DNA of 64,000 nt from Eubacteriales bacterium. GTDB taxonomy: Bacteria; Bacillota; Clostridia; Lachnospirales; Lachnospiraceae. Every line of letters begins with the position of its first letter. The first letter of the stretch is position 1. Below, one piece after another: positions 1-64,000 of the stretch. The DNA lies in NCBI GenBank assembly GCA_030537135.1, contig JAUNOP010000009.1, positions 1 through 64,000 on the forward strand, in the 5' to 3' direction. A program made the translations under genes and the position numbers. The notes beneath the pieces are model-generated. The model was not told where the DNA came from. It saw nothing but the letters and a program-made list of their open reading frames with translations, and searched no databases.

Positions 1-52
1 ATTACGACTGGGCAGTTACAAGCCCATTACCTTTAGGTGATGGGTAGTTGAC
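1..52 (+). mobile_element. Right end of an IS200/IS605-family element (omega-RNA 3' end)
   Basis: A compact hairpin with arms CCCATTACCT (23-32) and AGGTGATGGG (35-44) and a two-base loop is followed by TAGTTGAC, ending at 52. This layout, a short stem with a TTTA apex followed by a GTTGAC-like end, is typical of the right end of IS200/IS605-family elements and of the scaffold end of TnpB omega-RNA. The transposase or TnpB gene would lie left of position 1. If correct, the bases from 53 on are the flank that the guide would read. The call rests on pattern recognition only. Confidence 0.55.
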
Positions 53-128
53 CCTTTTTACCACAGTGTTATCTTACCATGATTTCCAAAGTCGTGCAAC
101 CAGAGGAAAACCTCATAATTATCACAAA

Positions 129-167
129 GGACGTAGCAGCCGCAGATTATCCGCGGCTGCTATGTCC
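129..167 (-). terminator. Terminator of the FtsX-type exporter gene
   Basis: A 15-bp stem (129-143 paired with 153-167, one G-T wobble) surrounds a 9-base loop. It begins 3 bases after the end of the exporter gene. Read on the minus strand it is followed by TTTGTGAT, a weak U-tract. Confidence 0.75.
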
Positions 168-169
168 TT

Positions 170-2767
170 CTACTGTTCTGTCCTGCGAAGCCTCTCCACA
201 ACACTCTCCTTCTTTCCGATATTCATGGCTGCAAGCGGCACCAGAATTCCCAAAAGCACAAGCACCGGAAATACCAGAAGCATTGGCATAATCACAAAAT
301 GATACCGCATGAACCACATGCTGCCTGTCAGAATTCTCAGGACTGTCTGAGAGAATATGCATCCCAGAACCAGCGAAAAGCAGATGGTAGCTCCTGCATA
401 GTAAAGTCCCTCCAGAACAAGCATTTTGTTAAGCTGCCGTCCTGTCATGCCAATCGCCTGAAGCATGGCAAACTCTCGCTGCCTTGTGACAATGCCTGTA
501 AGAATCGAATTAACAAAATTCAGGACTCCAATGACGCCTATCACAAGGGATAAAAAGCCTCCGACCAGAAGAACCAAATCAGAAAGTCCATAAAATTGCT
601 CTGTCCAGTACTGCTTTGACTGATAATGCATCGTAGGCTCCTGTACAGTGGTATAGTTTTCCAGAAAAGCTTGAATTTGCGCCTCCTTGTCATCCTCTGC
701 GTCAAAGGAATAAATCATAAGGCATTCCTCTGAGGCAAGCTCCTTAAAAACCTCTGCCGAGGTATAATAGCTGAAAGTATTGCCCATCCGGTTTGTCATA
801 TTATAATAATTTTCCTTAATTATCGAGAGAATTTCAAACTCATGCTCCTTTCCATCCATCCCCACCAGCGTGATTTTATCCCCTATCTCGTGCATCAGCG
901 AATCTTCCTCGACCATGTCCTGGTCATCTGTCTGTACAGAAGTCAGAATATATTTTCCGCTCGCAAGTTTCTCTCTGAGAATGTCCGGGTCAGTCTCTCC
1001 CTCCCATATCTCCAGCTTTTCAAAGAAGAAATCCTCCATTCCATACAGAATGCTCATATAGGAATCCTCATCCAGCATATCCAGGGAATGAAAGCGTCCG
1101 TTCCAATAGCTTCCAGGCTCCCCATTTTCATCCACAGGTACATGAGCCGGCACTGTCCAGCTTTCCTTCTTTAAGCCGACTCCAATGCTTGCATACAGTC
1201 TGCCGCCCTCCAGGAATCCATCCAAGCTCTCACATGCCTGTACAAAGGATTCTGTGAGCTTCTCCTCCTGTACGCTTTCCTCAGAAAATCCATAATACTC
1301 ATAGTTAAAATACCCGGCGTTTCCAATCATAAAGTCTGTCAAAACAAAGCGCTTCAGATATTTATCCATGTCAAAGGAATGGGTCAGAGTAAACACGCTG
1401 TTCAGCAAAATCACTGCAAGAGACAGGGAAAGCAGCACAAGCACTGTCCGCTTCTTATTTCTCCCAAGGTTTGACAGAGCCATACGCTCAAGCCTTCCGC
1501 CATCTGTGGAATTCTTTTGCTTTTTGCCGCCCTCTGCGCCCTCTGTGTAGCGGACTGCCTCCACAGGAGACACCTTTGCTGCAACTCTGGCAGGCTTTCC
1601 CGATGAGATCCACACAGTGAACAGGGTAAAGGCTGCTGCCCCTGCAAAAATCAGAGGGTGAAGACTCACATGGACGCTTGCCTGAGCATAGGCAGTCAAT
1701 CTCACAACCATAGGAACAAAAGCCTTTCCAACGAGAAAGCCTGCCAGAAGTCCTGCCGGAATCCCCATTACTCCCAAAAGCATTGCCTGCATCCGAAGGA
1801 TTTTCCGAATCTGTCTCCCTGTGGCTCCTATTGTTTTCAGAAGCCCATAATAACGAATATCGCGGATAACTGAAATCTGAAAAATATTATAAATAATCAG
1901 GTAGCCGGTTATCATAATCAAAAGCAGACCTCCTGCCACAGCTCCCAATGTCACAGGGTCTGCTCCCTGAGAAACATAAGCCCAGTTGCCATTGGAGGCA
2001 ATGTAATCCTCACTCCCCTCATCCAGAGAATAACCACTGTCCAGAATGACTGTTTCCAGCTTTTTCTCTATGTTAAAAGAATTAGAAAAGTTCACATCCA
2101 TGCGGATAGCCCCCACCAAAGAGGCATCCTCTGGATAGGTATAGGCAAGCTCTGATGCGTGAGCCTTAAGATAAGCCTCTGACGCCACGGCAAAGCCCAC
2201 GTTCAGAGCCGGGTCAGCTTTTATGATACCGCTCACAGTAAAATTTCTCTCCACAGTCGTCTTATCATCCATCCGAAGCTGAAGCAAAAGAGTGATTTCC
2301 TGCCCTGCCCGTGCCTCCTTTCCCAGAAGCTCCATGGACACCTCGTCAACCAGAATCTCATTTGCCTCTCTGGGCGCACGGCCATCTATAATTTCTGTAA
2401 AACAGTAGGGATAATGGTATTCTGGATAATACCAAAACTCCATGTGACGCTTGAGAAATTCCGGGTTGCAGACCGTATCTGCAAGCAGCCTGCAGTCTGC
2501 GCTCTCTTTAATCAGAGGATGCTCCCTCAGCTTCCTGTACTGTTCTTCGCTCAGATTCTTGAAAACGCCGTGGCAGGAGCCTCCTGACTGACGCATTGTT
2601 TCCTGCTGAAAGGTCTCGATGCTTCCGATTCCTATGGTAAACAGAGCCGTAAAAAGAAGCGCTGTGAGAGCTATTGCAAAAATCGCGATCGTGTTTCTTG
2701 TGCGTGCTGCGCGAAAGCTTCTTCCTGCAAGTCTGCGCACAGCCTTTTTGTTATTCACCCGATTCAT
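170..2767 (-). CDS. FtsX/MacB-type ABC transporter permease
   Basis: This 865-residue integral membrane protein is the permease half of an ABC exporter. One membrane segment near the N-terminus (about 28-50) is followed by a large extracytoplasmic region. A first FtsX core follows at about 275-390, with the segment [21 protein letters not shown] second membrane segment, a second outer domain and a C-terminal FtsX core (about 735-850, with [20 protein letters not shown]) complete it. The paired [16 protein letters not shown] coupling helices show the internal duplication usual in this family. It overlaps the upstream ATPase gene by 4 bases, so the two are translated together. The two-component genes upstream on the same strand suggest a stress or antimicrobial-peptide response module like BceAB or YtrEF. 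The substrate is not known. No frameshift is seen. Confidence 0.85.
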
Positions 2768-3456
2768 ATCTTTCTCACCGTCCTTTGTACAGAATCCTTG
2801 ATTTTTCCGTCCTCAATGCGGATAATTCTGTCCGCAAGCTGTGCAATCTCCTCATTATGCGTAATCATTACAATGGTCTGCCCAAACCTCTCGCCTGTAA
2901 CCTTGAGAAGACTCAGAACATCCTGGCTTGTCTTGCTGTCCAGATTTCCGGTCGGCTCATCTGCAAGAAGAATGGCAGGCTTTGCGGCAAGGGCTCTGGC
3001 TATGGCAACTCTCTGCTGCTGTCCGCCGGAAAGCTGACTGGGCAGGCTCCTCAGTCTGTCATGGAGACCAAGAAGGGAAATAATCTGCTCCACATAGGCC
3101 TTGTCTACCTGGTTTCCGTCCAGTTCTATGGGAAGGACTATATTTTCGTAGGCATTAAGCACTGGGACGAGATTGTAGCTCTGAAACACAAAGCCTATTT
3201 TCCTTCTCCGAAACACGCAGAGGGCGTCTTTTCTGAGCGCGGAAATATCCTTATTTTCCACAAATACCTTTCCCGCAGTGGGATAGTCCAGACCTCCGAG
3301 CATGTGGAGAAGCGTGGATTTTCCGCTGCCGCTCGTGCCTACGATTGCAAGGAATTCTCCCTTCTCTACTTCCAGATTCACTCCGTCCAGGGCCTTTACC
3401 TGACTGTTTCCGGTTCCGTAGTATTTTCTCAGGTTTTCTGTGCGTAATACCTTCAT
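2764..3456 (-). CDS. MacB/LolD-type ABC transporter ATP-binding protein
   Basis: This 230-residue ATPase energises the FtsX-type permease that follows it with a 4-base overlap. Visible motifs are Walker [10 protein letters not shown] (about 40-48), the Q-loop in FVFQSYNL, the signature [15 protein letters not shown], Walker [10 protein letters not shown] and the H-loop ITHNEE. The GNLDSKTS stretch after Walker B is typical of the MacB/LolD/FtsE group. The start has a good AGGAGG-like site in the sequence upstream of the CAT at 3454-3456. The gene is preceded by a family B repeat and a terminator, so it probably has its own promoter rather than only reading through from the kinase gene. Family is certain; the exported molecule is not. 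Confidence 0.9.
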
Positions 3457-3500
3457 ATAAGATCAACCTCCTTATTGTTTTTTGAAGGGCAAATTGTCGG

Positions 3501-3612
3501 GCAAGCAGACATTCGCAATACCCACAGGATATGATGTGCGCTTTACGCGAGGGAATTTCCTTGATATGGTCAAGCAGATATTCTCAATCCGCTTTGCTGC
3601 TTGCTCATAACC
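3501..3612 (+). repeat. Family B dispersed repeat, copy B1 (expanded)
   Basis: The block ATTCGCAATACCCACAGGAT and the end GCTGCTTGCTCATAACC match five other intergenic sites in this window. This copy is longer than the roughly 60-bp consensus because about 50 bases, including a second AAGCAGATATTC unit, lie in the middle. It sits between the ABC ATPase gene and the kinase terminator. Confidence 0.75.
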
Positions 3613-3618
3613 AAATAA

Positions 3619-3644
3619 AAGGACAGCCCTTCTTGACTGTCCTT
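3619..3644 (-). terminator. Terminator of the two-component operon
   Basis: The arms AAGGACAG (3619-3626) and CTGTCCTT (3637-3644) form an 8-bp stem. On the minus strand it is followed by TTATTTGG. It lies about 100 bases past the kinase stop codon. Confidence 0.6.
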
Positions 3645-3740
3645 AGTGTAGCATAGAATTCTTTCTGTATTCTTGCCAAAATCTAACGGTTATGAAAGAA
3701 TTGAGAAAGCGCCGCTCTTAGAAAAGCCTCCCCAGAGAAA

Positions 3741-4598
3741 CTACTGGCGCTTCAGATAGAGCTGGAATTCTGAGCCTTGACCAGGGGCAGAATTCACCTT
3801 GATATATCCGTCCTGTTTTCTCAGAATTTCTCTGGCAAGATATAAGCCGATTCCGACTCCCTCCTCCTTATGCATCTCTCTTGCCCTGTAGAACCTGCCG
3901 AATATTTTCGGAATTTCCTCTTCTCTGATTCCCGGCCCCTCATCTTTTACAGAGATGGCTGTATACAAACCATATTCTGTAACAGAAATGGTGACTGTGC
4001 TTGCATTGGGAGCGTATTTTACTGCATTATCAAGGACATTGCCCAGAGCCTCTTTTGTCCATTTCCTGTCAAATATGGCATACATCTCTCCCTGGAAGAG
4101 CTGCTGAATATGAATTTCCTTTTTCTCTGCCTTTAACAGCGCCTCCTGGACTGTCTCTGCAATAAGACTTCCTATTTCCTCCCTCTGGGGTCTGACCTCC
4201 ACAAGATTGCTCTCTAATCTGGACATCTTGGTGAGGGCGTCGATCAAGAATTCCAGCTTATCTGTCTGACGGCCAATTTCTGCAAGAAGCCTCTGGTTCT
4301 CTTCTCTCTGCGGACTTTCCTCCTCTGCCTCCAGATTTTCTGAGAGAAGCGAGACATAGAGCTTGATATTTGTCATAGGAGTTTTGGTCTGATGGGAAAT
4401 ATCGGAAATCAGGCTCTTTATATTCTCTTTTTCCTTCTCAAGATTTGCCCTGGATATGCTGGAATACTCCAGAAATTGCTTCCACCTGGACTCCAGACGC
4501 GACAGTCTGCTCTCGTCATAATCTGCCTCCTGAAACTCCCCGCTAATGGCCTCGTCCAGCATTTGCTCTACTCTGTTTAAGGTTCTTCTTCCAAACAC
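3741..4598 (-). CDS. Sensor histidine kinase without visible membrane segments
   Basis: The protein is 285 residues if it starts at the GTG at 4598, which has an AAGGAGAG site 7 bases upstream and lies 35 bases after the response regulator stop. An ATG at 4700 would also be open but would overlap the regulator gene by 67 bases. Motifs are the H-box SDISHQTKTPMTN (phospho-acceptor His about 69), the N-box DNAVKYAP, the G1 box DEGPGI, the F-box FGRFYRA and the G2 box GVGIGLYLA. A predicted coiled region precedes the H-box. No transmembrane helix is found with either start, unlike most BceS-type kinases linked to FtsX exporters. It should phosphorylate the OmpR-type regulator encoded just upstream. 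Confidence 0.85.
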   Translation of the reverse strand: MFGRRTLNRVEQMLDEAISGEFQEADYDESRLSRLESRWKQFLEYSSISRANLEKEKENIKSLISDISHQTKTPMTNIKLYVSLLSENLEAEEESPQREENQRLLAEIGRQTDKLEFLIDALTKMSRLESNLVEVRPQREEIGSLIAETVQEALLKAEKKEIHIQQLFQGEMYAIFDRKWTKEALGNVLDNAVKYAPNASTVTISVTEYGLYTAISVKDEGPGIREEEIPKIFGRFYRAREMHKEEGVGIGLYLAREILRKQDGYIKVNSAPGQGSEFQLYLKRQ

Positions 4599-4633
4599 GC
4601 CCCTCTCTCCTTTCTGTCCATCTCTCGCTGCCT

Positions 4634-5413
4634 TTACCCTTTTTCTTCTCCCTGCTGCGCTTTTTGCCCGAAACCGCCGCTCTTTTCCTTTTTCTTCCAC
4701 ATGTAGCCCTGTCCATATACAGTCTGAATATAGGAAACCACGCCCTTCTTTCCCTCAAGCTTTGCTCTCAGACGATTGACAGTGACAGACAATGCATTTT
4801 CATCCACAAATTCCCCACCGTTGCTCCAGAGCCTGTCCACAAGAAGATTTCTCGTAAGCACCCTGCCTCTGTTTTCCAGAAAAATACGCAGAAGGCGCTG
4901 TTCGTTTACACTCAAGGAAAGCTCTCTTCCCTGCTTTGTAAAAAGCAGCCTCTCAAAATCAAAGAAAAAATCATCCTCCTCATATTGACCATGAAAAGCG
5001 TTCTGACTGCGGCGAAGCAGAGCGCGGATTCTGGCTCTCAAAACTGCCAGACTAAACGGCTTTGTCATATAGTCGTCCGCTCCAAGTGCAAGTCCCATAA
5101 CCTCGTCCATTTCCATGTCATTAGCAGTAAGCATCAGCACAGGAGCCTTTGACTGCGTCCTGAGCCATTTGAGATAATCGTATCCGCTCCCATCTGGAAG
5201 ATTCACATCCAGAATAATAAGATCTGGTTCATTGGAGGTAAAGGAAGCCTTTGCCTCCTCTATGCTCCCATTCTGAATAAATGACAGGTCCGGCTCTCTG
5301 AGCGCAAGACATATGCCCTCTCTGAGAGTTCTGTCATCTTCTACTACTTGAACTATCAATTTCTTTTCCTGCTTTCCTATCATTTTGTGATTTTCATTTC
5401 TGTCCTGACTCAT
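4634..5413 (-). CDS. OmpR-family response regulator
   Basis: This 259-residue two-domain regulator has an N-terminal receiver domain (about 18-135) with acidic pocket EDD (25-27), phosphorylation site D69 in IILDVNLPDG, the T in MLTAND and the K in MTKPFS. It is followed by an OmpR/PhoB winged-helix domain (about 145-240) ending in GQGYMWKKK. The C-terminal 15 residues are charged and polar. AAGGG lies just before the ATG at 5413. It is the first gene of a regulator-kinase pair and probably controls the ABC exporter encoded downstream. Confidence 0.92.
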   Translation of the reverse strand: MSQDRNENHKMIGKQEKKLIVQVVEDDRTLREGICLALREPDLSFIQNGSIEEAKASFTSNEPDLIILDVNLPDGSGYDYLKWLRTQSKAPVLMLTANDMEMDEVMGLALGADDYMTKPFSLAVLRARIRALLRRSQNAFHGQYEEDDFFFDFERLLFTKQGRELSLSVNEQRLLRIFLENRGRVLTRNLLVDRLWSNGGEFVDENALSVTVNRLRAKLEGKKGVVSYIQTVYGQGYMWKKKEKSGGFGQKAQQGEEKG

Positions 5414-5528
5414 AGACCCTTAGCAGTGTGCATTGTAAGAGAAGCCTGCCAAAGCTTTGCCTCTATTTTATAATCAACCGCATGGGAAGTCAACCTGGAG
5501 CAAAGCCTTTTTATAAACCCCGTCCCGT

Positions 5529-5738
5529 CAAATGGAAATTCGTAATACCCACAGGACACGATATCCGCTGTCACTGTTCACTGCGTTCACATCAACACGC
5601 TTCGCGATGCACAGAAATACCGCAAAATACGGTATTTCGCGCCGCTTGTCTCGGGATTTTCGTACCAGAAGCACGAAAACACCTCGCGGAATAGTCTCTG
5701 TGAACAGTAACTATCCGCTTCGCTGCTTGCTTGATTCG
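5529..5738 (+). repeat. Family B repeat copy B2, split by a family A element
   Basis: The left part (5529-5569) ends in ACACGATATCCGCT and the right part (5712-5738) begins TATCCGCTTCGCTGCTTGCT. Joined at one TATCCGCT they rebuild the family B consensus seen at 34941 and 48908. The family A element occupies 5570-5711. The rest of the 434-base gap between the divergent genes shows only weak promoter-like sequence (TATTATACT near 5770). Confidence 0.85.
5570..5711 (+). mobile_element. Family A element, copy A1: MITE-like insertion with target duplication
   Basis: The 142-bp element has imperfect 12-bp inverted ends, GTCACTGTTCAC (5570-5581) and GTGAACAGTAAC (5700-5711). It is flanked by the 8-bp direct repeat TATCCGCT (5562-5569 and 5712-5719). 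It has no coding capacity. Inside are two hairpins: GAAATACCG/CGGTATTTC (5614-5622/5630-5638) and TTTTCGT/ACGAAAA (5657-5663/5673-5679). Its last 117 bp match copy A2 (33809-33925) at about 94% identity by direct comparison without gaps. Confidence 0.85.
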
Positions 5739-5847
5739 TTAAATTTTACGTGCAAAAATCAGACATATGTATTATACTGATAGCATCAGCATTTTCCCTT
5801 GGGGAGGAAACGGGAAGGTCTTGTTTATTTTGGTTGGGGGACTAAAA

Positions 5848-7644
5848 ATGAAGCACAATAAATGGACCATGCGGAAAGCGATTCTGCTTTTCTGTATTGG
5901 AAGTATATTATTTGCCCTTCTGCTGCAGACATATTTGTTTCAGCAGTCACTGAAAAGGCAAATCCGCTCAGAAAGTATCGCAAACAACGAAATTTCTCTG
6001 CAAAAAATGCAGGCAGACATCTCTTCTTTTATTCATAACCTTAGAACAGAAATGCTCACCATTTATAATGAGACCGATTTAATTCAAAGCCTTCGGGAAG
6101 CAGCCGAAGGAAACGGCGATCTCAAGGACTATTATTGGCGCACCTGGTATCTTGGCAGAAAGCGTTTTACAAAGGACGACCGACTGCTCGCCATGTACCT
6201 GTATGATGCAAATGACCAGCTGGTGAGTACCTATCGGTATAATTCTGTTACGCTGCCCAAAAACATCTATAATGCAGAATATGATACAAATCCTGAGCGC
6301 CTGGAAGAATACGTACATAATGACAACACAGATATCATGATTTCCGGCTATTATAATCCTCAGGAGGATTTGGATATTGTCCGTTTTGTGTTAAAGCTTC
6401 ATAATTACGATGAAGAGCGGCAGCAGATTGGCTATCTGGTCTGTGATATCAACAGCAAGGCCATCACCTCTATCATGGAAAAGTATGTAGATTCTGATCA
6501 TGTATGCCTCTGGCTGCAGCCCTTGCATGATACAGCCATTGCCATGATTGGCTACACTTCCCAGGAGCAGCTGCAGATACAGAAGAGTCTGGCAGAAAGC
6601 ATTGAAAGTTGCGAAGCTTCCATGGATTTACAGGAGGAATATGAAGACTATTATCTCATCCATGTAAACCAGGAAAATTATAACCTGGAAGCCTTTGCCC
6701 TGGTTTCCCAGTCTCTTCTGACTGTTGCCATGAAATCTCTTGTCCGTTCCCTCTTGACCATCATGACCGCCATGATTACCATTACCGCTGCCTTTGTATT
6801 TCTGTTTTCCAGATGGCTCACGAGGCCTGTGGAGGAGATGCGAGACAGCATCATACGCATCAAAAACGGCGAGACCGAGCTGCGCGTACTGCCTGCGGAC
6901 TGGTTCGAGGAGCTGGAAGTTCTGGGAACAGAGTTCAACGAGATGCTGGACCGGATACAGCTCATGGCCAAGGAAGAGTATGAACGTAAGCTTCTTGTCG
7001 AGCGCACGCAATATAAAATGCTGCAGGCACAGATTAATCCTCACTTCCTCTATAATACTCTGGACACCATGAGCGGCATTGCCAATGCCCAGAATTGTAC
7101 GCTTGTCAGCGGGCTCTGCCATTCTCTCTCTGCTATCTTCCGCTACAGCCTGAATATGACAGACGAGCTTTCCACAGTGGAAAAGGAAATGAAGCACGTA
7201 AAAAACTATCTATATGTCATGGATGTACGCAATGGTTTTTCTGTTGCCTATGAATATCAGATTGACGACGACACACTCATGGACTCTCTGCCTCGCATAT
7301 GCCTTCAGCCTATTGTGGAGAATGCCCTCACTCACGGACTCCGAAATGTCCGAAGAAAGGATAAAAGGCTTCTTATTCGTTCCGAGCATCTAGATGGAAA
7401 ACTGCTGCTCACAATTAAGGACAATGGCGCAGGCATGGACGCAGAGGCAATGAACCGGGAGCTGGAAGAAAATGATCCCAAACGAGTAGAAAGCGGTGTT
7501 TCTATCGGAATTCTGAATGTAAACGCGCGCTTGAAAAATCTTTATGGGGATGAGTATGGACTCAGAATTCAAAGTCAGACAGGCGAAGGAACCACTGTAA
7601 TGCTGATGGTTCCCGCTCTTTCCCAGGATACACAGGAGGTATAA
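5848..7644 (+). CDS. YesM-type sensor histidine kinase
   Basis: This 598-residue membrane kinase belongs to the LytS/YesM class (His_kinase plus HATPase_c). An N-terminal membrane segment (about 10-30) is followed by an extracytoplasmic sensor domain to about 290. A second membrane segment and a HAMP linker (LTRPVEEMRDSI) come next. The phospho-acceptor region is QINPHFLYNTLDT, and the ATPase has PIVENALTHGL and DNGAGMD. The ATG at 5848 was chosen because GGGGG lies 7 bases upstream; the upstream ATG at 5767 has no such site and would place extra residues before the membrane segment. The regulator gene starts 2 bases after its stop. The kinase probably senses the sugar handled by the ABC operon downstream. 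Confidence 0.9.
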   Translation: MKHNKWTMRKAILLFCIGSILFALLLQTYLFQQSLKRQIRSESIANNEISLQKMQADISSFIHNLRTEMLTIYNETDLIQSLREAAEGNGDLKDYYWRTWYLGRKRFTKDDRLLAMYLYDANDQLVSTYRYNSVTLPKNIYNAEYDTNPERLEEYVHNDNTDIMISGYYNPQEDLDIVRFVLKLHNYDEERQQIGYLVCDINSKAITSIMEKYVDSDHVCLWLQPLHDTAIAMIGYTSQEQLQIQKSLAESIESCEASMDLQEEYEDYYLIHVNQENYNLEAFALVSQSLLTVAMKSLVRSLLTIMTAMITITAAFVFLFSRWLTRPVEEMRDSIIRIKNGETELRVLPADWFEELEVLGTEFNEMLDRIQLMAKEEYERKLLVERTQYKMLQAQINPHFLYNTLDTMSGIANAQNCTLVSGLCHSLSAIFRYSLNMTDELSTVEKEMKHVKNYLYVMDVRNGFSVAYEYQIDDDTLMDSLPRICLQPIVENALTHGLRNVRRKDKRLLIRSEHLDGKLLLTIKDNGAGMDAEAMNRELEENDPKRVESGVSIGILNVNARLKNLYGDEYGLRIQSQTGEGTTVMLMVPALSQDTQEV

Positions 7645-7646
7645 CC

Positions 7647-9269
7647 GTGAATACACCAAAATATAAGGTTCTTGCAGCAGATGATGAATATTGGAGCAGG
7701 GAAAATATCCGCAATCTGATTTCCTGGGATGAATATTCCATTGAGTTTCTGGAGCCAGCCTGCGACGGAGAGGAAGTGATGGAGCGCATTCCTGAGGATA
7801 GACCAGATATTATTCTCACAGATATCAATATGCCCTTTTTAAGCGGATTGGAGCTTTTGGAACGGCTGAACAAGGAATATCCAGATATCATTACCGTGGC
7901 TGTCAGCGGATATGACGATTTTGCCAAGGTAAAGGGCGTGTTTATTTCCGGAGGAATGGATTATCTCCTCAAGCCCGTGGGCGAGGATGAGCTGATAAAT
8001 GTCCTCACAAAGGCTCTGGGAATTCTGAAGGAACGAGAAGTCAGGAAAAAGTCGGATGAAAACAGCCTTCTTCAAAAATACAAGCTGGCTTCCTTTTTGG
8101 AGGACACAGAATATTCTGCATTGCTCTCAGGAAATCTGTATGGAGGCTCTGAAAAGCAGCTTCATGACTGCAGCTCCTATTCTTTTCCTCCTATGTCCTT
8201 TGTTCTGGTAAAATTTTATGATATCTCAGACATTGCGGCCATGTTTGACCACAATATTCTTGAGATGTCCTGGTCCATCAAGTCCAGACTACGGGAATTC
8301 TTCGGAGCAGAGCGCTGTCTTCTCCTCTTTCATTATAACAGCAAAACCAGTGAATTCCTGCTTGCCGGTACAGCCAGTTTAAGAGAATTACAGGGCTTTG
8401 CCCAAAAGGTCTTAACTGCATTTTCCAAAGAGACCTATGGGCCTGTATCTATAGTGCTTCATGAGCAGAAAAATCTATTGGAGGATATCGGCACGGTTTA
8501 CCGGGAAATGCTTGCCGTACTGGTAACTCGCCCCTTCCGGCGCACGCACTGTATACTTCGCTGTGTGGAAACAGACAAGGATTCTTCTCAGCAGACAGCA
8601 TGGAAATCTGTTGATGTACGTCTGGAAGAAGAGCTGTATCATCTTCTGCTCACCAGACAAAAAGCAGGTGTTCATAGATTAATCTTTGAAACCTGTGATT
8701 TTGAATACTGCGAGGAACAGGGCTGGTCTTATCTGGATGTAAAGCAATACGTAGGAAGAGTGACTAACATTCTGTTCCGGTATGTACAAAGCCAGCTTCC
8801 CGAAATCAGAGCTTTGACAGAGGAAGCCATGGACAATGTAGATTATTATATGGGCTGTCTGGACGCCAGAGAAATGCTCACAACATTAAAGCTTATTCTC
8901 GACAGCCTTTGGGAAAATGAGAACGGAGAATCCTCTGCCTCCATCACCTGCCAGGTACAGCATATCCGCCGCTTTATCGAAAAAAACTATTATGAAAATA
9001 TAACTCTGGCCTCCCTTGCCGAAAAATATCATGTGGATGCCAGTTATCTGTCCCGAATATTCAGCAAGAAATATGGCGAGTCTATCATCGCCTTTCTCAC
9101 CAGAGTTCGCATGGAGCATGCAGTGGAGCTTATGAAGGATCCTGACAAAACCCTTGAGACTATTTCCTTTTTGGTAGGATATGACGATTACAATTACTTT
9201 AGTCGCGTATTCCGCAAAAAGCAGGGCATCAGCCCCAGCGGTTACCGCCGCACATACCTGTCCATGTAG
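7647..9269 (+). CDS. YesN-type AraC-family response regulator
   Basis: This 540-residue regulator begins with a GTG preceded by AGGAGG. The N-terminal receiver domain (about 6-125) has ADDE, phosphorylation site D59 in ILTDINMP, the S in AVSGYDD and the K in LLKPVGED. A long middle region (about 140-430) has no clear domain. Two AraC helix-turn-helix motifs lie at the C-terminus (about 435-538), with LASLAEKYHVDASYLSRIFSK's first helix and VGYDDYNYFSRVFRKK. It is paired with the YesM kinase. The strong terminator after it separates it from the sugar operon it likely activates. Confidence 0.92.
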   Translation: MNTPKYKVLAADDEYWSRENIRNLISWDEYSIEFLEPACDGEEVMERIPEDRPDIILTDINMPFLSGLELLERLNKEYPDIITVAVSGYDDFAKVKGVFISGGMDYLLKPVGEDELINVLTKALGILKEREVRKKSDENSLLQKYKLASFLEDTEYSALLSGNLYGGSEKQLHDCSSYSFPPMSFVLVKFYDISDIAAMFDHNILEMSWSIKSRLREFFGAERCLLLFHYNSKTSEFLLAGTASLRELQGFAQKVLTAFSKETYGPVSIVLHEQKNLLEDIGTVYREMLAVLVTRPFRRTHCILRCVETDKDSSQQTAWKSVDVRLEEELYHLLLTRQKAGVHRLIFETCDFEYCEEQGWSYLDVKQYVGRVTNILFRYVQSQLPEIRALTEEAMDNVDYYMGCLDAREMLTTLKLILDSLWENENGESSASITCQVQHIRRFIEKNYYENITLASLAEKYHVDASYLSRIFSKKYGESIIAFLTRVRMEHAVELMKDPDKTLETISFLVGYDDYNYFSRVFRKKQGISPSGYRRTYLSM

Positions 9270-9340
9270 CAAATTTCTGCACAGAAAAACAAAATCATCA
9301 AAAAAGTGCAAGTCAAATCGGCAAATATGTCCTAACAGTA

Positions 9341-9411
9341 AAAAGCCGGATTATGGTTTACTAAATTCGTAGTTAAGTCGGAGCGAAAACATAAACCATA
9401 ATCCGGCTTTT
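9341..9411 (+). terminator. Strong terminator between regulator and sugar ABC operon
   Basis: The 20-base arm at 9341-9360 (AAAAGCCGGATTATGGTTTA) is perfectly complementary to 9392-9411, with a 31-base loop. The run of T after the stem supports termination of the two-component transcript. The substrate-binding protein gene starts 30 bases further on, so its promoter may overlap the loop. Confidence 0.75.
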
Positions 9412-9441
9412 ATTCTTAAGCATCATAAGGAGGGTGTTCAA

Positions 9442-10587
9442 ATGAAGGAAAGAATCAAAAAAGTGGTCGCAGTGGCAGCAGCAACCGCAATGCTCGGCTC
9501 TCTGCCGGCAGTAGGAGCCACCACAGTTTCAGCAGCAGATGAGGATATTACAATTGGTGTTTCCATCTGGAGTTCCACGGATGTTCTGGGCAGTCAGTGC
9601 AAGAAAATCATTGACAAGGCTGCAGAGGCTCTTGATGTAAAAGTAATGTATGTTGACCAGGGACATGTGTCCGAACAAGTTACTTCCTCTGTAGAACAGC
9701 TCTGCGCTGCAGGCTGCAACGGCATTATTATCTGTAATTCAGCAGATTCTGAGATGACATCCGCTATCCAGACCTGCGATGCAAACAATGTTTATCTGAC
9801 CCAGTTCTTCCGTATTATCTCCGAAGAAAACAGTCCTGAGGTTTACCAGACAGCATGCAATTCCCAGTACTATCTTGGAGCCGTACATGAGGACGAGGTC
9901 ACAAACGGTTACACTCTTGTAAATCTTCTTCTCGAAAATGGAGACAGACACATTGGTCTGGAGGCATGGACAGTAGGCGACGCTACCTTCCAGCAGAGAT
10001 GGGCCGGCTACAAGCAGGCAGTGGAGGAATGGAACGAAGCCAACCCAGATGATCAGGCTACCCTGACTGAGCCTGTTTATGCGAATACCTCTTCAGAAGA
10101 GGGAGCAGCAGCAGCTCTTTCCCTCTACAACTCCAATCCTGATATGGACGCTCTGATTGTTGCAGGCGGCGGCGGTGACCCACTGGTTGGCTCTATCGGC
10201 GCTCTGGCAAATGAAGGTCTGACCGGTAAAATTGATGTGGTATCCACTGATTTCCTGGATGATCTGGCAGAACAGCTCGAATCTGGCGGCATGTTTGCTG
10301 AATCTGGCGGACATTTCTGCGACCCACTGTATGCATTCCTGATAACCTATAATGCAGTAAAAGGCAATTATGTTAAAGAGGAAGGTTCCTTTGGATTTGA
10401 AATCGAGTTCCCATATCTGTATGTATCCTCCTCTGAGGACTATGCAAATTATGAGCAGTACTTTGTAGATGACGCTCCTTATACAGACGAAGAGATCGTC
10501 GAGATGGCAGACTACAGCTTTGATGATTTATATAAAGCAGCAACCTCCCTCTCCATTGACGACGTTATTTCCCGTCACAGCAACTAA
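9442..10587 (+). CDS. Sugar ABC transporter substrate-binding protein (periplasmic-binding family 4)
   Basis: This 381-residue secreted protein belongs to the ribose/galactose-type binding family (CUT2 systems). The N-terminus is a clear Sec signal peptide (KKVVAVAAATAMLGSLPAVG) with a likely cut after VSA at about residue 30. No lipobox cysteine is present, which is unusual for a Gram-positive binding protein. The mature part has the two-lobe pattern: ITIGVSIWSS, GCNGIIICNSADSEM and LIVAGGGGDPLVGSIGAL. AGGAGGG precedes the ATG. A stem-loop follows before the permease gene, as often seen where binding proteins are made in excess. The substrate cannot be told from sequence. Confidence 0.85.
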   Translation: MKERIKKVVAVAAATAMLGSLPAVGATTVSAADEDITIGVSIWSSTDVLGSQCKKIIDKAAEALDVKVMYVDQGHVSEQVTSSVEQLCAAGCNGIIICNSADSEMTSAIQTCDANNVYLTQFFRIISEENSPEVYQTACNSQYYLGAVHEDEVTNGYTLVNLLLENGDRHIGLEAWTVGDATFQQRWAGYKQAVEEWNEANPDDQATLTEPVYANTSSEEGAAAALSLYNSNPDMDALIVAGGGGDPLVGSIGALANEGLTGKIDVVSTDFLDDLAEQLESGGMFAESGGHFCDPLYAFLITYNAVKGNYVKEEGSFGFEIEFPYLYVSSSEDYANYEQYFVDDAPYTDEEIVEMADYSFDDLYKAATSLSIDDVISRHSN

Positions 10588-10650
10588 TCCAGTCAACAGA
10601 AAAAGCAGTAACGTAAAATAACATACCTGCTCTGTATATGAGTGTGAACG

Positions 10651-10705
10651 TCTGCCCGCCGAAGATTTGGAAGCAATATCTGCTTTCTAGTCTTTGACGG
10701 GCAGA
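10651..10705 (+). terminator. Intercistronic stem-loop after the binding-protein gene
   Basis: The arms TCTGCCCG (10651-10658) and CGGGCAGA (10698-10705) pair, with further pairing inside. There is no clean U-tract, so it is more likely an attenuator or mRNA-stabilising hairpin that raises expression of the binding protein over the permeases. Confidence 0.55.
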
Positions 10706-10728
10706 AAGAATGGATAAGGAGAACGCTT

Positions 10729-11667
10729 ATGAAAAAACTGAAACAAAGCCAGTATTATGGAATCCTGCTTCTGGTTGTAATGCTCGTAGCTTTCTGGGCA
10801 ATATTTAAAATACTTGCCCCCACAACCTTCGGTTCCCCGGACAAGCTGGCTACCTATATGAAGTCTGCTCTGATTTATGCAGTCGGCGGCTGCGGCCTAT
10901 ATTTTATTTGCGTAATGGGTCCCTTTGATATGAGTGTAGGTGCAAATATTGTACTTTCTTCTATTATTGCCTGCAACGCAAGCATGAAGTTCGGATATAT
11001 CGGTCTGGTTATCGCTCCGTTAATCTGTGGTACTCTGATTGGTCTTATCAACGGAATTGTTTATATTAAACTTCACATTTCTTCCCTGATTGTAACAGTA
11101 GCGCTTTCTCTTATTTATGAAGCTCTCAGCGTATATGCAACCAATGGAAAAAACGTAATTCTTGATATGAAATATCGGGCATTCGGAGATTATCCTGCAA
11201 ACCTGATTCTTGCACTGCTCGCATATCTTCTGTGCGCATTTATTCTGAAATATACCAAAATCGGCACCTATACCTACGCCATTGGCAGCAACGAGGTAGT
11301 TGCAAAAAATATGGGCGTCAATGTTCAGAAATACAAGATAGTTGCCTTTACCCTGGCAGGCCTTTTCTTTGGCCTTCAGGCAATCCTGACTATCAGCTTT
11401 GGTACCTCTATGACCTCTGCCTCCAATCTGTCCTCCATGAGCCGTAACTTTACTCCTCTGATGGGAACCTTCTTTGGACTGGCCTTTAAGAAATACGGTC
11501 ATCCGGTAATCGCAATTGTAATCGGTGAAATGATTATTCAGCTGATGTTCAATGGCTTCGTTGCTCTGGGAGCCCCGACAACTATCCAAAATGTGGTTAC
11601 AGGAGCGGCACTGCTTACCATCGTTGCGTTGACGACAAAGCCAGTAAAAGGGCTTGTGGTAAAATAA
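10729..11667 (+). CDS. CUT2-type sugar ABC transporter permease 1
   Basis: This 312-residue protein has about 8-9 hydrophobic segments and belongs to the RbsC/AraH permease family. Family features are the GPFDMSVGANIVLSS segment early in the protein (equivalent to the D-L-S-V-G block) and AIGSNEVVAKNMGVNVQKYK, the loop that contacts the ATPase. GGAG precedes the ATG. It is followed after 11 bases by the ATPase gene and is one of two different permeases in the operon, so the channel is probably a heterodimer. Confidence 0.88.
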   Translation: MKKLKQSQYYGILLLVVMLVAFWAIFKILAPTTFGSPDKLATYMKSALIYAVGGCGLYFICVMGPFDMSVGANIVLSSIIACNASMKFGYIGLVIAPLICGTLIGLINGIVYIKLHISSLIVTVALSLIYEALSVYATNGKNVILDMKYRAFGDYPANLILALLAYLLCAFILKYTKIGTYTYAIGSNEVVAKNMGVNVQKYKIVAFTLAGLFFGLQAILTISFGTSMTSASNLSSMSRNFTPLMGTFFGLAFKKYGHPVIAIVIGEMIIQLMFNGFVALGAPTTIQNVVTGAALLTIVALTTKPVKGLVVK

Positions 11668-11678
11668 GGAGGAGGACT

Positions 11679-13175
11679 ATGGGTGAAATATTATTAAAAG
11701 CGGATAAAATAGATAAGCATTTTGGAATTACACACGCCCTGGACCACGTCTCTCTCACATTTGAAAAGGGTGAAATTCATGCGCTCATCGGAGAGAATGG
11801 CTCCGGCAAATCCACCATCACTTCCTGCCTTGCCGGTATTCACAAGAAAGACTCCGGAACCTTTATCCTGGAAGGAAAGGAAATCAACGCAGCCAATCAG
11901 GTAGATGCGAATCATCAGGGCGTTGCCATCATTGTGCAGGAAATCGGTACTCTTTCAGGTCTGACTGTGGCAGAAAACATTTTTCTTGGCAATGAGGACA
12001 TGTTTACCAGCCACGGAATCAAGAATACCTCTGCCATGAACAAAAAAGCGCAGGAATATCTGGACAGCTATGGCTTCAGCTATATCGAAGCGTCCAGAGT
12101 CATTGACGATTACAATTTTGAGGACAGAAAGCTCATAGAGATTGTAAAGGCAACCTACTTTAATCCCAAGATTCTGGTTGTGGACGAGACAACCACTGCC
12201 CTCGGTCAGAAAGGGCGTGAGGAGCTGTTCAAGGTCATGCACAGAGTACGCGACACTGGCAACTGCGTTATCTTCATCTCCCATGACCTGGAGGAGGTTA
12301 TTGAGCAGTCTGATAATATCAGCGTGCTTCGCGATGGTGTTATGATTGGCTCCATCAGCAAGGCAGAGGCCACTCCTGACGTGCTGAAAAAGCTGATGGT
12401 TGGTCGCGAAATCGGAGACAGCTATTATCGTACCGATTATGATGAAAAAATCTCCAGTGAAGTCGTTATTTCAGCAAAAAACCTAGCCGTCAAGGGGCAA
12501 ATTGACAATCTGTCTCTGGAGCTTCATAAGGGTGAAATTCTTGGAATCGGCGGACTTTCTGAGTGCGGTATGCACGAGGTAGGAAAAGCGCTCTTTGGCG
12601 CCTCCTATTTCCGAGAGGGGAGTGTGACCCTTGGAGACGGAACTCCTATTAATTCTATCCCTGACGCCATCAAGCACAGCATTGCCTATGCCTCAAAGGA
12701 CAGGGATAATGAATCTCTTGTTATTAATGACACCATCTGTGAAAATATCTGTCTCCCTTCTCTGGAGGAATTGAAGACAGGCGGTATTCTTCGCGGCAGC
12801 GCTATGAAGAAATTTGCGGATAAGTTCGCCAGACAGATGAGTACCAAGATGACCGGAGTGGACCAGTTCGTGTCTGCGCTCTCTGGCGGAAATAAGCAGA
12901 AGGTTGTTCTGGCTCGCTGGATTGGAAAGGATTCTGATTTAATTATTCTGGATTCTCCGACCCGTGGCATTGATGTAAAGGTAAAGGCAGATATCTATAA
13001 TATGATGAATAACATGAGAAAAAGCGGAAAATCCATTATCATGATTTCAGAGGAAATCATGGAGCTGCTTGGTATGGCAGATCGTATTCTTATTATGAAG
13101 GACGGCAGAATCAACGGCGAATTTCTCCGTTCCAGAGATTTGAAGGATACTGACCTGATTGAGAAGATGATATAA
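11679..13175 (+). CDS. CUT2-type sugar ABC transporter ATPase (two nucleotide-binding domains)
   Basis: This 498-residue RbsA/MglA-like protein has two fused ATPase domains. Domain 1 (about 5-240) has Walker A GENGSGKST and Walker B ILVVDETTTAL, but its signature is degenerate: NFEDRKLIEI stands where LSxGQ is expected. Domain 2 (about 255-495) has a degenerate Walker A (GLSECGMHEVGKA) but an intact signature LSGGNKQKV, and Walker B LIILDSPTRGID with Ser in place of the catalytic Glu. Only one composite ATP site (Walker A of domain 1 with the signature of domain 2) therefore looks complete. The pattern is known for RbsA-type proteins, though the loss of the first signature is stronger here. 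Spacing to both permease genes is short (11 and 12 bases). Confidence 0.92.
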   Translation: MGEILLKADKIDKHFGITHALDHVSLTFEKGEIHALIGENGSGKSTITSCLAGIHKKDSGTFILEGKEINAANQVDANHQGVAIIVQEIGTLSGLTVAENIFLGNEDMFTSHGIKNTSAMNKKAQEYLDSYGFSYIEASRVIDDYNFEDRKLIEIVKATYFNPKILVVDETTTALGQKGREELFKVMHRVRDTGNCVIFISHDLEEVIEQSDNISVLRDGVMIGSISKAEATPDVLKKLMVGREIGDSYYRTDYDEKISSEVVISAKNLAVKGQIDNLSLELHKGEILGIGGLSECGMHEVGKALFGASYFREGSVTLGDGTPINSIPDAIKHSIAYASKDRDNESLVINDTICENICLPSLEELKTGGILRGSAMKKFADKFARQMSTKMTGVDQFVSALSGGNKQKVVLARWIGKDSDLIILDSPTRGIDVKVKADIYNMMNNMRKSGKSIIMISEEIMELLGMADRILIMKDGRINGEFLRSRDLKDTDLIEKMI

Positions 13176-13187
13176 GGGGGTAAAAAA

Positions 13188-14153
13188 ATGGATACAACAG
13201 TAAAAAACAAATCAGCTGAAAACATACCGTTTCTGGAAAGACCCATTGTACGTACCATTCTTCCTATTGCAGGTTTTGTTATAATATGCATTCTGTTTGC
13301 AATCCTGACAGAGGGAAGATTGTTTCGGCCTCAGAATCTTTCCCTGCTTTTGAGCCAGTCCTACATGTTGTTGATTTCTTCTATCGGCGTGTTCATGGTA
13401 ATGACTATGGGAGGATTGGATTTTTCCCAGGGTTCCATGCTGGGCGTGTCATCGATTGTTGTCTGCTATCTGTCACATTACAGCATCATTCTTGCCGTTA
13501 TCGGCGGCGTAGTGACAGGCGGACTTATCGGTCTGATGAACGGCTACTTTAATGTAAAACGAAAAATAACAAGCTTCATTGTTACCATCTGCAATATGTA
13601 CCTGTTCCGCGGTGTATGTGCTTATGCAACCACTTCATCGCCGGTTTACGGCGTCAGCGATATTTCAAAATACAATACGCTGCCGTTTATGCTTACTTTC
13701 ACGATTATCATTTTTGCAGCCGCTTACCTTACCTTTACCTTTACTGGTCTTGGCTCCAGATTAAAGGCCATCGGTGCAGGAGAAACTGCAGCCAGATTTG
13801 CGGGTATCCGCGTAGAGCGCACAAAAATGCTCGTGTACATGGCAGCCGGCTGTATTACCGGACTTGCCGCCTTTGTCAATTCTGTAAAGGTTGGTTCTGT
13901 TACCTCCACAGCAGGAAATCAGCTTGAGACTCAGATTATGATCGCTCTGGTTCTCGGCGGAATGCCGGTCAATGGCGGGGCTAAGGTGAAATTTTATAAT
14001 ATCATTCTTGGTGTTATGACTTATAAAATTCTCTCCAGCGGTCTTGTCATGCTGATGATTCCCACACAGCTTCAGCAGCTTATCCTCGGTATTATCTTCC
14101 TGGCAGAGGTTGCCCTGTTCAGCGACAGAAAGACCGGAATGATTGTAAAATAA
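13188..14153 (+). CDS. CUT2-type sugar ABC transporter permease 2
   Basis: This 321-residue RbsC-family permease has about 8-9 membrane segments. The block MTMGGLDFSQGSMLGVSS matches the conserved family loop, and AIGAGETAARFAGIRVERTK is the ATPase-contacting loop. GGGGG precedes the ATG 12 bases after the ATPase stop. It differs strongly from permease 1, so the pair is not a recent duplication. It is the last gene of the operon and a terminator follows. Confidence 0.88.
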   Translation: MDTTVKNKSAENIPFLERPIVRTILPIAGFVIICILFAILTEGRLFRPQNLSLLLSQSYMLLISSIGVFMVMTMGGLDFSQGSMLGVSSIVVCYLSHYSIILAVIGGVVTGGLIGLMNGYFNVKRKITSFIVTICNMYLFRGVCAYATTSSPVYGVSDISKYNTLPFMLTFTIIIFAAAYLTFTFTGLGSRLKAIGAGETAARFAGIRVERTKMLVYMAAGCITGLAAFVNSVKVGSVTSTAGNQLETQIMIALVLGGMPVNGGAKVKFYNIILGVMTYKILSSGLVMLMIPTQLQQLILGIIFLAEVALFSDRKTGMIVK

Positions 14154-14160
14154 CCTGTCA

Positions 14161-14193
14161 GAGCCTTCTCCTATCTGAGAAGGCTCTTTTTTT
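14161..14193 (+). terminator. Terminator of the sugar ABC operon
   Basis: GAGCCTTCTC (14161-14170) pairs with GAGAAGGCTC (14177-14186) and is followed by seven T. Confidence 0.92.
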
Positions 14194-14221
14194 GAGCAAG
14201 AAGACTGTGCAAGACTCAGGG

Positions 14222-14249
14222 TTTTCATTCTCTCGAATTATGTTATAAT
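14222..14249 (+). promoter_or_regulatory. Probable sigma-A promoter of the mscS-like gene
   Basis: TTTTCA (14222-14227), a 16-base spacer and a perfect TATAAT (14244-14249) lie 21 bases before the start codon, with AAGGAGG at 14258-14264. Confidence 0.55.
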
Positions 14250-14270
14250 AAGAAAAAAAGGAGGTCTCTC

Positions 14271-15074
14271 ATGGAAAAATTTCTCTCATTTATAACAGAG
14301 CTTGCCACTACTATAGGTACCAGAATTCTTTTTGCCGCTATTTTGCTGCTTGTGGGCAGGCTCATCATCAAAAACGTAGTGCGGCTCCTTCGGGGCAATC
14401 ATCTCTTTGACAAAACAGATGCTGCTGTCCGAAGCTTTACCCTGAGTTTTGTAGAAATCGGACTGTATGTGCTTCTGGTCATCTCTGTCATCGGGATTCT
14501 GGGCGTTCCTATGGCGTCCGTTGTCGCTGCTCTCGCCTCTGCAAGCGTTGCCATTGGTCTTGCGCTTCAGGGTGCGCTCGCCAACCTGGCAGGAGGCATT
14601 ATGCTGCTGCTTTTCCGCCCCTTTCAGATTGGAGATTACATAGACGCTGCCGGCGTCTCCGGCACTGCCAAGGAGATTACCTTCTTCTACACAGTCCTTG
14701 TCACCTTTGACAACAAATATGTCACCATTCCAAACGGCACCCTCATGAATGCCAATGTGGTCAACTATTCCACTGCCCCTGTCCGCCGCGTGGATTTGAA
14801 TTTCTCCTGCGCCCGCGGAGAGTCCCCCTCCAAATTGCAGGACATCCTCCTTGAGGCAGCCTTTGCAAATGAAAAAGTGCTGGACGAGCCTGAGCCTCCC
14901 TTTGCCTGCATAACCGGAATCACAGATGAAGCCATGCAGTTCAGCCTGCGCATCTGGTGCCAGAACGAATATTACTGGACCGTGTATTTTGATTTGAATC
15001 AGAAAATCATAGAGGCTCTGACCAAAAACGGCGTCCATGCCCCGGCTGTGCGCGTTACCACAGAAGCCAGATAA
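14271..15074 (+). CDS. MscS-family small-conductance mechanosensitive channel
   Basis: This 267-residue membrane protein should open under membrane tension during hypo-osmotic shock. Three N-terminal membrane segments are seen, the third being the pore helix rich in Ala and Gly (VVAALASASVAIGLALQG followed by ALANLAGGIMLLLFRPF). The soluble beta domain (LVTFDNKYVTIPNG) and the alpha-beta C-terminal domain follow. Length and order match the single-unit MscS/YggB type. It has its own promoter and ends before a bidirectional terminator, so it is a single-gene unit. Confidence 0.92.
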   Translation: MEKFLSFITELATTIGTRILFAAILLLVGRLIIKNVVRLLRGNHLFDKTDAAVRSFTLSFVEIGLYVLLVISVIGILGVPMASVVAALASASVAIGLALQGALANLAGGIMLLLFRPFQIGDYIDAAGVSGTAKEITFFYTVLVTFDNKYVTIPNGTLMNANVVNYSTAPVRRVDLNFSCARGESPSKLQDILLEAAFANEKVLDEPEPPFACITGITDEAMQFSLRIWCQNEYYWTVYFDLNQKIIEALTKNGVHAPAVRVTTEAR

Positions 15075-15094
15075 TCTATCCTCTTTGCAGCCTA

Positions 15095-15194
15095 AAAAAA
15101 CAGCTGTCCTGAGCTTTTTGTCTGATATATACCCTCTTTACCGGATTGTCCGATAAAGAAGGTGCATATCATTCTCATAAGACAGCTGTTTTTT
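15095..15194. terminator. Long bidirectional terminator between convergent genes
   Basis: AAAAAACAGCTGTC (15095-15108) is the exact complement of GACAGCTGTTTTTT (15181-15194). The A-run and T-run allow use from both strands. The 72-base loop contains a smaller stem (CTTTACCGGA with TCCGATAAAG, near 15137-15158). Confidence 0.7.
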
Positions 15195-15269
15195 ACCCTC
15201 TTTTTCTATATTTCCAAGAAAGCTGCTCGTAAGCCTTCTGGCCGAAATATTATAAAACCCTCTGCGCCT

Positions 15270-16565
15270 CTATTTCACAGTCAATGCATTCGGATAAATC
15301 CACTCCATTCTACTGTCAGGGAATCTTTCATCTATTGTTCTCTGCCATTCCTCCTTTGCCGGAATCCCCCTTTTTCTTTCATCATAGCGTGTAAGCGCCA
15401 GACAGGAAACTGCTCCATTGCACAGCATAAACGCAATCAATACCCATGTCAGAATCTTCCCCGCCTTCACGGGAATTTTCTCAATGCAGGCAGATATCTT
15501 AGGATACAAGAGCTTAAGCCATACGACCGCTGCGATTCCCCAGAAAAAGCAATACAAAAGATTGATTCGTCCGCCAAGGTTAAACGGAATCTTGCTGTAG
15601 TCCCAGAATACTGTACCAAATACCAGCTCTGTAAACACACTACACAGATATTCATATGCTCCTCCCAGAAAGGTTCCCACCCAAAACAAAAAGCCGTCTG
15701 AACGATCGCGGTACCTGTACAAAAGAGCAGTCACCGCCGCAATGGCAAGTCCCCATACAATGCTGAAAGGTCCCCATACCACACTGCTTCTGCTCATCCA
15801 TATTCCCATCTTAAGACGGCAGAAAATCGTCTCTGTAATGTCTCCCAGAAAGGCTCCTATAAAAAAAAGCATCACGATTTTATAAAAATCACAGCCAGAG
15901 GCAAACACTGCCTTATCTCTGGCAAAAGCCTGCTTTCTCTCAACATTCGGATAAGCCCTCCTGATACGCGCATCCACATGTCCATAAATAAAACGTCCAA
16001 GGCGGGAGCTGATTTCGCTCATCCATGCATCGGCAGCCTCCCACCTGCTCATTCTTCTGCTTCTTCCAGAAAGGATAATCAAAGTTGCAGCTATATCAAC
16101 CCCAAGAAACCCCAGAAGAATCCATATCACAATCCTTCCCGGAAGGGACGGAAGCGCCCCGAACAGCCCTGTCAGGAGAGTATTGCCCCATCGGATGCTC
16201 AAAACGCCCAGCACACCCCAAAGGAGCGACACCGGCAGGCTGATATAGCCGTCCAGGTTCCAGGGCAGATTCGAATAATCCCACCATTTTTCATGATACA
16301 TGGCTTCAATCAGATGTCCTGCTGTCCACTCAATCACTGTGGAAAGAATTACAATTCCCAGAAACAGCCATATGCCGCCAAGTTCCTGAAAGCCGATTGC
16401 AATGATAACAGCCGTTGTGCCGTAGATTACGCAAAATGGTCCATTGATAAGACCTCTGTTCACAAAACGCTTTTGCTTTGCAGCAGCTGATACTGTCTCA
16501 AGCACCCATCCCAAAAAAGAATAGCAGTAAAACAGCCATAAAAGTTCATATCCCGTATATCTCAT
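15270..16565 (-). CDS. Putative ABC-transporter-permease-like membrane protein (CmpB-type), internally duplicated
   Basis: This 431-residue protein has about 10-11 hydrophobic segments and consists of two related halves. The first half has FLGWVLETV, NRGLINGPFCVIYG and WDYSNLPWNLDGYISL. The second half has FLGDITETIF, SSVVWGPFSIVWG and WDYSKIPFNLGGRINL. This repeat matches the family usually annotated as putative ABC transporter permease (CmpB-type), common in Firmicutes and of unknown function. AGGAGGAGG lies before the ATG. No ATPase gene is adjacent, so the ABC name should be taken with caution. The tail (about 390-431) is polar. Confidence 0.7.
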   Translation of the reverse strand: MRYTGYELLWLFYCYSFLGWVLETVSAAAKQKRFVNRGLINGPFCVIYGTTAVIIAIGFQELGGIWLFLGIVILSTVIEWTAGHLIEAMYHEKWWDYSNLPWNLDGYISLPVSLLWGVLGVLSIRWGNTLLTGLFGALPSLPGRIVIWILLGFLGVDIAATLIILSGRSRRMSRWEAADAWMSEISSRLGRFIYGHVDARIRRAYPNVERKQAFARDKAVFASGCDFYKIVMLFFIGAFLGDITETIFCRLKMGIWMSRSSVVWGPFSIVWGLAIAAVTALLYRYRDRSDGFLFWVGTFLGGAYEYLCSVFTELVFGTVFWDYSKIPFNLGGRINLLYCFFWGIAAVVWLKLLYPKISACIEKIPVKAGKILTWVLIAFMLCNGAVSCLALTRYDERKRGIPAKEEWQRTIDERFPDSRMEWIYPNALTVK

Positions 16566-16647
16566 ATGCCTCCTCCTTTGTATATGCTTCTGATTTTATC
16601 ACATTTTCTCCAAAGGAAAAAGTCCTATATAGAATGCCAACATCTTC

Positions 16648-16674
16648 TTAACGTTTCTTAACATTTTCTTAACG
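16648..16674 (+). promoter_or_regulatory. Triple TTAAC direct repeat upstream of the sulfation operon promoter
   Basis: TTAACG (16648-16653), TTAACA (16658-16663) and TTAACG (16669-16674) are spaced 10 and 11 bases apart, one helical turn each. They end 25 bases before the -35 box. The arrangement resembles the direct-repeat boxes of PhoP/PhoB-type regulators, but the regulator is unknown. The site also lies 83-109 bases upstream of the divergent membrane protein gene. Confidence 0.5.
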
Positions 16675-16698
16675 TTTAAAAATTTCGTTTCCTGCATC

Positions 16699-16727
16699 TT
16701 GCGTGAAATGAAAACTTTTTATATAAT
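16699..16727 (+). promoter_or_regulatory. Sigma-A promoter of the sulfation operon
   Basis: TTGCGT (16699-16704), a 17-base spacer and TATAAT (16722-16727) form a good sigma-A promoter. The predicted leader RNA is about 130 bases and holds a small CCGC/GCGG hairpin just before the ribosome binding site. No known riboswitch fold was recognised. Confidence 0.65.
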
Positions 16728-16862
16728 AAAAAGGCATTATAAGAATGAAGGGACTACAGAGAGTCTTTTCTCTGCTGGTTTTGCTTGTTTAGAAAATCCG
16801 CAGAAGAATAAATTACCTCTGTTGCTATTTTATGCCGCTTATGCGGCGGAATGGAGTTATTT

Positions 16863-17756
16863 ATGAATCATTTGGACAAACTAGAGGCAGAAGCGATTTA
16901 TATTATGCGCGAAGTAGCCGCAGAATGCGAAAAGCCGGTTATGCTGTATTCCATTGGAAAGGACTCCTCTGTTATGCTGCATCTGGCAATGAAGGCGTTT
17001 TATCCAGAGAAGCCTCCCTTTCCGTTTCTTCATGTGAATACCACATGGAAATTCAAGGAAATGATTCAGTTCCGCGACCAGAGAGCAAAAGAGCTTGGAA
17101 TTGAAATGCTGGAATATATTAACGAGGAGGGTGTTGCCCAGGGAATCAATCCCTTTGACCACGGCGCCTCCTACACAGACATTATGAAGACACAGGCGCT
17201 CAAGCAGGCGCTGAACAAATACGGATTCACAGCGGCCTTTGGGGGCGGCAGAAGAGATGAGGAAAAATCCAGAGCAAAGGAGAGAATTTTCTCCTTCCGA
17301 AATGAAAATCATGCCTGGGATCCCAAAAATCAACGGCCTGAAATGTGGCAGCTTTTTAATACCAGAATCAAGCAGGGAGAAAGTATCCGCGTATTCCCGC
17401 TCTCTAACTGGACAGAAAAGGATATCTGGCAGTATATCAAGAGAGAGAATATCCCGATTGTTTCCCTTTATTTTGCTGCTCCGCGCCCGGTTGTGCGCAG
17501 AAACGGGCAGCTTATCATGGTGGACGACGACCGAATGAAGCTTCTTCCCGGTGAAAAAATAGAGACAAAGATGGTTCGCTTCCGCACACTTGGCTGCTAT
17601 CCCCTGACAGGCGGCATGGAATCCAATGCCGTGACACTGGACGAGATTATAGAAGAAACGCTCTCCTCTGTGGAATCTGAGCGTACAAGCCGTATCATTG
17701 ATTCTGACGGCGGTTCTTCAAGCATGGAAAAAAGAAAACGGGAGGGTTATTTCTAA
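16863..17756 (+). CDS. cysD: Sulfate adenylyltransferase subunit 2 (ATP sulfurylase small subunit)
   Basis: This 297-residue cytoplasmic enzyme, with CysN, makes adenosine 5'-phosphosulfate (APS) from ATP and sulfate. It has the PP-loop [13 protein letters not shown] of the ATP-pyrophosphatase fold, the [20 protein letters not shown] block and the C-terminal LGCYPLTGG and SERTSRIID segments that mark CysD. The ATG at 16863 was chosen over 16851 because GGAG sits 6 bases upstream and the resulting N-terminus [14 protein letters not shown] matches the family. Its stop overlaps the cysN start by one base. No PAPS or APS reductase gene follows, so the product probably feeds sulfation rather than cysteine synthesis. 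Confidence 0.95.
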
Positions 17757-19582
17757 TGAAAGGCGATTTGTTGAAATTCATAACCTGCGGAAGCGTGGAT
17801 GATGGAAAGTCCACTCTCATTGGCCATATGCTTTACGATGCAAAGCTCATCTTTGCAGACCAGAAGAAGGCTCTGGAGCTGGATTCCAAGGTAGGCTCCA
17901 GGGACGGCGGCATTGACTATTCCCTCCTTTTGGACGGTCTTATGGCTGAGCGCGAGCAGGGAATCACCATTGACGTTGCATATCGATATTTTACCACAGA
18001 CAATAGAAGCTTTATTGTTGCAGATACTCCCGGCCACGAGGAATACACCAGAAACATGGCTGTGGGAGCCTCCTTTGCTTCCCTGGCGGTCATTCTTGTA
18101 GACGCCAGCAAGGGTGTGCTTACTCAGACAAGGCGCCATTCCAGAATCTGCTCCCTCATGGGAATCAAACACTTTGTATTTGCTGTAAACAAGATGGATA
18201 TTGTAAATTACAGCCAGTTTCAGTTTGACAAAATCAAGAAGAACATCAAGGTTCTGATGGCAGAATTTGACTACGCCTCCCTGGCAATCATTCCTGTTTC
18301 TGCAACAGAGGGCGATAATATTACAAAGAAGTCAAGCCGCATGTATTGGTATTCCGGCAAAACGCTTCTGGACTATCTGGAAACAGTTGATGTGGAGGAA
18401 GAGGTCTCTGCAAAGGGCTTCTCCATGCCTGTGCAGAGAGTGTGCAGGCCGAACCAGAACTTCCGGGGCTTTCAGGGGCAGATTTCCTCTGGTGAGATTT
18501 CTGTGGGAGATACTGTAACGATTCTTCCAAGCCGTGAGAGCGCAGGCGTTCAGGGCATTCTCGAAGGAGACAAAAAAGTAGAATCCAGCAGCAGAGGCCA
18601 TGCTGTCACGCTCCAGCTCGACAAGGAGGTAGACATCTCCAGAGGCTGTGTCATTGAAAAGGATTATGAGCTTCACACTGCCTCCATGTTTGTAGCCGCT
18701 CTCCTGTGGATGGACGATACCCGGCTGACCTCTGGGCGTAATTTCTGGCTCAAGCTTGGAACCCAGCAGATTCCTGCCACAGTTATGCGGATTAAGCACA
18801 AAATCGACGTAAATACAGGAGCCGAGGTTTACGCTGACACAATTTATAAAAACGAAATCGCCTATTGTGAAATCTCTGTTGGAAGTAAAATAGTGTTTGA
18901 CAGATTTGAAAACAACAGAGAGCTTGGCTCCCTGATCCTGATTGACCGTATCACCAACATGACCTCTGCCTGCGGCGTTGTCATCCATCCGCTCTCCAGA
19001 GGAAAGAGCCTCACCTGGCACAACATGGACATTACCAGAGAGCTCCGCGAAAATCAGCTTGGGCAAAAGGCTCTGACCATCTGGCTGACCGGTCTGTCCG
19101 GAGCTGGAAAATCTACTCTGGCCAATGCACTGGAAAAACGTCTCTTCTCCATGGGCAAGCATACCATGCTGCTTGACGGCGATAACGTGCGTATGGGACT
19201 TAACAAGAACCTGGGCTTTGAGGAAAATGATCGAATCGAAAATCTCCGCAGGATTTCAGAGGTTGCCAAGCTTATGAACGACGCCGGACTCATTGTTCTT
19301 ACCTCCTTTATCTCTCCTTTCCGTCAGGATCGCCGAAACGCAAGAGACATCATCGGAGACCGGTTCGTAGAGGTCTATGTAGCAACTCCTCTGGAGGAAT
19401 GCGAGCGCAGAGACGTTAAGGGACTTTACAGGGAAGCACGGCTTGGCAACATTGCAAACTTTACAGGAATCTCCAGTCCCTATGAGGCGCCGGAGCATCC
19501 GGATATCATCGTAGACACCAGCAAGAACAGCCTGGACGAGTGTGCAGAGCTTGTTATGGAACAGTTGGAGAAATATTTATAA
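17756..19582 (+). CDS. cysNC: Bifunctional ATP sulfurylase GTPase subunit and APS kinase
   Basis: This 608-residue fusion couples APS synthesis to PAPS synthesis. The N-terminal GTPase (about 1-410) has GSVDDGKST (P-loop), DTPGHEEYTRNM (G3) and NKMD (G4), followed by elongation-factor-like beta barrels. The C-terminal APS kinase (about 438-608) has the P-loop GLSGAGKST, DGDNVRMGLNKNLGF, and the lid region with ISPFRQDR. It is translationally coupled to cysD. The fused kinase makes PAPS, the universal sulfate donor, which fits the sulfotransferase two genes downstream. The fusion is known from proteobacteria and Bacteroidetes and is less usual in Firmicutes. The kinase has Met where many have His in the DGDNVRH motif. 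Confidence 0.95.
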   Translation: MKGDLLKFITCGSVDDGKSTLIGHMLYDAKLIFADQKKALELDSKVGSRDGGIDYSLLLDGLMAEREQGITIDVAYRYFTTDNRSFIVADTPGHEEYTRNMAVGASFASLAVILVDASKGVLTQTRRHSRICSLMGIKHFVFAVNKMDIVNYSQFQFDKIKKNIKVLMAEFDYASLAIIPVSATEGDNITKKSSRMYWYSGKTLLDYLETVDVEEEVSAKGFSMPVQRVCRPNQNFRGFQGQISSGEISVGDTVTILPSRESAGVQGILEGDKKVESSSRGHAVTLQLDKEVDISRGCVIEKDYELHTASMFVAALLWMDDTRLTSGRNFWLKLGTQQIPATVMRIKHKIDVNTGAEVYADTIYKNEIAYCEISVGSKIVFDRFENNRELGSLILIDRITNMTSACGVVIHPLSRGKSLTWHNMDITRELRENQLGQKALTIWLTGLSGAGKSTLANALEKRLFSMGKHTMLLDGDNVRMGLNKNLGFEENDRIENLRRISEVAKLMNDAGLIVLTSFISPFRQDRRNARDIIGDRFVEVYVATPLEECERRDVKGLYREARLGNIANFTGISSPYEAPEHPDIIVDTSKNSLDECAELVMEQLEKYL

Positions 19583-19595
19583 ATCGGGTAGCCTG

Positions 19596-20975
19596 ATGAA
19601 AAAATACACGAAATTTTTATTTTCCATGGGAAGGATCGGGTGCATTGGCTTTGGCGGAGGCAGCGCTCTGATTCCGGTTATAGAAAATGAAATTGTAGCA
19701 AAGCAGAAGCTGGATACACAGAAAAACCTGGATAAGGATGTTATCGTAGCCAATATTACCCCTGGCGCCCTTCCAGTGGAAATCGCCGCTTCCATAGGAA
19801 GGAGGAACTTCGGAACAAAGGGAATGGTCACAGGAGCCTTTATGATGGCCTTTCCCGGCGCTCTGGCGTCTATCCTCATCCTCACCATCCTGTCAGCCTT
19901 TCAGGCTCAGGTACTGTCTGTGATAGAGCTTGTTTCTATTCCTGTTTCCTTTTTTATTATCCATCTTCTGATAAGCTATATCACAAAAATGCTTCGCTCC
20001 TGTCAAAAGGAAAGCCTTGACAGGGAGCGAAAAGCCATATTCCTGATGCTTGTGGTATTTCTGATGGTTTGCGGAAAGAATATTTATAGAATCCTGGGAC
20101 TGGATTTTATCCCTGTGCTGGGTCTGTCCACGGTCCAGGTTCTGTGTCTGGCCTTTTTCTGCATTTTTTATTCCAGAAGCATTTACACAAGAAAAACTTT
20201 ATTTGTCATGCTTGCTGTGGGAGGAACCTATCTCCTCAGCCATGGAAGGGCGCAGCTTATTTCCAGTCCTTATCTTGTGCATGGGAGCGAGCTTTTGATG
20301 CTTGCCCTATCCTGCAGAGGAATCTGGCAGAATATTATGGAAACGCATTGGAAGTTTCAGAACAATGGCAGAAAAATCTTAAGAGATACTTTTCCATGGC
20401 TGGTTTTTCTGATAGTTCTGTGCTTTCCCGCAATTCTTGTACACAGAGAAGCTCTCGTATTTATTGGAAAGGGAATTCTCTCTGCGCTGATGTCCTTTGG
20501 AGGGGGCGATGCCTACCTCACCATCGCAGACGGGCTTTTTGTGGAAAGCCATATGGTTACAGAAAAGCAGTACTATGGGCAGATTGTATTTGTAGTAAAC
20601 ATGCTTCCTGGCTCTATTTTGTGCAAAACCCTGACAAGCGTAGGCTATTATATTGGGTTAAATATTGCCGGAAGCCTCACCGGCGCAGTCACTTTGGCTC
20701 TGGCGGGCTTTTCCTGCAGTGTTGCCGCTTCCTGCGGTTTTTTCATGATTATTTATCATTTATACACAAATCTTATTTCCCTGCAGGTTTTCCAGATGAT
20801 AAGCAGATGGATTCGCCCTATCATTGCCGGACTTTTGATGAATATCATGCTTTCTCTGTATCAGCAGTGCCTGACCTCAACCGCGCAGTTCTCCATCTCT
20901 GGATGGGCGATCCTGGCAGGAATCATTTTACTATTAACCTATGAATTTTTATACCATAAGAAGGAGAAGCTATGA
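19596..20975 (+). CDS. CHR-family (ChrA-like) anion transporter, possibly a sulfate importer
   Basis: This 459-residue membrane protein has two CHR (chromate transporter) domains. Each carries the family motif: FGGGSALIPVIENEIV in the N-terminal half and FGGGDAYLTIADGLFV in the C-terminal half, with P-G motifs NITPGALPVEIA and NMLPGSILCKTL. About 10-12 membrane segments are visible. The ATG at 19596 lies 13 bases after cysNC; the upstream ATG at 19542 overlaps cysNC and lacks the family N-terminus. CHR proteins move chromate and, in some cases, sulfate. Placed between PAPS synthesis and a sulfotransferase, sulfate uptake is the more economical guess, but this is inference. Confidence 0.8.
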   Translation: MKKYTKFLFSMGRIGCIGFGGGSALIPVIENEIVAKQKLDTQKNLDKDVIVANITPGALPVEIAASIGRRNFGTKGMVTGAFMMAFPGALASILILTILSAFQAQVLSVIELVSIPVSFFIIHLLISYITKMLRSCQKESLDRERKAIFLMLVVFLMVCGKNIYRILGLDFIPVLGLSTVQVLCLAFFCIFYSRSIYTRKTLFVMLAVGGTYLLSHGRAQLISSPYLVHGSELLMLALSCRGIWQNIMETHWKFQNNGRKILRDTFPWLVFLIVLCFPAILVHREALVFIGKGILSALMSFGGGDAYLTIADGLFVESHMVTEKQYYGQIVFVVNMLPGSILCKTLTSVGYYIGLNIAGSLTGAVTLALAGFSCSVAASCGFFMIIYHLYTNLISLQVFQMISRWIRPIIAGLLMNIMLSLYQQCLTSTAQFSISGWAILAGIILLLTYEFLYHKKEKL

Positions 20976-22144
20976 CAACTGTATATTTGCATATTGGAAC
21001 TGCCAAAACCGGAACAACCTCTATCCAAAATTTCCTTGCAGAAAACAGAATTCTTTTAGAAAAACAGGACTTTTCCTATCCATATATGAATCTTGGACTT
21101 TCTCACCAGGTAGATAAAAGAAATGCGCACTTTCTTGCTTATCTTTCTCCTGAAAAAGATAGGGCAAAGGAAAAAGAGATACGTTCAAAGGGATATGAAT
21201 TTGTCTCCCAGGCCGCCAGGGAGCATTCCAAAGTGATTCTTTCGGATGAACTTATATGGAGCCGTTCTGCAGTAATGAAAAATTTCTGGCCTCAGCTTGC
21301 AGCAAATTTCAAAAGACTTGATTGTAAGGTAAAGGTAATCGTTTATCTGCGCAGACAGGATCAGCTTCTTCAATCATTGTGGAATCAGTATGTAAAGGAT
21401 TTCCGAATAGTTTCTCAGACCTTTCAGGAATATTCCCGGCAAAACGGTCTGAATCGTTATCCATTCGATTATTTTAAACACCTAAATACAATCGCAAAGG
21501 CTGTGGGCAAGGAAAATCTAATTGTGCGTGTGTATGAAAAAAGTCAATTCAAGGACAATAATCTAATATCTGATTTTCTTCAGATAGTGGGCGTGTCTCA
21601 TACAGACGAATTTACCTCAGGTTCCATTCATATCAACCATGGATTGTCCGGAAATTTCATTGAAATGAAACGAATTATAAACAAAGCAAGATGCTATAAG
21701 GATTCTGATAACTTTTTGCAGTATCCGATGCTGTTTGCCAGCGTTCAGCAGCAGGAAACCTCCAAATCCTCAAAAGCCAGCATGTTTACCTACGAAGAAA
21801 CCTTGGAATATCTCCAGCAGTATGAAGAAAGTAATCGAAAGGTAGCTGAGGTATATTTGAATCGACCAGAAGGAGAGCTATTCCGTGACAAAATCGAAGA
21901 CACTCCTGCTTGGCAGCTTGACAGAGACACCTTACATGAGGATATTTTACTCTTTACCACAGAGGCTCTTTTTGCCCAGGAAACTAAAATCAGAGAGCTT
22001 CAAAGCCAGATAAGTGATATGAGGCAGAATATGACAGCCATGAAGCAAGAAATACAGGTTCTGCGCCAAAAGAACACTTCTATGTACAACAGCCTGATTT
22101 TCCGGATATACAGAAAGCTTCGCAGGGTTCTGAAGCACAAATAA
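20972..22144 (+). CDS. PAPS-dependent sulfotransferase with C-terminal coiled coil
   Basis: This 390-residue protein starts with the 5'-phosphosulfate binding loop IGTAKTGTTSIQ (about 8-19) of sulfotransferases. The 3'-phosphate binding region is probably KVIVYLRRQDQLLQSLW. The last 60 residues are a coiled coil (ELQSQISDMRQNMTAMK and on) ending in a basic helix RIYRKLRRVLKHK. Such tails are common on glycan-modifying and glycosyltransferase proteins of polysaccharide loci and may bring the enzyme to the membrane. It overlaps chrA by 4 bases (ATGA) and has AAGGAG upstream, so it is the last gene of the operon. The acceptor is unknown: a cell-surface glycan is most likely, and a small molecule such as a sterol is possible. 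Confidence 0.8.
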   Translation: MTTVYLHIGTAKTGTTSIQNFLAENRILLEKQDFSYPYMNLGLSHQVDKRNAHFLAYLSPEKDRAKEKEIRSKGYEFVSQAAREHSKVILSDELIWSRSAVMKNFWPQLAANFKRLDCKVKVIVYLRRQDQLLQSLWNQYVKDFRIVSQTFQEYSRQNGLNRYPFDYFKHLNTIAKAVGKENLIVRVYEKSQFKDNNLISDFLQIVGVSHTDEFTSGSIHINHGLSGNFIEMKRIINKARCYKDSDNFLQYPMLFASVQQQETSKSSKASMFTYEETLEYLQQYEESNRKVAEVYLNRPEGELFRDKIEDTPAWQLDRDTLHEDILLFTTEALFAQETKIRELQSQISDMRQNMTAMKQEIQVLRQKNTSMYNSLIFRIYRKLRRVLKHK

Positions 22145-22172
22145 AAGAAGAAACGGTAATATCCTGTATTTA

Positions 22173-22214
22173 CAGAGTAAAGGCTTCCCCCTCATGGGGG
22201 AAGCCTTTACTCTG
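22173..22214. terminator. Bidirectional terminator between sulfotransferase and phosphatase genes
   Basis: A perfect 19-bp stem (22173-22191 with 22196-22214) has the 4-base loop TCAT. The stop codon of the convergent phosphatase gene lies inside the right arm. Confidence 0.85.
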
Positions 22215-23511
22215 TCTCATCCTCTTCGCTCTCTGACCTGCGCTTTGTTTCCTGCTTTTTTTGCTTTTTTACCTTTGCTTTTTTATCCAGCTCCTCATCC
22301 TCAAAATCATCGTCTTCATCAAAATCGTCATCCCAGTCCTCTCCATCGCCCTGAAGGAGCCTGCGTATTTTCGCAAAAAGCTTCTGAACTGCTTGAACAA
22401 TCGAAGAAGAGGACTGTTTTTTCTTTATTTTCCCTTCTCTTCCTCTCTCCTTTGGCTGCTCTTGCACTTCCTTTTCTTCTTCCTTCTCGTCCTGCTGCTT
22501 CTCATCCAGCTCTTCTTCCACCTCTGCTTCCTTCTGAATCAGAGGTGCTGTTTTCTTTTTTGGCAAGGGCGTCTCCTCTGTATTCTCCTTTTCAGCCTCA
22601 GAAGCATGTGCGCGTTTTTCCTTATACATTTTTGTCTGGCGCTTCCATTTCTCATTGTCAAATTCCGGCTGTCCTATATACTGCACTGTCTTCTGATTTA
22701 CAATCACAGCAAAGGACAAATCCTCTGCTGTCCGGCTCCGGTACTTTTCTGTCAGCATATAGCCGTACCATTCCTGACAAGTTCTGTGTACATCCTCTTT
22801 GCTGTTCTCTGATGCAAAAAACGCAGGTACAAGAAAAGGAAAATACACACGGTTATTCTCATTTTCTCCTCTGACAAAGGTATTCAAAACGCCGCCTGTA
22901 GCCAGAGCAAAGGCAGCCACCTCCTGAGACACTCCCCATTCCCAAATATCTGTGTTCTGCAGAGGATAGGCATTTTTTTCCTTTTTATGGCGGGCAGTCA
23001 CAAGCTCATATTCTTTGTTGTTATACAGAACAACAATTCCTCCGTCTCCTGCATGTGCAAAATACAGCGTATTTCCATCATAGACTGCAAAGGTCAGAGT
23101 AGACTGCATGGCAGAGACAAGCTGCCCTGCCTTCTCTGCCGCCTCCTTTACACTGTCATAAGCATGCTGCATAGCCTCTTCCAGAAGCGGAGCCATGTTT
23201 TTATCCTTGAGACGGAAACCAGTCTTGGAGGCCTGCTCCTCCAGATTTTCTTCCAGAAAATCCAGCACTGAATGCACAGCCACTTCTGCTCCATAATCTC
23301 CCAGAATACAGGCCTCTATTCCATCCGCCACGGCGGCAATGAAAATAGGACGCGCCTTCAGTACTCGAAGTCCGCATCTGTCCTGGCAAGGTCTGTTCCT
23401 TTGTCTGTTTTCTTCTCCCTGCTGTGAAAAACACAGTGCGCTGATATTATCGCGATAATTCCAGGATGGCTCCGGCAAAGGCAGCACTGGAATTTCATCT
23501 AATTTATCCAT
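22207..23511 (-). CDS. PP2C-like serine/threonine phosphatase domain protein with a charged C-terminal tail
   Basis: The ATG at 23511 was chosen because GGAGGAAG precedes it; a longer frame reaches 23613 without a site. The 434-residue protein has a PP2C-type domain at about 20-260: NRPCQDRCG (equivalent to the metal-binding N-Q-D motif), IAAVADGIEAC (VADG) and FAHAGDGGIVVL (GDS/G-D-G-G metal site). The domain is degenerate in places and substrates are unknown. Residues about 285-434 are very rich in Glu, Lys and Asp, with acidic runs such as DWDDDFDEDDDFEDEE, and hold no domain. The gene is a single unit, convergent with the sulfation operon. Confidence 0.75.
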   Translation of the reverse strand: MDKLDEIPVLPLPEPSWNYRDNISALCFSQQGEENRQRNRPCQDRCGLRVLKARPIFIAAVADGIEACILGDYGAEVAVHSVLDFLEENLEEQASKTGFRLKDKNMAPLLEEAMQHAYDSVKEAAEKAGQLVSAMQSTLTFAVYDGNTLYFAHAGDGGIVVLYNNKEYELVTARHKKEKNAYPLQNTDIWEWGVSQEVAAFALATGGVLNTFVRGENENNRVYFPFLVPAFFASENSKEDVHRTCQEWYGYMLTEKYRSRTAEDLSFAVIVNQKTVQYIGQPEFDNEKWKRQTKMYKEKRAHASEAEKENTEETPLPKKKTAPLIQKEAEVEEELDEKQQDEKEEEKEVQEQPKERGREGKIKKKQSSSSIVQAVQKLFAKIRRLLQGDGEDWDDDFDEDDDFEDEELDKKAKVKKQKKQETKRRSESEEDETE

Positions 23512-23757
23512 GGTTCTTCCTCCTTCATAAAATCCTGTTTCTAAACGGACATGCTTTTTCATGTACATTCTCACAAATAAAGGTACGACGTCCATGTTTC
23601 CCTGCACAGCCATCGCCCAGAGTTTTCTATAATAATACTATATCTGTTATATTGACAAAAGTACAGACTAAATTTGACATTCTTCTCCTGCTGTCGCTGA
23701 GGTTCGCTCCAGCTCCCCTTTCTATCTCTCTCTTTAACGAATTGAATCAGAAAAAAA

Positions 23758-23791
23758 GAAAAAAGTCCGACTTTTATGCCTGACTTTTTTC
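23758..23791 (-). terminator. Terminator of the Rnf-ApbE operon
   Basis: GAAAAAAGTC (23758-23767) pairs with GACTTTTTTC (23782-23791). On the minus strand the stem ends in TTTTTTC, with further T-rich sequence after it. It lies 10 bases past the apbE stop. Confidence 0.8.
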
Positions 23792-23800
23792 TTAGATTCC

Positions 23801-24835
23801 TTACTCTGGACAAGCCAGAATCCATACCTTCTCTTCACACGCAAAGTCCCTGCTGATTCCCTCTGTCACATAAATTTCTCCCTGCTCTGTGACCAGAATC
23901 ATGTCAAACTCCTCTGCCCTTATCCTCCAATACTCTGCCGCCCTGTCAAGCCCCATGATATAAAGCGAGGTAGAGAGCGCATCTGCAAGCACTCCATCCT
24001 CTGACACAACTGTCACAGAAATCAGATCTCCATCTACCGGATATCCAGTCCTTGGATTCAGGATATGAATGTAGGTATTTCCGTCCTGTTCAAAGTATCT
24101 CTCATATCCTCCAGAGGTTATGACTGCCTTGTTGTCTACTGACAAAACTCCCAGGTTCTGCGTTTTTGAGGTATCTGGATTTCGGATTCCCACTCTCCAC
24201 TTTGAGCCGTCCGGCTTTACATGGAGAGCCTGGACATTTCCTCCAAGAGTCACGATTCCTGAGGCAACTCCCTGCTCCCTGAATATCTCCATCACCCTCG
24301 CAGAGGCATACCCCTTGGCAATTCCTCCAAAATCCAGTTTCTGGTTTTCTCCCAGAGTGACTGTATTTCCATGCACAGACACCTGCCCAGCATCCACCAG
24401 CGGAAGAACCTCCCCAAGCTCCTCCTCTGAGGGTACGTGGTACTCCTTTGACGGGAAGCCCCACAGCTCCATCAGAGGATACACTGTAAAGTCAAACAAG
24501 CCCTCTGTGCTTTCATATATTTCCTGTGCCGCGCCAAGCAGCTCTGCCGTATCCTCAGATATTTCACCGGCGCCATTGGCATTGATTGTGGATATTTCGC
24601 CAGAGGAGCTGCCTGTACTAAGAAGCTCGTCCAGGCGCTTCACCTCTTCCGTGGCAGCGTCCACTGCTCTCTCGCTGTTTGCTCCATAAGCTGTAAACTG
24701 CATAATCGTATCCATGGCAAAGAGTTCCTTTGTGCAGGATGCAGCCTGCTGCTGTGAGCGCTGCTGCAGAATGCAGCCTGCTGCAAGTCCTGCCGCCGTA
24801 AGTCCCAGAAGCGCCAGCAATGGTTTTCTCTCCAT
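23801..24835 (-). CDS. apbE: FAD:protein FMN transferase (lipoprotein)
   Basis: This 344-residue lipoprotein attaches FMN through a phosphodiester bond to Ser/Thr of exported or membrane flavoproteins, using FAD. The signal peptide ends in the lipobox LAAGC (Cys about 21). Family motifs include AMDTIMQFTAYG, LDFGGIAKGYASARV, VTLGGNVQALH, HILNPRTGYPV and DALSTSLYIMG (metal and FAD binding). It is the last gene of the Rnf operon, 3 bases after rnfB. Its clients are very probably here: the RnfD and RnfG parts of the fusion, and the Tat-exported reductase, all of which carry flavinylation motifs. Confidence 0.95.
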   Translation of the reverse strand: MERKPLLALLGLTAAGLAAGCILQQRSQQQAASCTKELFAMDTIMQFTAYGANSERAVDAATEEVKRLDELLSTGSSSGEISTINANGAGEISEDTAELLGAAQEIYESTEGLFDFTVYPLMELWGFPSKEYHVPSEEELGEVLPLVDAGQVSVHGNTVTLGENQKLDFGGIAKGYASARVMEIFREQGVASGIVTLGGNVQALHVKPDGSKWRVGIRNPDTSKTQNLGVLSVDNKAVITSGGYERYFEQDGNTYIHILNPRTGYPVDGDLISVTVVSEDGVLADALSTSLYIMGLDRAAEYWRIRAEEFDMILVTEQGEIYVTEGISRDFACEEKVWILACPE

Positions 24836-24838
24836 AGT

Positions 24839-25627
24839 TTACAGCCTGGTAATAATCTTGGACGGACACTTCTGAGCGCATTTTCCGCAGCCTACACACT
24901 TATCATAGTCAATGTGAGCCAGATTGCCATCCACCTGAATCGCATCATGCTCACACTGCTTTGTGCAAAGCTTGCAGCCAATACAGCCTGCTGTACAGAC
25001 CTTCTTTACCTCTGGCCCTCTGTCATGGTTAGAGCATCTGACAGCTACCTGCTTATCCTCGCGGATGATTTCAATCAGGTGCTTGGGGCAGGCGGCTGCG
25101 CATTGTCCGCAGCCCACACATTTGGTTCTGTCAACCACTGCCACGCCGTTCACCACATGAATCGCATCATAATTGCAGGCCTTTACACAGGAGCCATAGC
25201 CAAGGCATCCATAATCGCACTCCCAGATGGAGATTCCTGCCATCACTGCTGCGCGGCAGTCATTGATTCCCACATAATTGCACTTTTCAGAGGTGCTGCT
25301 GCAGTCGCCCGCACATTTGACAAAGGCTACCTTGCGAATAGCTGCCACTGCCTCAACTCCCATAATCTCGCTGATTTTCTGAATCTTATCCGGTGAATTG
25401 ACCGGACACGCATTTACCAGCGCTTCCTTCTTTACAATGGCGGCAGCCACTGCATCGCAGCCCGCATATCCGCAGGCTCCGCAGTTGTTTCCAGGAAGAT
25501 TTTCTCGAATCAGAGCCTCCCTCTCATCTGTCTCCACATAAAATTTCTTTCCCGTAGCTACCAGAGCAATGCCAATCAGAAGGCCGATTACTCCGACCAC
25601 GATGGTCGCTATTATAATTCCCTGCAT
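24839..25627 (-). CDS. rnfB: Rnf complex subunit B (iron-sulfur protein)
   Basis: This 262-residue subunit starts with one membrane helix (about 3-24). A 4Fe-4S domain with NNCGACGYAGC and CP (about 48-75) follows, then Cys-rich segments including two classical ferredoxin units: CVGCGQCAAACP and, at the C-terminus, CVGCGKCAQKCP. A middle cluster (CTAGCIGCKLCTKQC) adds more. RnfB takes electrons from reduced ferredoxin at the cytoplasmic face and passes them into the complex. It lies 12 bases after rnfA. Its C-terminus is shorter than in Clostridium forms with extra clusters. Confidence 0.95.
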   Translation of the reverse strand: MQGIIIATIVVGVIGLLIGIALVATGKKFYVETDEREALIRENLPGNNCGACGYAGCDAVAAAIVKKEALVNACPVNSPDKIQKISEIMGVEAVAAIRKVAFVKCAGDCSSTSEKCNYVGINDCRAAVMAGISIWECDYGCLGYGSCVKACNYDAIHVVNGVAVVDRTKCVGCGQCAAACPKHLIEIIREDKQVAVRCSNHDRGPEVKKVCTAGCIGCKLCTKQCEHDAIQVDGNLAHIDYDKCVGCGKCAQKCPSKIITRL

Positions 25628-25639
25628 TCTCTCTCCTCC

Positions 25640-26215
25640 TTATGACAGTCCGCCAAATCCCATGAACGCAATTGCCATCAATGACGCACAGAGCAGGACA
25701 ATCGGCGCGCCTCTGAAGGGCGCTGGAATCGCTTCTTCATCAATCCTCTCACGAATACCTGCAAGCAGAACAATCGCAACCGTAAAGCCTATGGCCGTAC
25801 CAAAGCCTGCAAGCACGCTTTCAATAAAGTTATACTCATTCTGCACATTCGTCAGAGCAACGCCGAGTACTGCACAGTTGGTGGTAATCAGGGGAAGGAA
25901 AATTCCAAGTGCCTGATAAATCGCAGGAGCGCTCTTCTTCAGGAACATCTCCACCATCTGAACCAGGGCGGCAATAACCAGAATAAAGACAATCGTTTTC
26001 AGATATGTCAGGTTCAGAGGAACCAGAACAAAATCATACAAAAGGCTTGCCACTGCCGAAGAAATAGTAATAACAAAGATAACCGCTCCTCCAAGGCTTG
26101 CCGATGTCTTAATCTGCTTGGATACTCCCAGGAAGGAGCAAATTCCAAGGAACTGACTGAGTACTACATTATTTACCAGCGCAGTGGTAACCACAATCAT
26201 AATCAAAGACGTCAT
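25640..26215 (-). CDS. rnfA: Rnf complex subunit A
   Basis: This 191-residue integral membrane subunit has six predicted helices. The N-terminal half-helix contains NNVVLSQFLGICSFLGVS, with the Cys that coordinates the membrane [2Fe-2S] cluster shared with RnfE, and the inverted repeat half has TTNCAVLGVAL with the matching Cys. Length is the family norm. It follows rnfE by 3 bases. It forms the electron path through the membrane with RnfE. Confidence 0.95.
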   Translation of the reverse strand: MTSLIMIVVTTALVNNVVLSQFLGICSFLGVSKQIKTSASLGGAVIFVITISSAVASLLYDFVLVPLNLTYLKTIVFILVIAALVQMVEMFLKKSAPAIYQALGIFLPLITTNCAVLGVALTNVQNEYNFIESVLAGFGTAIGFTVAIVLLAGIRERIDEEAIPAPFRGAPIVLLCASLMAIAFMGFGGLS

Positions 26216-26218
26216 TTC

Positions 26219-26890
26219 CTATTCCTCCTTTCCTGTATTACAGGACTTATGGCACTTTGCACAGCAGCCGTCGCAGTCCTCAACCACCTTGTTTGCCCTC
26301 GTCTGAATGCTTGCCGCATTCATGATTGCCACAATAATGGCAAGCACCAGAAAGGCTCCCGGTGCCTTGATAAAGATCGCAATCGGAGTAAAAAACTCCG
26401 GAGCTACCTGAATGCCAAAGGCAGTTCCTGCCCCCAGAAGCTCTCTCACCAGACCGATAATAGTCAGGGCAATCGTAAAGCCAAGTCCCATGCCAAGTCC
26501 GTCAAAAATAGACAGAACCGGCGCATTCTTGGATGCATAGGCCTCTGCACGACCCAGGATAATACAGTTTACAACTATCAGAGGAATATAAATGCCCAGC
26601 GCACTGTACAATGCTGGAATATAGGCCTCTGTTAAAAGCTCTACAATCGTTACAAGAGAAGCAACAATTACAATATAGGCAGGCAGACGCACCTCACCGG
26701 GAATGATTTTTCTCATAAGAGAAATAATCAGGTTCGATACAATCAAAACCGCCATTGTGGAAACTCCCATGCCAAATCCATTGGTTGCAGATGTGGTAAC
26801 TGCCAGCGTAGGACACATACCAAGCATCAGCACAAAGGCGGGATTTTCCTTTATTACACCATTATAAATTCTTTCCAGCCATGGTTTCAT
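26219..26890 (-). CDS. rnfE: Rnf complex subunit E with Cys-rich C-terminal tail
   Basis: This 223-residue membrane subunit is homologous to RnfA, with NPAFVLMLGMCPTLAVT near the start and VVNCIILGRAEAYA later giving the two Cys of the shared iron-sulfur cluster. Six helices fit the family. After the last helix the protein ends with a short tail holding six Cys: DCDGCCAKCHKSCNTGKEE with Cys at spacing CxxCCxxCxxxC. This tail could bind a metal or cluster and is not part of the core fold. It lies between the rnfD-rnfG fusion and rnfA. Confidence 0.95.
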   Translation of the reverse strand: MKPWLERIYNGVIKENPAFVLMLGMCPTLAVTTSATNGFGMGVSTMAVLIVSNLIISLMRKIIPGEVRLPAYIVIVASLVTIVELLTEAYIPALYSALGIYIPLIVVNCIILGRAEAYASKNAPVLSIFDGLGMGLGFTIALTIIGLVRELLGAGTAFGIQVAPEFFTPIAIFIKAPGAFLVLAIIVAIMNAASIQTRANKVVEDCDGCCAKCHKSCNTGKEE

Positions 26891-26903
26891 TCCAATCCCC
26901 TCC

Positions 26904-28442
26904 TTACTTCACATTTGCCGCATAGAAATCAAGAGCAGCATTCACAGCATTGACAACAGCTCCTGAGGACACAGACGCGCCGGATACAGAGTCGATTTCA
27001 TTATCTGCACTGGAGCCGCCGGACTTGTTAAGGATAAATTTGTCCACGTTCACACCTGAGAACTGGCTCTTAAACGCATCCTCCCCACACAGCATACCCA
27101 TACCAGCCGTCTCATTGAGTTCAGTAAAGGAAATGCCATTTATTGTTCCGTCTGCGGAAATACCTACAGACAGGGTAATATTTCCGTCAAAGCCGTCGCC
27201 GCTGGTGGCGCTGATAACATAACCTGCCACATTGCCGGAGGCGTCATTTCCCACTACGATCTCATTAATATAAGCCTTTCCAAAGTCTGTACCATAGACC
27301 TCGCCGCCCAGGGACTCCACAGCTGCGCTGAGTGCATCGTCATAGACAAATTCCTCTGCGCCCGGACAAACCTCACGATAGGAAGCAGCGTTTGCCTCCA
27401 TCTGTCTCTGCTCAATAGTTTCCTTTGTCATCTCAAACACGCCGCTCAGGCAGGCGCCTGCAATCAGGGTGATGATGCACAGGGTAATCGCAGATTTTGG
27501 AATTCCCTTTTTCTCATTGCTCTGGCTTCTGTTCCCATAGGGTACTGGAATCGAAATCTCATCAATCAGCGGAACCAGAAGATTAGAGATAATGATAGCA
27601 TAGCTCACAGAGTCTGCCGCGCTTCCAAATACGCGGAAAAGTCCGCTCAGGATTCCCACTGCTGCTCCAAAAAGGAGCTGTCCTGACGAGGTCACGGGGC
27701 TTGTAACCGGGTCTGTTGCCATGAACAGGGCGCCCATGACAATTCCGCCTCCGCACAGATGCGCAAGGATAAACAGGGGGTCAAATCCCTGTCCGCCAAA
27801 CAAGGCGATAAAGGCAGAGAAGGAAACAAGGGCTGCAACCGGAATCTCAAAGGTGATTCCTCCTACCACCCAGAGGTATAAGCCTCCAAGAGCCAGAGCT
27901 GCGATAGAGCTTCCGATAACACCGTTGCTAAAGCCCAGGAAAATCTCGGAAATATTAATCACCTTTCCTGCGGCCAGATCAACCAATGGCGTTGCCGCGC
28001 TCACTCCGTCCACCTCAAAGCTCGTCACAATTCCGCTGAAGGAGATGAGAAGAAAACATCTTCCTGCAAGAGCAGGGTTCATAAAGTTGTGTCCCAGACC
28101 TCCGAAAAAGCATTTTACCACCAGGATGGCAAACAGGCTTCCTGCAAAGGGTATATAGAGCGGTACGCTCGCCGGAAGGCTCAGCGAGAGCAAAAGCCCT
28201 GTGACCACTGCGCTTCCGTCCCTGGCAGTATTGGGTTTCTTTGCTATATAGTTAAACACAGTCTCAGTCAGCACTGCAGTAGCAATAGAAACCAGAATAA
28301 CCAGAAGAGCATGAATTCCATGGCACCACACGCCCATCACAGACGCCGGAAGCAGCGCCAGAATCACGTCATACATCACGCCTCCGGTTGTCAGCTTGCT
28401 TCTCACATGCGGGCTGGAAGAAACATTGTATAATTTCGTCAT
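26904..28442 (-). CDS. rnfDG: Fused Rnf subunits D and G
   Basis: This 512-residue protein joins two subunits that are normally separate. Residues about 1-305 are RnfD: about eight or nine membrane segments, GHNFMNPALAGR, and the covalent FMN motif DGVSAATPL with Thr about 151. After a linker, residues about 313-512 are RnfG: one membrane segment (SAITLCIITLIAGACLSG), then an FMN-binding domain ending in DSVSGASVSSGAV, with the FMN-bearing Ser about 490. The frame is continuous, so the fusion is not a frameshift artefact of reading. The gene stands where rnfD and rnfG stand in the usual CDGEAB order. One membrane segment keeps the RnfG domain outside, as in separate RnfG. Confidence 0.92.
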   Translation of the reverse strand: MTKLYNVSSSPHVRSKLTTGGVMYDVILALLPASVMGVWCHGIHALLVILVSIATAVLTETVFNYIAKKPNTARDGSAVVTGLLLSLSLPASVPLYIPFAGSLFAILVVKCFFGGLGHNFMNPALAGRCFLLISFSGIVTSFEVDGVSAATPLVDLAAGKVINISEIFLGFSNGVIGSSIAALALGGLYLWVVGGITFEIPVAALVSFSAFIALFGGQGFDPLFILAHLCGGGIVMGALFMATDPVTSPVTSSGQLLFGAAVGILSGLFRVFGSAADSVSYAIIISNLLVPLIDEISIPVPYGNRSQSNEKKGIPKSAITLCIITLIAGACLSGVFEMTKETIEQRQMEANAASYREVCPGAEEFVYDDALSAAVESLGGEVYGTDFGKAYINEIVVGNDASGNVAGYVISATSGDGFDGNITLSVGISADGTINGISFTELNETAGMGMLCGEDAFKSQFSGVNVDKFILNKSGGSSADNEIDSVSGASVSSGAVVNAVNAALDFYAANVK

Positions 28443-28454
28443 TTCTTTTCCCCC

Positions 28455-29789
28455 CTACCTTCTCTTTGCCGCCATAATTTCAGCCTTTGTCTGCTTAAAG
28501 AGCTGCATCAGCGGCCTTTTTGCAGGACACACGTAGGTGCAGGAGCCACAGGCAATGCACTCCAGTCCATACAGCTTCTTCTCATAGCGTTCATAATTCC
28601 TGCGCTCTGCTGCAGCCGCCATCATCTGCGGCGTCAGTCCCAGAGGGCATACCTGATTGCAGCGTCCGCAGCGCAGACAGGCTGTCATCTTCTCATGCGC
28701 CGTCTCCACAGCATCCTCTGTCATCACGGTCAGAGCATTGTTATTTTTGCAGATGGCAGCATTTAAGTTTGCCATGGCAAAACCCATCATCGGACCTCCG
28801 CAGATAAGCTTTTTCACATCTGCGCCTTCCTTTATGCCGCCCGCTGCCTCAAGAACCTCTGAAAACGGAGTCCCTATCTTCACCATCAGGTTGCAGGGAT
28901 TCTTCACCCCATCGCCGGACACGGTAAAGCCTCTCTCCATCAGGGGCTCTGATTTACAGACAGCCCTGTAAATGGCATAAATAGTCGCCACATTATCAAC
29001 CACACAGCCCACATCCGCCGGCAGCATTCCCAGCTTCAGGTGCTTGCCTGCAACTACTGTGATAATCGAGCGCTCACCGCCCTGAGGATACTTGGTATGT
29101 ACGGCATGTACCCGCACCTTTGCCTCACCGCTGCAGGCCTTCTGCATTGCCTCAATAGCCTCCGGCTTGTTTTCCTCTATGAGAATCACGCCCTCTGCAT
29201 TTGGGAAAAGCTTGAGCATGATTTTCATTCCCTCTACAATCTCGGAAGCCTTGCTGCGCATCAGCTGGTCATCGCAGGTAATATATGGCTCACACTCTGC
29301 GCCGTTTGCAATGACATACTGAATCTGGTCTGCATTCTTTGGAGCCAGCTTTACATGGGTAGGAAATCCTGCTCCTCCAAGTCCAATGATTCCGGCTGCC
29401 TTTATCTTTGCCAGAATCTCCTGTCCTGTCAGTTTGTGATAGTCTGTTTCCTGTCCAATCCCCTCTGCCAGCGTGTATTGCCCGTCATTTTCAATAACAA
29501 TGGCCTGCGTAGACGTACCGAGAACGTTGATGCGCTTCTCAATCGCCTTCACCTTGCCAGAGCAGGAGCTGACAATGTTTGCGGATACAAATCCGTCTGC
29601 CTCTGCAATCACCTGACCAGCCAATACCAGGTCGCCCTTTTTTACCACAGGCTTTGCAGGCTTTCCGATATGCTGGTTCAGCTGGAAGATTAAATCCCCC
29701 TTTGGCAGATAGGACTGATAAGAGGCATTTCTTGAATACTCCTTCTGGTCCTTTGGATGTACGCCGCCATGAAATGTTTTTCTGTACAT
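28455..29789 (-). CDS. rnfC: Rnf complex subunit C (NADH-oxidoreducing subunit)
   Basis: This 444-residue peripheral subunit binds FMN and NADH and carries two 4Fe-4S clusters. The N-terminus has the HGGVHPKDQKEYS motif. The FMN/NADH domain has GLGGAGFPTHVKL and NGAECEPYITCDD. Near the C-terminus lie CLRCGRCNQVCP and CIACGSCTYVCP. The ATG at 29789 was chosen because GGAGGG lies 9 bases upstream and the protein then starts with MYRKTFHGG as in the family; a longer frame to 29819 runs into the hairpin upstream. It is the first gene of the Rnf part of the block, 12 bases from rnfDG. Confidence 0.95.
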   Translation of the reverse strand: MYRKTFHGGVHPKDQKEYSRNASYQSYLPKGDLIFQLNQHIGKPAKPVVKKGDLVLAGQVIAEADGFVSANIVSSCSGKVKAIEKRINVLGTSTQAIVIENDGQYTLAEGIGQETDYHKLTGQEILAKIKAAGIIGLGGAGFPTHVKLAPKNADQIQYVIANGAECEPYITCDDQLMRSKASEIVEGMKIMLKLFPNAEGVILIEENKPEAIEAMQKACSGEAKVRVHAVHTKYPQGGERSIITVVAGKHLKLGMLPADVGCVVDNVATIYAIYRAVCKSEPLMERGFTVSGDGVKNPCNLMVKIGTPFSEVLEAAGGIKEGADVKKLICGGPMMGFAMANLNAAICKNNNALTVMTEDAVETAHEKMTACLRCGRCNQVCPLGLTPQMMAAAAERRNYERYEKKLYGLECIACGSCTYVCPAKRPLMQLFKQTKAEIMAAKRR

Positions 29790-29817
29790 ATGGCCTCTTC
29801 CCTCCATTACTATGTTC

Positions 29818-29853
29818 ATAACTATCTGGCAGACCGCGCTGCCAGATAGTTAT
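29818..29853 (-). promoter_or_regulatory. Perfect 15-bp hairpin just upstream of rnfC
   Basis: ATAACTATCTGGCAG (29818-29832) and CTGCCAGATAGTTAT (29839-29853) pair perfectly around a 6-base loop. On the minus strand no U-tract follows; instead the rnfC ribosome binding site comes about 15 bases later. It may be an mRNA processing or stability element, an operator, or a terminator with a poor tail. Confidence 0.6.
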
Positions 29854-29864
29854 GGCGTTTATTT

Positions 29865-30008
29865 GTTACTGTTCACACGGCTACTGTCCCGCGAGGTGTT
29901 TTGGCATGTATATGCCAAAATCCCGAGACATACAAGCCAAAATTCCATTGCTGCAGGCAATCCGGAATGAATTTTGGCCTCGTTGCTGAGAACGGAGTGA
30001 ACAGTAGC
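29865..30008 (-). mobile_element. Family A element, copy A3, between reductase and rnfC genes
   Basis: The ends GTTACTGTTCAC (29865-29876) and GTGAACAGTAGC (29997-30008) define a 144-bp element, in reverse orientation to A1. Both outer thirds match A1, including the TGTCTCGGGATTTT block, while the hairpin arms differ: CCAAAATTC/GAATTTTGG (29937-29945/29969-29977) and TTTTGGCAT/ATGCCAAAA (29899-29907/29912-29920). The flanks share TTTATTT in an imperfect 7 of 8 target repeat. The reductase stop codon is 4 bases from one end. Confidence 0.8.
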
Positions 30009-30012
30009 ACAT

Positions 30013-32043
30013 TTATTTTGCTGCCACGATTTTTGCTGCATGGCGTCCGAATGTCATGGTACGCCCACATGCAAGGCCTGTGAACAGGTTCGGATAAGTA
30101 GTAGCAAACATACCGCCTGTACAGTCGCCTGTTGCATACAGTCCCTCAATCGGCTCTCCATTCACATCCAGAACCTGCATGTCTGTATTGATACGGCAGC
30201 CATTTAAAGTGGTCAAATGCCATGCTCCTGTACGGATTCCAAAGAATGGTGCCTTATCAACAGGAGTCATACGATGCTTCTCCTTGCCATAATCCTCGTC
30301 AATGCCCTTCTTGCACAGCTCATTGTATCTCTCCACTGTTGCAACAAACTCATCAACCGGTATCTGAAGTCCCTCTGCAAGCTCCTCCAATGTGTCTGCC
30401 TTAATTAAGTAGCCCTCATCCACATATTCTGTCATCATCTGCTCCCACACAGAATCAAAGTCACGGTTGCTCGGCGCACCGTTCGGGAACGGGAACAGAC
30501 GGCAGCAGCCTACCTCGTCAAACTGCTCTGCATATTCCTTGCTGTTGGAGTCAAAAATATCACAGTATGTATGATAGGGCTGCATGTACATGGAATGCAG
30601 CATAAACTCATAAGGGCCGGACTCGTTGCAGAAGCGCTTTCCATTCAGGTTTACCTTCAAAAACGGCTGCTCGCCAAACCAGAACCACTTTCCATTTGTC
30701 TTGTAGCCCGCTGTTTCCGTAGGCAGACAGCAGCAGCGGTTAAACATCATGGAGGCATGAGTCGGGTCAATACCTGCCCCTGCCCACATCATGGCCTTTA
30801 TGCCGGAGCCGTCACAGGTAGAGCCCAAAGGACAGTTAATCTTCATTTCCAGAGTCATTGGCTGCAGAGCCTGCATCATCTCTGTGTTCGTAGCATAGCC
30901 GCCGGTACACACAATAACGCCCTTGGAAGCATTTATCTGAATATAATGGTTATCTGTCTGATCCTGTGCGATAATGCCTGTCACCTTGCCGCCCTCGTCC
31001 TGCACCAGCTTTACAAGAGCCGTAGAAAGCTTCCACTCTACGCCAAGCTCATCGCAGTGCGCCTGGAATACCTTTTCTGTGGTAGCGTCCTCTGCCGCCT
31101 TGTCTGTTTTGTTCGGAGAATGTCCGGTAGCATAGCCCTTGTCTCTTCCCGGATCGCTAAGGTCTCCAACTCCGCCCTCATGGTCCATGCGATAGCTTCC
31201 CTCAGCATCAAATATATCGGTAAGCCAGTCTACCATCTCGCCGCTCTCATTGATCCATACCTTGATAAGATCGCTGTCCACATAGCCCGCTCCATAGCGT
31301 ACAAGCTCCTGAAGCGCTTCCATCTTATCAATGGCAAACTCAGGGAACTTCTTCTCTGTTTCCTTCTGAAGCCTGGAGCCGATAGCTCCGATATCGTGGC
31401 GGATTCCTGTTGCTGTCTCTCTCTTCTCCACAACCAGAACCTTAGCTCCCTCCTCAGCAGCGGTCATGGCAGTAATCCAGCCGCCTGTTCCGCAGCCAAC
31501 TACCAGTACCTCTGTGTCAATCGTTTCTGTAATGTCTGCCTCTGCAATCTCCGGGGCAGTGCCAAGCCAGTCAGAGCTTCCTCCTGCCTGGGCTGCTTCA
31601 ACCGTTACACTTTGTCCGCTCGCCTGGGAAATACAGTCTGCTGCAGCCGTTTTGATCGCGTCGCAGGTAATCGTTGCTCCTGAGACAGCGTCTACATTGC
31701 AGGTCTGCGCAGTGATAATCTTGTTTCTCATCTCCTCCACTGCTGCGCCGCCAATGTCAGGAGTCTCGCCTGAAGCGTCGATCTGCACGTCTGTAATCAT
31801 TGTCTCATCAAAGGTCATGGTTACAGTAACGTCGCTGGCAATTCCCTTTGCAGAGGCCGAGTAGGTTCCGGGAGTAAAGGTCAGCCCGCTGCTTGCAGCC
31901 GGAACTGCCGCTGAAGCCGAGTCCTTGCTTCCAGAGCCGACAGAATACTCTATCTTCTGGAGAACACCCAGGGTTGCAAGGCTGGCGGCGCCTGCTGCCA
32001 GACCTTTGATAAAGGTTCTTCTGGAAATTTCATTCTTTGACAT
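30013..32043 (-). CDS. Tat-exported FMN- and FAD-binding reductase (flavocytochrome-c/fumarate-reductase-like, no haem domain)
   Basis: This 676-residue enzyme begins with a twin-arginine signal (SRRTFIKGLAAGAASLATLG, RR at 8-9). An FMN-binding domain (about 54-142) follows, with flavinylation motif DAVSGATIT (T124). The FAD-binding reductase domain (about 175-676) starts with EVLVVGCGTGGWITAMTAAE and ends with GLYATGDCTGG and LFTGLACGRT. Where fumarate and urocanate reductases have the proton-donor and carboxylate Arg motifs (HHTMGG, GANRLGG) this protein has HLTTLNG and ATTYPNLFTG, so the substrate is probably not fumarate. A CCC triplet lies in FNRCCCLP. The tat genes directly upstream and Rnf/ApbE downstream show its export and likely electron supply. 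Confidence 0.88.
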   Translation of the reverse strand: MSKNEISRRTFIKGLAAGAASLATLGVLQKIEYSVGSGSKDSASAAVPAASSGLTFTPGTYSASAKGIASDVTVTMTFDETMITDVQIDASGETPDIGGAAVEEMRNKIITAQTCNVDAVSGATITCDAIKTAAADCISQASGQSVTVEAAQAGGSSDWLGTAPEIAEADITETIDTEVLVVGCGTGGWITAMTAAEEGAKVLVVEKRETATGIRHDIGAIGSRLQKETEKKFPEFAIDKMEALQELVRYGAGYVDSDLIKVWINESGEMVDWLTDIFDAEGSYRMDHEGGVGDLSDPGRDKGYATGHSPNKTDKAAEDATTEKVFQAHCDELGVEWKLSTALVKLVQDEGGKVTGIIAQDQTDNHYIQINASKGVIVCTGGYATNTEMMQALQPMTLEMKINCPLGSTCDGSGIKAMMWAGAGIDPTHASMMFNRCCCLPTETAGYKTNGKWFWFGEQPFLKVNLNGKRFCNESGPYEFMLHSMYMQPYHTYCDIFDSNSKEYAEQFDEVGCCRLFPFPNGAPSNRDFDSVWEQMMTEYVDEGYLIKADTLEELAEGLQIPVDEFVATVERYNELCKKGIDEDYGKEKHRMTPVDKAPFFGIRTGAWHLTTLNGCRINTDMQVLDVNGEPIEGLYATGDCTGGMFATTYPNLFTGLACGRTMTFGRHAAKIVAAK

Positions 32044-32063
32044 TTTCTTCCTTCTTTCTTTTA

Positions 32064-32834
32064 TTATTTTTTCTTTTTCCTTTTCAGTTTCTCACACATT
32101 GAACACAGAACAATGCTGAATTCATACAGCACAATCATTGGTATGGCCACCATAACCTGCGACACTACGTCCGGAGGAGTGATGACTGCGGCTACAAAAA
32201 AGATGACCACAATCACGGCCTTTCTGCCCGCCTTCATCCATTTTACCTTCAAAAGTCCCATCTGCGACAAAAGAACCGATACAATAGGAAGCTCAAAAAC
32301 CAATCCAAAAATCATAAAAATCGTTATGAGAAAGCTTATGTAATTCTGTACGCTGATAGAAGCCTCCACTCCGCTGCCGTTGCTTAAAGAAATAAGAAAC
32401 GAAAGCATAAACGGAAGCATTATCCAATACGCAAAGCAGATTCCTATGCAGAAACAAATAAGACCAAAAATCATTGCAAAAAGAAAAAGCAGATTTTCCC
32501 CCTTTTTAAGACCTGGTTTCACAAAAGCCCACACCTGATAAAACAGCATAGGCAGCGTCACACAGATTCCCATTGTAAGGGAAACAGAAAAATACTGCAA
32601 AAGCAGCTCCTGAGGAGAAATATACACGAAACGATAGCTATAAGCCTTCCCAATATCCAAGAGCAGCGTTACCAGCTGCGGAGCAAAGTTCAGGCTAATT
32701 AACATAGAAGCTGTAAGTAAAATCACGCATACCAGAATCCGGTTGCGCATCTCCCTGAGATGACCGGAAAGCGTCATCTCTTTTCCTGCGTTCTTTTGTC
32801 CTGGCTTCTTCTTAAACGGTCTTATCTTCGGCAT
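32064..32834 (-). CDS. tatC: Sec-independent protein translocase TatC
   Basis: This 256-residue membrane protein with six predicted helices is the twin-arginine signal receptor. The family start SGHLREMRNRILVC (L-x-E-L-R-x-R-like motif) follows a 20-residue basic N-terminus. Typical downstream motifs are PFMLSFLIS and FGLVFELPIV, and the last helices contain AVITPPDVVSQVMVAIPM. It overlaps the tatA gene by 23 bases. Placement directly before a single Tat substrate gene suggests a dedicated system. Confidence 0.93.
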   Translation of the reverse strand: MPKIRPFKKKPGQKNAGKEMTLSGHLREMRNRILVCVILLTASMLISLNFAPQLVTLLLDIGKAYSYRFVYISPQELLLQYFSVSLTMGICVTLPMLFYQVWAFVKPGLKKGENLLFLFAMIFGLICFCIGICFAYWIMLPFMLSFLISLSNGSGVEASISVQNYISFLITIFMIFGLVFELPIVSVLLSQMGLLKVKWMKAGRKAVIVVIFFVAAVITPPDVVSQVMVAIPMIVLYEFSIVLCSMCEKLKRKKKK

Positions 32835-33000
32835 CCTTTGTCACCCTGCCGTCTTCCTTTTCTTCATCCGACGCCATACCATCGCGAAAGCTTTTGACGC
32901 TTTTTCCGAACATTCTGGTAAGCTTGGGAATCTGCGTCGGTCCAAAGATAATCACTACCACGGCCAGAATAATCATTAATTCTGTTGTTCCAATTTTCAT
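32812..33000 (-). CDS. tatA: Twin-arginine translocase subunit TatA
   Basis: This 62-residue protein has one N-terminal membrane helix with the TatA pattern (TTELMIILAVVVIIFGP, then Q-IPKLTRMFGKSVKSF as amphipathic helix) and a short charged tail. It forms the translocation pore with TatC. Its start overlaps the stop of the upstream tatB-like gene by 4 bases and its end overlaps tatC by 23 bases, a tight operon. Confidence 0.9.
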   Translation of the reverse strand: MKIGTTELMIILAVVVIIFGPTQIPKLTRMFGKSVKSFRDGMASDEEKEDGRVTKDAEDKTV

Positions 33001-33449
33001 TCCTGTCCCTCCTTTGCTTTTTCCGGCACATCCTTTCCGGTATTTTCCTCCACAGGCTCAGCCTCTAGAGATTTGTCTCCTGAGAGGTTTGACTCCCTCT
33101 GGCAGGTCTCTGGCTCTTTGTCTGTCTTCTCTCCCTGTGAATTTCCTTTTGAAGAATCCTTTTTTGTTTTTCCGATTCCTGCAAAAGAGCTTTTGACCTC
33201 CTTCACATTGCCTGAAAGCTCCTGATTCAGCTCATTGAGCGGCTCCACAGCCTCTCTCAGCGGCCGCTGCGCTTCCTCCAGAGGCTCCACAATGCATTCT
33301 TTGATATCCTTTGTGGCAGCCTCTGAATACTTCCGAAACTGTGCCAGGGCTTCCCCAAGCTTCCTGGCATACACAGGGAGCTTATCCGGACCTACCACAA
33401 ACAGAGCTACTACAAAAACCACTATCAGCTCTGTAATCCCAATTCTCAT
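32997..33449 (-). CDS. TatA/TatB-family protein with long charged tail
   Basis: This 150-residue protein starts with a TatA/B helix (GITELIVVFVVALFVVGPDKLPVYARKLGEAL). The length and long hydrophilic C-terminal part, with a helical region about 45-90 and a charged disordered end, resemble TatB more than TatA. Most Gram-positive Tat systems lack TatB, so it may be a TatB-like partner or a second TatA. GGAGG precedes the ATG. It is the first gene of the tat-reductase operon, behind a good promoter. Confidence 0.8.
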   Translation of the reverse strand: MRIGITELIVVFVVALFVVGPDKLPVYARKLGEALAQFRKYSEAATKDIKECIVEPLEEAQRPLREAVEPLNELNQELSGNVKEVKSSFAGIGKTKKDSSKGNSQGEKTDKEPETCQRESNLSGDKSLEAEPVEENTGKDVPEKAKEGQE

Positions 33450-33596
33450 TCAGCCCCTCCTTTCCTTATGCAGACTCTGCTTTTAAAGCCTACTATTTAC
33501 TTTAGCATATTTATACAAAAAAATCTACATTTCCAGGAATTTCTCACGTACATTATTAAGTACAATTTATACTTTTTTGATTTTTTCCATCGAAAA

Positions 33597-33625
33597 AGCA
33601 TAAAATATCTGCATTTTTTTGTCAA
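33597..33625 (-). promoter_or_regulatory. Sigma-A promoter of the tat-reductase operon
   Basis: On the minus strand TTGACA (33620-33625), a 17-base spacer and TATGCT (33597-33602) form a strong promoter 148 bases before the first tat gene. An inverted GTAC motif (GTAC at about 33549 and 33560) lies downstream in the leader. Confidence 0.65.
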
Positions 33626-33670
33626 AATTATAACAATCTTTATAATAAGCCTGTTTTTTCTCCTAAAAAT

Positions 33671-33751
33671 GAAAAAGGCTGCCATAAGGCAGCTTTCTTC
33701 TTAATTCTGCATTTTTCCCTCTGTATGGCAGGTCCTGCGCCTGCCATACAG
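33671..33751 (-). terminator. Two hairpins downstream of the EamA gene
   Basis: GCTGCC/GGCAGC (33679-33684/33689-33694) is followed on the minus strand by TTTTTC and works as a terminator. A second perfect 12-bp hairpin, CTGTATGGCAGG with CCTGCCATACAG (33721-33732/33740-33751), stands upstream of it on that strand. The rest of the 479-base gap to the tat genes holds copy A2, the tat promoter and A/T-rich sequence. Confidence 0.6.
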
Positions 33752-33808
33752 GTAAATATGCAAACTTGCTTTCATATTTATTCATTTGAACAGAGAGGTC
33801 AATGGAAG

Positions 33809-33925
33809 ACACGCTTCGCGATGCACAGAAATACCACAAAATACGGCATTTCGCGCCGCTTGTCTCGGGATTTTCGTACCAGAGGAATGAAAACACCTCG
33901 CGGAATAGTCCCCGTGAACAGTAAC
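33809..33925 (+). mobile_element. Family A element, copy A2 (left end missing)
   Basis: The 117-bp segment aligns without gaps to 5595-5711 with about seven mismatches and ends with GTGAACAGTAAC (33914-33925). The left inverted end is not found, so the copy is truncated at its left. The EamA stop codon is 3 bases beyond the right end. Its left hairpin has two mismatched pairs; its right hairpin keeps pairing through a G-T wobble. Confidence 0.8.
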
Positions 33926-33928
33926 AGC

Positions 33929-34795
33929 CTAAGCGCCCTGCCTTCTATTGTAAATAAACATACACAAAGACGCCAGAATAATGAGCGTATAGCCTGCAAA
34001 GCTGAAAACGTCCGGAATTTCTCCAAACAGCACAAAGCCCAGCATGGTCGCAAAAATAATCTGCGAATAATCAAAAATGGAAATCTTTCGCGCGGGCGCA
34101 TAGGTATAGGCGGCAGTAATGGTAAACTGTCCTCCTGCCGCGCACAATCCGGCAAGGAGAAGGATTCCCAGCTGTCTCAAGGTCATGGGTTCATGCTCCA
34201 GGATAATCCAGGGAAGGACCACAATGCTTGAAAACACAGAAAAATAAAAAACTATCAGAGGTCCCTTCACGCCGCGGGTTCCGAGAATGCGCACCATGGT
34301 ATAGGCAATGCCGGCTCCCATTCCTCCGCACACGCCGATGAGGGCTGGAAAAAGCGCTGTGTTCTGAAATCCAGGCTTTACTATAAATATGCAGCCAATA
34401 AAGGCAAGAGCCACGCATCCGGCCTGTACGGGAGTGATTCTCTCCTTTAGCAGTAAAAAGGAGAATATAATGGCAAAAAACGGCGAGAGCTTGTTCAAAA
34501 TAGAAGCGTCAGCAACAAGCAGATGGTCAATGGCATAAAAATTGCAGAGTATTCCCATTGTACCGAAAATGCAGCGCATGGCCAGAGGGACAAGGTTCTG
34601 CTTCTCTACTCTGAGGCACAGATGCTTTCTGTAAATTACAATTCCAGCAAAAACAGCCGCCACAATATTTCTGAAAAAGCTTTTCTGAACAGAAGGCAAA
34701 TCTCCTGCCAGACGCACGCACACATTCATGCATGCAAAACAGAATGCAGATGCAATGATCATGAGCATTCCTTTCATATAATTTTCTTCTTTCAT
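33929..34795 (-). CDS. EamA/DMT-family metabolite transporter
   Basis: This 288-residue membrane protein has ten predicted helices in two homologous halves, typical of the drug/metabolite transporter superfamily. N-half features are FCFACMNVCVRLAG and the FFRNIVAA segment, and the C-half has GGMGAGIAYTMVRILG and FGEIPDVFSFAGYTLI. The likely role is export of an amino acid or other metabolite; the substrate is unknown. AAGGG lies about 10 bases before the ATG at 34795; a second ATG at 34777 is also possible. It is a single-gene unit. Confidence 0.85.
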   Translation of the reverse strand: MKEENYMKGMLMIIASAFCFACMNVCVRLAGDLPSVQKSFFRNIVAAVFAGIVIYRKHLCLRVEKQNLVPLAMRCIFGTMGILCNFYAIDHLLVADASILNKLSPFFAIIFSFLLLKERITPVQAGCVALAFIGCIFIVKPGFQNTALFPALIGVCGGMGAGIAYTMVRILGTRGVKGPLIVFYFSVFSSIVVLPWIILEHEPMTLRQLGILLLAGLCAAGGQFTITAAYTYAPARKISIFDYSQIIFATMLGFVLFGEIPDVFSFAGYTLIILASLCMFIYNRRQGA

Positions 34796-35213
34796 TTATT
34801 TGTACCCTTCTTTCCTTCCGATAAGTCAAACCAATTATAAGAAAACTTTCCGGGAAATGCAAGCAGGAGATGTGGAAAGAAAATTTTTTAGCACTTGCTC
34901 CTTTTCTTTGTTTAGGCTATAATACCCTTTGTGTTCAGCGTCAAGCGGAAATTCGCAATACCTACAGGATACGATGTCCGCTTCACTGCTTGCTCATAAC
35001 CGCATACCTTGTCGCACAGCGTCCGCTCCAAAGAAGCATGTATTACGGGGATGCCCATGGGTATAGCTGCTGTCGCAGCTTCTTGGAAGGGGTCCTCGCC
35101 CCTTCCAAGACAAGCAAGTCCCTCACCCACCGCTTATTTCTCTGCAAAATTGAATCAGGGGGCTTCCTTGATGCGTTAAAAAATTTAATCATTTAAAATA
35201 TTGAGGTATTTCG
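34796..35213. other. 418-base intergenic region with repeat B3 and hairpins
   Basis: Between the divergent EamA and DUF4317 genes lie a family B repeat (34941-35001) and two hairpins: AGCTGC/GCAGCT (35065-35070/35075-35080) and CTTGGAAGGGG/CCCCTTCCAAG (35082-35092/35099-35109). No convincing gene is seen; short frames here lack ribosome binding sites. Confidence 0.6.
34941..35001 (+). repeat. Family B dispersed repeat, copy B3
   Basis: This is a near-consensus copy: TCAAGCGGAAATTCGCAATA, CCTACAGGATACGATGTCCG, CTTCACTGCTTGCTCATAACC. AAGCGGA and TCCGCTT can pair as a stem. Confidence 0.85.
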
Positions 35214-36407
35214 ATGAATAAAAAAGAAATTTCAGAAATCAAAAAACAATTCACACCCACAAACTGTGCAATCACGCGCATCAGCGGCTGCTATGTGGAT
35301 GCAGAAAAAAATAAGAAAACCGAATTTTCCAGAACCTTTCTGAATCTCTCCGAAGAGGAAATGTTCAAATATTTTGAGATTTTCAAAAAAACCCTGTCCG
35401 GCACTCTGGGAAAGAACCTGATGAGCATGGACTTCCCTCTGGAACAGGAATATGAGGGCGGCACCCAGTACTTTCTCCTAAAGCTCAGGGACAGCGGTCT
35501 CAAGGATGAAGCTCTGGTAAATACCTTTTTTGACAAAATCATTGAAAATTATTCCTATCCAGAGAACTATTACATCATCCTGATTCACGGCGCTTATGAT
35601 ATTCCGGGCAAGACAAAGGACAATCTGGATATGGATGACGCCTCTGACGAGGTTTTTCAGTTCCTCCTGTGCAGCATCTGCCCGGTAAAGCTCTCAAAAG
35701 CAGGCCTCTTCTACAATACAGATACCAACAATATTGAAGAGCGCATCCGCGACTGGATTGTGGAAATGCCTGACCTGGGCTTTCTCTTTCCCGTATTCCA
35801 GGACAGAAGCACAGACATTCACAGCATCCTGTATTATTCCAAGAATGCCAATGAGCTTCATTATGACCTCATTGAGGAGCTTTTGGGATGCACCCCTCCC
35901 ATGACAGCCACTAACCAGAAGGAAACCTTTAACTCCCTGATTGAGGATACCCTTGGAAACAGCTGTGATCTGGATACCGTGCGCACCATACACGAGAAGC
36001 TGAGCGAGCTTGTGGAGGAACAAAAGGAAAGTCCAGAACCTGTAGTTCTGCAAAAGGAGGAAGTAAAGCGTCTTCTGGAAACCAGCGGCGTGGACAGCTC
36101 CAGTCTGGAAAACTTTGACGAAAAATTTGAGGTTGCCTCAGGAGGAGAATCCGCTCCTCTCATGGTGTCCAATCTAATTAATACAAAGCGCTTTGAGATC
36201 AAGACCGTTGATATCCAGATTCACGTAAGTCCTGACAAGACCGACCTTATCGAGACGCGCACGATTGAGGGAAGAAAATATCTGATGATTCCTATGGATG
36301 AGAGCATCGAGGTCAACGGAATTCATGTCAAGTCCCTGGCGAACGCTCCAAGCTCTGATTCAGAGGAAATGGATAAAAACCAAAAAGAGGAGGAGGAAGG
36401 CTTATGA
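35214..36407 (+). CDS. DUF4317 family protein
   Basis: This 397-residue protein of unknown function matches, by recall, the DUF4317 family found mainly in Firmicutes. The N-terminal TPTNCAITRISGCYVD and the central FLLCSICPVKLSKAGLFYN are its most distinctive stretches. There is no signal peptide and no membrane segment, so it is probably cytoplasmic. The tail (about 375-397) is acidic. GAGG stands 9 bases before the ATG. The next gene overlaps it by 4 bases, so the two are made together. Confidence 0.75.
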   Translation: MNKKEISEIKKQFTPTNCAITRISGCYVDAEKNKKTEFSRTFLNLSEEEMFKYFEIFKKTLSGTLGKNLMSMDFPLEQEYEGGTQYFLLKLRDSGLKDEALVNTFFDKIIENYSYPENYYIILIHGAYDIPGKTKDNLDMDDASDEVFQFLLCSICPVKLSKAGLFYNTDTNNIEERIRDWIVEMPDLGFLFPVFQDRSTDIHSILYYSKNANELHYDLIEELLGCTPPMTATNQKETFNSLIEDTLGNSCDLDTVRTIHEKLSELVEEQKESPEPVVLQKEEVKRLLETSGVDSSSLENFDEKFEVASGGESAPLMVSNLINTKRFEIKTVDIQIHVSPDKTDLIETRTIEGRKYLMIPMDESIEVNGIHVKSLANAPSSDSEEMDKNQKEEEEGL

Positions 36408-37216
36408 CAGACAATAGAGCGATTGTATGCTTTGATATAGATGAAACTCTGATCACAAAAGCCCCCCATGTCTTTCCAGAGAGCGCAAAAGACGCCATCC
36501 GAAGACTTCAGGCAAACGGACACATGGCCTTTATCAACACTGGCCGAACCTATTTTAGCACTCCTGCTCTGATAAAGGATTTTGGCTTTGACGGATATAT
36601 CTGCGGCTGCGGAAGCTATATCTATCTCAAGGACAGGAAGCTTTTTGGGTCTGCTATTCCTCATAAGCTCTGCACAGAGATTGTTCAGCTTTTGAGAGAC
36701 TGCCGCATTCCCGCTTTTTTTGAGGGAGATAAGGCGATTCTCTTTGATGACCGTTCTCCAGCCCAGCTCCCGGTGCTTAGCTCCATCAGAGCCTCCCTAA
36801 ACGGAAGGACCCTCTCCTCTCTCTCAGAGGAGGAACAGCATACCTACACCTATGATAAGTTTCTGGTTATGATAACAGCGGATTCTCTGTACGAAAAATT
36901 CCGCGAAGCATCTGACCGCTTCTTTACCTACATAGACCGCGGCACAGAGAACGACTGCCGCGTGGGAGAGGTCATCCAAAAGCCATACTCCAAAGCAACT
37001 GGTATCCAGTATCTCATGGATTATTTTGACATTCCTCTTGAGAACTGCTATGCAGTCGGCGACAGCACCAATGATCTTGCCATGCTGCAGTTTGTTCCCC
37101 ATTCCATTGCCATGGGAAACAGCGTCCCTGACATCCTGCCCTTCTGTGAATACCATACCACTGATATTCTGAACAATGGAATTGCAAATGCTCTCCGCCA
37201 TTATAAATTAATCTAA
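36404..37216 (+). CDS. Cof-type HAD-superfamily phosphatase
   Basis: This 270-residue enzyme has the four HAD motifs: FDIDETL (motif I, nucleophile Asp), INTGRT (motif II), the Lys in QKPYSKATG (motif III) and GDSTNDLAM (motif IV). The C2-type cap lies between motifs II and III, as in the Cof/YbiV group that dephosphorylates sugar phosphates and related small molecules. It overlaps the DUF4317 gene by ATGA. The substrate is unknown. Confidence 0.9.
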   Translation: MTDNRAIVCFDIDETLITKAPHVFPESAKDAIRRLQANGHMAFINTGRTYFSTPALIKDFGFDGYICGCGSYIYLKDRKLFGSAIPHKLCTEIVQLLRDCRIPAFFEGDKAILFDDRSPAQLPVLSSIRASLNGRTLSSLSEEEQHTYTYDKFLVMITADSLYEKFREASDRFFTYIDRGTENDCRVGEVIQKPYSKATGIQYLMDYFDIPLENCYAVGDSTNDLAMLQFVPHSIAMGNSVPDILPFCEYHTTDILNNGIANALRHYKLI

Positions 37217-37253
37217 TATGGATGATATCCTCATCTGCCGCGACCTGCCCGTT

Positions 37254-37324
37254 GCCCGGAAAGCATCTGCTCATGTCCTAAAGGACTAGCTTCGTGTCGC
37301 AAGCATGGCAGCCACTTTCCGGGC
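37254..37324. other. Structured 71-base segment between convergent genes
   Basis: GCCCGGAAAG (37254-37263) pairs with CTTTCCGGGC (37315-37324). The interior contains TCCT/AGGA (37276-37285) and further partial pairs. It stands before the rplA terminator and could be an extra terminator, a small RNA or a repeat remnant. Confidence 0.4.
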
Positions 37325-37336
37325 TTATCGCATAAA

Positions 37337-37363
37337 AAGAAGCGCCCCTTGGGGGCGCTTCTT
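37337..37363. terminator. Terminator of the ribosomal protein operon (bidirectional)
   Basis: AAGAAGCGCCCC (37337-37348) pairs with GGGGCGCTTCTT (37352-37363). On the minus strand TTTTTATG follows the stem. It ends the rplA transcript and may stop the HAD gene transcript too. Confidence 0.9.
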
Positions 37364-37375
37364 GCATTTCATCTA

Positions 37376-38068
37376 TTATACCAGCTTAACAGGATTCAGC
37401 TTCACGCCAGGTCCCATAGTAGTAGCGATTGTAACGCTTCTTAAATACTGACCCTTTAATGCGCTCGGTCTTGCCTTGTTAATGGCCTCTATAAGCGTCT
37501 GGAAGTTGTCGCTTAACTGCTCATCTGTAAAGGAAGCTTTTCCGATCGGAACATGGATAATATTGGTTTTATCAAGACGATATTCAATCTTACCAGCTTT
37601 GATATCATGAACAGCCTTGGTTACGTCCATGGTAACAGTACCTGCCTTTGGGTTTGGCATCAAGCCCTTTGGTCCAAGGATACGTCCCAGACGACCTACG
37701 ATACCCATCATATCAGGTGTTGCAACAACAACATCAAAGTCCAGCCATCCCTCATGCTGAATCTTCGGAACCAGCTCCTGGCCTCCTACAAACTCTGCGC
37801 CTGCTGCCTGTGCTTCTGCAGCCTTGGCATCCTTTGCAAATACCAGAACACGAACCTGCTTTCCAGTACCGTGAGGCAGAACAACTGCGCCACGAACCTG
37901 CTGGTCAGCATGACGTCCGTCACAGCCTGTACGGATGTGTACTTCAATTGTCTCATCAAATTTTGCAACAGCGGTCTTCTTAACCAGGCTGATTGCGTCA
38001 GCTACATCATATAATGTAGAACGGTCAACTGCTTTTGCAGCTTCAAGGTATTTTTTTCCTCGTTTCAT
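37376..38068 (-). CDS. rplA: 50S ribosomal protein L1
   Basis: This 230-residue protein is full length for L1. Family blocks are [43 protein letters not shown] and [17 protein letters not shown]. The ATG at 38068 was chosen because AGGAGG lies 8 bases upstream and the start [12 protein letters not shown] matches the family; the open frame continues to 38119 without a site. L1 binds 23S rRNA at the L1 stalk and often represses its own operon by binding mRNA. A hairpin shared with the rplK leader lies just upstream. Confidence 0.97.
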
Positions 38069-38082
38069 TTCTATAACCTCCT

Positions 38083-38110
38083 GTGGTAGTAGCGGGAATG
38101 TCCCTCCCAC
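38083..38110 (-). promoter_or_regulatory. Leader hairpin before rplA (possible L1 control site)
   Basis: On the minus strand GTGGGAGGGACATTCCCGCT is followed by ACTACCAC: outer GTGG/CCAC and inner GGG/CCC pairs enclose ACATT. It ends just before the AGGAGG of rplA. A near copy lies before rplK. Confidence 0.5.
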
Positions 38111-38153
38111 TGTTCTCAATATTGTTAAAAGCCTCGTGTAAAATCTCTGTGGC

Positions 38154-38579
38154 TTAGTCCTCTACAGTGATGCCCATACTTCTTGCAGTACCAGCAATCA
38201 TGCTCATAGCAGCTTCAACGGATGCCGCATTCAGGTCTTTCATCTTCAGCTCTGCGATTTCCTTAACCTGAGCCTTGGTTACCTTGGCAACCTTAGTCTT
38301 ATTCGGAACGCCGGAACCGGATTTGATGTTTGCAGCTTTTTTCAGAAGAACTGCTGCAGGCGGAGTTTTGGTTATGAAGCTGAAACTTCTGTCTGCATAA
38401 ACAGTGATTACAACCGGAATAATCATACCTTCCTGGTCTGCTGTTCTTGCATTAAATTCTTTTGTAAACTGAACAATGTTCACACCATGCTGTCCAAGTG
38501 CAGGACCAACAGGTGGTGCTGGGGTTGCTTTGCCAGCTGGAATCTGTAATTTAATATATCCTGTTACTTTCTTTGCCAT
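38154..38579 (-). CDS. rplK: 50S ribosomal protein L11
   Basis: This 141-residue protein has the L11 N-terminal domain with [20 protein letters not shown] and [15 protein letters not shown], and the RNA-binding C-terminal domain with [12 protein letters not shown] and [10 protein letters not shown]11 forms the GTPase-associated centre of the large subunit. It lies between nusG and rplA in the conserved order. Confidence 0.98.
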
Positions 38580-38596
38580 TTTTCGGCACCTCCTAT

Positions 38597-38626
38597 GTGG
38601 TATTGGCGGGGGTATTTCCCTCCCAC
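38597..38626 (-). promoter_or_regulatory. Leader hairpin before rplK
   Basis: On the minus strand GTGGGAGGGAAATACCCCCG and CCAATACCAC give the same outer GTGG/CCAC and inner GGG/CCC pairing as the rplA leader, 17 bases before the rplK start. Confidence 0.5.
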
Positions 38627-38639
38627 TTTGTGTTACCTG

Positions 38640-39161
38640 TTACATTTCCACTTTTTTGACTTCTTTGAAACTGATTTCCACCGGTGTTTCACGGCCAAAC
38701 AATTCTACATTGATTGTGAGAATCCTTCTTGGCATACTGATACTCTGTACCTGAGCGGTCGTTCCCTTCCATGCTCCTCCGGTTACGATTACCCAGTCTC
38801 CTTGTTCGAAGTCCACATGGATTTCTTCTTCCTGAATACCAAGAGGAAGCATCTCCTCCTCGGTAAGAGGTACAGGCTTGGATCCGGGTCCGACAAATCC
38901 GGTTACGCCTCTGGTATTTCTCACGACATACCAGGTATCATCATTCATAACCATATTCAGCAGCACATAACCTGGAAACAGTTTCTTAGAAACCTTCTTC
39001 TCGACACCGTTCTTCAGCTCCATGACGTCCTGCATGGGAACTCTGACCTCCAGAATCTGGTCCTCCAGGTGACGATTCTCGATAGTTTTCTCAATATTGG
39101 CTTTTACCTTGTTCTCATACCCAGAGTAGGTATGAACAACGTACCATCTTGCTTCTGACAT
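38640..39161 (-). CDS. nusG: Transcription termination/antitermination protein NusG
   Basis: This 173-residue protein has the NGN domain (ARWYVVHTYSGYENKVK, then VMNDDTWYVVRNTRGVTGFVG) and a C-terminal KOW domain (QGDWVIVTGGAWKGTTAQV). It modulates pausing and links transcription to translation or Rho. Order secE-nusG-rplK-rplA is the conserved bacterial one. Confidence 0.97.
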   Translation of the reverse strand: MSEARWYVVHTYSGYENKVKANIEKTIENRHLEDQILEVRVPMQDVMELKNGVEKKVSKKLFPGYVLLNMVMNDDTWYVVRNTRGVTGFVGPGSKPVPLTEEEMLPLGIQEEEIHVDFEQGDWVIVTGGAWKGTTAQVQSISMPRRILTINVELFGRETPVEISFKEVKKVEM

Positions 39162-39176
39162 ACAATCACCTTTTCC

Positions 39177-39383
39177 TTATTTCAAAATAAGATTCAGTCC
39201 GCCCAGAACAGCACTGTCAAAAGCACTGACTATGATTGTCAGTATGGCGGTAATCGCCACAACTGCAACCGTCTGCTTCATAAGTGTATCCTTATCGGTC
39301 CACACAATCTTTTTGAATTCTGATTGAAGTCCCTGAAACCAATTTCTCTTCTGGCCCTTGCCGGCCTTTTCCTTTTCTCGCAT
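39177..39383 (-). CDS. secE: Protein translocase subunit SecE
   Basis: This 68-residue protein has one C-terminal membrane helix (VAVVAITAILTIIVSAFDSAVLG) after the conserved amphipathic segment WFQGLQSEFKKIVWTDKDTL. It stabilises SecY in the Sec channel. The short Gram-positive form is expected. Confidence 0.95.
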   Translation of the reverse strand: MREKEKAGKGQKRNWFQGLQSEFKKIVWTDKDTLMKQTVAVVAITAILTIIVSAFDSAVLGGLNLILK

Positions 39384-39437
39384 AGCCCAACCTCACAATT
39401 TGCTGTGATTACTTAGTTTCCTGCCTTCTGTCTGCTT

Positions 39438-39587
39438 TTATTTTGTCTCTTTGTGCATTGTGTGTGTACGGCAGAACTTGCAATACTTCTTGGTTTCCAG
39501 TCTTTCAGGGTGATTCTTCTTTTCTTTGGTCATATTGTAGTTACGCTGCTTGCACTCGGTACATGCTAAAGTAATTTTGACGCGCAC
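39438..39587 (-). CDS. rpmG: 50S ribosomal protein L33 (zinc-binding type)
   Basis: This 49-residue protein starts at a GTG (39587) preceded by GGAGG at 8 bases. The sequence has [17 protein letters not shown] and [17 protein letters not shown]; the CxxC pairs CTEC and CKFC show the zinc-binding form rather than the Cys-free paralogue used under zinc limitation. It is the first gene of the secE-nusG-rplK-rplA transcript and lies 54 bases before secE. Confidence 0.95.
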
Positions 39588-39701
39588 AACTTCCACCTCC
39601 AGTGATTTTCATTTGCACGGCCTCTCTTCTATATTTAAAAAGCTCTGCTTATCAGACTTTTCGGGCATAAAAAAAAGACCTAACTTCCATGTCGCTCGTT
39701 C

Positions 39702-39730
39702 AGTTTATCATAATAACACTCTTCAGTCAA
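39702..39730 (-). promoter_or_regulatory. Sigma-A promoter of the rpmG-secE-nusG-rplKA operon
   Basis: On the minus strand TTGACT (39725-39730), a 17-base spacer and TAAACT (39702-39707) lie 115 bases before rpmG. Confidence 0.6.
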
Positions 39731-40067
39731 GCACTTTTCCTGGAAAAACCGCGGTTTTTATCACCAGAATTTTATTTATCCCTTGTTTTCTTGTGCAGAT
39801 TCGTGTAAGATAGTACCGATACATGTAATGCTGTTTACATCCAATATCTGCCAGAAGTTCTTCTGATGGATTCAGGACCTCCAAGAGACGTGCAGGTTTT
39901 TTCTCCCATACACCTTCTCCATTGATAGGCCAATGTATTGGTTTCAGAAAACAGCAATAAACGAACCTGTCTGCCTGGGCAGACAGCACCAGAAATGAAA
40001 GTCCGTTCTCCATGCCCATCGTATTTTTCAAGAGAACAGCCTCTCGCTGTGAATATGCGCCTGTCAT
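39723..40067 (-). pseudogene. Possible gene remnant in the gap before the ABC-2 permease
   Basis: A 114-residue open frame with protein-like stretches (IHWPINGEGVWEKKPARLLE and on, ending ILVIKTAVF) fills most of the 529-base gap. It has no ribosome binding site, overlaps the ribosomal promoter, and a second frame upstream (to 40095) also reads openly, as in a frameshifted remnant. No family was recognised. It may be a chance frame. Confidence 0.25.
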
Positions 40068-40116
40068 GGTCTGCGTCCAGGACTTTCATAATCATTATGG
40101 AAACAGGAGAATCGCT

Positions 40117-40905
40117 ATGTATTTTAAAAAGTTTCGTATGGATATTTCAAAGTACTGGAAATATTCCATGTACTCTGCAAAGGCCATTCTGAAATCAGAA
40201 ATCGCCAATTCTTACCTGAACTGGCTATGGTGGATTCTAGATCCTCTGTGCTTTATGCTTATTTATGCATTCATGTTTGGCGTGGTATTCAAAGCCAGAG
40301 AAAAGTATTTTTCGGCCTTTATTTTCATTGGTATCACAATGTGGGATTTTTTTAGCAAAAACATTGTGCAAAGTGTAAAAATTGTCAAGACAAACAAATC
40401 GATTGTGTCAAAGGTATATTTTCCCAAATATATGCTGTTGATTATTCGATTTATGGTGAATGGATTTAAAATGCTGATTTCGTGTGGAATCATCGTCCTT
40501 ATGCTAATTGCTTTTCGAGTACCGGTTAAGCCTACCGTTGTTTTTGTTATTCCTGTGTTGATCACACTTGTATTAGTTACTTTTGGGTTTTGCTGCTATC
40601 TCCTCCATTATGGTGTATTTGTAGAAGATCTCTCCAATGTCATGCACATTGTTCTGCGTCTTCTCATGTACCTTACCGGCGTCTTTTATAACCCGGCCAA
40701 ACGTATTCCGGCACCCTATGGAGAGCTGCTGTGTTCTGTCAATCCTATGGCATTTCTCGTGCAATCTATGAGAGGCTGCCTGCTGTATGGACAGATCCCA
40801 GACTTAAAGCTTTTGGTACTCTGGTGTGGGATTGGACTTTTTATTTCTGTTTTTGGAATTCGTAAAATTTATAAAAATGAAAACAGCTATGTAAAATTAA
40901 TTTAG
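40117..40905 (+). CDS. ABC-2 type polysaccharide export permease
   Basis: This 262-residue membrane protein with about six helices belongs to the Wzm/TagG-type exporters of polysaccharides or teichoic acids. Family features are KSEIANSYLNWLWWILDPL near the start, FIGITMWDFFSKNI, and the C-terminal VNPMAFLVQSMRGCLLYGQ. The ATG at 40117 was chosen because AGGAG lies 8 bases upstream; the open frame extends to 40012 without a site. The ATPase gene follows after 196 bases that hold a family B repeat. It probably exports a lipid-linked glycan built by the genes at 41904-46088. Confidence 0.88.
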   Translation: MYFKKFRMDISKYWKYSMYSAKAILKSEIANSYLNWLWWILDPLCFMLIYAFMFGVVFKAREKYFSAFIFIGITMWDFFSKNIVQSVKIVKTNKSIVSKVYFPKYMLLIIRFMVNGFKMLISCGIIVLMLIAFRVPVKPTVVFVIPVLITLVLVTFGFCCYLLHYGVFVEDLSNVMHIVLRLLMYLTGVFYNPAKRIPAPYGELLCSVNPMAFLVQSMRGCLLYGQIPDLKLLVLWCGIGLFISVFGIRKIYKNENSYVKLI

Positions 40906-40990
40906 GCGCTTAACAATGAAATTTTGTACAAAATGACAAAATTTTGGTTCTGGCTTGTCCAGGTTAGGGAACTGTACGGAATTCCTCAGT

Positions 40991-41060
40991 TATTTGGTTA
41001 TGAGCAAGTAGCGAAGCAGACATCGTACCCTATGGGTATTGCGAATATCCGCTTGGCTTG
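40991..41060 (-). repeat. Family B dispersed repeat, copy B4 (reverse orientation)
   Basis: Read on the minus strand this gives AAGCGGATATTCGCAATACC, CATAGGGTACGATGTCTGCT and TCGCTACTTGCTCATAACC. It separates the permease and ATPase genes of one exporter. Confidence 0.85.
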
Positions 41061-41101
41061 CCGAGCAGTTCATTGAAAGAAATTAAAGGTGACATAATAA
41101 T

Positions 41102-41836
41102 ATGGAAGAAAAACATGCTATTGAAGTAGAAAATCTTGTAATCAGCTATAAAAACCTGCAAAACACCTCCATTAAAAAGAATTTTTTGTCCTTTCATCAC
41201 AAGAAAGCCGAAAATTTTATCGCTGTTAAAGGCATCTCTTTTTATGTAAGAGAAGGAGAAATTCTTGGAATTATCGGTAAAAACGGCAGTGGTAAGTCAA
41301 CAACCCTCCGATCTCTGGCAGGTATCTTTTCTCCTGATTCCGGTAAGATTGACCTGAAGGGACACAGTATTTCTCTGCTTTCCATAGGCGTAGGCTTTCA
41401 AAAGGAAATGACCGGCCGAGAAAATATTCTTCTTTCTGGTATGCTTTTGGGCTTCACTGAACAGCAGGTAAAGGAAAAGGAGCAGGAAATTATTAATTTC
41501 GCAGAGCTGGGAAAATTTATTGACATGCCTGTGCGTACTTATTCCAGCGGTATGTTTTCCAAGCTCGCCTTTTCCATCACAGCGATTCTGGAAACAGACA
41601 TCATACTCATTGACGAGGTTCTAAGCGTCGGAGACCAGCGCTTTAAAAAGAAAAGCTACAGAAAAATGAAAAATCTCATTTCCAATAAGGACCGCACCGT
41701 TGTTATCGTATCCCATAACATAAGCACCCTGCAGGAGCTGTGCGACACTGTGATGTGGATGCATGACGGCGAAATCAAAAAAATCGGAGATCCAGAAGAG
41801 GTTCTAAGCGAATACACAGCCTTTATGGAAGCATAA
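41102..41836 (+). CDS. ABC-2 type polysaccharide export ATPase (Wzt/TagH-like)
   Basis: This 244-residue ATPase has Walker A GKNGSGKST, Q-loop VGFQKEMTGRENI, signature YSSGMFSKLAFSI, Walker B IILIDEVLSVGD and H-loop VSHN, the marks of the Wzt/TagH polysaccharide group. It lacks the C-terminal carbohydrate-binding domain of Wzt proteins that read chain ends, so chain length is probably set otherwise. It pairs with the permease upstream. A terminator follows. Confidence 0.92.
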   Translation: MEEKHAIEVENLVISYKNLQNTSIKKNFLSFHHKKAENFIAVKGISFYVREGEILGIIGKNGSGKSTTLRSLAGIFSPDSGKIDLKGHSISLLSIGVGFQKEMTGRENILLSGMLLGFTEQQVKEKEQEIINFAELGKFIDMPVRTYSSGMFSKLAFSITAILETDIILIDEVLSVGDQRFKKKSYRKMKNLISNKDRTVVIVSHNISTLQELCDTVMWMHDGEIKKIGDPEEVLSEYTAFMEA

Positions 41837-41841
41837 AAAGC

Positions 41842-41885
41842 CACAAAAAACTCGCCTGCTGCAGTACACAGGCGAGTTTTTTGTG
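41842..41885. terminator. Bidirectional terminator between export ATPase and sugar transferase
   Basis: A perfect 17-bp stem (41842-41858 with 41869-41885) includes six A on the left and six T on the right, so both convergent transcripts can stop here. Confidence 0.92.
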
Positions 41886-41903
41886 TTTTCTTTATAAAAG
41901 ATT

Positions 41904-43304
41904 TTATCTCTTCTTCCCAGTCTCTTTTTCCTCTGAAGGATGATTGCGCAGGGCATTTACCTGATTGTCATCCACACCCTCAGACACCTCCTTCTGAAAG
42001 AAAATCTTCACTGTCATGAACAAGAGCTTAAAGTCCAGAAGCATCGAATAGTTTTCAATATAAAACAAATCCAGCTTGAGCTTGTCATAAGGCGTGGTAT
42101 TGTATTTTCCATATACCTGCGCGTACCCGGTAAGCCCCGCTTTCACCTTCAGGCGATAATAAAACTCTGGAATTTCCTTCTCATATTCCTTCATAATCGC
42201 CTCTCTCTCAGGGCGCGGCCCTACCAGGGACATATCTCCAAGAAATACATTAAACAGCTGCGGAAGCTCGTCAAAATGGAGATTTCTCAACACACGACCC
42301 ACTGGCGTAATCCTGGGATCATGCTTGGACGCAAGCCGCGCCCCATGCTCCTCTGAGTTCACACACATGCTGCGGAATTTAAAAATTTTGAAGGATCTCC
42401 CATCTATTGTCAGCCTGTCCTGCCTGTAGAACACAGGTCCTCTGTCATAAAACTTTACCGCGATTCCACAGATAATCATAAGCGGAGAGGACAAAACAAT
42501 TCCCACACCAGACACCACAATGTCCATCAGCCGCTTCATAAAGCGCTGCTCCACAGAAAGTCCCAAATTTCTTGACAAAAGAAGGGGCGTATCAAACAGA
42601 TGGATTCTGTCTGTTCCTGTAAGAATCAAATCCGAAATTTTAGGAGTCACATAGCATCGGATCGAATGGGCAAAGCAATATTTCAGATACTTATTTCTGA
42701 TTTCCGCCGGCAAATCCCAGATAATTACTCCCTCATAATCTTCCATCATCTCACAGATAGCTTCCTGTCCCAGGTCAATGTGAACCTTCTCACTGATATC
42801 ATATTTATCTCTTCGAGAATTCATCTTCTGTATCAGCTCATCCGGGCTCCTGGAGCCATAAATTACAAGCATTCTGCGCGGTCTGTACAGCTTGGAATAA
42901 AAATATTGCGAACCAAACGTCCAGATTACAATAATCACAAAATCAACCAGCGTCATCTCCAAAAGCGGAATAGGATTCAGATACCATCGGTTAATCATGG
43001 TAATCTGCAGATATGCAATCACATTGGTGCAGATGGTAGCCAGCGCCAGAGAGTAGATGGTATCTGTCCGCTTGAGATAGCCGACCTTCAGACCTCCATA
43101 TACCTTGGAAAACAGTACGTCAATCAAAGCATACAGCACAACAAAAGCCCAGTTTCCTTTATTCCAGAACGGTTCAAAGATCTGCCCCCTGTAATAATCA
43201 TACCATACATACGCAAAAACCCCTGCCTGAGCCACAATCACCAGACTGTCCAGACAGAACACAATAAAGCGTTTATAATCTTCCCTTTTACTTACTCTGT
43301 TCAA
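41904..43304 (-). CDS. Polyprenyl-phosphate sugar-1-phosphate transferase (WbaP/CpsE-like)
   Basis: This 466-residue membrane enzyme starts glycan synthesis by moving a sugar-1-phosphate from a nucleotide sugar to undecaprenyl phosphate. Four N-terminal membrane segments are followed by a soluble region, then a membrane hairpin (KRLMDIVVSGVGIVLSSPLM) and the catalytic domain with GPVFYRQDRL, FKIFKFRSM, DELPQLFNV and LVGPRPERE. The start is a TTG at 43304 with GAGGA upstream. An 11-codon frame from ATG 43336 ends in a TGA that overlaps this TTG. The terminal 25 residues are charged. Confidence 0.9.
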   Translation of the reverse strand: MNRVSKREDYKRFIVFCLDSLVIVAQAGVFAYVWYDYYRGQIFEPFWNKGNWAFVVLYALIDVLFSKVYGGLKVGYLKRTDTIYSLALATICTNVIAYLQITMINRWYLNPIPLLEMTLVDFVIIVIWTFGSQYFYSKLYRPRRMLVIYGSRSPDELIQKMNSRRDKYDISEKVHIDLGQEAICEMMEDYEGVIIWDLPAEIRNKYLKYCFAHSIRCYVTPKISDLILTGTDRIHLFDTPLLLSRNLGLSVEQRFMKRLMDIVVSGVGIVLSSPLMIICGIAVKFYDRGPVFYRQDRLTIDGRSFKIFKFRSMCVNSEEHGARLASKHDPRITPVGRVLRNLHFDELPQLFNVFLGDMSLVGPRPEREAIMKEYEKEIPEFYYRLKVKAGLTGYAQVYGKYNTTPYDKLKLDLFYIENYSMLLDFKLLFMTVKIFFQKEVSEGVDDNQVNALRNHPSEEKETGKKR

Positions 43305-43389
43305 CTCGGATTCCTCGATTTCTCTTGTGTTTCCATTCTTTTACAATAGTATTACAAACCATAGTAAAAAGCAAGCAGTTTGTTTACGG

Positions 43390-43425
43390 CAACACGCTTC
43401 GCGGAATAATCGCGTTACTGCTCAC
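43390..43425 (+). repeat. Fragment related to family A elements
   Basis: CAACACGCTTCGCG (43390-43403) matches A1 at 5594-5607, and GTTACTGCTCAC (43414-43425) matches the inverted end at 11 of 12 bases. The last base is part of the stop codon of the SGNH gene. It looks like an internally deleted copy. Confidence 0.5.
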
Positions 43426-44177
43426 TACCAAATCGATCCCTCAACGCCTCCACTGTCATTTTCCAGATGCTCCACAATGTACTGATAAATATCCTGATAA
43501 GTAGAAGCCGTATAATGCAGGCCATCTGTAGTAGAATAACCATTTTCCACAAGATATCCATACACATCCAGATAAGTGACGTCAAGCAGTCCCTCCTGAA
43601 GAGACATATTAAAATCTGCGATGTCCTGTCCGCTCACATACCTTGTTTCCTTGCTCACCGGACCTACCGCAGCATAATAAGTATCTGCTCCAAGGGCGTC
43701 CCACTCGTCTGCCTTGTCATTCACGTAGGAAATATAGCTCTGAATATTCCCAGGGTCATTCACGCCCATAAGGAAAATCACCGCCGTATCCTCCCCTACA
43801 TACTGTTCTATCTGGGGAACACCTGTAGAAACCATCCAGTCATAGCCCATGGCTATCTTGCAGGACCAGATGGTCGTCACATCTGTGCTTTCCTGCACAG
43901 CATCGCACATACCCACAGTTCTGGAATCCCCGATAAAAATAAGCTGATTATAAAAGGAAGGCTCCTCATAATTCTCAGGTCTTGCAATCATGGCGTCTTG
44001 CACTGGCTCTTCCTTCTCTTCCGGCTCTAAAACCACCGGCTCTGAGGAAACTTCCGGCTCCTCCCTCTTCATAGGTCCAATAAAGCTGCCTGAGCTTTTC
44101 TCCTCTCCTTGGCAGGAAAGCGCCAGACACACGGTAAGCGCTATCGCTATCCCTGCCAGCAAGCTTTGAACACGCAT
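43425..44177 (-). CDS. SGNH/GDSL-type hydrolase lipoprotein
   Basis: This 250-residue exported lipoprotein has signal peptide LLAGIAIALTVCLALSC with the lipobox Cys at about 22. A Glu/Pro-rich linker follows to about residue 75. The hydrolase domain has block I FIGDSRTVGM (nucleophile Ser), block III GVNDPGN and block V DGLHYTAST (Asp-His). Such enzymes remove or transfer acyl groups on surface glycans. The ATG at 44177 was chosen because AAGGAG lies upstream; the longer frame to 44270 runs into the glycosyltransferase gene. It lies inside the polysaccharide locus. Confidence 0.85.
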   Translation of the reverse strand: MRVQSLLAGIAIALTVCLALSCQGEEKSSGSFIGPMKREEPEVSSEPVVLEPEEKEEPVQDAMIARPENYEEPSFYNQLIFIGDSRTVGMCDAVQESTDVTTIWSCKIAMGYDWMVSTGVPQIEQYVGEDTAVIFLMGVNDPGNIQSYISYVNDKADEWDALGADTYYAAVGPVSKETRYVSGQDIADFNMSLQEGLLDVTYLDVYGYLVENGYSTTDGLHYTASTYQDIYQYIVEHLENDSGGVEGSIW

Positions 44178-44209
44178 GGCTCCACTCCTTTCCAAGCAGA
44201 CCTCTCTGC

Positions 44210-45031
44210 TTACTCTTTTCTCAGCAGCTTTGCATAAATCTCTTTTCGGAATCCATTCGGCAGCAGGCACACAGCAAACTGTCCCCCAGCGGAAATAAGA
44301 AAATCATTCCATCTGGAAAATCCCCGACGATACAGGCTATATCGAAAAACAATCGCACGTCTGGCATAGTCCATTCCTCCGCGCCTTTGATACAGCTCCT
44401 CTCCTGCTCTCATATACAAAACCGGCTCCTGCACATTGTAGCCCTTTTCTCCTCTGGACAGCATCCTTGTCCAGAGGTCATAATCCTCAAAATACGTACA
44501 GCTCCGATATCCTCCTGCTCTTTGCACAGCACTTTTCCTGTACATAACTGCCGGATGATTAAAGGGATTTCTTCTTCTGGCAAAGCTTTGAATCTCTTCT
44601 GGTCTCTCTGGCATTACCCTTCTGGCCTTCAGATGATTCCGGGAACCCTCAAATTCCCAGACAGTTCCTCCCACAATCGCAATCTCTGGATTTTCAAAAA
44701 CAGGAAGCTGCATTTCACAGCGCCGTTTTCGGCTGATATCATCACTGTCCATTCTGGCAACCAGTTCATATCGGCAGCGGCGAAGCCCCACATTCAGCGC
44801 TCTTCCAAGTCCCCGTCTCTCCTTCAGACGGATAATCTGAAATAACTGGGGATTTGTACTCTGCGCATCATCCAGTACCTCCTCCAGCTTTGGAGTAAGC
44901 ATCCCATCGCACACAATCACAAAATCCGAGGGAGGAATCGTCTGATGAAGCATACTCAATATACTCTCCTCCAGGTATTTCGGTTTTTCTTTATAGTAAA
45001 CAGACATTAACACAGAGTACTTTTCTTCCAT
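44210..45031 (-). CDS. Family 2 glycosyltransferase
   Basis: This 273-residue GT-A enzyme has SVLMSVYYKEKPKYLEESI at the start, GLGRALNVGL and the metal-binding ARMDSDDIS motif. The acceptor region contains NPFNHPAVMYRKSAV and FEDYDLWTRM. It adds a sugar to a lipid-linked intermediate. It has no membrane segments. It lies between the second GT2 gene and the SGNH gene on one strand. Confidence 0.9.
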   Translation of the reverse strand: MEEKYSVLMSVYYKEKPKYLEESILSMLHQTIPPSDFVIVCDGMLTPKLEEVLDDAQSTNPQLFQIIRLKERRGLGRALNVGLRRCRYELVARMDSDDISRKRRCEMQLPVFENPEIAIVGGTVWEFEGSRNHLKARRVMPERPEEIQSFARRRNPFNHPAVMYRKSAVQRAGGYRSCTYFEDYDLWTRMLSRGEKGYNVQEPVLYMRAGEELYQRRGGMDYARRAIVFRYSLYRRGFSRWNDFLISAGGQFAVCLLPNGFRKEIYAKLLRKE

Positions 45032-45065
45032 AAAATCACCTATTGCTTCTGTATAATTTTTTATC

Positions 45066-46088
45066 CTACAGGTTCAGTCCTTTTTTCTTTTTCATGCGCC
45101 TTTGCACTCCAAGCGCAGCCTGAGCGGCCGGATACAGGACATAGCCGCTCGCTCTCAGAAGCCTTACCGCCTTATTCTCCACGCTTTCATATATCTTCGG
45201 ATACTCCCTCTTGAGCCTTTTATCATACCGCGCCATATATTTCCAGACCTTAGTACAAAACGGAAAGCTGAGAAGAATTTTAAAATAGCTGGCATAAGCA
45301 AGCCCAAGCGCTCTCTCTATATACTGCTGATTTGCCTCCGGACAGCCATTCCCTGTACATTCCCTGTAAAACTGCAGAAGCCTTTGAAATACCCTGTGGT
45401 ACTGCTTCCTGTTCTTCTGCATATTCTCCAGACTCATACTTTGTCCCTGCATTCCGATGCGGTACATGTATACAATATCAGGAATAAACGTCACTGTGCG
45501 CACATGCGAAATCGGAAGAATCACATATTCCAGATCCACATAATAGCAATGCTCATCAATCCAAAGTCCCGCGTCTCTGAGAACCTGCGTCTTAAAAGTC
45601 ATAGAATGCATCTTGATAAAGGTTTTGTCCGCAATCTCTGAGAAATCATATTCTCGCTCATATTCTACTCCCTGAAAGGGCAGTCTCTCTGGCTTCTTCT
45701 CCATAGTAAGATGATGCACCCAGCAATAATTGCTCGCCACTATGTCGCTGTCGCTCTCCTCAAGCACCTTCAAAAGATAAAGAAACGCTCGCTTATCCAC
45801 CCAGTCATCTCCATCAACCACTTTAAAATATTTTCCCGCTGCCTCGCGAAGTCCCGTATTGATGGCAGAGCCATGCCCTCCATTCTCCTTATCAATCACC
45901 CGAAAAATCGCAGGGTATTCCCTCTCATAGGCCCTGGCAAGCTCTGGGGAGCTATCCGAAGAGCCATCGTTGACCACAAGAACCTCAAGCCTGTCCTCTG
46001 CCTCCCTGATGGCAAAGGAGTCCAGACACATCTCGATATATTTTTCTATATTATAGGTGGGAACCACTACTGTCAAAAGCTTTTCCAT
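45066..46088 (-). CDS. Family 2 glycosyltransferase
   Basis: This 340-residue GT-A enzyme has LTVVVPTYNIEKYIEMCLDS, NDGSSDSSPE, GGHGSAINTGLREA and the DxD-like VVDGDDWVD. The C-terminal part is basic and probably touches the membrane. The ATG at 46088 follows GGGAGG; an open frame to 46139 lacks a site. It is the first gene of the minus-strand part of the polysaccharide locus. Confidence 0.9.
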   Translation of the reverse strand: MEKLLTVVVPTYNIEKYIEMCLDSFAIREAEDRLEVLVVNDGSSDSSPELARAYEREYPAIFRVIDKENGGHGSAINTGLREAAGKYFKVVDGDDWVDKRAFLYLLKVLEESDSDIVASNYCWVHHLTMEKKPERLPFQGVEYEREYDFSEIADKTFIKMHSMTFKTQVLRDAGLWIDEHCYYVDLEYVILPISHVRTVTFIPDIVYMYRIGMQGQSMSLENMQKNRKQYHRVFQRLLQFYRECTGNGCPEANQQYIERALGLAYASYFKILLSFPFCTKVWKYMARYDKRLKREYPKIYESVENKAVRLLRASGYVLYPAAQAALGVQRRMKKKKGLNL

Positions 46089-46441
46089 CCAAGAGCCTCC
46101 CTGTTCTTCTTTTCTGAAAGCATACTGCAGAAATTCCAAAATGAACTGCGCACACCCTGTCCTGTTCTAAGATATTTTTCAGATTCCAAGTTCGACAATC
46201 CTCCTGCAAGCAAGCCCGCATCAGATTTCCGACCTTTTAACCCTGGTATCATGATATTCGATAATGGAAAAAAAATCAAGGCTCTATCGCATTTGTTCGC
46301 AGCATAGACTTCTATCTGTAAGCAGCCCTGTCAAAAAAATATAACATTGCATTGTTTTACAGTATGCACCTGGAATAAAATACAGACATAGAAAAAACAG
46401 CGCTGGATTTTCTTAGAAAATAAAAAATCTAAGGAGAACCT
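46089..46441. other. 353-base region between divergent genes
   Basis: The sequence is A/T-rich near 46330-46430 and must hold promoters for both sides, but no clear sigma-A pair was found. AAGGAG at 46432-46437 serves the truncated gene at 46442. No gene or repeat is seen. Confidence 0.5.
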
Positions 46442-46675
46442 ATGAGTAACAGACAAGAACAAATCGAACAAAGAACCGCCCATTCCAAGGTCTTTCACAA
46501 TGCCGACCATTCCTTTACCAGACAGATTTATCTGGACGCCGTCCATTATCAGGACGAGGAGGGTTCCTGGAAGGATATAATTAACAGAAGAATTCCTAAA
46601 AGAAGAAGGCTTTCAGGTACAAAACCTGGAAACCTTCTTCTGTTTTTTGTCATGAAGAATCCCCGTCTGTTTTAG
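46442..46675 (+). pseudogene. Truncated 5' end of a large wall-associated/Rhs-type gene
   Basis: The first 45 or so codons read SKVFHNADHSFTRQIYLDAV and HYQDEEGSWKDI, a pattern found near the N-terminus of large secreted wall-associated or Rhs-type proteins. After this the frame turns into unrelated sequence and reaches a stop within a terminator hairpin. A good AAGGAG precedes the ATG. The simplest reading is that an internal deletion removed nearly the whole gene, leaving start and terminator. Confidence 0.5.
46601..46641 (+). terminator. Terminator of the truncated gene
   Basis: An 18-base arm (46601-46618) pairs with 46624-46641 with two G-T wobbles and is followed by GTTTTTTG. Confidence 0.8.
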
Positions 46676-46691
46676 GTGGGGATTGGCGGGG

Positions 46692-46907
46692 TTATTTATC
46701 TCCATAGCGGCCTCTGCAGTGTGCAATGTAGAGCCGCCCGTCCTCCATATGGTATACGAGGCGGTCTTTGTCATTAATGCGGCGGCTGTATTCGCCCTGC
46801 AGGTCGCCGGTTAGGGGTTTGGGGATGCGTTTTAGCGTTTTCTTATCCTGCGTCTGCCAGTAGAGGTAATCCTCCCAGGCATCGTCCGATCATATTTTCT
46901 CACTCAT
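46692..46907 (-). pseudogene. Inactivated YoeB/Txe-type toxin
   Basis: From the ATG at 46907 the frame reads MSEKI, then a TGA at 46890-46892 where YoeB proteins have Trp, then SDDAWEDYLYWQTQDKKTLKRI, a jump to PKPLTGDLQGEYSRRIND, and RLVYHMEDGRLYIAHCRGRYGDK to the stop. About 20 residues normally between LKRI and KPEPL are missing in frame. Both lesions should abolish the mRNA-cleaving activity. The stretch is too interrupted to appear as a normal gene. It follows the antitoxin gene directly. Confidence 0.8.
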
Positions 46908-46919
46908 CGTCCACCTCGA

Positions 46920-47168
46920 TCAGCTCATGGGGGTGCCTTTCCCTGCTCTTAATTCCTGTACGGATTTCTTCACATAAGCCATGTTGGCTTCGGCGAAAAA
47001 CGGATCGGGAGCCTGCGTGATTTCAAACGGGATACGATTCTCGCGTAAAACTGCTTTCACAAATAAATTGATCGCGGTAGAGGTATTCAGGCCCACGTTG
47101 GAACAGAAAGTGTCAAAGCTGGCTTTGTCTTTTTCGTCTACTCTTGCGGTTAAGGTTGCCAGTGCCAT
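46920..47168 (-). CDS. RelB/DinJ-family antitoxin, C-terminally frameshifted
   Basis: This 82-residue protein has the ribbon-helix-helix N-terminus LATLTARVDEKDKASFDTFC and NVGLNTSTAINLFVKAVL, which binds operator DNA. The end is GKGTPMS. Adding one C to the run of C at the end of the gene would give GKGTPHELIEVDDE, the usual tail of this family, and would put the stop across the toxin start (ATGAGTGA). A one-base loss has therefore shortened and changed the toxin-binding tail. With its toxin dead, selection on the tail is gone. It may still bind DNA. Confidence 0.85.
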   Translation of the reverse strand: MALATLTARVDEKDKASFDTFCSNVGLNTSTAINLFVKAVLRENRIPFEITQAPDPFFAEANMAYVKKSVQELRAGKGTPMS

Positions 47169-47330
47169 AATTACATCCCCTTTCGTGTTCTTGTTGTAAT
47201 AATTATAGCACTATTGTATGCGTAAAGCAAACGTATGTATTACATAGAGAAGCTGAAGAGCCGTTTTCTGGTTTCTCATACTCTAAGAGAAGAAGCACTT
47301 CTGGAATTCCTGAATCTGAAAAAAGAAGAT

Positions 47331-48845
47331 CTATTCTACTCTTGTTGCTAATACCGCAATTCCTTCTTTTCCAGGAAGGTGCAGCATAACCTTTCCAGAA
47401 CCAGCTTCTTCCGCAGTCTTTCTCGTCATTTCCCACACATCGATCACTTCAACCTTATAGCTGTGCTCCTTTGGGAGTCGGATGGCGGCTATGGCCGGAC
47501 ACTGGCTGCCGAAATACTTTATATAAATATTATTTTTATAATGTCCAGTGTAGGCGGCGTTCTTCCATTTCAGGTTTTCTGCTTCCTCTACTGTCAGAGA
47601 ACCAAACACCTTAAAAAATCCTCCCTCCCCATCAGGATCCGCTTTCTCTGTTATGTTAAAAAATTCATCATACAGCGGTTCTCCCCAGGACTCCAACGGT
47701 CCTTCCAGGGAATACATGATATTCTTTAAAAAAGCAATCCTCTCTGAACTCTCTCCATGCAATCTGCCGCCCTTTGCCCACCAGAGGACTTCATCTTCAG
47801 AATAATATGTTTCCCCATGAGTAGCAAAGGCGCCCTGAACGCATGCCTTCCAGAAACGATTCACCATCTCAAAGGCTGAAATACTTCCCCATTCATGCTC
47901 AATGTTTCCTTCATAACAGCACTCATCGAAAATCACTGGTTTCTTGTACTGCTTCCACCAATCCTCAGCTTTATGCATGGCATTTGTCTGAAGGCTGCAG
48001 TGTGTAATAGCTGGTCTTGAGAAATCATAGATCTTTACTCCGTTGTGATTGCTCAGCAGATGATGATAAGGATCATTCGCTGTGATCATCTCTTCAATCT
48101 CATACCAGTCTTCCATCTTGTGATTAAAGAGGAAGTCATATTCATTTGCCATGCTCCACCAGATGTACGGATATGCCGCCAGTCTGCGGAGAGCATACGT
48201 GATATAAACCGCAATTTCTTCCATAGATAAAAGCGCAAAGCCCCATCTGTCATAGGAATGAAGCAGAATCAGGTCAGACTGAATTCCCATCTCGCCCAGC
48301 TTTACAATATTTTTTTCCAGATGCGCCCAATAAGCATAGCAGGGAGAATTCACATCCCATTTTCCATTCTCATCCTTTTCAAATGGATAATATTCCGGAT
48401 CATTATGGTTAAAATCATAACTTTTGGGGAAAATACAGTGGCGAACCTTGTTAAACGGAGCTTTTGCCAGGGTCTCCATTGTCTCCTGAATTATCTCTTC
48501 GTTCTGGTGAACAAGGGCATAGACCGTTGTTCCAAAGGGAAGATATTTCGTTCCGTCCTGGTATCGGAAATGATTTCCTTCCACACATACCATTCCATGG
48601 CTTTTCTCAGAAGCCGTGCATGTCTCGCTTCCCTCTGCACTTACAGCGCCTGTAATTTTCCATGTATAATTTCCTGTCTTCTGAGGCAGGAAACGAACCT
48701 TATAGGCGCCGTTTCCATCATAAAATCCCTTCACATCCCAGGATTCCCCCTCGCAGCTAAACTGCGCACTTACATCTGCAAGAGCTTCTGAGCCTTCTGG
48801 TCTGGAGCCATTTAATTTCAGTTCAAACATCTCATACTGCTTCAT
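47331..48845 (-). CDS. GH140-like glycoside hydrolase (DUF5060-DUF4038-DUF5605 type)
   Basis: This 504-residue protein has three parts: an N-terminal beta-sandwich (about 1-90) with SWDVKGFYDGNGAYKVRFLP, a TIM-barrel (about 95-400) with FLPFGTTVYALVHQ-like start, SMANEYDF (candidate acid/base Glu) and VIFDECCYEG (candidate nucleophile Glu), and a C-terminal beta domain. The family acts on plant-derived glycans such as apiose- or rhamnose-containing side chains. There is no signal peptide, so it acts inside the cell on imported oligosaccharides. AAGGAGG precedes the ATG. A family B repeat lies 60 bases upstream. Confidence 0.8.
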   Translation of the reverse strand: MKQYEMFELKLNGSRPEGSEALADVSAQFSCEGESWDVKGFYDGNGAYKVRFLPQKTGNYTWKITGAVSAEGSETCTASEKSHGMVCVEGNHFRYQDGTKYLPFGTTVYALVHQNEEIIQETMETLAKAPFNKVRHCIFPKSYDFNHNDPEYYPFEKDENGKWDVNSPCYAYWAHLEKNIVKLGEMGIQSDLILLHSYDRWGFALLSMEEIAVYITYALRRLAAYPYIWWSMANEYDFLFNHKMEDWYEIEEMITANDPYHHLLSNHNGVKIYDFSRPAITHCSLQTNAMHKAEDWWKQYKKPVIFDECCYEGNIEHEWGSISAFEMVNRFWKACVQGAFATHGETYYSEDEVLWWAKGGRLHGESSERIAFLKNIMYSLEGPLESWGEPLYDEFFNITEKADPDGEGGFFKVFGSLTVEEAENLKWKNAAYTGHYKNNIYIKYFGSQCPAIAAIRLPKEHSYKVEVIDVWEMTRKTAEEAGSGKVMLHLPGKEGIAVLATRVE

Positions 48846-49167
48846 ATTTTCCTCCTTGTCTTACCCGATATTTTCCTGGCAAAGCAGACATTCACATTTC
48901 GCTGCATTCAAGCGGAAATTCGCAATACCCATAGGACACGATGTCCGCTTCGCTACTTGCTTGATACATTCAAATATTTCCGCCTGTGCGGCTGTTTGGA
49001 TTAGCAACCCTACAGATGGAAATATTTTTCATTTCTATATCATTTATTTTAATCAGTAAGGCAGTTATTCTCCATGTAGGTTCTTTCGGAAAATCCGACA
49101 TTTTTTATAATATTTTAGCCAGAAAGCCTATTATCTTTAGGTGCTTAACGCTTAACAATGAATTTTT
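48846..49167. other. 322-base intergenic region with repeat B5
   Basis: Between the hydrolase start and the beta-helix gene end lie repeat B5 and A/T-rich sequence. The run GCTTAACGCTTAACAATGAA near 49142 recalls GCTTAACAATGAA at 40909. No gene is seen. Confidence 0.5.
48908..48966 (+). repeat. Family B dispersed repeat, copy B5
   Basis: This is a near-consensus copy: TCAAGCGGAAATTCGCAATA, CCCATAGGACACGATGTCCG, CTTCGCTACTTGCTTGATAC. Confidence 0.85.
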
Positions 49168-50004
49168 CTATCCGCCTATGATAACCTCGCCTTCTGCGTG
49201 TTCATCATCCATAATCAGCTCTCCTACCTCCGGAACCTGAATCCGGCCGGAGAGAGGATTTTTGATGCTGTCAACCTTTGTAGTAATGACCGCTTGTACT
49301 TCGGATTTTTCAAATGCAAGATCAGTATCCATCATCTCGCAGTCAATCAATTTCAGGTTTTTACAGTAGCACAGAGGTTGTGTTCCGATAAGCTTACAAT
49401 TAATCAGTGTCAGCCCGTCTGAATACCATGCCAGGTATTCACCCTTTATCACGCTGTTTCTGACTGTTATATTCTCCCCATGCCAGAAGGCATCCTTTGT
49501 GTCAAACACGCAGTTCTCAAGGTCTGCATTTTTGATGTACTGAAATGAATATTTACCTTTAAAATGTACGTTCCTGAAGGTCAGGTTTTCTGAGCGCATC
49601 ATAAAGTATTCGCTCACTGCAGTACTGTCCTCCATATGGATTTTCCGCACTGACCAGCCAAATTCCGGGGAGAGGATATCGCAGTTTTGAATCACAACAT
49701 CACTGCACTCCCTGAGAGCCTTAATTCCATGCAGCCTTGTATCTGTAATCTTCACATGATCCGAATACCACAGAGCAGCTCTGCAAAGCTCTGTCATTTC
49801 CGAATTCCTAATGCTAAGTCCATGATCATGCCAGAAGGGATAGCGCAGATTAAAAAAACAATGCTCTGCCTCAATGTTCCTTCCCTCCTTAAAAGCACTC
49901 TCACCGTCTGCCGGTCCGTCAAAAGAGCAATTCCGTACCAGTATACCATCGCTTCCATATAATGCGCGTTCCATATCAAATGTCTGATTTTCGATAAGCC
50001 TCAT
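49168..50004 (-). CDS. DUF3737 family right-handed beta-helix protein
   Basis: This 278-residue protein has short repeating strands (NADLENCVF, NITVRNSVI, GLTLINCKL, NLKLIDCEM) typical of a right-handed parallel beta-helix of the pectate-lyase fold. The family DUF3737 is common in gut Firmicutes and has no known activity. No signal peptide is seen. The ATG at 50004 (MRLIENQTFDMERALYG) was chosen as the family start with GGAGGA about 10-15 bases upstream. Next to a GH140-like hydrolase, a role with glycans is possible. Confidence 0.75.
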   Translation of the reverse strand: MRLIENQTFDMERALYGSDGILVRNCSFDGPADGESAFKEGRNIEAEHCFFNLRYPFWHDHGLSIRNSEMTELCRAALWYSDHVKITDTRLHGIKALRECSDVVIQNCDILSPEFGWSVRKIHMEDSTAVSEYFMMRSENLTFRNVHFKGKYSFQYIKNADLENCVFDTKDAFWHGENITVRNSVIKGEYLAWYSDGLTLINCKLIGTQPLCYCKNLKLIDCEMMDTDLAFEKSEVQAVITTKVDSIKNPLSGRIQVPEVGELIMDDEHAEGEVIIGG

Positions 50005-50222
50005 TGTCCCATTTCCTCCTCCTTGCATAATTTCCGGTTTAATTATAACGCAGCCAGAGCACAATAGCAAATGCTTATATTTTATTCATATATATAGCTT
50101 AAATCTATGTTTTTGTGAACGCACGGCTATTTTGTGAAGCCTTTCGTACCTTCAACACAGATACAGAATTTTCCGCCAGCAGGCCTAACCGGTCTCTGAC
50201 CTGTCCAGCTCTCTCAATAATA

Positions 50223-50266
50223 AGACGCTGCATATCAGCGAAAAATCGCCTGAAAATGCAGCGTCT
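50223..50266 (-). terminator. Terminator of the PTS operon
   Basis: AGACGCTGCAT (50223-50233) pairs with ATGCAGCGTCT (50256-50266), with an inner GCGA/TCGC stem. It lies 18 bases after the ptsI-like gene. The U-tract is weak (TATTATTG). Confidence 0.65.
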
Positions 50267-50283
50267 CATATCATCTTGTCCTG

Positions 50284-51885
50284 TCAGTGCTTTAATATCA
50301 GCTCTCTCGCATAGTCAATGCTTCCCTGAGACATGCTCAGCTCATCCAGACCCATGTTCAAAAGCAGCGGAATGGCTCTGGCGTCTCCTGCCATCTCACC
50401 GCACATGCCTATCTTAATTCCTTCCTTATGTCCTGCCTCAATAATGTGTTCAATCGCCCTCATAACCGCCGGGTGGAAATAGTCGTATTTATCTGCGATT
50501 TTCTTATTTCCTCTGTCCACAGCCAGAAGATACTGAGTCAGATCATTTGTTCCAATGCTGAAGAAGTCTGCCTCCTTTGCAAATTCCTGTGCCAAAAGTA
50601 CGCTCGCAGGAGTCTCCATCATCATTCCGATTTCAATCGTTTCGTCAAACTCCCTGTTCTCCTTGCGAAGCTCCTTTTTGCATTCCTCCACAAGAAGCTT
50701 TGCCTCACGAAGCTCCTCAAGGGAAATCAGCATCGGAAACATGATTCTCACATGTCCAAAAGCGCTTGCCCTCAAAATGGCTCTAAGCTGTTCCCGGAAC
50801 ATATCCTTCATGTCCAGAGAAATACGGATAGCCCGCCATCCCAGGAAGGGGTTTTCTTCCTTATCAAACTCATAATAAGACAGAGATTTATCCCCTCCAA
50901 TATCCAGGGTACGCACTGTCAATTCCTTTGGGCAGAGAACAGCCGCCTCCTTGTATACCTCAAACTGCTCCTCCTCTGTCGGGAAATGCGTGTTCTCCAT
51001 ATACAGAAATTCTGTCCGAAAAAGTCCCACTCCATCCACATTCAGAGGCAGCGCGTACCTGATATCCTCTACATTTCCCACGTTTACACACAGAGAAATT
51101 CTCTTTCCAGAGCTTGTAACAGGAGCATATTTTCTCAGCTCCTCAAGGCGCTTTCTTTCTCTCTGGTAAGCCTCCTTTTTTTTCGCAAATTTTCCAAGAA
51201 CAGCCTCGTCTGCATCCAATATCACAATTCCCTGACCTGCATCCATGCACACCATGCTTCCGTCCTGAAGCTTTGACAGAATACCGGAAACGCCCACAAG
51301 AATCGGAATGTCCATGCTCTTTGCCAGAATTGATACATGGCTGGTAATTCCGCCCTCCTCTGTCAGAATCCCCTTTACAAGCTGAGGATTAATTTTCACT
51401 GTGTCAGAGGGATATAAGTCCTTTGCAGCCACAATGACCTCTCTGTCAATTTCACCCAGATCCTGAAGAGTAATTCCCTTTAAAGCAGCCATGAGGCGCT
51501 TGCCAATGTCCTTGATATCTGCGCTTCTCTCTTTCATATATACATCGTCCATACTGAAAAAAATAGCTGCAAATTCCTCAATCGTCTCATGAACCGCCTG
51601 CTGGGCGTTTTTATTTTCTGCCTTGATTTTAGATAATACTCCCTCCCGGAGAGTAAAGTCATCTACAATTTCCATGTGAGCAGCAAAAATAGCATTTTTC
51701 TCTGCAAGAGCCTGAAGCTCCTCAAGTACTCTCTTTTTGGCCTGTTCAAATTTCTCAGCTTCGCCCTCGGTTTGCTCCGGTGTGACAGGTCTTGTATCAG
51801 GAGTAAGATTTGGCTCCCTGTACACAAAGACCGGCGCTGCCGCGATTCCTCTTGAGGCGGTTTTTTCCACCTGTATCCGTTCCAT
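50284..51885 (-). CDS. ptsI: PTS phosphoenolpyruvate-protein phosphotransferase (enzyme I)
   Basis: This 533-residue enzyme passes phosphate from PEP to HPr. The phospho-His is H183 in GGITSHVSILAKSM. The C-terminal PEP-binding domain has the conserved DGVGLFRTEFLYM, MMMETPASVLL, FSIGTNDLTQY and GMCGEMAGD (active-site Cys). It is some 35 residues shorter than E. coli enzyme I. It lies at the end of a mannitol-type PTS operon, 4 bases after HPr, and may be a copy dedicated to this operon. Confidence 0.93.
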   Translation of the reverse strand: MERIQVEKTASRGIAAAPVFVYREPNLTPDTRPVTPEQTEGEAEKFEQAKKRVLEELQALAEKNAIFAAHMEIVDDFTLREGVLSKIKAENKNAQQAVHETIEEFAAIFFSMDDVYMKERSADIKDIGKRLMAALKGITLQDLGEIDREVIVAAKDLYPSDTVKINPQLVKGILTEEGGITSHVSILAKSMDIPILVGVSGILSKLQDGSMVCMDAGQGIVILDADEAVLGKFAKKKEAYQRERKRLEELRKYAPVTSSGKRISLCVNVGNVEDIRYALPLNVDGVGLFRTEFLYMENTHFPTEEEQFEVYKEAAVLCPKELTVRTLDIGGDKSLSYYEFDKEENPFLGWRAIRISLDMKDMFREQLRAILRASAFGHVRIMFPMLISLEELREAKLLVEECKKELRKENREFDETIEIGMMMETPASVLLAQEFAKEADFFSIGTNDLTQYLLAVDRGNKKIADKYDYFHPAVMRAIEHIIEAGHKEGIKIGMCGEMAGDARAIPLLLNMGLDELSMSQGSIDYARELILKH

Positions 51886-51889
51886 AAGC

Positions 51890-52153
51890 CTATTCTCCTA
51901 ATCCGCTTTCAATCAGAGCTGCCAACTTTTCCAGATCCTGCTCTTCATCTGTTCCCTCGCAGCGCAGTTCAATCTCTGTTCCCTTTTTGATTGCTGCTGC
52001 CATAATATTTAAAATGCTTTTTGCAACAATTGTTCTCTCTCCGACAACGATTGTCACGTCAGAATTACATTTTCCTGCTGCCTGCGCAAGAACAGATGCT
52101 GGTCTTGCATGAAGACCGGATGGGTTATTAATCACAATTTTTTTTGATACCAT
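51890..52153 (-). CDS. HPr family phosphocarrier protein
   Basis: This 87-residue protein has H15 in NPSGLHARPAS, the phosphorylation site for enzyme I, and S46 in AKSILNIM, the HPr-kinase site used in carbon catabolite control in Firmicutes. It is full length. It stands between the dehydrogenase and enzyme I genes. As both sites are present it could act as general HPr or as an operon-specific one. Confidence 0.93.
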   Translation of the reverse strand: MVSKKIVINNPSGLHARPASVLAQAAGKCNSDVTIVVGERTIVAKSILNIMAAAIKKGTEIELRCEGTDEEQDLEKLAALIESGLGE

Positions 52154-52165
52154 TATCTTTTCCTC

Positions 52166-53431
52166 CTATACCTCTACACCAAAATGTTCAAACAAAATTT
52201 TCTCTGCCTCTGCGTTCCATAAGCCTCTGTTCTTCTTGCATACCTCGTCAAGCTTTTTAAACAGAGGGTCGCTCTCTCCAAGCCTTCCAAAGTCCTCAAT
52301 TGCCGTAAGCGGCATGTCAAACTGCGTATAGGTCAGCTTCTTTCCTCCCGGAATCTTCGGGAGATTCAAGGTTGCCTCTGCAATGCTGTCGATTCCTCCC
52401 ACATGCGTTACCATAACAGCCGGCTCAATTCTGCCCTTTGCAGCAAGCTCATTGGCTTCAATCAAATCATCGTTATTTCCACCCGTGGTTCCCACAATAT
52501 GGGTACTGATATAATGCACATTATACAGATTGATTTCTGCCTTGAACTGATTATCCGTAGGCCCTGCAAAGAAGTTCATGCAGCCGTCAAATGCCAGAAG
52601 CTTGTCTGCCATCTCTGCAACCTTTCTGTTTGGTACATAGACAAAGACGTCATCATAGCCCTTTCCGCCTGTAATCGCACGAAGCTCCTGTACAGGGTCT
52701 GCCATTTTGGAGGTGTTCACATACAGAAGTTCTACTCCGTTTTCAGCTGCCTTTGCCTCTGGAATCACCTCTCTAGCTCTCTCAATCTTTGCATCGTCAA
52801 TATCTGTCACAACGATTCTTCTTGGCTTATTTTCAAACTGGATTCCATAGCTTACAGCTCCAAGTCCCATTGGTCCGCAGCCTCCCAGAATGATGATGTC
52901 TCCATTCTCTTTTGTTCCTGTTTTGAGGTCATGATTTCTCTTGTTTGTATGATAATTGCCATGATAGCCTCCGATAATGCAGCTCATCGGTTCTCCCAGA
53001 GAAGCCTCAAAAAAGCTCTCTCCCTCATATGGCATAAGACATCCCAGCTCCATCACCTCATGGGGGATAATGCAGTAGGTGCAGGCGCCTCCAAAGTATT
53101 CATAGGAATATCCAGGAGAAGCCAGACTGCCCTTGTAATTGAGTGCAGGCTGCTGCGCAAACTTCATTCCAGGCTGGAACTGGTCCTTCCATTTGTCTCC
53201 CACCTCTACAATCACACCAGAGAATTCATGTCCGATAATGACAGGATTTGTGTCTATATTCTGGGGCGCTCTCTTATGCTTTTTTCCCTGCTCTGCAAGC
53301 TTATAGGTGGACATACAAATGCTGTCGCTCATAATCTTTACCAGGATTTCATCCTCTTTAATCGGCGGCAGCTCAAACTCCTCCAACCGCAGGTCTCTGG
53401 TTCCATACATTCTCACTGCTTTTGTCTTCAT
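52166..53431 (-). CDS. Zinc-binding MDR-family dehydrogenase (SorE/YggP-like)
   Basis: This 421-residue enzyme has the GroES-like domain with IIGHEFSGVIVEVGD (the zinc His in GHE) and a Rossmann domain with ILGGCGPMGLGAVSYG. It resembles L-sorbose-1-phosphate reductase SorE and E. coli YggP in length and motifs, both of which act on sugar or hexitol phosphates. Between a PfkB-type kinase and HPr in a PTS operon it should interconvert an imported hexitol phosphate and a ketose phosphate. C-S-T-style Cys (SICMSTYK) may be the catalytic zinc ligand. Confidence 0.82.
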   Translation of the reverse strand: MKTKAVRMYGTRDLRLEEFELPPIKEDEILVKIMSDSICMSTYKLAEQGKKHKRAPQNIDTNPVIIGHEFSGVIVEVGDKWKDQFQPGMKFAQQPALNYKGSLASPGYSYEYFGGACTYCIIPHEVMELGCLMPYEGESFFEASLGEPMSCIIGGYHGNYHTNKRNHDLKTGTKENGDIIILGGCGPMGLGAVSYGIQFENKPRRIVVTDIDDAKIERAREVIPEAKAAENGVELLYVNTSKMADPVQELRAITGGKGYDDVFVYVPNRKVAEMADKLLAFDGCMNFFAGPTDNQFKAEINLYNVHYISTHIVGTTGGNNDDLIEANELAAKGRIEPAVMVTHVGGIDSIAEATLNLPKIPGGKKLTYTQFDMPLTAIEDFGRLGESDPLFKKLDEVCKKNRGLWNAEAEKILFEHFGVEV

Positions 53432-53433
53432 AT

Positions 53434-54366
53434 CTATCCTATCCTTTCTATGATTACTTTGGATTTCAGCTCATCAATCAATTCTCTGGAAGGCGGCTTG
53501 GTTCCAATAGTGGTAACAGCTCCTGCTGAGGTAGCCATGCACAGACGAACGGTTTCCTCCTCATTCAGTCCCTTATCCCAGGCATAGGCCAGGGCCGCCA
53601 CCATAGCGTCTCCTGCTCCTACAGTAGAATGCGCTTTGACATTCAGAGACGGACATTTTACCCGAAACTCTCCCTTCATCAGCATTGCTCCGCTTTTTCC
53701 CATGGATACTGCCACTGTGTGGATGCCCTTTGCCTTAAGTCCCTCTGCAACTCTCATCAGCTCCTCCTCAGAGGCTCTGTAATCTATGCCTGCGTATTCC
53801 TCAAGCTCGACCCTGTTCGGCTTTATAATGTCAGGTCCTGCTTCCAGCGCCATGCGAAACAGCTCTCCGTCTGCATCCAGAAGCACCTCTGCCTTGTTTT
53901 CATGAGCCAGACGGATGATTCTCGCGTAAATATCCTTATCCATGCCCTTGGGAATGCTTCCTGCCAGAACAAACAGTGTTCCAGGCTGCGCATAGGTCTT
54001 GAGCTTCTCAAGAAGCTCCTGGCACTGTTCCTGCGTAATCACAGGTCCAGGCTCGTTCAGCTCTGTCACTGCACCGGATTTTTCAAATACCTTTGTGTTG
54101 GTTCTTGTCTCTCCCTGCACCCAGATGAAGTCTGAGCGAATGCCTTTTTCCTGAAGCACATTTTGGATTGTTTTTCCTACGTTGCCTCCCAGAAATCCTG
54201 CTGCAATGGTTTCTCCGCCCATCTCATGCACGGTTTTGGAGACATTGATTCCCTTTCCGCCCGCATCGTACTCTACTCTCTGAATCCGGTTCAATCCTCC
54301 TGGAAGAAGGGCGTCTATTTCAACTGTTTTATCGATTGCCGGATTCATGGTTACTGTTACTATCAT
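53434..54366 (-). CDS. 1-phosphofructokinase/tagatose-6-phosphate kinase family (PfkB)
   Basis: This 310-residue sugar-phosphate kinase has the PfkB signatures: TMNPAIDKTV start, GGKGINVSKTV (substrate site) and STVGAGDAMVAAL with the catalytic Asp. It adds the second phosphate to a ketose phosphate such as fructose-1-phosphate or tagatose-6-phosphate. The ATG at 54366 was chosen for the family start MIVTVTMNP and AAGGAA 8 bases upstream. It follows the IIA gene by 4 bases and precedes the dehydrogenase by 2 bases. Confidence 0.9.
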   Translation of the reverse strand: MIVTVTMNPAIDKTVEIDALLPGGLNRIQRVEYDAGGKGINVSKTVHEMGGETIAAGFLGGNVGKTIQNVLQEKGIRSDFIWVQGETRTNTKVFEKSGAVTELNEPGPVITQEQCQELLEKLKTYAQPGTLFVLAGSIPKGMDKDIYARIIRLAHENKAEVLLDADGELFRMALEAGPDIIKPNRVELEEYAGIDYRASEEELMRVAEGLKAKGIHTVAVSMGKSGAMLMKGEFRVKCPSLNVKAHSTVGAGDAMVAALAYAWDKGLNEEETVRLCMATSAGAVTTIGTKPPSRELIDELKSKVIIERIG

Positions 54367-54370
54367 AGAT

Positions 54371-54835
54371 TTATTCCTTTCCTCCAAGTATGCGGTATAC
54401 GGTTTCCACATCCCCCTTTACCAGCTCGTCCGCTGCTTCCGGAGCAAGCATTTTGTCGGCTATTATAGAAAGAATCTGAAGATGCTCTTCTCCTACTCCA
54501 GCGATTCCAATAACAACCTTTGCCTTCTGGCCGCCCCATTCTGTTCCTTCCGGGAACACCATAACTGCGATTCCAGACGCCTTAATATCCTTCTTGGCCT
54601 CTTCTACTCCATGAGGAAGCGCCAGGTCATTTCCCATATATGTGGAAAAGGACTGCTCTCTCTTTATCATGGCTTCAATATAAGGCTCATCCACATAGCC
54701 TGTATCTACCAGCATTCTTCCGACTCTTCGGATAACATTTTCCTGTGTGTCAGGTGTACAGTTTACGCGGATATTTTCGCGGTATAATAACTCCTTTTTA
54801 GGTGTTGTTTCTTCTTTTTTCTTTCTAAAAAACAT
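54371..54835 (-). CDS. PTS mannitol/fructose-type EIIA
   Basis: This 154-residue protein has the phospho-His H75 in NDLALPHGVEEAK and the IIA fold of the fructose-mannitol family. A short basic N-terminus (FFRKKKEETTPKK) precedes it. It passes phosphate from HPr to the EIIB domain of the IICB protein encoded at 57384-58781. GGAGG lies before the ATG. Confidence 0.92.
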   Translation of the reverse strand: MFFRKKKEETTPKKELLYRENIRVNCTPDTQENVIRRVGRMLVDTGYVDEPYIEAMIKREQSFSTYMGNDLALPHGVEEAKKDIKASGIAVMVFPEGTEWGGQKAKVVIGIAGVGEEHLQILSIIADKMLAPEAADELVKGDVETVYRILGGKE

Positions 54836-54866
54836 AAGTCTTCCTCCTTTTATTTAACTGGATTTT

Positions 54867-54880
54867 TATCAACGTTTTCT
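54867..54880 (-). promoter_or_regulatory. cre-like site upstream of the EIIA gene
   Basis: On the minus strand AGAAAACGTTGATA matches the catabolite-response consensus TGWAANCGNTNWCA at most positions, including the central CG. It lies 32 bases before the EIIA start, where CcpA binding would repress. Confidence 0.4.
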
Positions 54881-54981
54881 CTGTTCTATGTGTTTATTAT
54901 AAGGCCTTTTACAGGGCGTGTGCAACTGAAAGAACATGGGATTTGGCGCCATCGGATAGTGACATTTTTTCGTTCAAAATA

Positions 54982-55019
54982 CAAATAACAGCTTTTCTTT
55001 GAACAAAAGCTGTTATTTG
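54982..55019 (-). terminator. Terminator of the MtlR-type regulator gene
   Basis: A perfect 15-bp stem (54982-54996 with 55005-55019) lies 22 bases after the regulator stop. On the minus strand TATTTTG follows. Confidence 0.7.
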
Positions 55020-55040
55020 CATCAACAGATTTTCTTTTTC

Positions 55041-57128
55041 TTATGACAGGGCAGTAAGGTATTCTGTAAAGTATTTCTTTAGCCCTCTTGAGAGCATGTC
55101 CCGAATCTCCTCCTTGTCTCCCCTGGAAACCACATCCATAAATTGTCTGTCCTCCACAAGCATTGTACTGATATGTCCCAGAATTCCCCTGTTAATTTCC
55201 TCATTTTCCCCTACTGGAAGAAGCATGATAAAAACGGCTGTAATTCCCTTAAAGTAAGGATGCGTAAACGGCTTCAGATCCTTTGTCATGCACACTGTAA
55301 AGCTTGGCCTTATTACTCCGGCAGTTTTGGCATGAAGGAGAGCAAAGCCAAACTCAGCAAAAACCTGCGTAGAAATCTCTTCTCTCCTCATGATATCCTC
55401 CCGGATTCGCTCTCTTCTGTCAGAATAGGGAGACAGCTTTTCTGCTCCCGCAATCAGAAGCTCTTCAAAGGATATGGCATTATCCACCTTAAAAAACTCC
55501 ATATATTTGATTACCAGATTAATCTGAGCAGCTGTCACATTAATCTCCTCCATCTGAGCAGAAAAACGGTTTTCCCTTTTATTTTTCTCAGGCATTCGCT
55601 GATATTTATATATCATCCTGCGAATGCTCTCTATATCCTCCTCTTTTAGGAGCGGATTTACATAGATAACCGGAATTTCTATATTTTCGAGGCTGATGCT
55701 GGAAATAAAAAAGTCGGTTTTTCCCGCTATGTAGGGTGTAATATCTCCCTTTCCATAAGCATGAAGCTGAATCCTGTCCTTAAAGGTTTTCTCAAGCTTT
55801 GAAGTCATAAGCCTGGAAATGCCGATTCCGCTGGAACAGACAACTCCTACCTCCACGCGCCTGATTTTCTCTGTTCTTCCCTGAAGCCGCACCATGCCGG
55901 CTCCAAAATGCACAGTCAGATAGCCTATCTCTTCATCAGGAACTGTTTTTCCTGTCCATGCGCAAAGCACCTCTGCCACTGCTGTGCACCTTTTGAAAAT
56001 ATCCGGATAATTTGCCTTGATATCCTCAAGCACAGGATTCTGAATCTGCATATCATGAAGAATTCTCACCAGGGTGGGCTGCAGATGAGCTAAAAGTCCC
56101 TGAATAAATTCATCATCCTGTCTGAGAAGATAGGCCTTATCACTGTCAAATGCGTCAATCATTTCATTAATTAATGTCTGTACGTCTCTGTTTTCCATGT
56201 TCAGAAGCTGATTGCCATTCCACTGTATTTTCTCATGCTTTGCCCCCTTGAGATGAAGGCAGATATAAGCTGTTTCTACTTCTGGAATCTGTATTTGAAA
56301 CTCTGCTTCCAGCTTCCTGCTGATCTGCTCTGCCAGCTTATAATCCCGGTCTTCTCCAATTCCCTGCATCCACACAGGTCTTTCCTCTATCAGCTCGTTT
56401 TTGAGAATCCGATCCACTGCAATCGCCACATGGAGAATCAGACCTGTATAGGAGTTCTGCGTCAGGGTGTCAATCACAGGCGCGTCTATTTCTGTGATAC
56501 AGCTCACTACCCGTCTTAAGACCTCATCATCCATGATTTTTCCCACGCTGTTCTTTTTTACCAGCTCAAGCCTCTCTCGCTCTGTGTCATAGGCGTCCCA
56601 GACAAATGGTGTATCCATGTTTTCATCAATAAAAATTCGGATTGCCCTTCTGTAATTCTCCTCGCTACCCTCTATCATGATGCCGCTTCCGGGTTTTCTG
56701 ACAATATGGAGGTGTTGCTGTTCCAGCCACGAGGCAATTGCTTCCAGATCCCCACTTATCGTAGCCTCGCTCACCTTGAACTGGCTGCTGTAATAGTAGA
56801 GCTTCTTGAGTCCCTTTTCCTTGAGAATCTCCAGAATCAGCCGTTTTCTTCTGTCTTCCCGGTTGGCGGCGTCATAGGTGTCTCCTCCTGTGATATCGGA
56901 AAGGAGCCTCATCTTCTCCTCCTGCGAGCCTTCCAGCCATACTCCCACGCCTGTTCTGGATTTGAACTGAATTTCATAGCCCTTCAGACTGCTTTGTACA
57001 TATTCCAGCTCTCTCTGAACCGTACGCCTGCTCACATCCACAGATTCTGCCAGAAGCTTTACAGAAATCGGTCCTTCCCTGTTGAGCATCACCTGTAAAA
57101 TCTGTCTCAAACGCAATGTAAATCCCAT
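55041..57128 (-). CDS. MtlR/LicR-type PRD transcriptional activator with PTS domains
   Basis: This 695-residue regulator has N-terminal helix-turn-helix motifs (VKLLAESVDVSRRTVQRELE and a second Mga-like one), two PTS-regulation domains (about 190-400) with conserved His-containing helices (LILHVAIAVDRI, GYLTVHFGAGM), an EIIB-like domain (VCSSGIGISRLMTSKLEK) and a C-terminal EIIA-like domain with FALLHAKTAGV. Phosphorylation by the PTS sets its activity. The ATG at 57128 was chosen because GGGGG lies upstream and MGFTLRLRQILQVM is the family-like start; the open frame extends to 57353 over repeat B6. It should activate the IICB and IIA operons around it. Confidence 0.92.
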   Translation of the reverse strand: MGFTLRLRQILQVMLNREGPISVKLLAESVDVSRRTVQRELEYVQSSLKGYEIQFKSRTGVGVWLEGSQEEKMRLLSDITGGDTYDAANREDRRKRLILEILKEKGLKKLYYYSSQFKVSEATISGDLEAIASWLEQQHLHIVRKPGSGIMIEGSEENYRRAIRIFIDENMDTPFVWDAYDTERERLELVKKNSVGKIMDDEVLRRVVSCITEIDAPVIDTLTQNSYTGLILHVAIAVDRILKNELIEERPVWMQGIGEDRDYKLAEQISRKLEAEFQIQIPEVETAYICLHLKGAKHEKIQWNGNQLLNMENRDVQTLINEMIDAFDSDKAYLLRQDDEFIQGLLAHLQPTLVRILHDMQIQNPVLEDIKANYPDIFKRCTAVAEVLCAWTGKTVPDEEIGYLTVHFGAGMVRLQGRTEKIRRVEVGVVCSSGIGISRLMTSKLEKTFKDRIQLHAYGKGDITPYIAGKTDFFISSISLENIEIPVIYVNPLLKEEDIESIRRMIYKYQRMPEKNKRENRFSAQMEEINVTAAQINLVIKYMEFFKVDNAISFEELLIAGAEKLSPYSDRRERIREDIMRREEISTQVFAEFGFALLHAKTAGVIRPSFTVCMTKDLKPFTHPYFKGITAVFIMLLPVGENEEINRGILGHISTMLVEDRQFMDVVSRGDKEEIRDMLSRGLKKYFTEYLTALS

Positions 57129-57324
57129 ATTTATCCCCCTGTTTCTCATACTGCAATGTACCAATACCAGAGTCAGAAGTTTCCCCATCTCGCGTAAGCT
57201 CGCCTGCAAAAGGACTTGTAAATGTCTGACTCCAACTCCATATGACACAAGAAAGGCATAAGCAGTTTCACCGAACAGATATCCTCCATCCGGCAAAGCT
57301 GCCAACGCCTCGTTTTTTGCTCCT

Positions 57325-57373
57325 GTCAAGCGAATATTCGCAATCCGCTTCATTGCTTGCTCATAATCAAATA
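57325..57373 (+). repeat. Family B dispersed repeat, copy B6 (shortened)
   Basis: GTCAAGCGAATATTCGCAAT is joined directly to CCGCTTCATTGCTTGCTCAT, so the middle ACCCACAGGATACGATGT of the consensus is missing. Confidence 0.7.
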
Positions 57374-57383
57374 ACGGATTTGG

Positions 57384-58781
57384 TTAATTCTGATTTCTCT
57401 TCTTCAGATTCTCAACCAGGACGTCATATTCCGGAGCTGCCAGGAAATTTGTGATAAGAATCCTCTCGGCTGACGGATTGCTGTGCGCAGCGCGTTCTCC
57501 CAGCTCCTGGTGGGTCACAACGATCTGCACGTCTGCCGGAATCGAGGATACTGGTGTGTGAATCACCTCAATCCCACTTAATCCGGCTGCTGCAATCTTC
57601 TTTTTCAGAACCGTGGCTCCCATGGCGCTCGAACCCATTCCTGCATCACAGGCAAATGCGATTTTTCTGATTTTTCCGGATGCCTGTGCCTGCACCTGTA
57701 CCTTCTCCTGTGCAATTCCCTTTGCCTGTCTCTTCATACTGTCCTTCTTCTGCTGTGCTTCCTCAAGACTCGTATCCTTTCCCATGAACTTCAGCAGAGG
57801 GAGAGAAATCGCAAAGGACACAAGGGCTGCTGCTGCCACACCCAAAAACAGACCCACATAGCTGTGGCGCTCTGCCATCATGACAATCGCCAGAATGCTT
57901 CCCGGAGAGGCGGTTGAAGTAAGGCCTACTCCCATGAGATTGAACACAAAGATTCCAGCTGCTCCTCCTGCAATACAGGAAATCAGAAGGAGCGGATTCA
58001 TCAGTACATATGGGAAATAAATCTCATGGATTCCTCCCAGGAAATGAATAATCACAGCTCCAGGAGCAGAGCTTTTTGCGCTTCCCTTTCCTGCAATACA
58101 GTATGCCAGCAGAACACCAAGTCCTGGACCTGGATTTGCCTCAAGAAGGAAGAAAATGGATTTTCCGGTTTCCTCTACCTGCTGGATTCCCATTGGGGAA
58201 AGAATTCCGTGATTAATCGCATTATTCAGGAACAGAACCTTTGCCGGCTCAATGAAAATGCTGGCAAGCGGAAGAAGCCCATGGTCTACAAAGAAGCCTA
58301 CGCCTGCCTGCATTACATTGTTGAGCGCAGTTACCAGCGGAGTGATTCCAAACATGGCTGCTATTGCCAGAATCGCGCCGATGATTCCCAGAGAAAAATT
58401 ATTGACAAGCATTTCAAAGCCTGCTTTTACCTTGTTTTCCATGAGCTTGTCAAACTTCTTGATGACCCATGCGGACAGAGGTCCTACAATCATAGCTCCG
58501 ATAAACATCGGAACATCAGAGCCGACAATCACTCCCATGGTGGCAATTGCGCCGATAACGCCGCCTCTTTGCCCTGCCACTACATTTCCGCCTGTATAGG
58601 CAATCAGAAGCGGAAGGAGCATGGAGGACATGGGACTTACAAGCTGATTCAGTGTCTCATTCGGACGCCAGCCTGTTGGAATAAACAATGCAGTGATAAT
58701 TCCCCATGCAATAAATGCACCGATATTGGGCATTACCATGCCGCTTAAAAATCTGCCAAATACTTGAACCTTTTCTTTCAT
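57384..58781 (-). CDS. PTS mannitol-type EIICB
   Basis: This 465-residue permease-phosphotransferase has about eight membrane segments in the EIIC part (1-340), with GGIHEIYFPYVLM, the signature of the mannitol group, and NNAINHGILSPMG. The EIIB part (about 370-465) has phospho-Cys in FACDAGMGSSAMGA. It imports and phosphorylates a hexitol. EIIA is on a separate protein encoded downstream. Its neighbours (SorE/YggP-like dehydrogenase and PfkB-type kinase) differ from a classical MtlD mannitol route, so another hexitol is possible. Confidence 0.92.
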   Translation of the reverse strand: MKEKVQVFGRFLSGMVMPNIGAFIAWGIITALFIPTGWRPNETLNQLVSPMSSMLLPLLIAYTGGNVVAGQRGGVIGAIATMGVIVGSDVPMFIGAMIVGPLSAWVIKKFDKLMENKVKAGFEMLVNNFSLGIIGAILAIAAMFGITPLVTALNNVMQAGVGFFVDHGLLPLASIFIEPAKVLFLNNAINHGILSPMGIQQVEETGKSIFFLLEANPGPGLGVLLAYCIAGKGSAKSSAPGAVIIHFLGGIHEIYFPYVLMNPLLLISCIAGGAAGIFVFNLMGVGLTSTASPGSILAIVMMAERHSYVGLFLGVAAAALVSFAISLPLLKFMGKDTSLEEAQQKKDSMKRQAKGIAQEKVQVQAQASGKIRKIAFACDAGMGSSAMGATVLKKKIAAAGLSGIEVIHTPVSSIPADVQIVVTHQELGERAAHSNPSAERILITNFLAAPEYDVLVENLKKRNQN

Positions 58782-58804
58782 ACATATACCTCTTGTTTTT
58801 TATG

Positions 58805-58824
58805 GTTACTGTTGTCATAGTAAC
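58805..58824 (-). promoter_or_regulatory. Palindrome upstream of the EIICB gene
   Basis: GTTACT (58805-58810) and AGTAAC (58819-58824) form an inverted repeat 24 bases before the start codon. It may be an operator or a small leader hairpin. Confidence 0.35.
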
Positions 58825-58918
58825 TCTTTTTTCGTGTCTCAAGAATTGACCGGCCAGTCTTTTTCTTCTATGCGTTTATTATACTGGATAGCTCCCTTCT
58901 TTTTCAAGAAATAGAAAA

Positions 58919-58956
58919 AGAGATTTGGCACCATGCTCTAGCGCCAAATCTCTCTT
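58919..58956 (-). terminator. Terminator of the glycerate kinase gene
   Basis: AGAGATTTGGC and GCCAAATCTCT pair around a loop of about 14 bases. On the minus strand TTTTTC follows. It ends the glucarate operon. Confidence 0.8.
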
Positions 58957-58993
58957 TAATCTCATACCCTGTGACTTTCAGGTAATGGTCAGT

Positions 58994-60124
58994 TCACACA
59001 AGCAGCCGAAATACCTGCTCTGCGGTCTGTCTCATATTCTTCTTTGCATTTTCCGGCTTCATAGCCTCATCCAGTGTGGTAACTCCCCTGACAATCGGAA
59101 AAAAGGCGTCGATTCCCTCTTCATTGCATTTCCAGGCATCGTCTGTCACACTTCCTGCAAAGGCAAGAACCCTGGCTCCATATTTCTTTGCCAGACGCGC
59201 GACCCCAATAGGCACCTTTCCCATGGCTGTCTGGAAGTCCAGACGTCCCTCGCCTGTAATCACCACATCTGCATCCTTAAGCTCCTCCTCAAGCCTGATT
59301 GCTTCCAGAACAATGGAAATCCCAGACTTAAGCTCTGCATTTGGGAAATAGCTCATAAAAGCAAAACCAAGACCGCCCGCTGCTCCAGCTCCGGCATGGA
59401 GGCTGCAGTCTCTTCCGGTAAATTCCAGACTCTTTTTGGCATAGTGCTTCATGCTCTCATCCATGCGTTCGCGTTCCTCTGGTTTTACCCCCTTCTGAGG
59501 TCCATATACATATACAGCTCCGTTTTCTCCGCACAGAGGATTCGTCACATCGCAGGCAATGCGAAAATGACATTCTGAAAGCTCTTCTGGTACATGCTCT
59601 GCACGAATGCTCCAAATCTTATCAAGGCTCTCAAAAACAGGAGGCAGAGCATTTCCGTCTTCCCCATAGAACGTATAGCCTAGAGTGTGAAGCATTCCGA
59701 TCCCACCCTCTGTTGTGGCGCTTCCTCCGATTCCAATGATAAATTCCCGACAGCCTCTCTTTATTGCGTCCAGAATCATTTCCCCGACGCCCACTGTGGA
59801 AGCCTTCCAGGGATTGAGATCTTCCCTCCTTACCAGGATGATTCCCGACGCCTGGGCCATCTCCATAACCGCCGTTTTTCCATCCTCCATAATGCCGTAT
59901 CTTGCCTTCACCGTCTCCCCCATAGGACCTGTGACGTCCACGCTCACATAGCTGCCGCCCAGCCCTTCCACCAGAGCCTCTGTGGTTCCCTCGCCGCCGT
60001 CTGCCAGAGGCTTTACCACAACCTCAGCCTCCCGTGCCTTCAGAATTCCGTCTCTGGCCGCGTATCCAGCCTCCATGGAGGTTAAGCTTCCCTTAAAAGA
60101 ATCAATTGCTACAACAACCTTCAT
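58994..60124 (-). CDS. garK: Glycerate 2-kinase
   Basis: This 376-residue kinase of the GarK/GlxK family makes 2-phosphoglycerate from D-glycerate. Family blocks are VVVAIDSFKGSLTSMEA, PLADGGEGTTEALVE, FIIGIGGSATTEGGIGML, HAGAGAAGGLGFA and ITGEGRLDFQT. The ATG at 60124 starts the family N-terminus MKVVVAIDS and has AAAGG upstream; the open frame to 60205 has no site. It lies at the 3' end of the glucarate locus, where it would channel glycerate to glycolysis. Confidence 0.92.
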   Translation of the reverse strand: MKVVVAIDSFKGSLTSMEAGYAARDGILKAREAEVVVKPLADGGEGTTEALVEGLGGSYVSVDVTGPMGETVKARYGIMEDGKTAVMEMAQASGIILVRREDLNPWKASTVGVGEMILDAIKRGCREFIIGIGGSATTEGGIGMLHTLGYTFYGEDGNALPPVFESLDKIWSIRAEHVPEELSECHFRIACDVTNPLCGENGAVYVYGPQKGVKPEERERMDESMKHYAKKSLEFTGRDCSLHAGAGAAGGLGFAFMSYFPNAELKSGISIVLEAIRLEEELKDADVVITGEGRLDFQTAMGKVPIGVARLAKKYGARVLAFAGSVTDDAWKCNEEGIDAFFPIVRGVTTLDEAMKPENAKKNMRQTAEQVFRLLV

Positions 60125-60264
60125 ATTCTCTGCACCTTTCCTTTTGTTCAGAGAAAGCATGCCTCTGTTTGCACATTCGGCATGCTTTTCCCTTTTCTTT
60201 ATCATAGCAGATAATCAGATAAACTGCATTATCTCATTTGTAGGTAAGAAGCCTTTTTCTCGTT

Positions 60265-61590
60265 TCAGCGAACCAGACACGGCTTCTTTGGATTGAACTT
60301 CCAGCCAGGAATCAGATACTGCATTCCAATGGAATCGTCTCTTCCGCCCAGACAGTTATCAAGATAAAGCTGATGAGCCTTTTTCACCTGCTCCATATCC
60401 ACCTCAATGCCAAGACCAGGCTTTTTCGGAACCTCCACACAGCCGTCTACGATCTGAAGCGGCTCCTTTGTCAGACGCTCGATTCCCTCCTGCCAGATCC
60501 AGTGGGTATCCAGAGCATTGTACTCTCCTGGAACAGCTGCCCCTACCTGTGTGAACATAGCCAGAGAGATGTCAAAATGGTTATTGGAGTGAGAGCCCCA
60601 GGTGTAGCCAAAATCATGACACATCTGCGCCACACGCACAGAGCCGCTCATGGTCCAGAAATGCGGGTCTGCCAGAATAATATCCACTGCCTGGGATTCC
60701 AGAGAATGTCCTACCTGGCGCCAGTCTGTTGCAATCATATTGGTGGCAGTCGGGAAACCAGTTCTTCTGCGAAATTCGCTCATAACCTCTCTTCCTGAAT
60801 ATACTCCCTCAGCTCCGCATGGATCCTCACAATAGGTCAGGATTCCCTGCATTCCCTTTACATACTCTACTGCTTCCTCAAGCAGCCAGCCGCCGTTCGG
60901 GTCAAGGTCAATACGTGCATCTGGGAAAGCCTTCTTCAGGGCGCGGATAACATCCATCTCTTCGTTTCCTGGAAGAACACCGCCCTTTAGCTTAAAGTCC
61001 TTGAAGCCATATTTTTCCTGGGTTGCTCTTGCAAACGCCACGATTTTATCTGCTGTCAGAGCCTCCTCATGGCGAATGCGATACCATTCGCAGTCAGCGT
61101 CTGGCTCCTCATCATAAGCAAGGTCTGTTTTCTTGCGGTCTCCCACAAAGAACAGGTAGCCAAGCATACGTACCTTATCTCTCTGCTGGCCGTCGCCAAG
61201 AAGCTCGCACACCGGGACTCCCAGCATTTTTCCCATCAAATCCAGACACGGAGCTTCAATTGCTGTGATAACATGAACTCCTGTGCGAAGGTCAAAGGTC
61301 TGATTTCCTCTTACATCCTCCTCGCCCTTGGAGTCGAGATATTTCTTTACCTTGAGAAGGGTGCTTTTGTATTCTGCAAGATTGGTTCCTTCCACCAGAG
61401 GGATGCATTCCTCCAGAGCCTTTGTGATTTTCTCTCCTCCCGGCACCTCTCCGACTCCTGTCTCCCCGTTATCAGCGTGAAGAATCACGATATTTCTGGT
61501 AAAATACGGAGCGTGGGCGCCGCTTAAATTTAGTTCCATACAGTCCTTTCCGGCAACAGGATAGACTTCCATCTTTGTTATCTTTACCAT
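60265..61590 (-). CDS. gudD: D-glucarate dehydratase
   Basis: This 441-residue enolase-superfamily enzyme makes 5-keto-4-deoxyglucarate from glucarate. The catalytic Lys pair is K200/K202 in FKLKGG, metal ligands are D230 (DLDPNGG), E255 (CEDP) and N284 (ATNMIATDW), and the His-Asp pair is H334 (WGSHSNNH) and D308. These positions are each five less than in the E. coli enzyme as remembered, so the family call is firm. It can also act on idarate. It lies 140 bases before garK. Confidence 0.95.
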
Positions 61591-61612
61591 ATGTATACTC
61601 CTTTCTATGCTG

Positions 61613-61670
61613 GGCGTCCGATTGGCACGGACGCCTTGTGTGTTATCTTTTATTTCCCCCAGAAGGGGAA
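61613..61670 (-). terminator. Hairpins between the GltD-like and gudD genes
   Basis: GGCGTCCG/CGGACGCC (61613-61620/61628-61635) and TTCCCC/GGGGAA (61654-61659/61665-61670) lie in the 95-base gap. On the minus strand AAATAAAAG follows the second. They may attenuate read-through or mark separate transcripts. Confidence 0.45.
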
Positions 61671-61685
61671 GCCCTTTACTTTGAT

Positions 61686-62906
61686 TTATGCTTTCTTCTC
61701 CATATATTGAATCATAGCAGCAGCGGCTCTTTTTGCTTCCTCCACTGCATGAACCACTGTCTTTGGTCCCTGTACCACGTCTCCTGCTGCAAAAACACCT
61801 TCGCAGGTTGTCATGCAGTTTTCATCTGTCACAAGCAGTCCTCTGTCCGTGCTTTCCAAGCCCTCTGTTGTGAGAAGCAGCTTGTTTTTTGGTCCCTGGC
61901 TTGCTGAGATTATAATAGAATCTGCAAGCACCTGTTCTCTTTCTTCCTTGTAGCCGATTACCTTGTCATTCTCATCAAATATGGTAATCTTGAAAACAGG
62001 GCCCTTTTCATTGATGGATTCAATTGCCTTTCCAAACACAAACTCAGCGCCCTCAAGCTCTGTGTAGGCAACCTCGCTGGAGCTGGCGGAGATATGCTTT
62101 CCTCTCGCATATAAGGTTACTCTCTGAGCGCCGTTTCTGAGCGCTGTTCTTGCCACATCCATAGCCACATTTCCCATTCCTATAACGGCCACATTTTCCC
62201 CCAATTTATGTGCGGCAGGATTGCGCAGGTAGTCGATTCCATAATAAACATTTGCAAGGCTTTCGCCCTTTATTCCCAGGGTCTTCGGACGCCACACGCC
62301 TGTTCCCACAAAGATGCTGCCATATCCATCGCGCAGCAAGTCCTGAATCACCAGAGCGCTTCCAATCACTGTATTGGGGCGAACCTTAATCCCCAATTTC
62401 TCCATAAGCCTAGTATATCTGACAAGGATGGTTTTGGAAAGCCGAAACTCTGGAATTTCGTATTGGAGGACGCCCCCGATCTTGCTTCTCTCTTCAAAAA
62501 TAGTAACCCCATAGCCTTCAAGCGCCAATTTTACAGCGACGGTCATTCCTGCCGGTCCGCCTCCGATTACTGCTGCCTTTTTATCCTTCTTTTGAATCTT
62601 TGGAATCTGGATTCTGTCCAGGTAAGAATCTGAAATAAAATTTTCAATGCTGCTGAAATGTATGGGGTTTCCCTTTCTTCCCAGAACACAATGCCCCTCG
62701 CACTGCATCTCGTGATTACATACAGTAGAGCATACAACTGACAGAGGATTATTATCAAACAGCATTTTTCCCGCTTCCATCAGCTTCTGCTGCCGAAACA
62801 GCTCCATTACCTGCGGAATAGAGGTATGAATCGGACAGCCCTGCTGGCACATGGGCTTTTTGCATTTCAGACAGCGATTCGCCTCTTCTATGATATGTAA
62901 TGCCAT
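61686..62906 (-). CDS. GltD-like NAD(P)H flavin oxidoreductase with iron-sulfur domain
   Basis: This 406-residue protein has an N-terminal Cys-rich domain ([14 protein letters not shown], then [15 protein letters not shown]) that binds two 4Fe-4S clusters, followed by an FAD domain ([13 protein letters not shown]) and an NAD(P)H domain ([14 protein letters not shown]). The end has [23 protein letters not shown]. It is the small-subunit type of glutamate synthase, but no large subunit is near. In the glucarate locus it may supply or take electrons for a step such as tartronate semialdehyde reduction, which is a guess. Confidence 0.88.
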
Positions 62907-62956
62907 GACGGCCTCCCTTCTTCCCTTACTGCGCGTTTTCTCAATCTATCGACCAA

Positions 62957-63847
62957 TCAGAGCAGGTTCATCTCCACCAATACCTGATGCAGCTTCTCCT
63001 TTTCCTCTGGCTTAAGCTCTGCAATCGGAGCCAGACATTTTCCCACCTGAAAGCCCTGCTGAACCAGTCCTTCCTTGATAACTGCCGGGAAAGTTCCCAT
63101 GCTGCAGGCAATACGAAGCGGAGCCAGAACAAACTGCGCCTCAAGAGAGCCCTTAACGTCCCCTGCTACATATTTATCATAAATATCTGCTGCGATTCTC
63201 GGCGCTACATTCGCGCAGGAGGCAATAGCTCCGGAAGCGCCATAGCAAAGCGCTGCGTGAATCAGGGTATCTCTTCCCATCAGCACATGGAAGCTGTCGT
63301 TGTCCCTGGTCAGGCGGATATATTCTGCTGTGTTTGTCATATCGCCGGTGCTGTCCTTAACTGCCACAATGTTGTCAATCTTTGCCAGCCTTGCCACTGT
63401 TGCGGGCTTGATGGTAACATTTGTTTTTGGCGCGTTATTGTACAGAATAATCGGCAGGGTAGTGCTTGCTGCAATTGTTGCAAAATAGTCGTACAGCTCC
63501 TCCTGCGTCTGTGAAACAAACATAGGAGTAAGTACGGAAACTGCGTCAACCCCCACCTCCTCACAGATTTTAATCAGCTCAATCACGCCCCTGGTTGTGA
63601 TATGGTTGGCGCCGCCGTATACAGGCACACGGCCTCTTGTCTCATCTACAACGGTTTCCAGAATTTTTCGATAGGTAGCATTGTCAAAGGCGTAAAATTC
63701 TCCTGTGGTTCCCAGTGGGAATAAGCCGTGTACTCCCTGCTCGATGAGGTGATTGACCATCTGTCTTAATACCTCATAATTTACCTCGCCTTCCTCGGTC
63801 AATGGCGTAATAATCGGCGGAATGACTCCTCTTGGAACAAATGCCAT
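62957..63847 (-). CDS. DapA/NanA-family aldolase or dehydratase, probably for a keto-deoxy-sugar acid
   Basis: This 296-residue Schiff-base enzyme has GTTGE (46-50), Tyr136 in ILYNNAP and the catalytic Lys164 in VAVKDSTGD. The family includes dihydrodipicolinate synthase, sialate lyase, KDG aldolase and 5-keto-4-deoxyglucarate dehydratase. Next to glucarate dehydratase and glycerate kinase, an aldol cleavage of 5-keto-4-deoxyglucarate to pyruvate and tartronate semialdehyde fits best; the decarboxylating dehydratase would not need the kinase. The ATG at 63847 follows AGGAGG; the frame to 63883 has no site. Confidence 0.88.
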   Translation of the reverse strand: MAFVPRGVIPPIITPLTEEGEVNYEVLRQMVNHLIEQGVHGLFPLGTTGEFYAFDNATYRKILETVVDETRGRVPVYGGANHITTRGVIELIKICEEVGVDAVSVLTPMFVSQTQEELYDYFATIAASTTLPIILYNNAPKTNVTIKPATVARLAKIDNIVAVKDSTGDMTNTAEYIRLTRDNDSFHVLMGRDTLIHAALCYGASGAIASCANVAPRIAADIYDKYVAGDVKGSLEAQFVLAPLRIACSMGTFPAVIKEGLVQQGFQVGKCLAPIAELKPEEKEKLHQVLVEMNLL

Positions 63848-63912
63848 AATATTTTCCTCCTTTTTCTGTGATGTTGGGATCAAAAGGGATCTTGACCCCT
63901 GGTATCTTTATA

Positions 63913-64000
63913 TCAAAGAATAAATTGTGCAATCAAAAGCTCTACAATGCCGACGCCCGCCATAATCAGAGAAATGGCCGTCTTGCAGCGAACCTGGTCT
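63913..64000 (-). CDS. C-terminal end of a membrane protein, cut by the window edge
   Basis: The last 29 codons read QVRCKTAISLIMAGVGIVEL then LIAQFIL and a stop. The segment is a hydrophobic helix. In a sugar-acid locus a glucarate transporter is likely, but the family cannot be told. Confidence 0.55.
   Translation of the reverse strand, partial: DQVRCKTAISLIMAGVGIVELLIAQFIL

What the first reader, a model, noticed from the sequence alone, without database searches (positions are those of the whole stretch)
23801..33449. Self-contained respiratory block: Tat translocase, exported flavin reductase, Rnf and ApbE
Ten genes on one strand encode Rnf, the FMN transferase, an extracytoplasmic reductase with both a Tat signal and an ApbE motif, and a Tat system directly upstream of it. 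This suggests a quinone- and haem-free respiration: ferredoxin or NADH through Rnf to outer FMN groups and then to the reductase. Each part is known; the complete linked set with its own Tat system is the notable point.
Basis: partly seen in the sequence, partly recalled or inferred. Interest (0 to 1): 0.75.

Follow-up and report, generated by a model that had tools for sequence, protein, structure and literature searches.

The report
Rnf pump feeding an exported reductase
Ten neighbouring bacterial genes encode a membrane electron pump (Rnf), a flavin enzyme carrying an export tag, the only export machine for such tags found in this genome, and the enzyme predicted to attach their flavins; together they likely let the cell respire by passing electrons through flavins to a still unknown molecule outside the membrane, and relatives carry the same branch of pump beside other proteins predicted to take electrons outside the cell.

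Summary
The block is real: ten same-strand ORFs, tatB-like, tatA, tatC, Tat-signal flavin reductase, rnfC, fused rnfD-rnfG, rnfE, rnfA, rnfB, apbE. In the 3.07 Mb, 91% complete genome it holds the only TatC, the only Tat signal above cut-off and the only two FMN_bind proteins found; no UbiA-type prenyltransferase or cytochrome c assembly protein was found. tatC-reductase-rnfC stand in this order in 23 of 53 named loci with a reductase relative. Most clade members were chosen through the reductase; of five found by RnfDG alone, four have a partner. Best reading: an Rnf branch that likely exports ferredoxin electrons to exchangeable outside acceptors. The substrate is unknown; fumarate-site residues are replaced (catalytic Arg by Tyr in 120 of 120 close homologues). 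Electron flow is inferred. RnfD-RnfG fusion also occurs outside the clade, mostly without a partner, and 24 of 53 reductase loci have neither tat nor rnf.

The parts
33597..33625 (-). promoter-like site (TTGACA, 17 nt, TATGCT) upstream of the first tat gene
   Evidence: consensus scan, (19 sites found against 14.5 expected, so weak)
32997..33449 (-). tatB-like gene, 150 aa
   Evidence: PF02416 44.5 bits; best NCBIfam TIGR01410 tatB 51.4 bits, cut-off 56.5
32812..33000 (-). tatA, 62 aa, overlaps the tatB-like gene by 4 nt and tatC by 23 nt
   Evidence: PF02416 46.8 bits
32064..32834 (-). tatC, 256 aa; only TatC match in the genome
   Evidence: PF00902 201 bits; 1 match in own genome
30013..32043 (-). 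predicted exported flavin reductase, 676 aa: Tat signal (SRRTFIKG), FMN_bind domain 67-138 with DAVSGAT motif, FAD_binding_2 domain 179-651
   Evidence: model mean pLDDT 81.7; fold nearest urocanate reductase
29867..30006 (.). 140-nt stretch with inverted TACTGTTCAC ends between reductase and rnfC; a second such pair of ends at 5572-5709
   Evidence: 6 end matches with up to 1 mismatch in the window, 2.3 expected
29816..29855 (.). 17-bp palindrome just upstream of the likely rnfC start
28455..29819 (-). rnfC (likely true start 29789, MYRKTF)
   Evidence: TIGR01945 504.5 bits
26904..28442 (-). rnfD-rnfG fusion, 512 aa: RnfD 7-303, RnfG 319-508; FMN motifs SAAT in D and SGAS in G
   Evidence: fused in 25 of 25 relative loci with both parts
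26219..26890 (-). rnfE
   Evidence: TIGR01948 249.9 bits
25640..26215 (-). rnfA
   Evidence: TIGR01943 262.4 bits
24839..25627 (-). rnfB, polyferredoxin subunit
   Evidence: TIGR01944 92.2 bits, cut-off 68.7; Fer4 and FeS domains
23801..24835 (-). apbE, predicted lipoprotein FMN transferase (N-terminus ...LAAGC, read from the sequence)
   Evidence: PF02424 281.8 bits

Best explanation
The block encodes an Rnf complex with RnfD and RnfG fused, an FMN- and FAD-domain reductase bearing a Tat signal, a TatABC set and an ApbE, and it likely works as a short anaerobic respiratory chain in which electrons from ferredoxin would pass through Rnf to its outer FMN, jump to the reductase's FMN domain and reduce an unknown molecule outside the membrane. 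Proposed steps: (1) Tat exports the folded, FAD-loaded reductase (predicted from the signal and from being the only detectable cargo); (2) ApbE links FMN to the last residue of the SGAT, SGAS and SAAT motifs in reductase, RnfG and RnfD (predicted from motif); (3) reduced ferredoxin enters at RnfB, crosses RnfA/E with ion pumping and reaches the FMN of RnfG (published for A. woodii Rnf, inferred here); (4) instead of, or beside, returning through RnfD and RnfC to NAD+, the electron leaves to the reductase FMN (inferred from partner exchange in relatives); (5) FAD reduces a C=C-type bond of a probably uncharged, hydrophobic or aromatic acceptor (inferred from residues). Because pumping in the published model precedes arrival at RnfG's FMN, such an outlet would still conserve energy. 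Across relatives the same Rnf clade would serve other outlets: multi-FMN carriers or NrfA.
For: The only TatC, only above-cut-off Tat signal and only two FMN_bind proteins found in the genome are in this block. tatC-reductase-rnfC in order in 23 of 53 named loci, linked in another order in 2 more (L038, L058). TatC over cut-off in 46 of 50 genomes with the reductase (in G234 the only match has a stop inside) against 8 of 200 genera of the window's family, own included. RnfD-RnfG one frame in 25 of 25 loci. Rnf tree: clade of 40 (support 1.0), 39 with a predicted-exported redox neighbour; other clade 1 of 31. Loci chosen only by RnfDG similarity (L077-L081): 4 of 5 have a partner, none of them this reductase. 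In 7 genomes whose reductase relative lies on another contig, the slot between tatC and rnfC holds a carrier with 4-7 FMN motifs; Pfam on two of them shows no FAD domain. In L016 carrier and reductase stand together between tatC and rnfC. Domains typed as carrier match the reductase's FMN domain (51 of 52, median 48% identity), hardly RnfG's (4). No UbiA and no Cytochrom_C_asm match in own genome.
Against: No biochemistry, expression data or complex model. 24 of 53 reductase loci have neither tat nor rnf beside them; 4 of 50 reductase genomes show no TatC and 4 no RnfD match (many are MAGs). RnfC is intact, so ordinary ferredoxin:NAD+ work is probably retained. The 39 of 40 is inflated by choice: 35 of the 40 tips come from genomes picked through the reductase or are the window. 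Fusion alone is no mark: 10 fused loci of the family lie outside the clade and only 1 of them (L084) has a partner. L080, inside the clade, has none. The inserted stretch and palindrome between reductase and rnfC could split the transcript in this genome. The substrate is unknown, so the direction, reduction or oxidation, is not proven.
Confidence: 0.62

Rival explanations
1. Rnf here is the ordinary housekeeping ferredoxin:NAD+ pump, and the reductase takes electrons elsewhere (free flavins, another dehydrogenase); the genes share a neighbourhood only because both need ApbE.
For: RnfD was matched in 179 of 200 genera of the family, RnfC is intact, and the reductase is unlinked in 24 of 53 loci.
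Against: A shared need for ApbE does not explain the Tat genes, the clade-specific partner association (39 of 40 against 1 of 31), or NrfA-type proteins, which need no ApbE, beside three members of the clade. No other FMN_bind protein was found in the genome to act as donor.
Confidence: 0.22
2. The exported enzyme runs as a dehydrogenase: it oxidises an outside compound and feeds electrons into Rnf, which uses the ion gradient to reduce ferredoxin.
For: The catalytic Arg is replaced by Tyr, and structural neighbours include 3-ketosteroid and cyclohexanone dehydrogenases; Rnf is reversible.
Against: Sister operons carry NrfA-type proteins, normally reductases; the nearest fold is urocanate reductase; such dehydrogenations usually have potentials too high to feed ferredoxin (recalled).
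Confidence: 0.08
3. A non-respiratory electron sink or detoxification: the outside reduction happens but conserves no energy.
For: Nothing in the calls measures energy conservation.
Against: The donor complex is an ion pump; in the published model pumping comes before the electron reaches RnfG's outer FMN (PMC11889175, passages).
Confidence: 0.08

Closest known systems
Flavinylated extracytosolic fumarate-reductase-like enzymes (Listeria FrdA, Shewanella UrdA; PMC8238504, passages)
   Same: Exported FAD_binding_2 enzyme with an ApbE-flavinylated FMN domain or motif that receives electrons from the membrane.
   Different: In the passages read the electron source is encoded elsewhere (through quinones or cytochromes, recalled); here the enzyme sits in an Rnf operon with Tat genes, and its aligned active-site residues differ.
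Rnf of Methanosarcina acetivorans with the multihaem cytochrome MmcA (PMC12174285, passages; PMC6703419, listing only)
   Same: An Rnf with an extra redox protein, expected to pass electrons to methanophenazine or outside acceptors.
   Different: Partner is a cytochrome; no flavin reductase or Tat set, and no RnfD-RnfG fusion in the passages read.
Rnf clusters with multi-flavinylated RnfG (PMC8238504, passages)
   Same: Proposed second electron route from Rnf to outside acceptors by flavin domains.
   Different: There the extra FMN domains are on RnfG; here they are on a separate protein related to the reductase, and RnfG is fused to RnfD.
Cargo-linked Tat systems (Bacillus tatC loci with phoD or ywbN; PMC3827258, passages)
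   Same: tat genes beside the gene of the protein they export.
   Different: There two TatC isoforms share the work and the cargo is not a respiratory enzyme (recalled); here it is the only Tat set found and the cargo is a respiratory-type enzyme.

Membership tests
Rnf complex | subunits A, B, C, D, E, G present | tested here: met
   TIGR01943, 01944, 01945, 01946, 01948 over cut-off; RnfG part 97.4 bits, just under cut-off 102, in a fusion
Rnf complex | FMN attachment motifs in RnfD and RnfG | tested here: met
   DGVSAATPL in D, SVSGASV in G
Rnf complex | ion-coupled ferredoxin:NAD+ activity | not testable with these tools
   needs biochemistry
Tat translocase | TatC plus TatA/TatB-type proteins | tested here: met
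   PF00902 and two PF02416 over cut-off; the TatB label itself is just under its NCBIfam cut-off
Tat cargo | twin-arginine signal | tested here: met
   27.8 bits over cut-off 22.7 in the genome search, 22.0 just under it in the protein scan; R8 in 115 and R9 in 112 of the 120 closest homologues, 5 gaps each, 3 K at 9
Flavinylated fumarate-reductase-like oxidoreductases | PF00890 plus FMN_bind with [ST]GA[ST]-like motif and export signal | tested here: met
   DAVSGAT; T124 in 120 of 120 closest homologues, while position 121 is S 100, T 11, A 9
Fumarate reductase (Fcc3 type) or urocanate reductase | catalytic Arg (R402 of Fcc3) and residues Q363, H365, H504, H505, R544 (numbers 504 and 544 recalled) | tested here: not met
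   Profile alignment places Y478, M432, F434, L610, T611, L653 there (fixed by the R402Y chain 1jrz); each 120 of 120
Vinyl phenol reductase VprA (NF053717) | score over curated cut-off 600 | tested here: not met
   207.6 bits
ApbE FMN transferase | ApbE domain | tested here: met
   PF02424 281.8 bits, cut-off 25.6
Dedicated single-cargo Tat | no other Tat substrate in the genome | tested here: inconclusive
   one signal over cut-off, but the model is short and about 9% of the genome is missing

The most novel reading that the evidence does not exclude
A distinct branch of Rnf, in which RnfD is always fused to RnfG, has become an electron-export pump: it drives ion pumping by sending ferredoxin electrons not to NAD+ but out of the cell, through a swappable outlet (a Tat-exported flavin reductase, a chain of up to seven FMN domains, or pentahaem nitrite reductase), giving quinone-free respiration in bacteria classed as fermenters.
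Probability: 0.42. Interest if true: 0.85.

Novelty: new variant of a known kind. Interest (0 to 1): 0.68.

Why it matters
If true, some bacteria treated as pure fermenters would have an energy-conserving respiration that needs neither quinones nor, in this genome, cytochromes c, with a pump that accepts different outside electron sinks. It would give a sequence mark (this Rnf clade beside an exported redox protein) to predict such respiration from genomes, and a small, defined system in which to test whether electrons can leave Rnf on the outer side.

Tried and rejected
Fumarate or urocanate as acceptor: rejected on the aligned residues, though the overall fold is nearest urocanate reductase. 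Six paralogues at 30-37% identity vary at these places (Y478: F, Y, G, G, Y, F). Vinyl phenol reductase: best NCBIfam name but far under cut-off; the paper search on it (listing only) did not fix the substrate.

Substrate from neighbours: of 23 loci put in (the 24 without tat or rnf minus L028, L051 and L054, plus L038 and L052), shared neighbour families other than the reductase occur in at most 7 loci.

Fusion as the mark of export: dropped in favour of the clade. First count, 6 of 13 fused against 0 of 20 unfused loci. On checking I found four more rows with frames long enough to be fused; fetched, three are fused and none of the four has a partner, so it is 6 of 16 against 0 of 21. All four fall outside the clade.

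Idea that Tat cargo number grows with the FMN number of the carrier: dropped. G224, G225, G227 have 36-39 Tat signals but G220 and G231, with like carriers, 3 and 6; FAD_binding_2 matches there are 5-12; 8 of 10 scanned Tat proteins from them (10 of 15 fetched) are solute-binding proteins.

A minus-strand terminator between reductase and rnfC: the 17-bp palindrome has its T-rich tail on the plus strand.

P values (0.0034 fused against unfused, 8e-5 for the clade within the family; 9e-38 for TatC with the reductase) treat related loci as independent; guides only.

Literature: the rows listed by the searches (titles and abstract starts; many hits beyond the rows shown) held no paper that I could recognise as on an RnfD-RnfG fusion, NrfA beside Rnf, or a Tat-reductase-Rnf operon. 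Passages only were read of PMC8238504, PMC11334425, PMC10339131, PMC12174285, PMC12718326, PMC4014512, PMC12934955, PMC11889175, PMC3827258. Little et al. 2024 is not held. This is no proof of absence from print.
Full report
WHAT IS THERE. Ten ORFs on the minus strand run from 33449 to 23801: a 150-aa TatB-like protein, a 62-aa TatA, TatC, a 676-aa reductase, RnfC, a 512-aa protein made of RnfD and RnfG, RnfE, RnfA, RnfB and ApbE. Pfam and NCBIfam agree. The reductase has a Tat signal, an FMN_bind domain with the ApbE-type motif DAVSGAT, and an FAD_binding_2 domain. A terminator-like hairpin at 33693-33678 and a promoter-like site at 33625-33597 precede tatB, though such sites are only modestly above chance.

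THE GENOME. It is 3.07 Mb in 103 contigs and 91% complete. It has one TatC match, this one; one Tat signal over the Pfam cut-off, the reductase (four further matches of 10.8-14 bits are in short frames of 15-64 aa); and two FMN_bind proteins, RnfDG and the reductase. It gave no match for UbiA-type prenyltransferases, which all 14 control genomes have, and none for the cytochrome c assembly family, found in 9 of 14 controls. So no quinone or cytochrome c route was found, within the limits of completeness. Other haem proteins were not searched.

CONSERVATION. A scan of species genomes with the reductase gave 53 loci at 54-86% identity in the best segment, titled Lachnospiraceae, Oscillospiraceae, Oscillibacter, Clostridiales and others, the 54% one being Slackia. 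In 23, tatC, reductase and rnfC stand in this order (tatB lies beyond the contig in L018 and L021, the rnf end is cut in L016 and L021, L060 shows no rnfB, and L011, L016, L022, L024 and L053 have a further reductase or carrier ORF between). In L058 and L038 all three parts are linked in another order or orientation; L032 and L061 have reductase and rnf without local tatC (L061 is cut); L041 and L052 have tat and reductase without rnf; 24 have neither (my count). There, at E 1e-50 and with at most five candidates scored per genome, only the own genome gave a close relative of the reductase; G154 gave two at 30-33%. The seven other TatC loci of that family lie beside other twin-arginine proteins in five cases: metallo-beta-lactamase-fold proteins (L062-L064) or an Fe-S protein (L067, L068). 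Tat in this family thus looks like an accessory that travels with its cargo. It is not so everywhere: of 30 genomes scanned, three have 36-39 Tat signals, mostly solute-binding proteins in a sample of ten.

THE RNF BRANCH. RnfD and RnfG are one frame in 25 of 25 loci with both, and in 42 of the 46 reductase genomes with an RnfD match the best match crosses the junction in one frame; G232 and G238 have them separate, and G212 and G242 show RnfD only (my count). A neighbour with an FMN domain beyond RnfG, a reductase-type FAD domain or three or more CxxCH motifs was present in 6 of these 16 fused loci and in 0 of 21 unfused ones, 20 of which I took at steps down the list. Several fused contigs are short (L080, L082, L088, L124), so partners may be missed. 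A tree of five Rnf subunits (71 loci, 1407 columns, FastTree, midpoint root) splits them into a clade of 40, support 1.0, and 31 others. In the clade, D and G are fused in all 39 where both are seen (L021 is cut), and 39 of 40 have a predicted-exported redox neighbour; in the rest, 10 of 31 are fused and 1 of 31 (L084) has a neighbour. Most clade members were chosen through the reductase, so the fair figure is the five found only through RnfDG (L077-L081): 4 of 5, namely one FMN_bind protein and three NrfA-type proteins with one CxxCK and four CxxCH (Pfam on L078 and L079; L081 is 54-59% identical to them), with ResB and CcsA-type genes shown by Pfam for L078. The window's Rnf groups with the NrfA-linked L078 (support 1.0). 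So fusion alone is not the mark; the clade is.

THE SWAPPABLE SLOT. In L069-L075, from seven genomes whose reductase relative is on another contig, the place between tatC and rnfC holds a protein with 4-7 FMN motifs; Pfam on L069 and L072 and the reductase profile on all seven show no FAD domain. Its N-terminus matches the reductase's signal, with SRTT in place of SRRT, so the twin arginine is lost and it may stay as a membrane anchor (inference). Domains typed as carrier resemble the reductase's FMN domain (median 48%), hardly RnfG's. L016 has carrier and reductase side by side between tatC and rnfC, and L011 also has an extra FMN-domain ORF there. A simple reading is that the FMN domain is the plug that meets Rnf and that the catalytic part can be attached, duplicated (tandem reductases in L022, L024, L053) or moved elsewhere. 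Two genomes, G228 and G233, show neither TatC nor RnfD, and their reductases read SRKD; but L050 has SRKT with TatC beside it, and two other TatC-less genomes, G217 and G221, keep SRR, so this is only suggestive.

HOW IT MOST LIKELY WORKS. In the published A. woodii Rnf the electron from ferredoxin crosses RnfA/E, is coupled there to Na+ release, and reaches the outer FMN of RnfG before returning through RnfD and RnfC (PMC11889175, passages). An outlet at RnfG's FMN would therefore keep the pumping step. I infer that the reductase, or a carrier, takes the electron there. RnfC is intact, so the NAD+ branch probably remains as well. No call shows electron flow.

KNOWN AND NEW. Flavinylated exported reductases, Rnf with extra outside partners, and tat genes beside their cargo are each known (PMC8238504, PMC12174285, PMC3827258; passages read). 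What I did not see in the rows and passages read is the Tat-reductase-Rnf operon, the clade-wide RnfD-RnfG fusion, and its link to exchangeable outside acceptors. I call it a new variant of a known kind.

Noticed in passing
29867-30006 and 5572-5709 (one more end at 33914-33923): Two stretches of about 140 nt with inverted TACTGTTCAC ends, perhaps a small mobile repeat (insides not compared); one sits between reductase and rnfC, where the gap is 223 nt against 11-96 nt in 24 of 25 relatives.
   Followed up: partly
L078, L079, L081: Rnf operons of the same clade beside a pentahaem NrfA-type protein, with ResB and CcsA-type haem-attachment genes in L078: a possible Rnf-to-nitrite route.
   Followed up: partly
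G224, G225, G227 (loci L109-L123): Genomes with 36-39 Tat signals, where 8 of 10 scanned Tat proteins are solute-binding proteins, usually Sec cargo (recalled).
   Followed up: partly
L067, L068: TatC beside a twin-arginine Fe-S protein, an aldehyde:ferredoxin-oxidoreductase-like enzyme (Pfam for L067; L068 by look) and, in L068, an FMN-domain protein: another Tat-linked redox set.
   Followed up: no
L062, L063, L064: TatC beside large twin-arginine metallo-beta-lactamase-fold proteins, with a cadherin-like domain in L062 and L064.
   Followed up: no
G224, G225, G226, G227, G234, G248: A TatC-like match over positions 4-135 with one TAA inside, beside a full TatC elsewhere in all but G234: probably a decayed copy.
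   Followed up: no
window 16851-19582 and 19542-22144: cysD- and cysNC-like sulfate activation genes followed by a chromate-transporter-like and a sulfotransferase-like protein (read from the translations; no family search).
   Followed up: no
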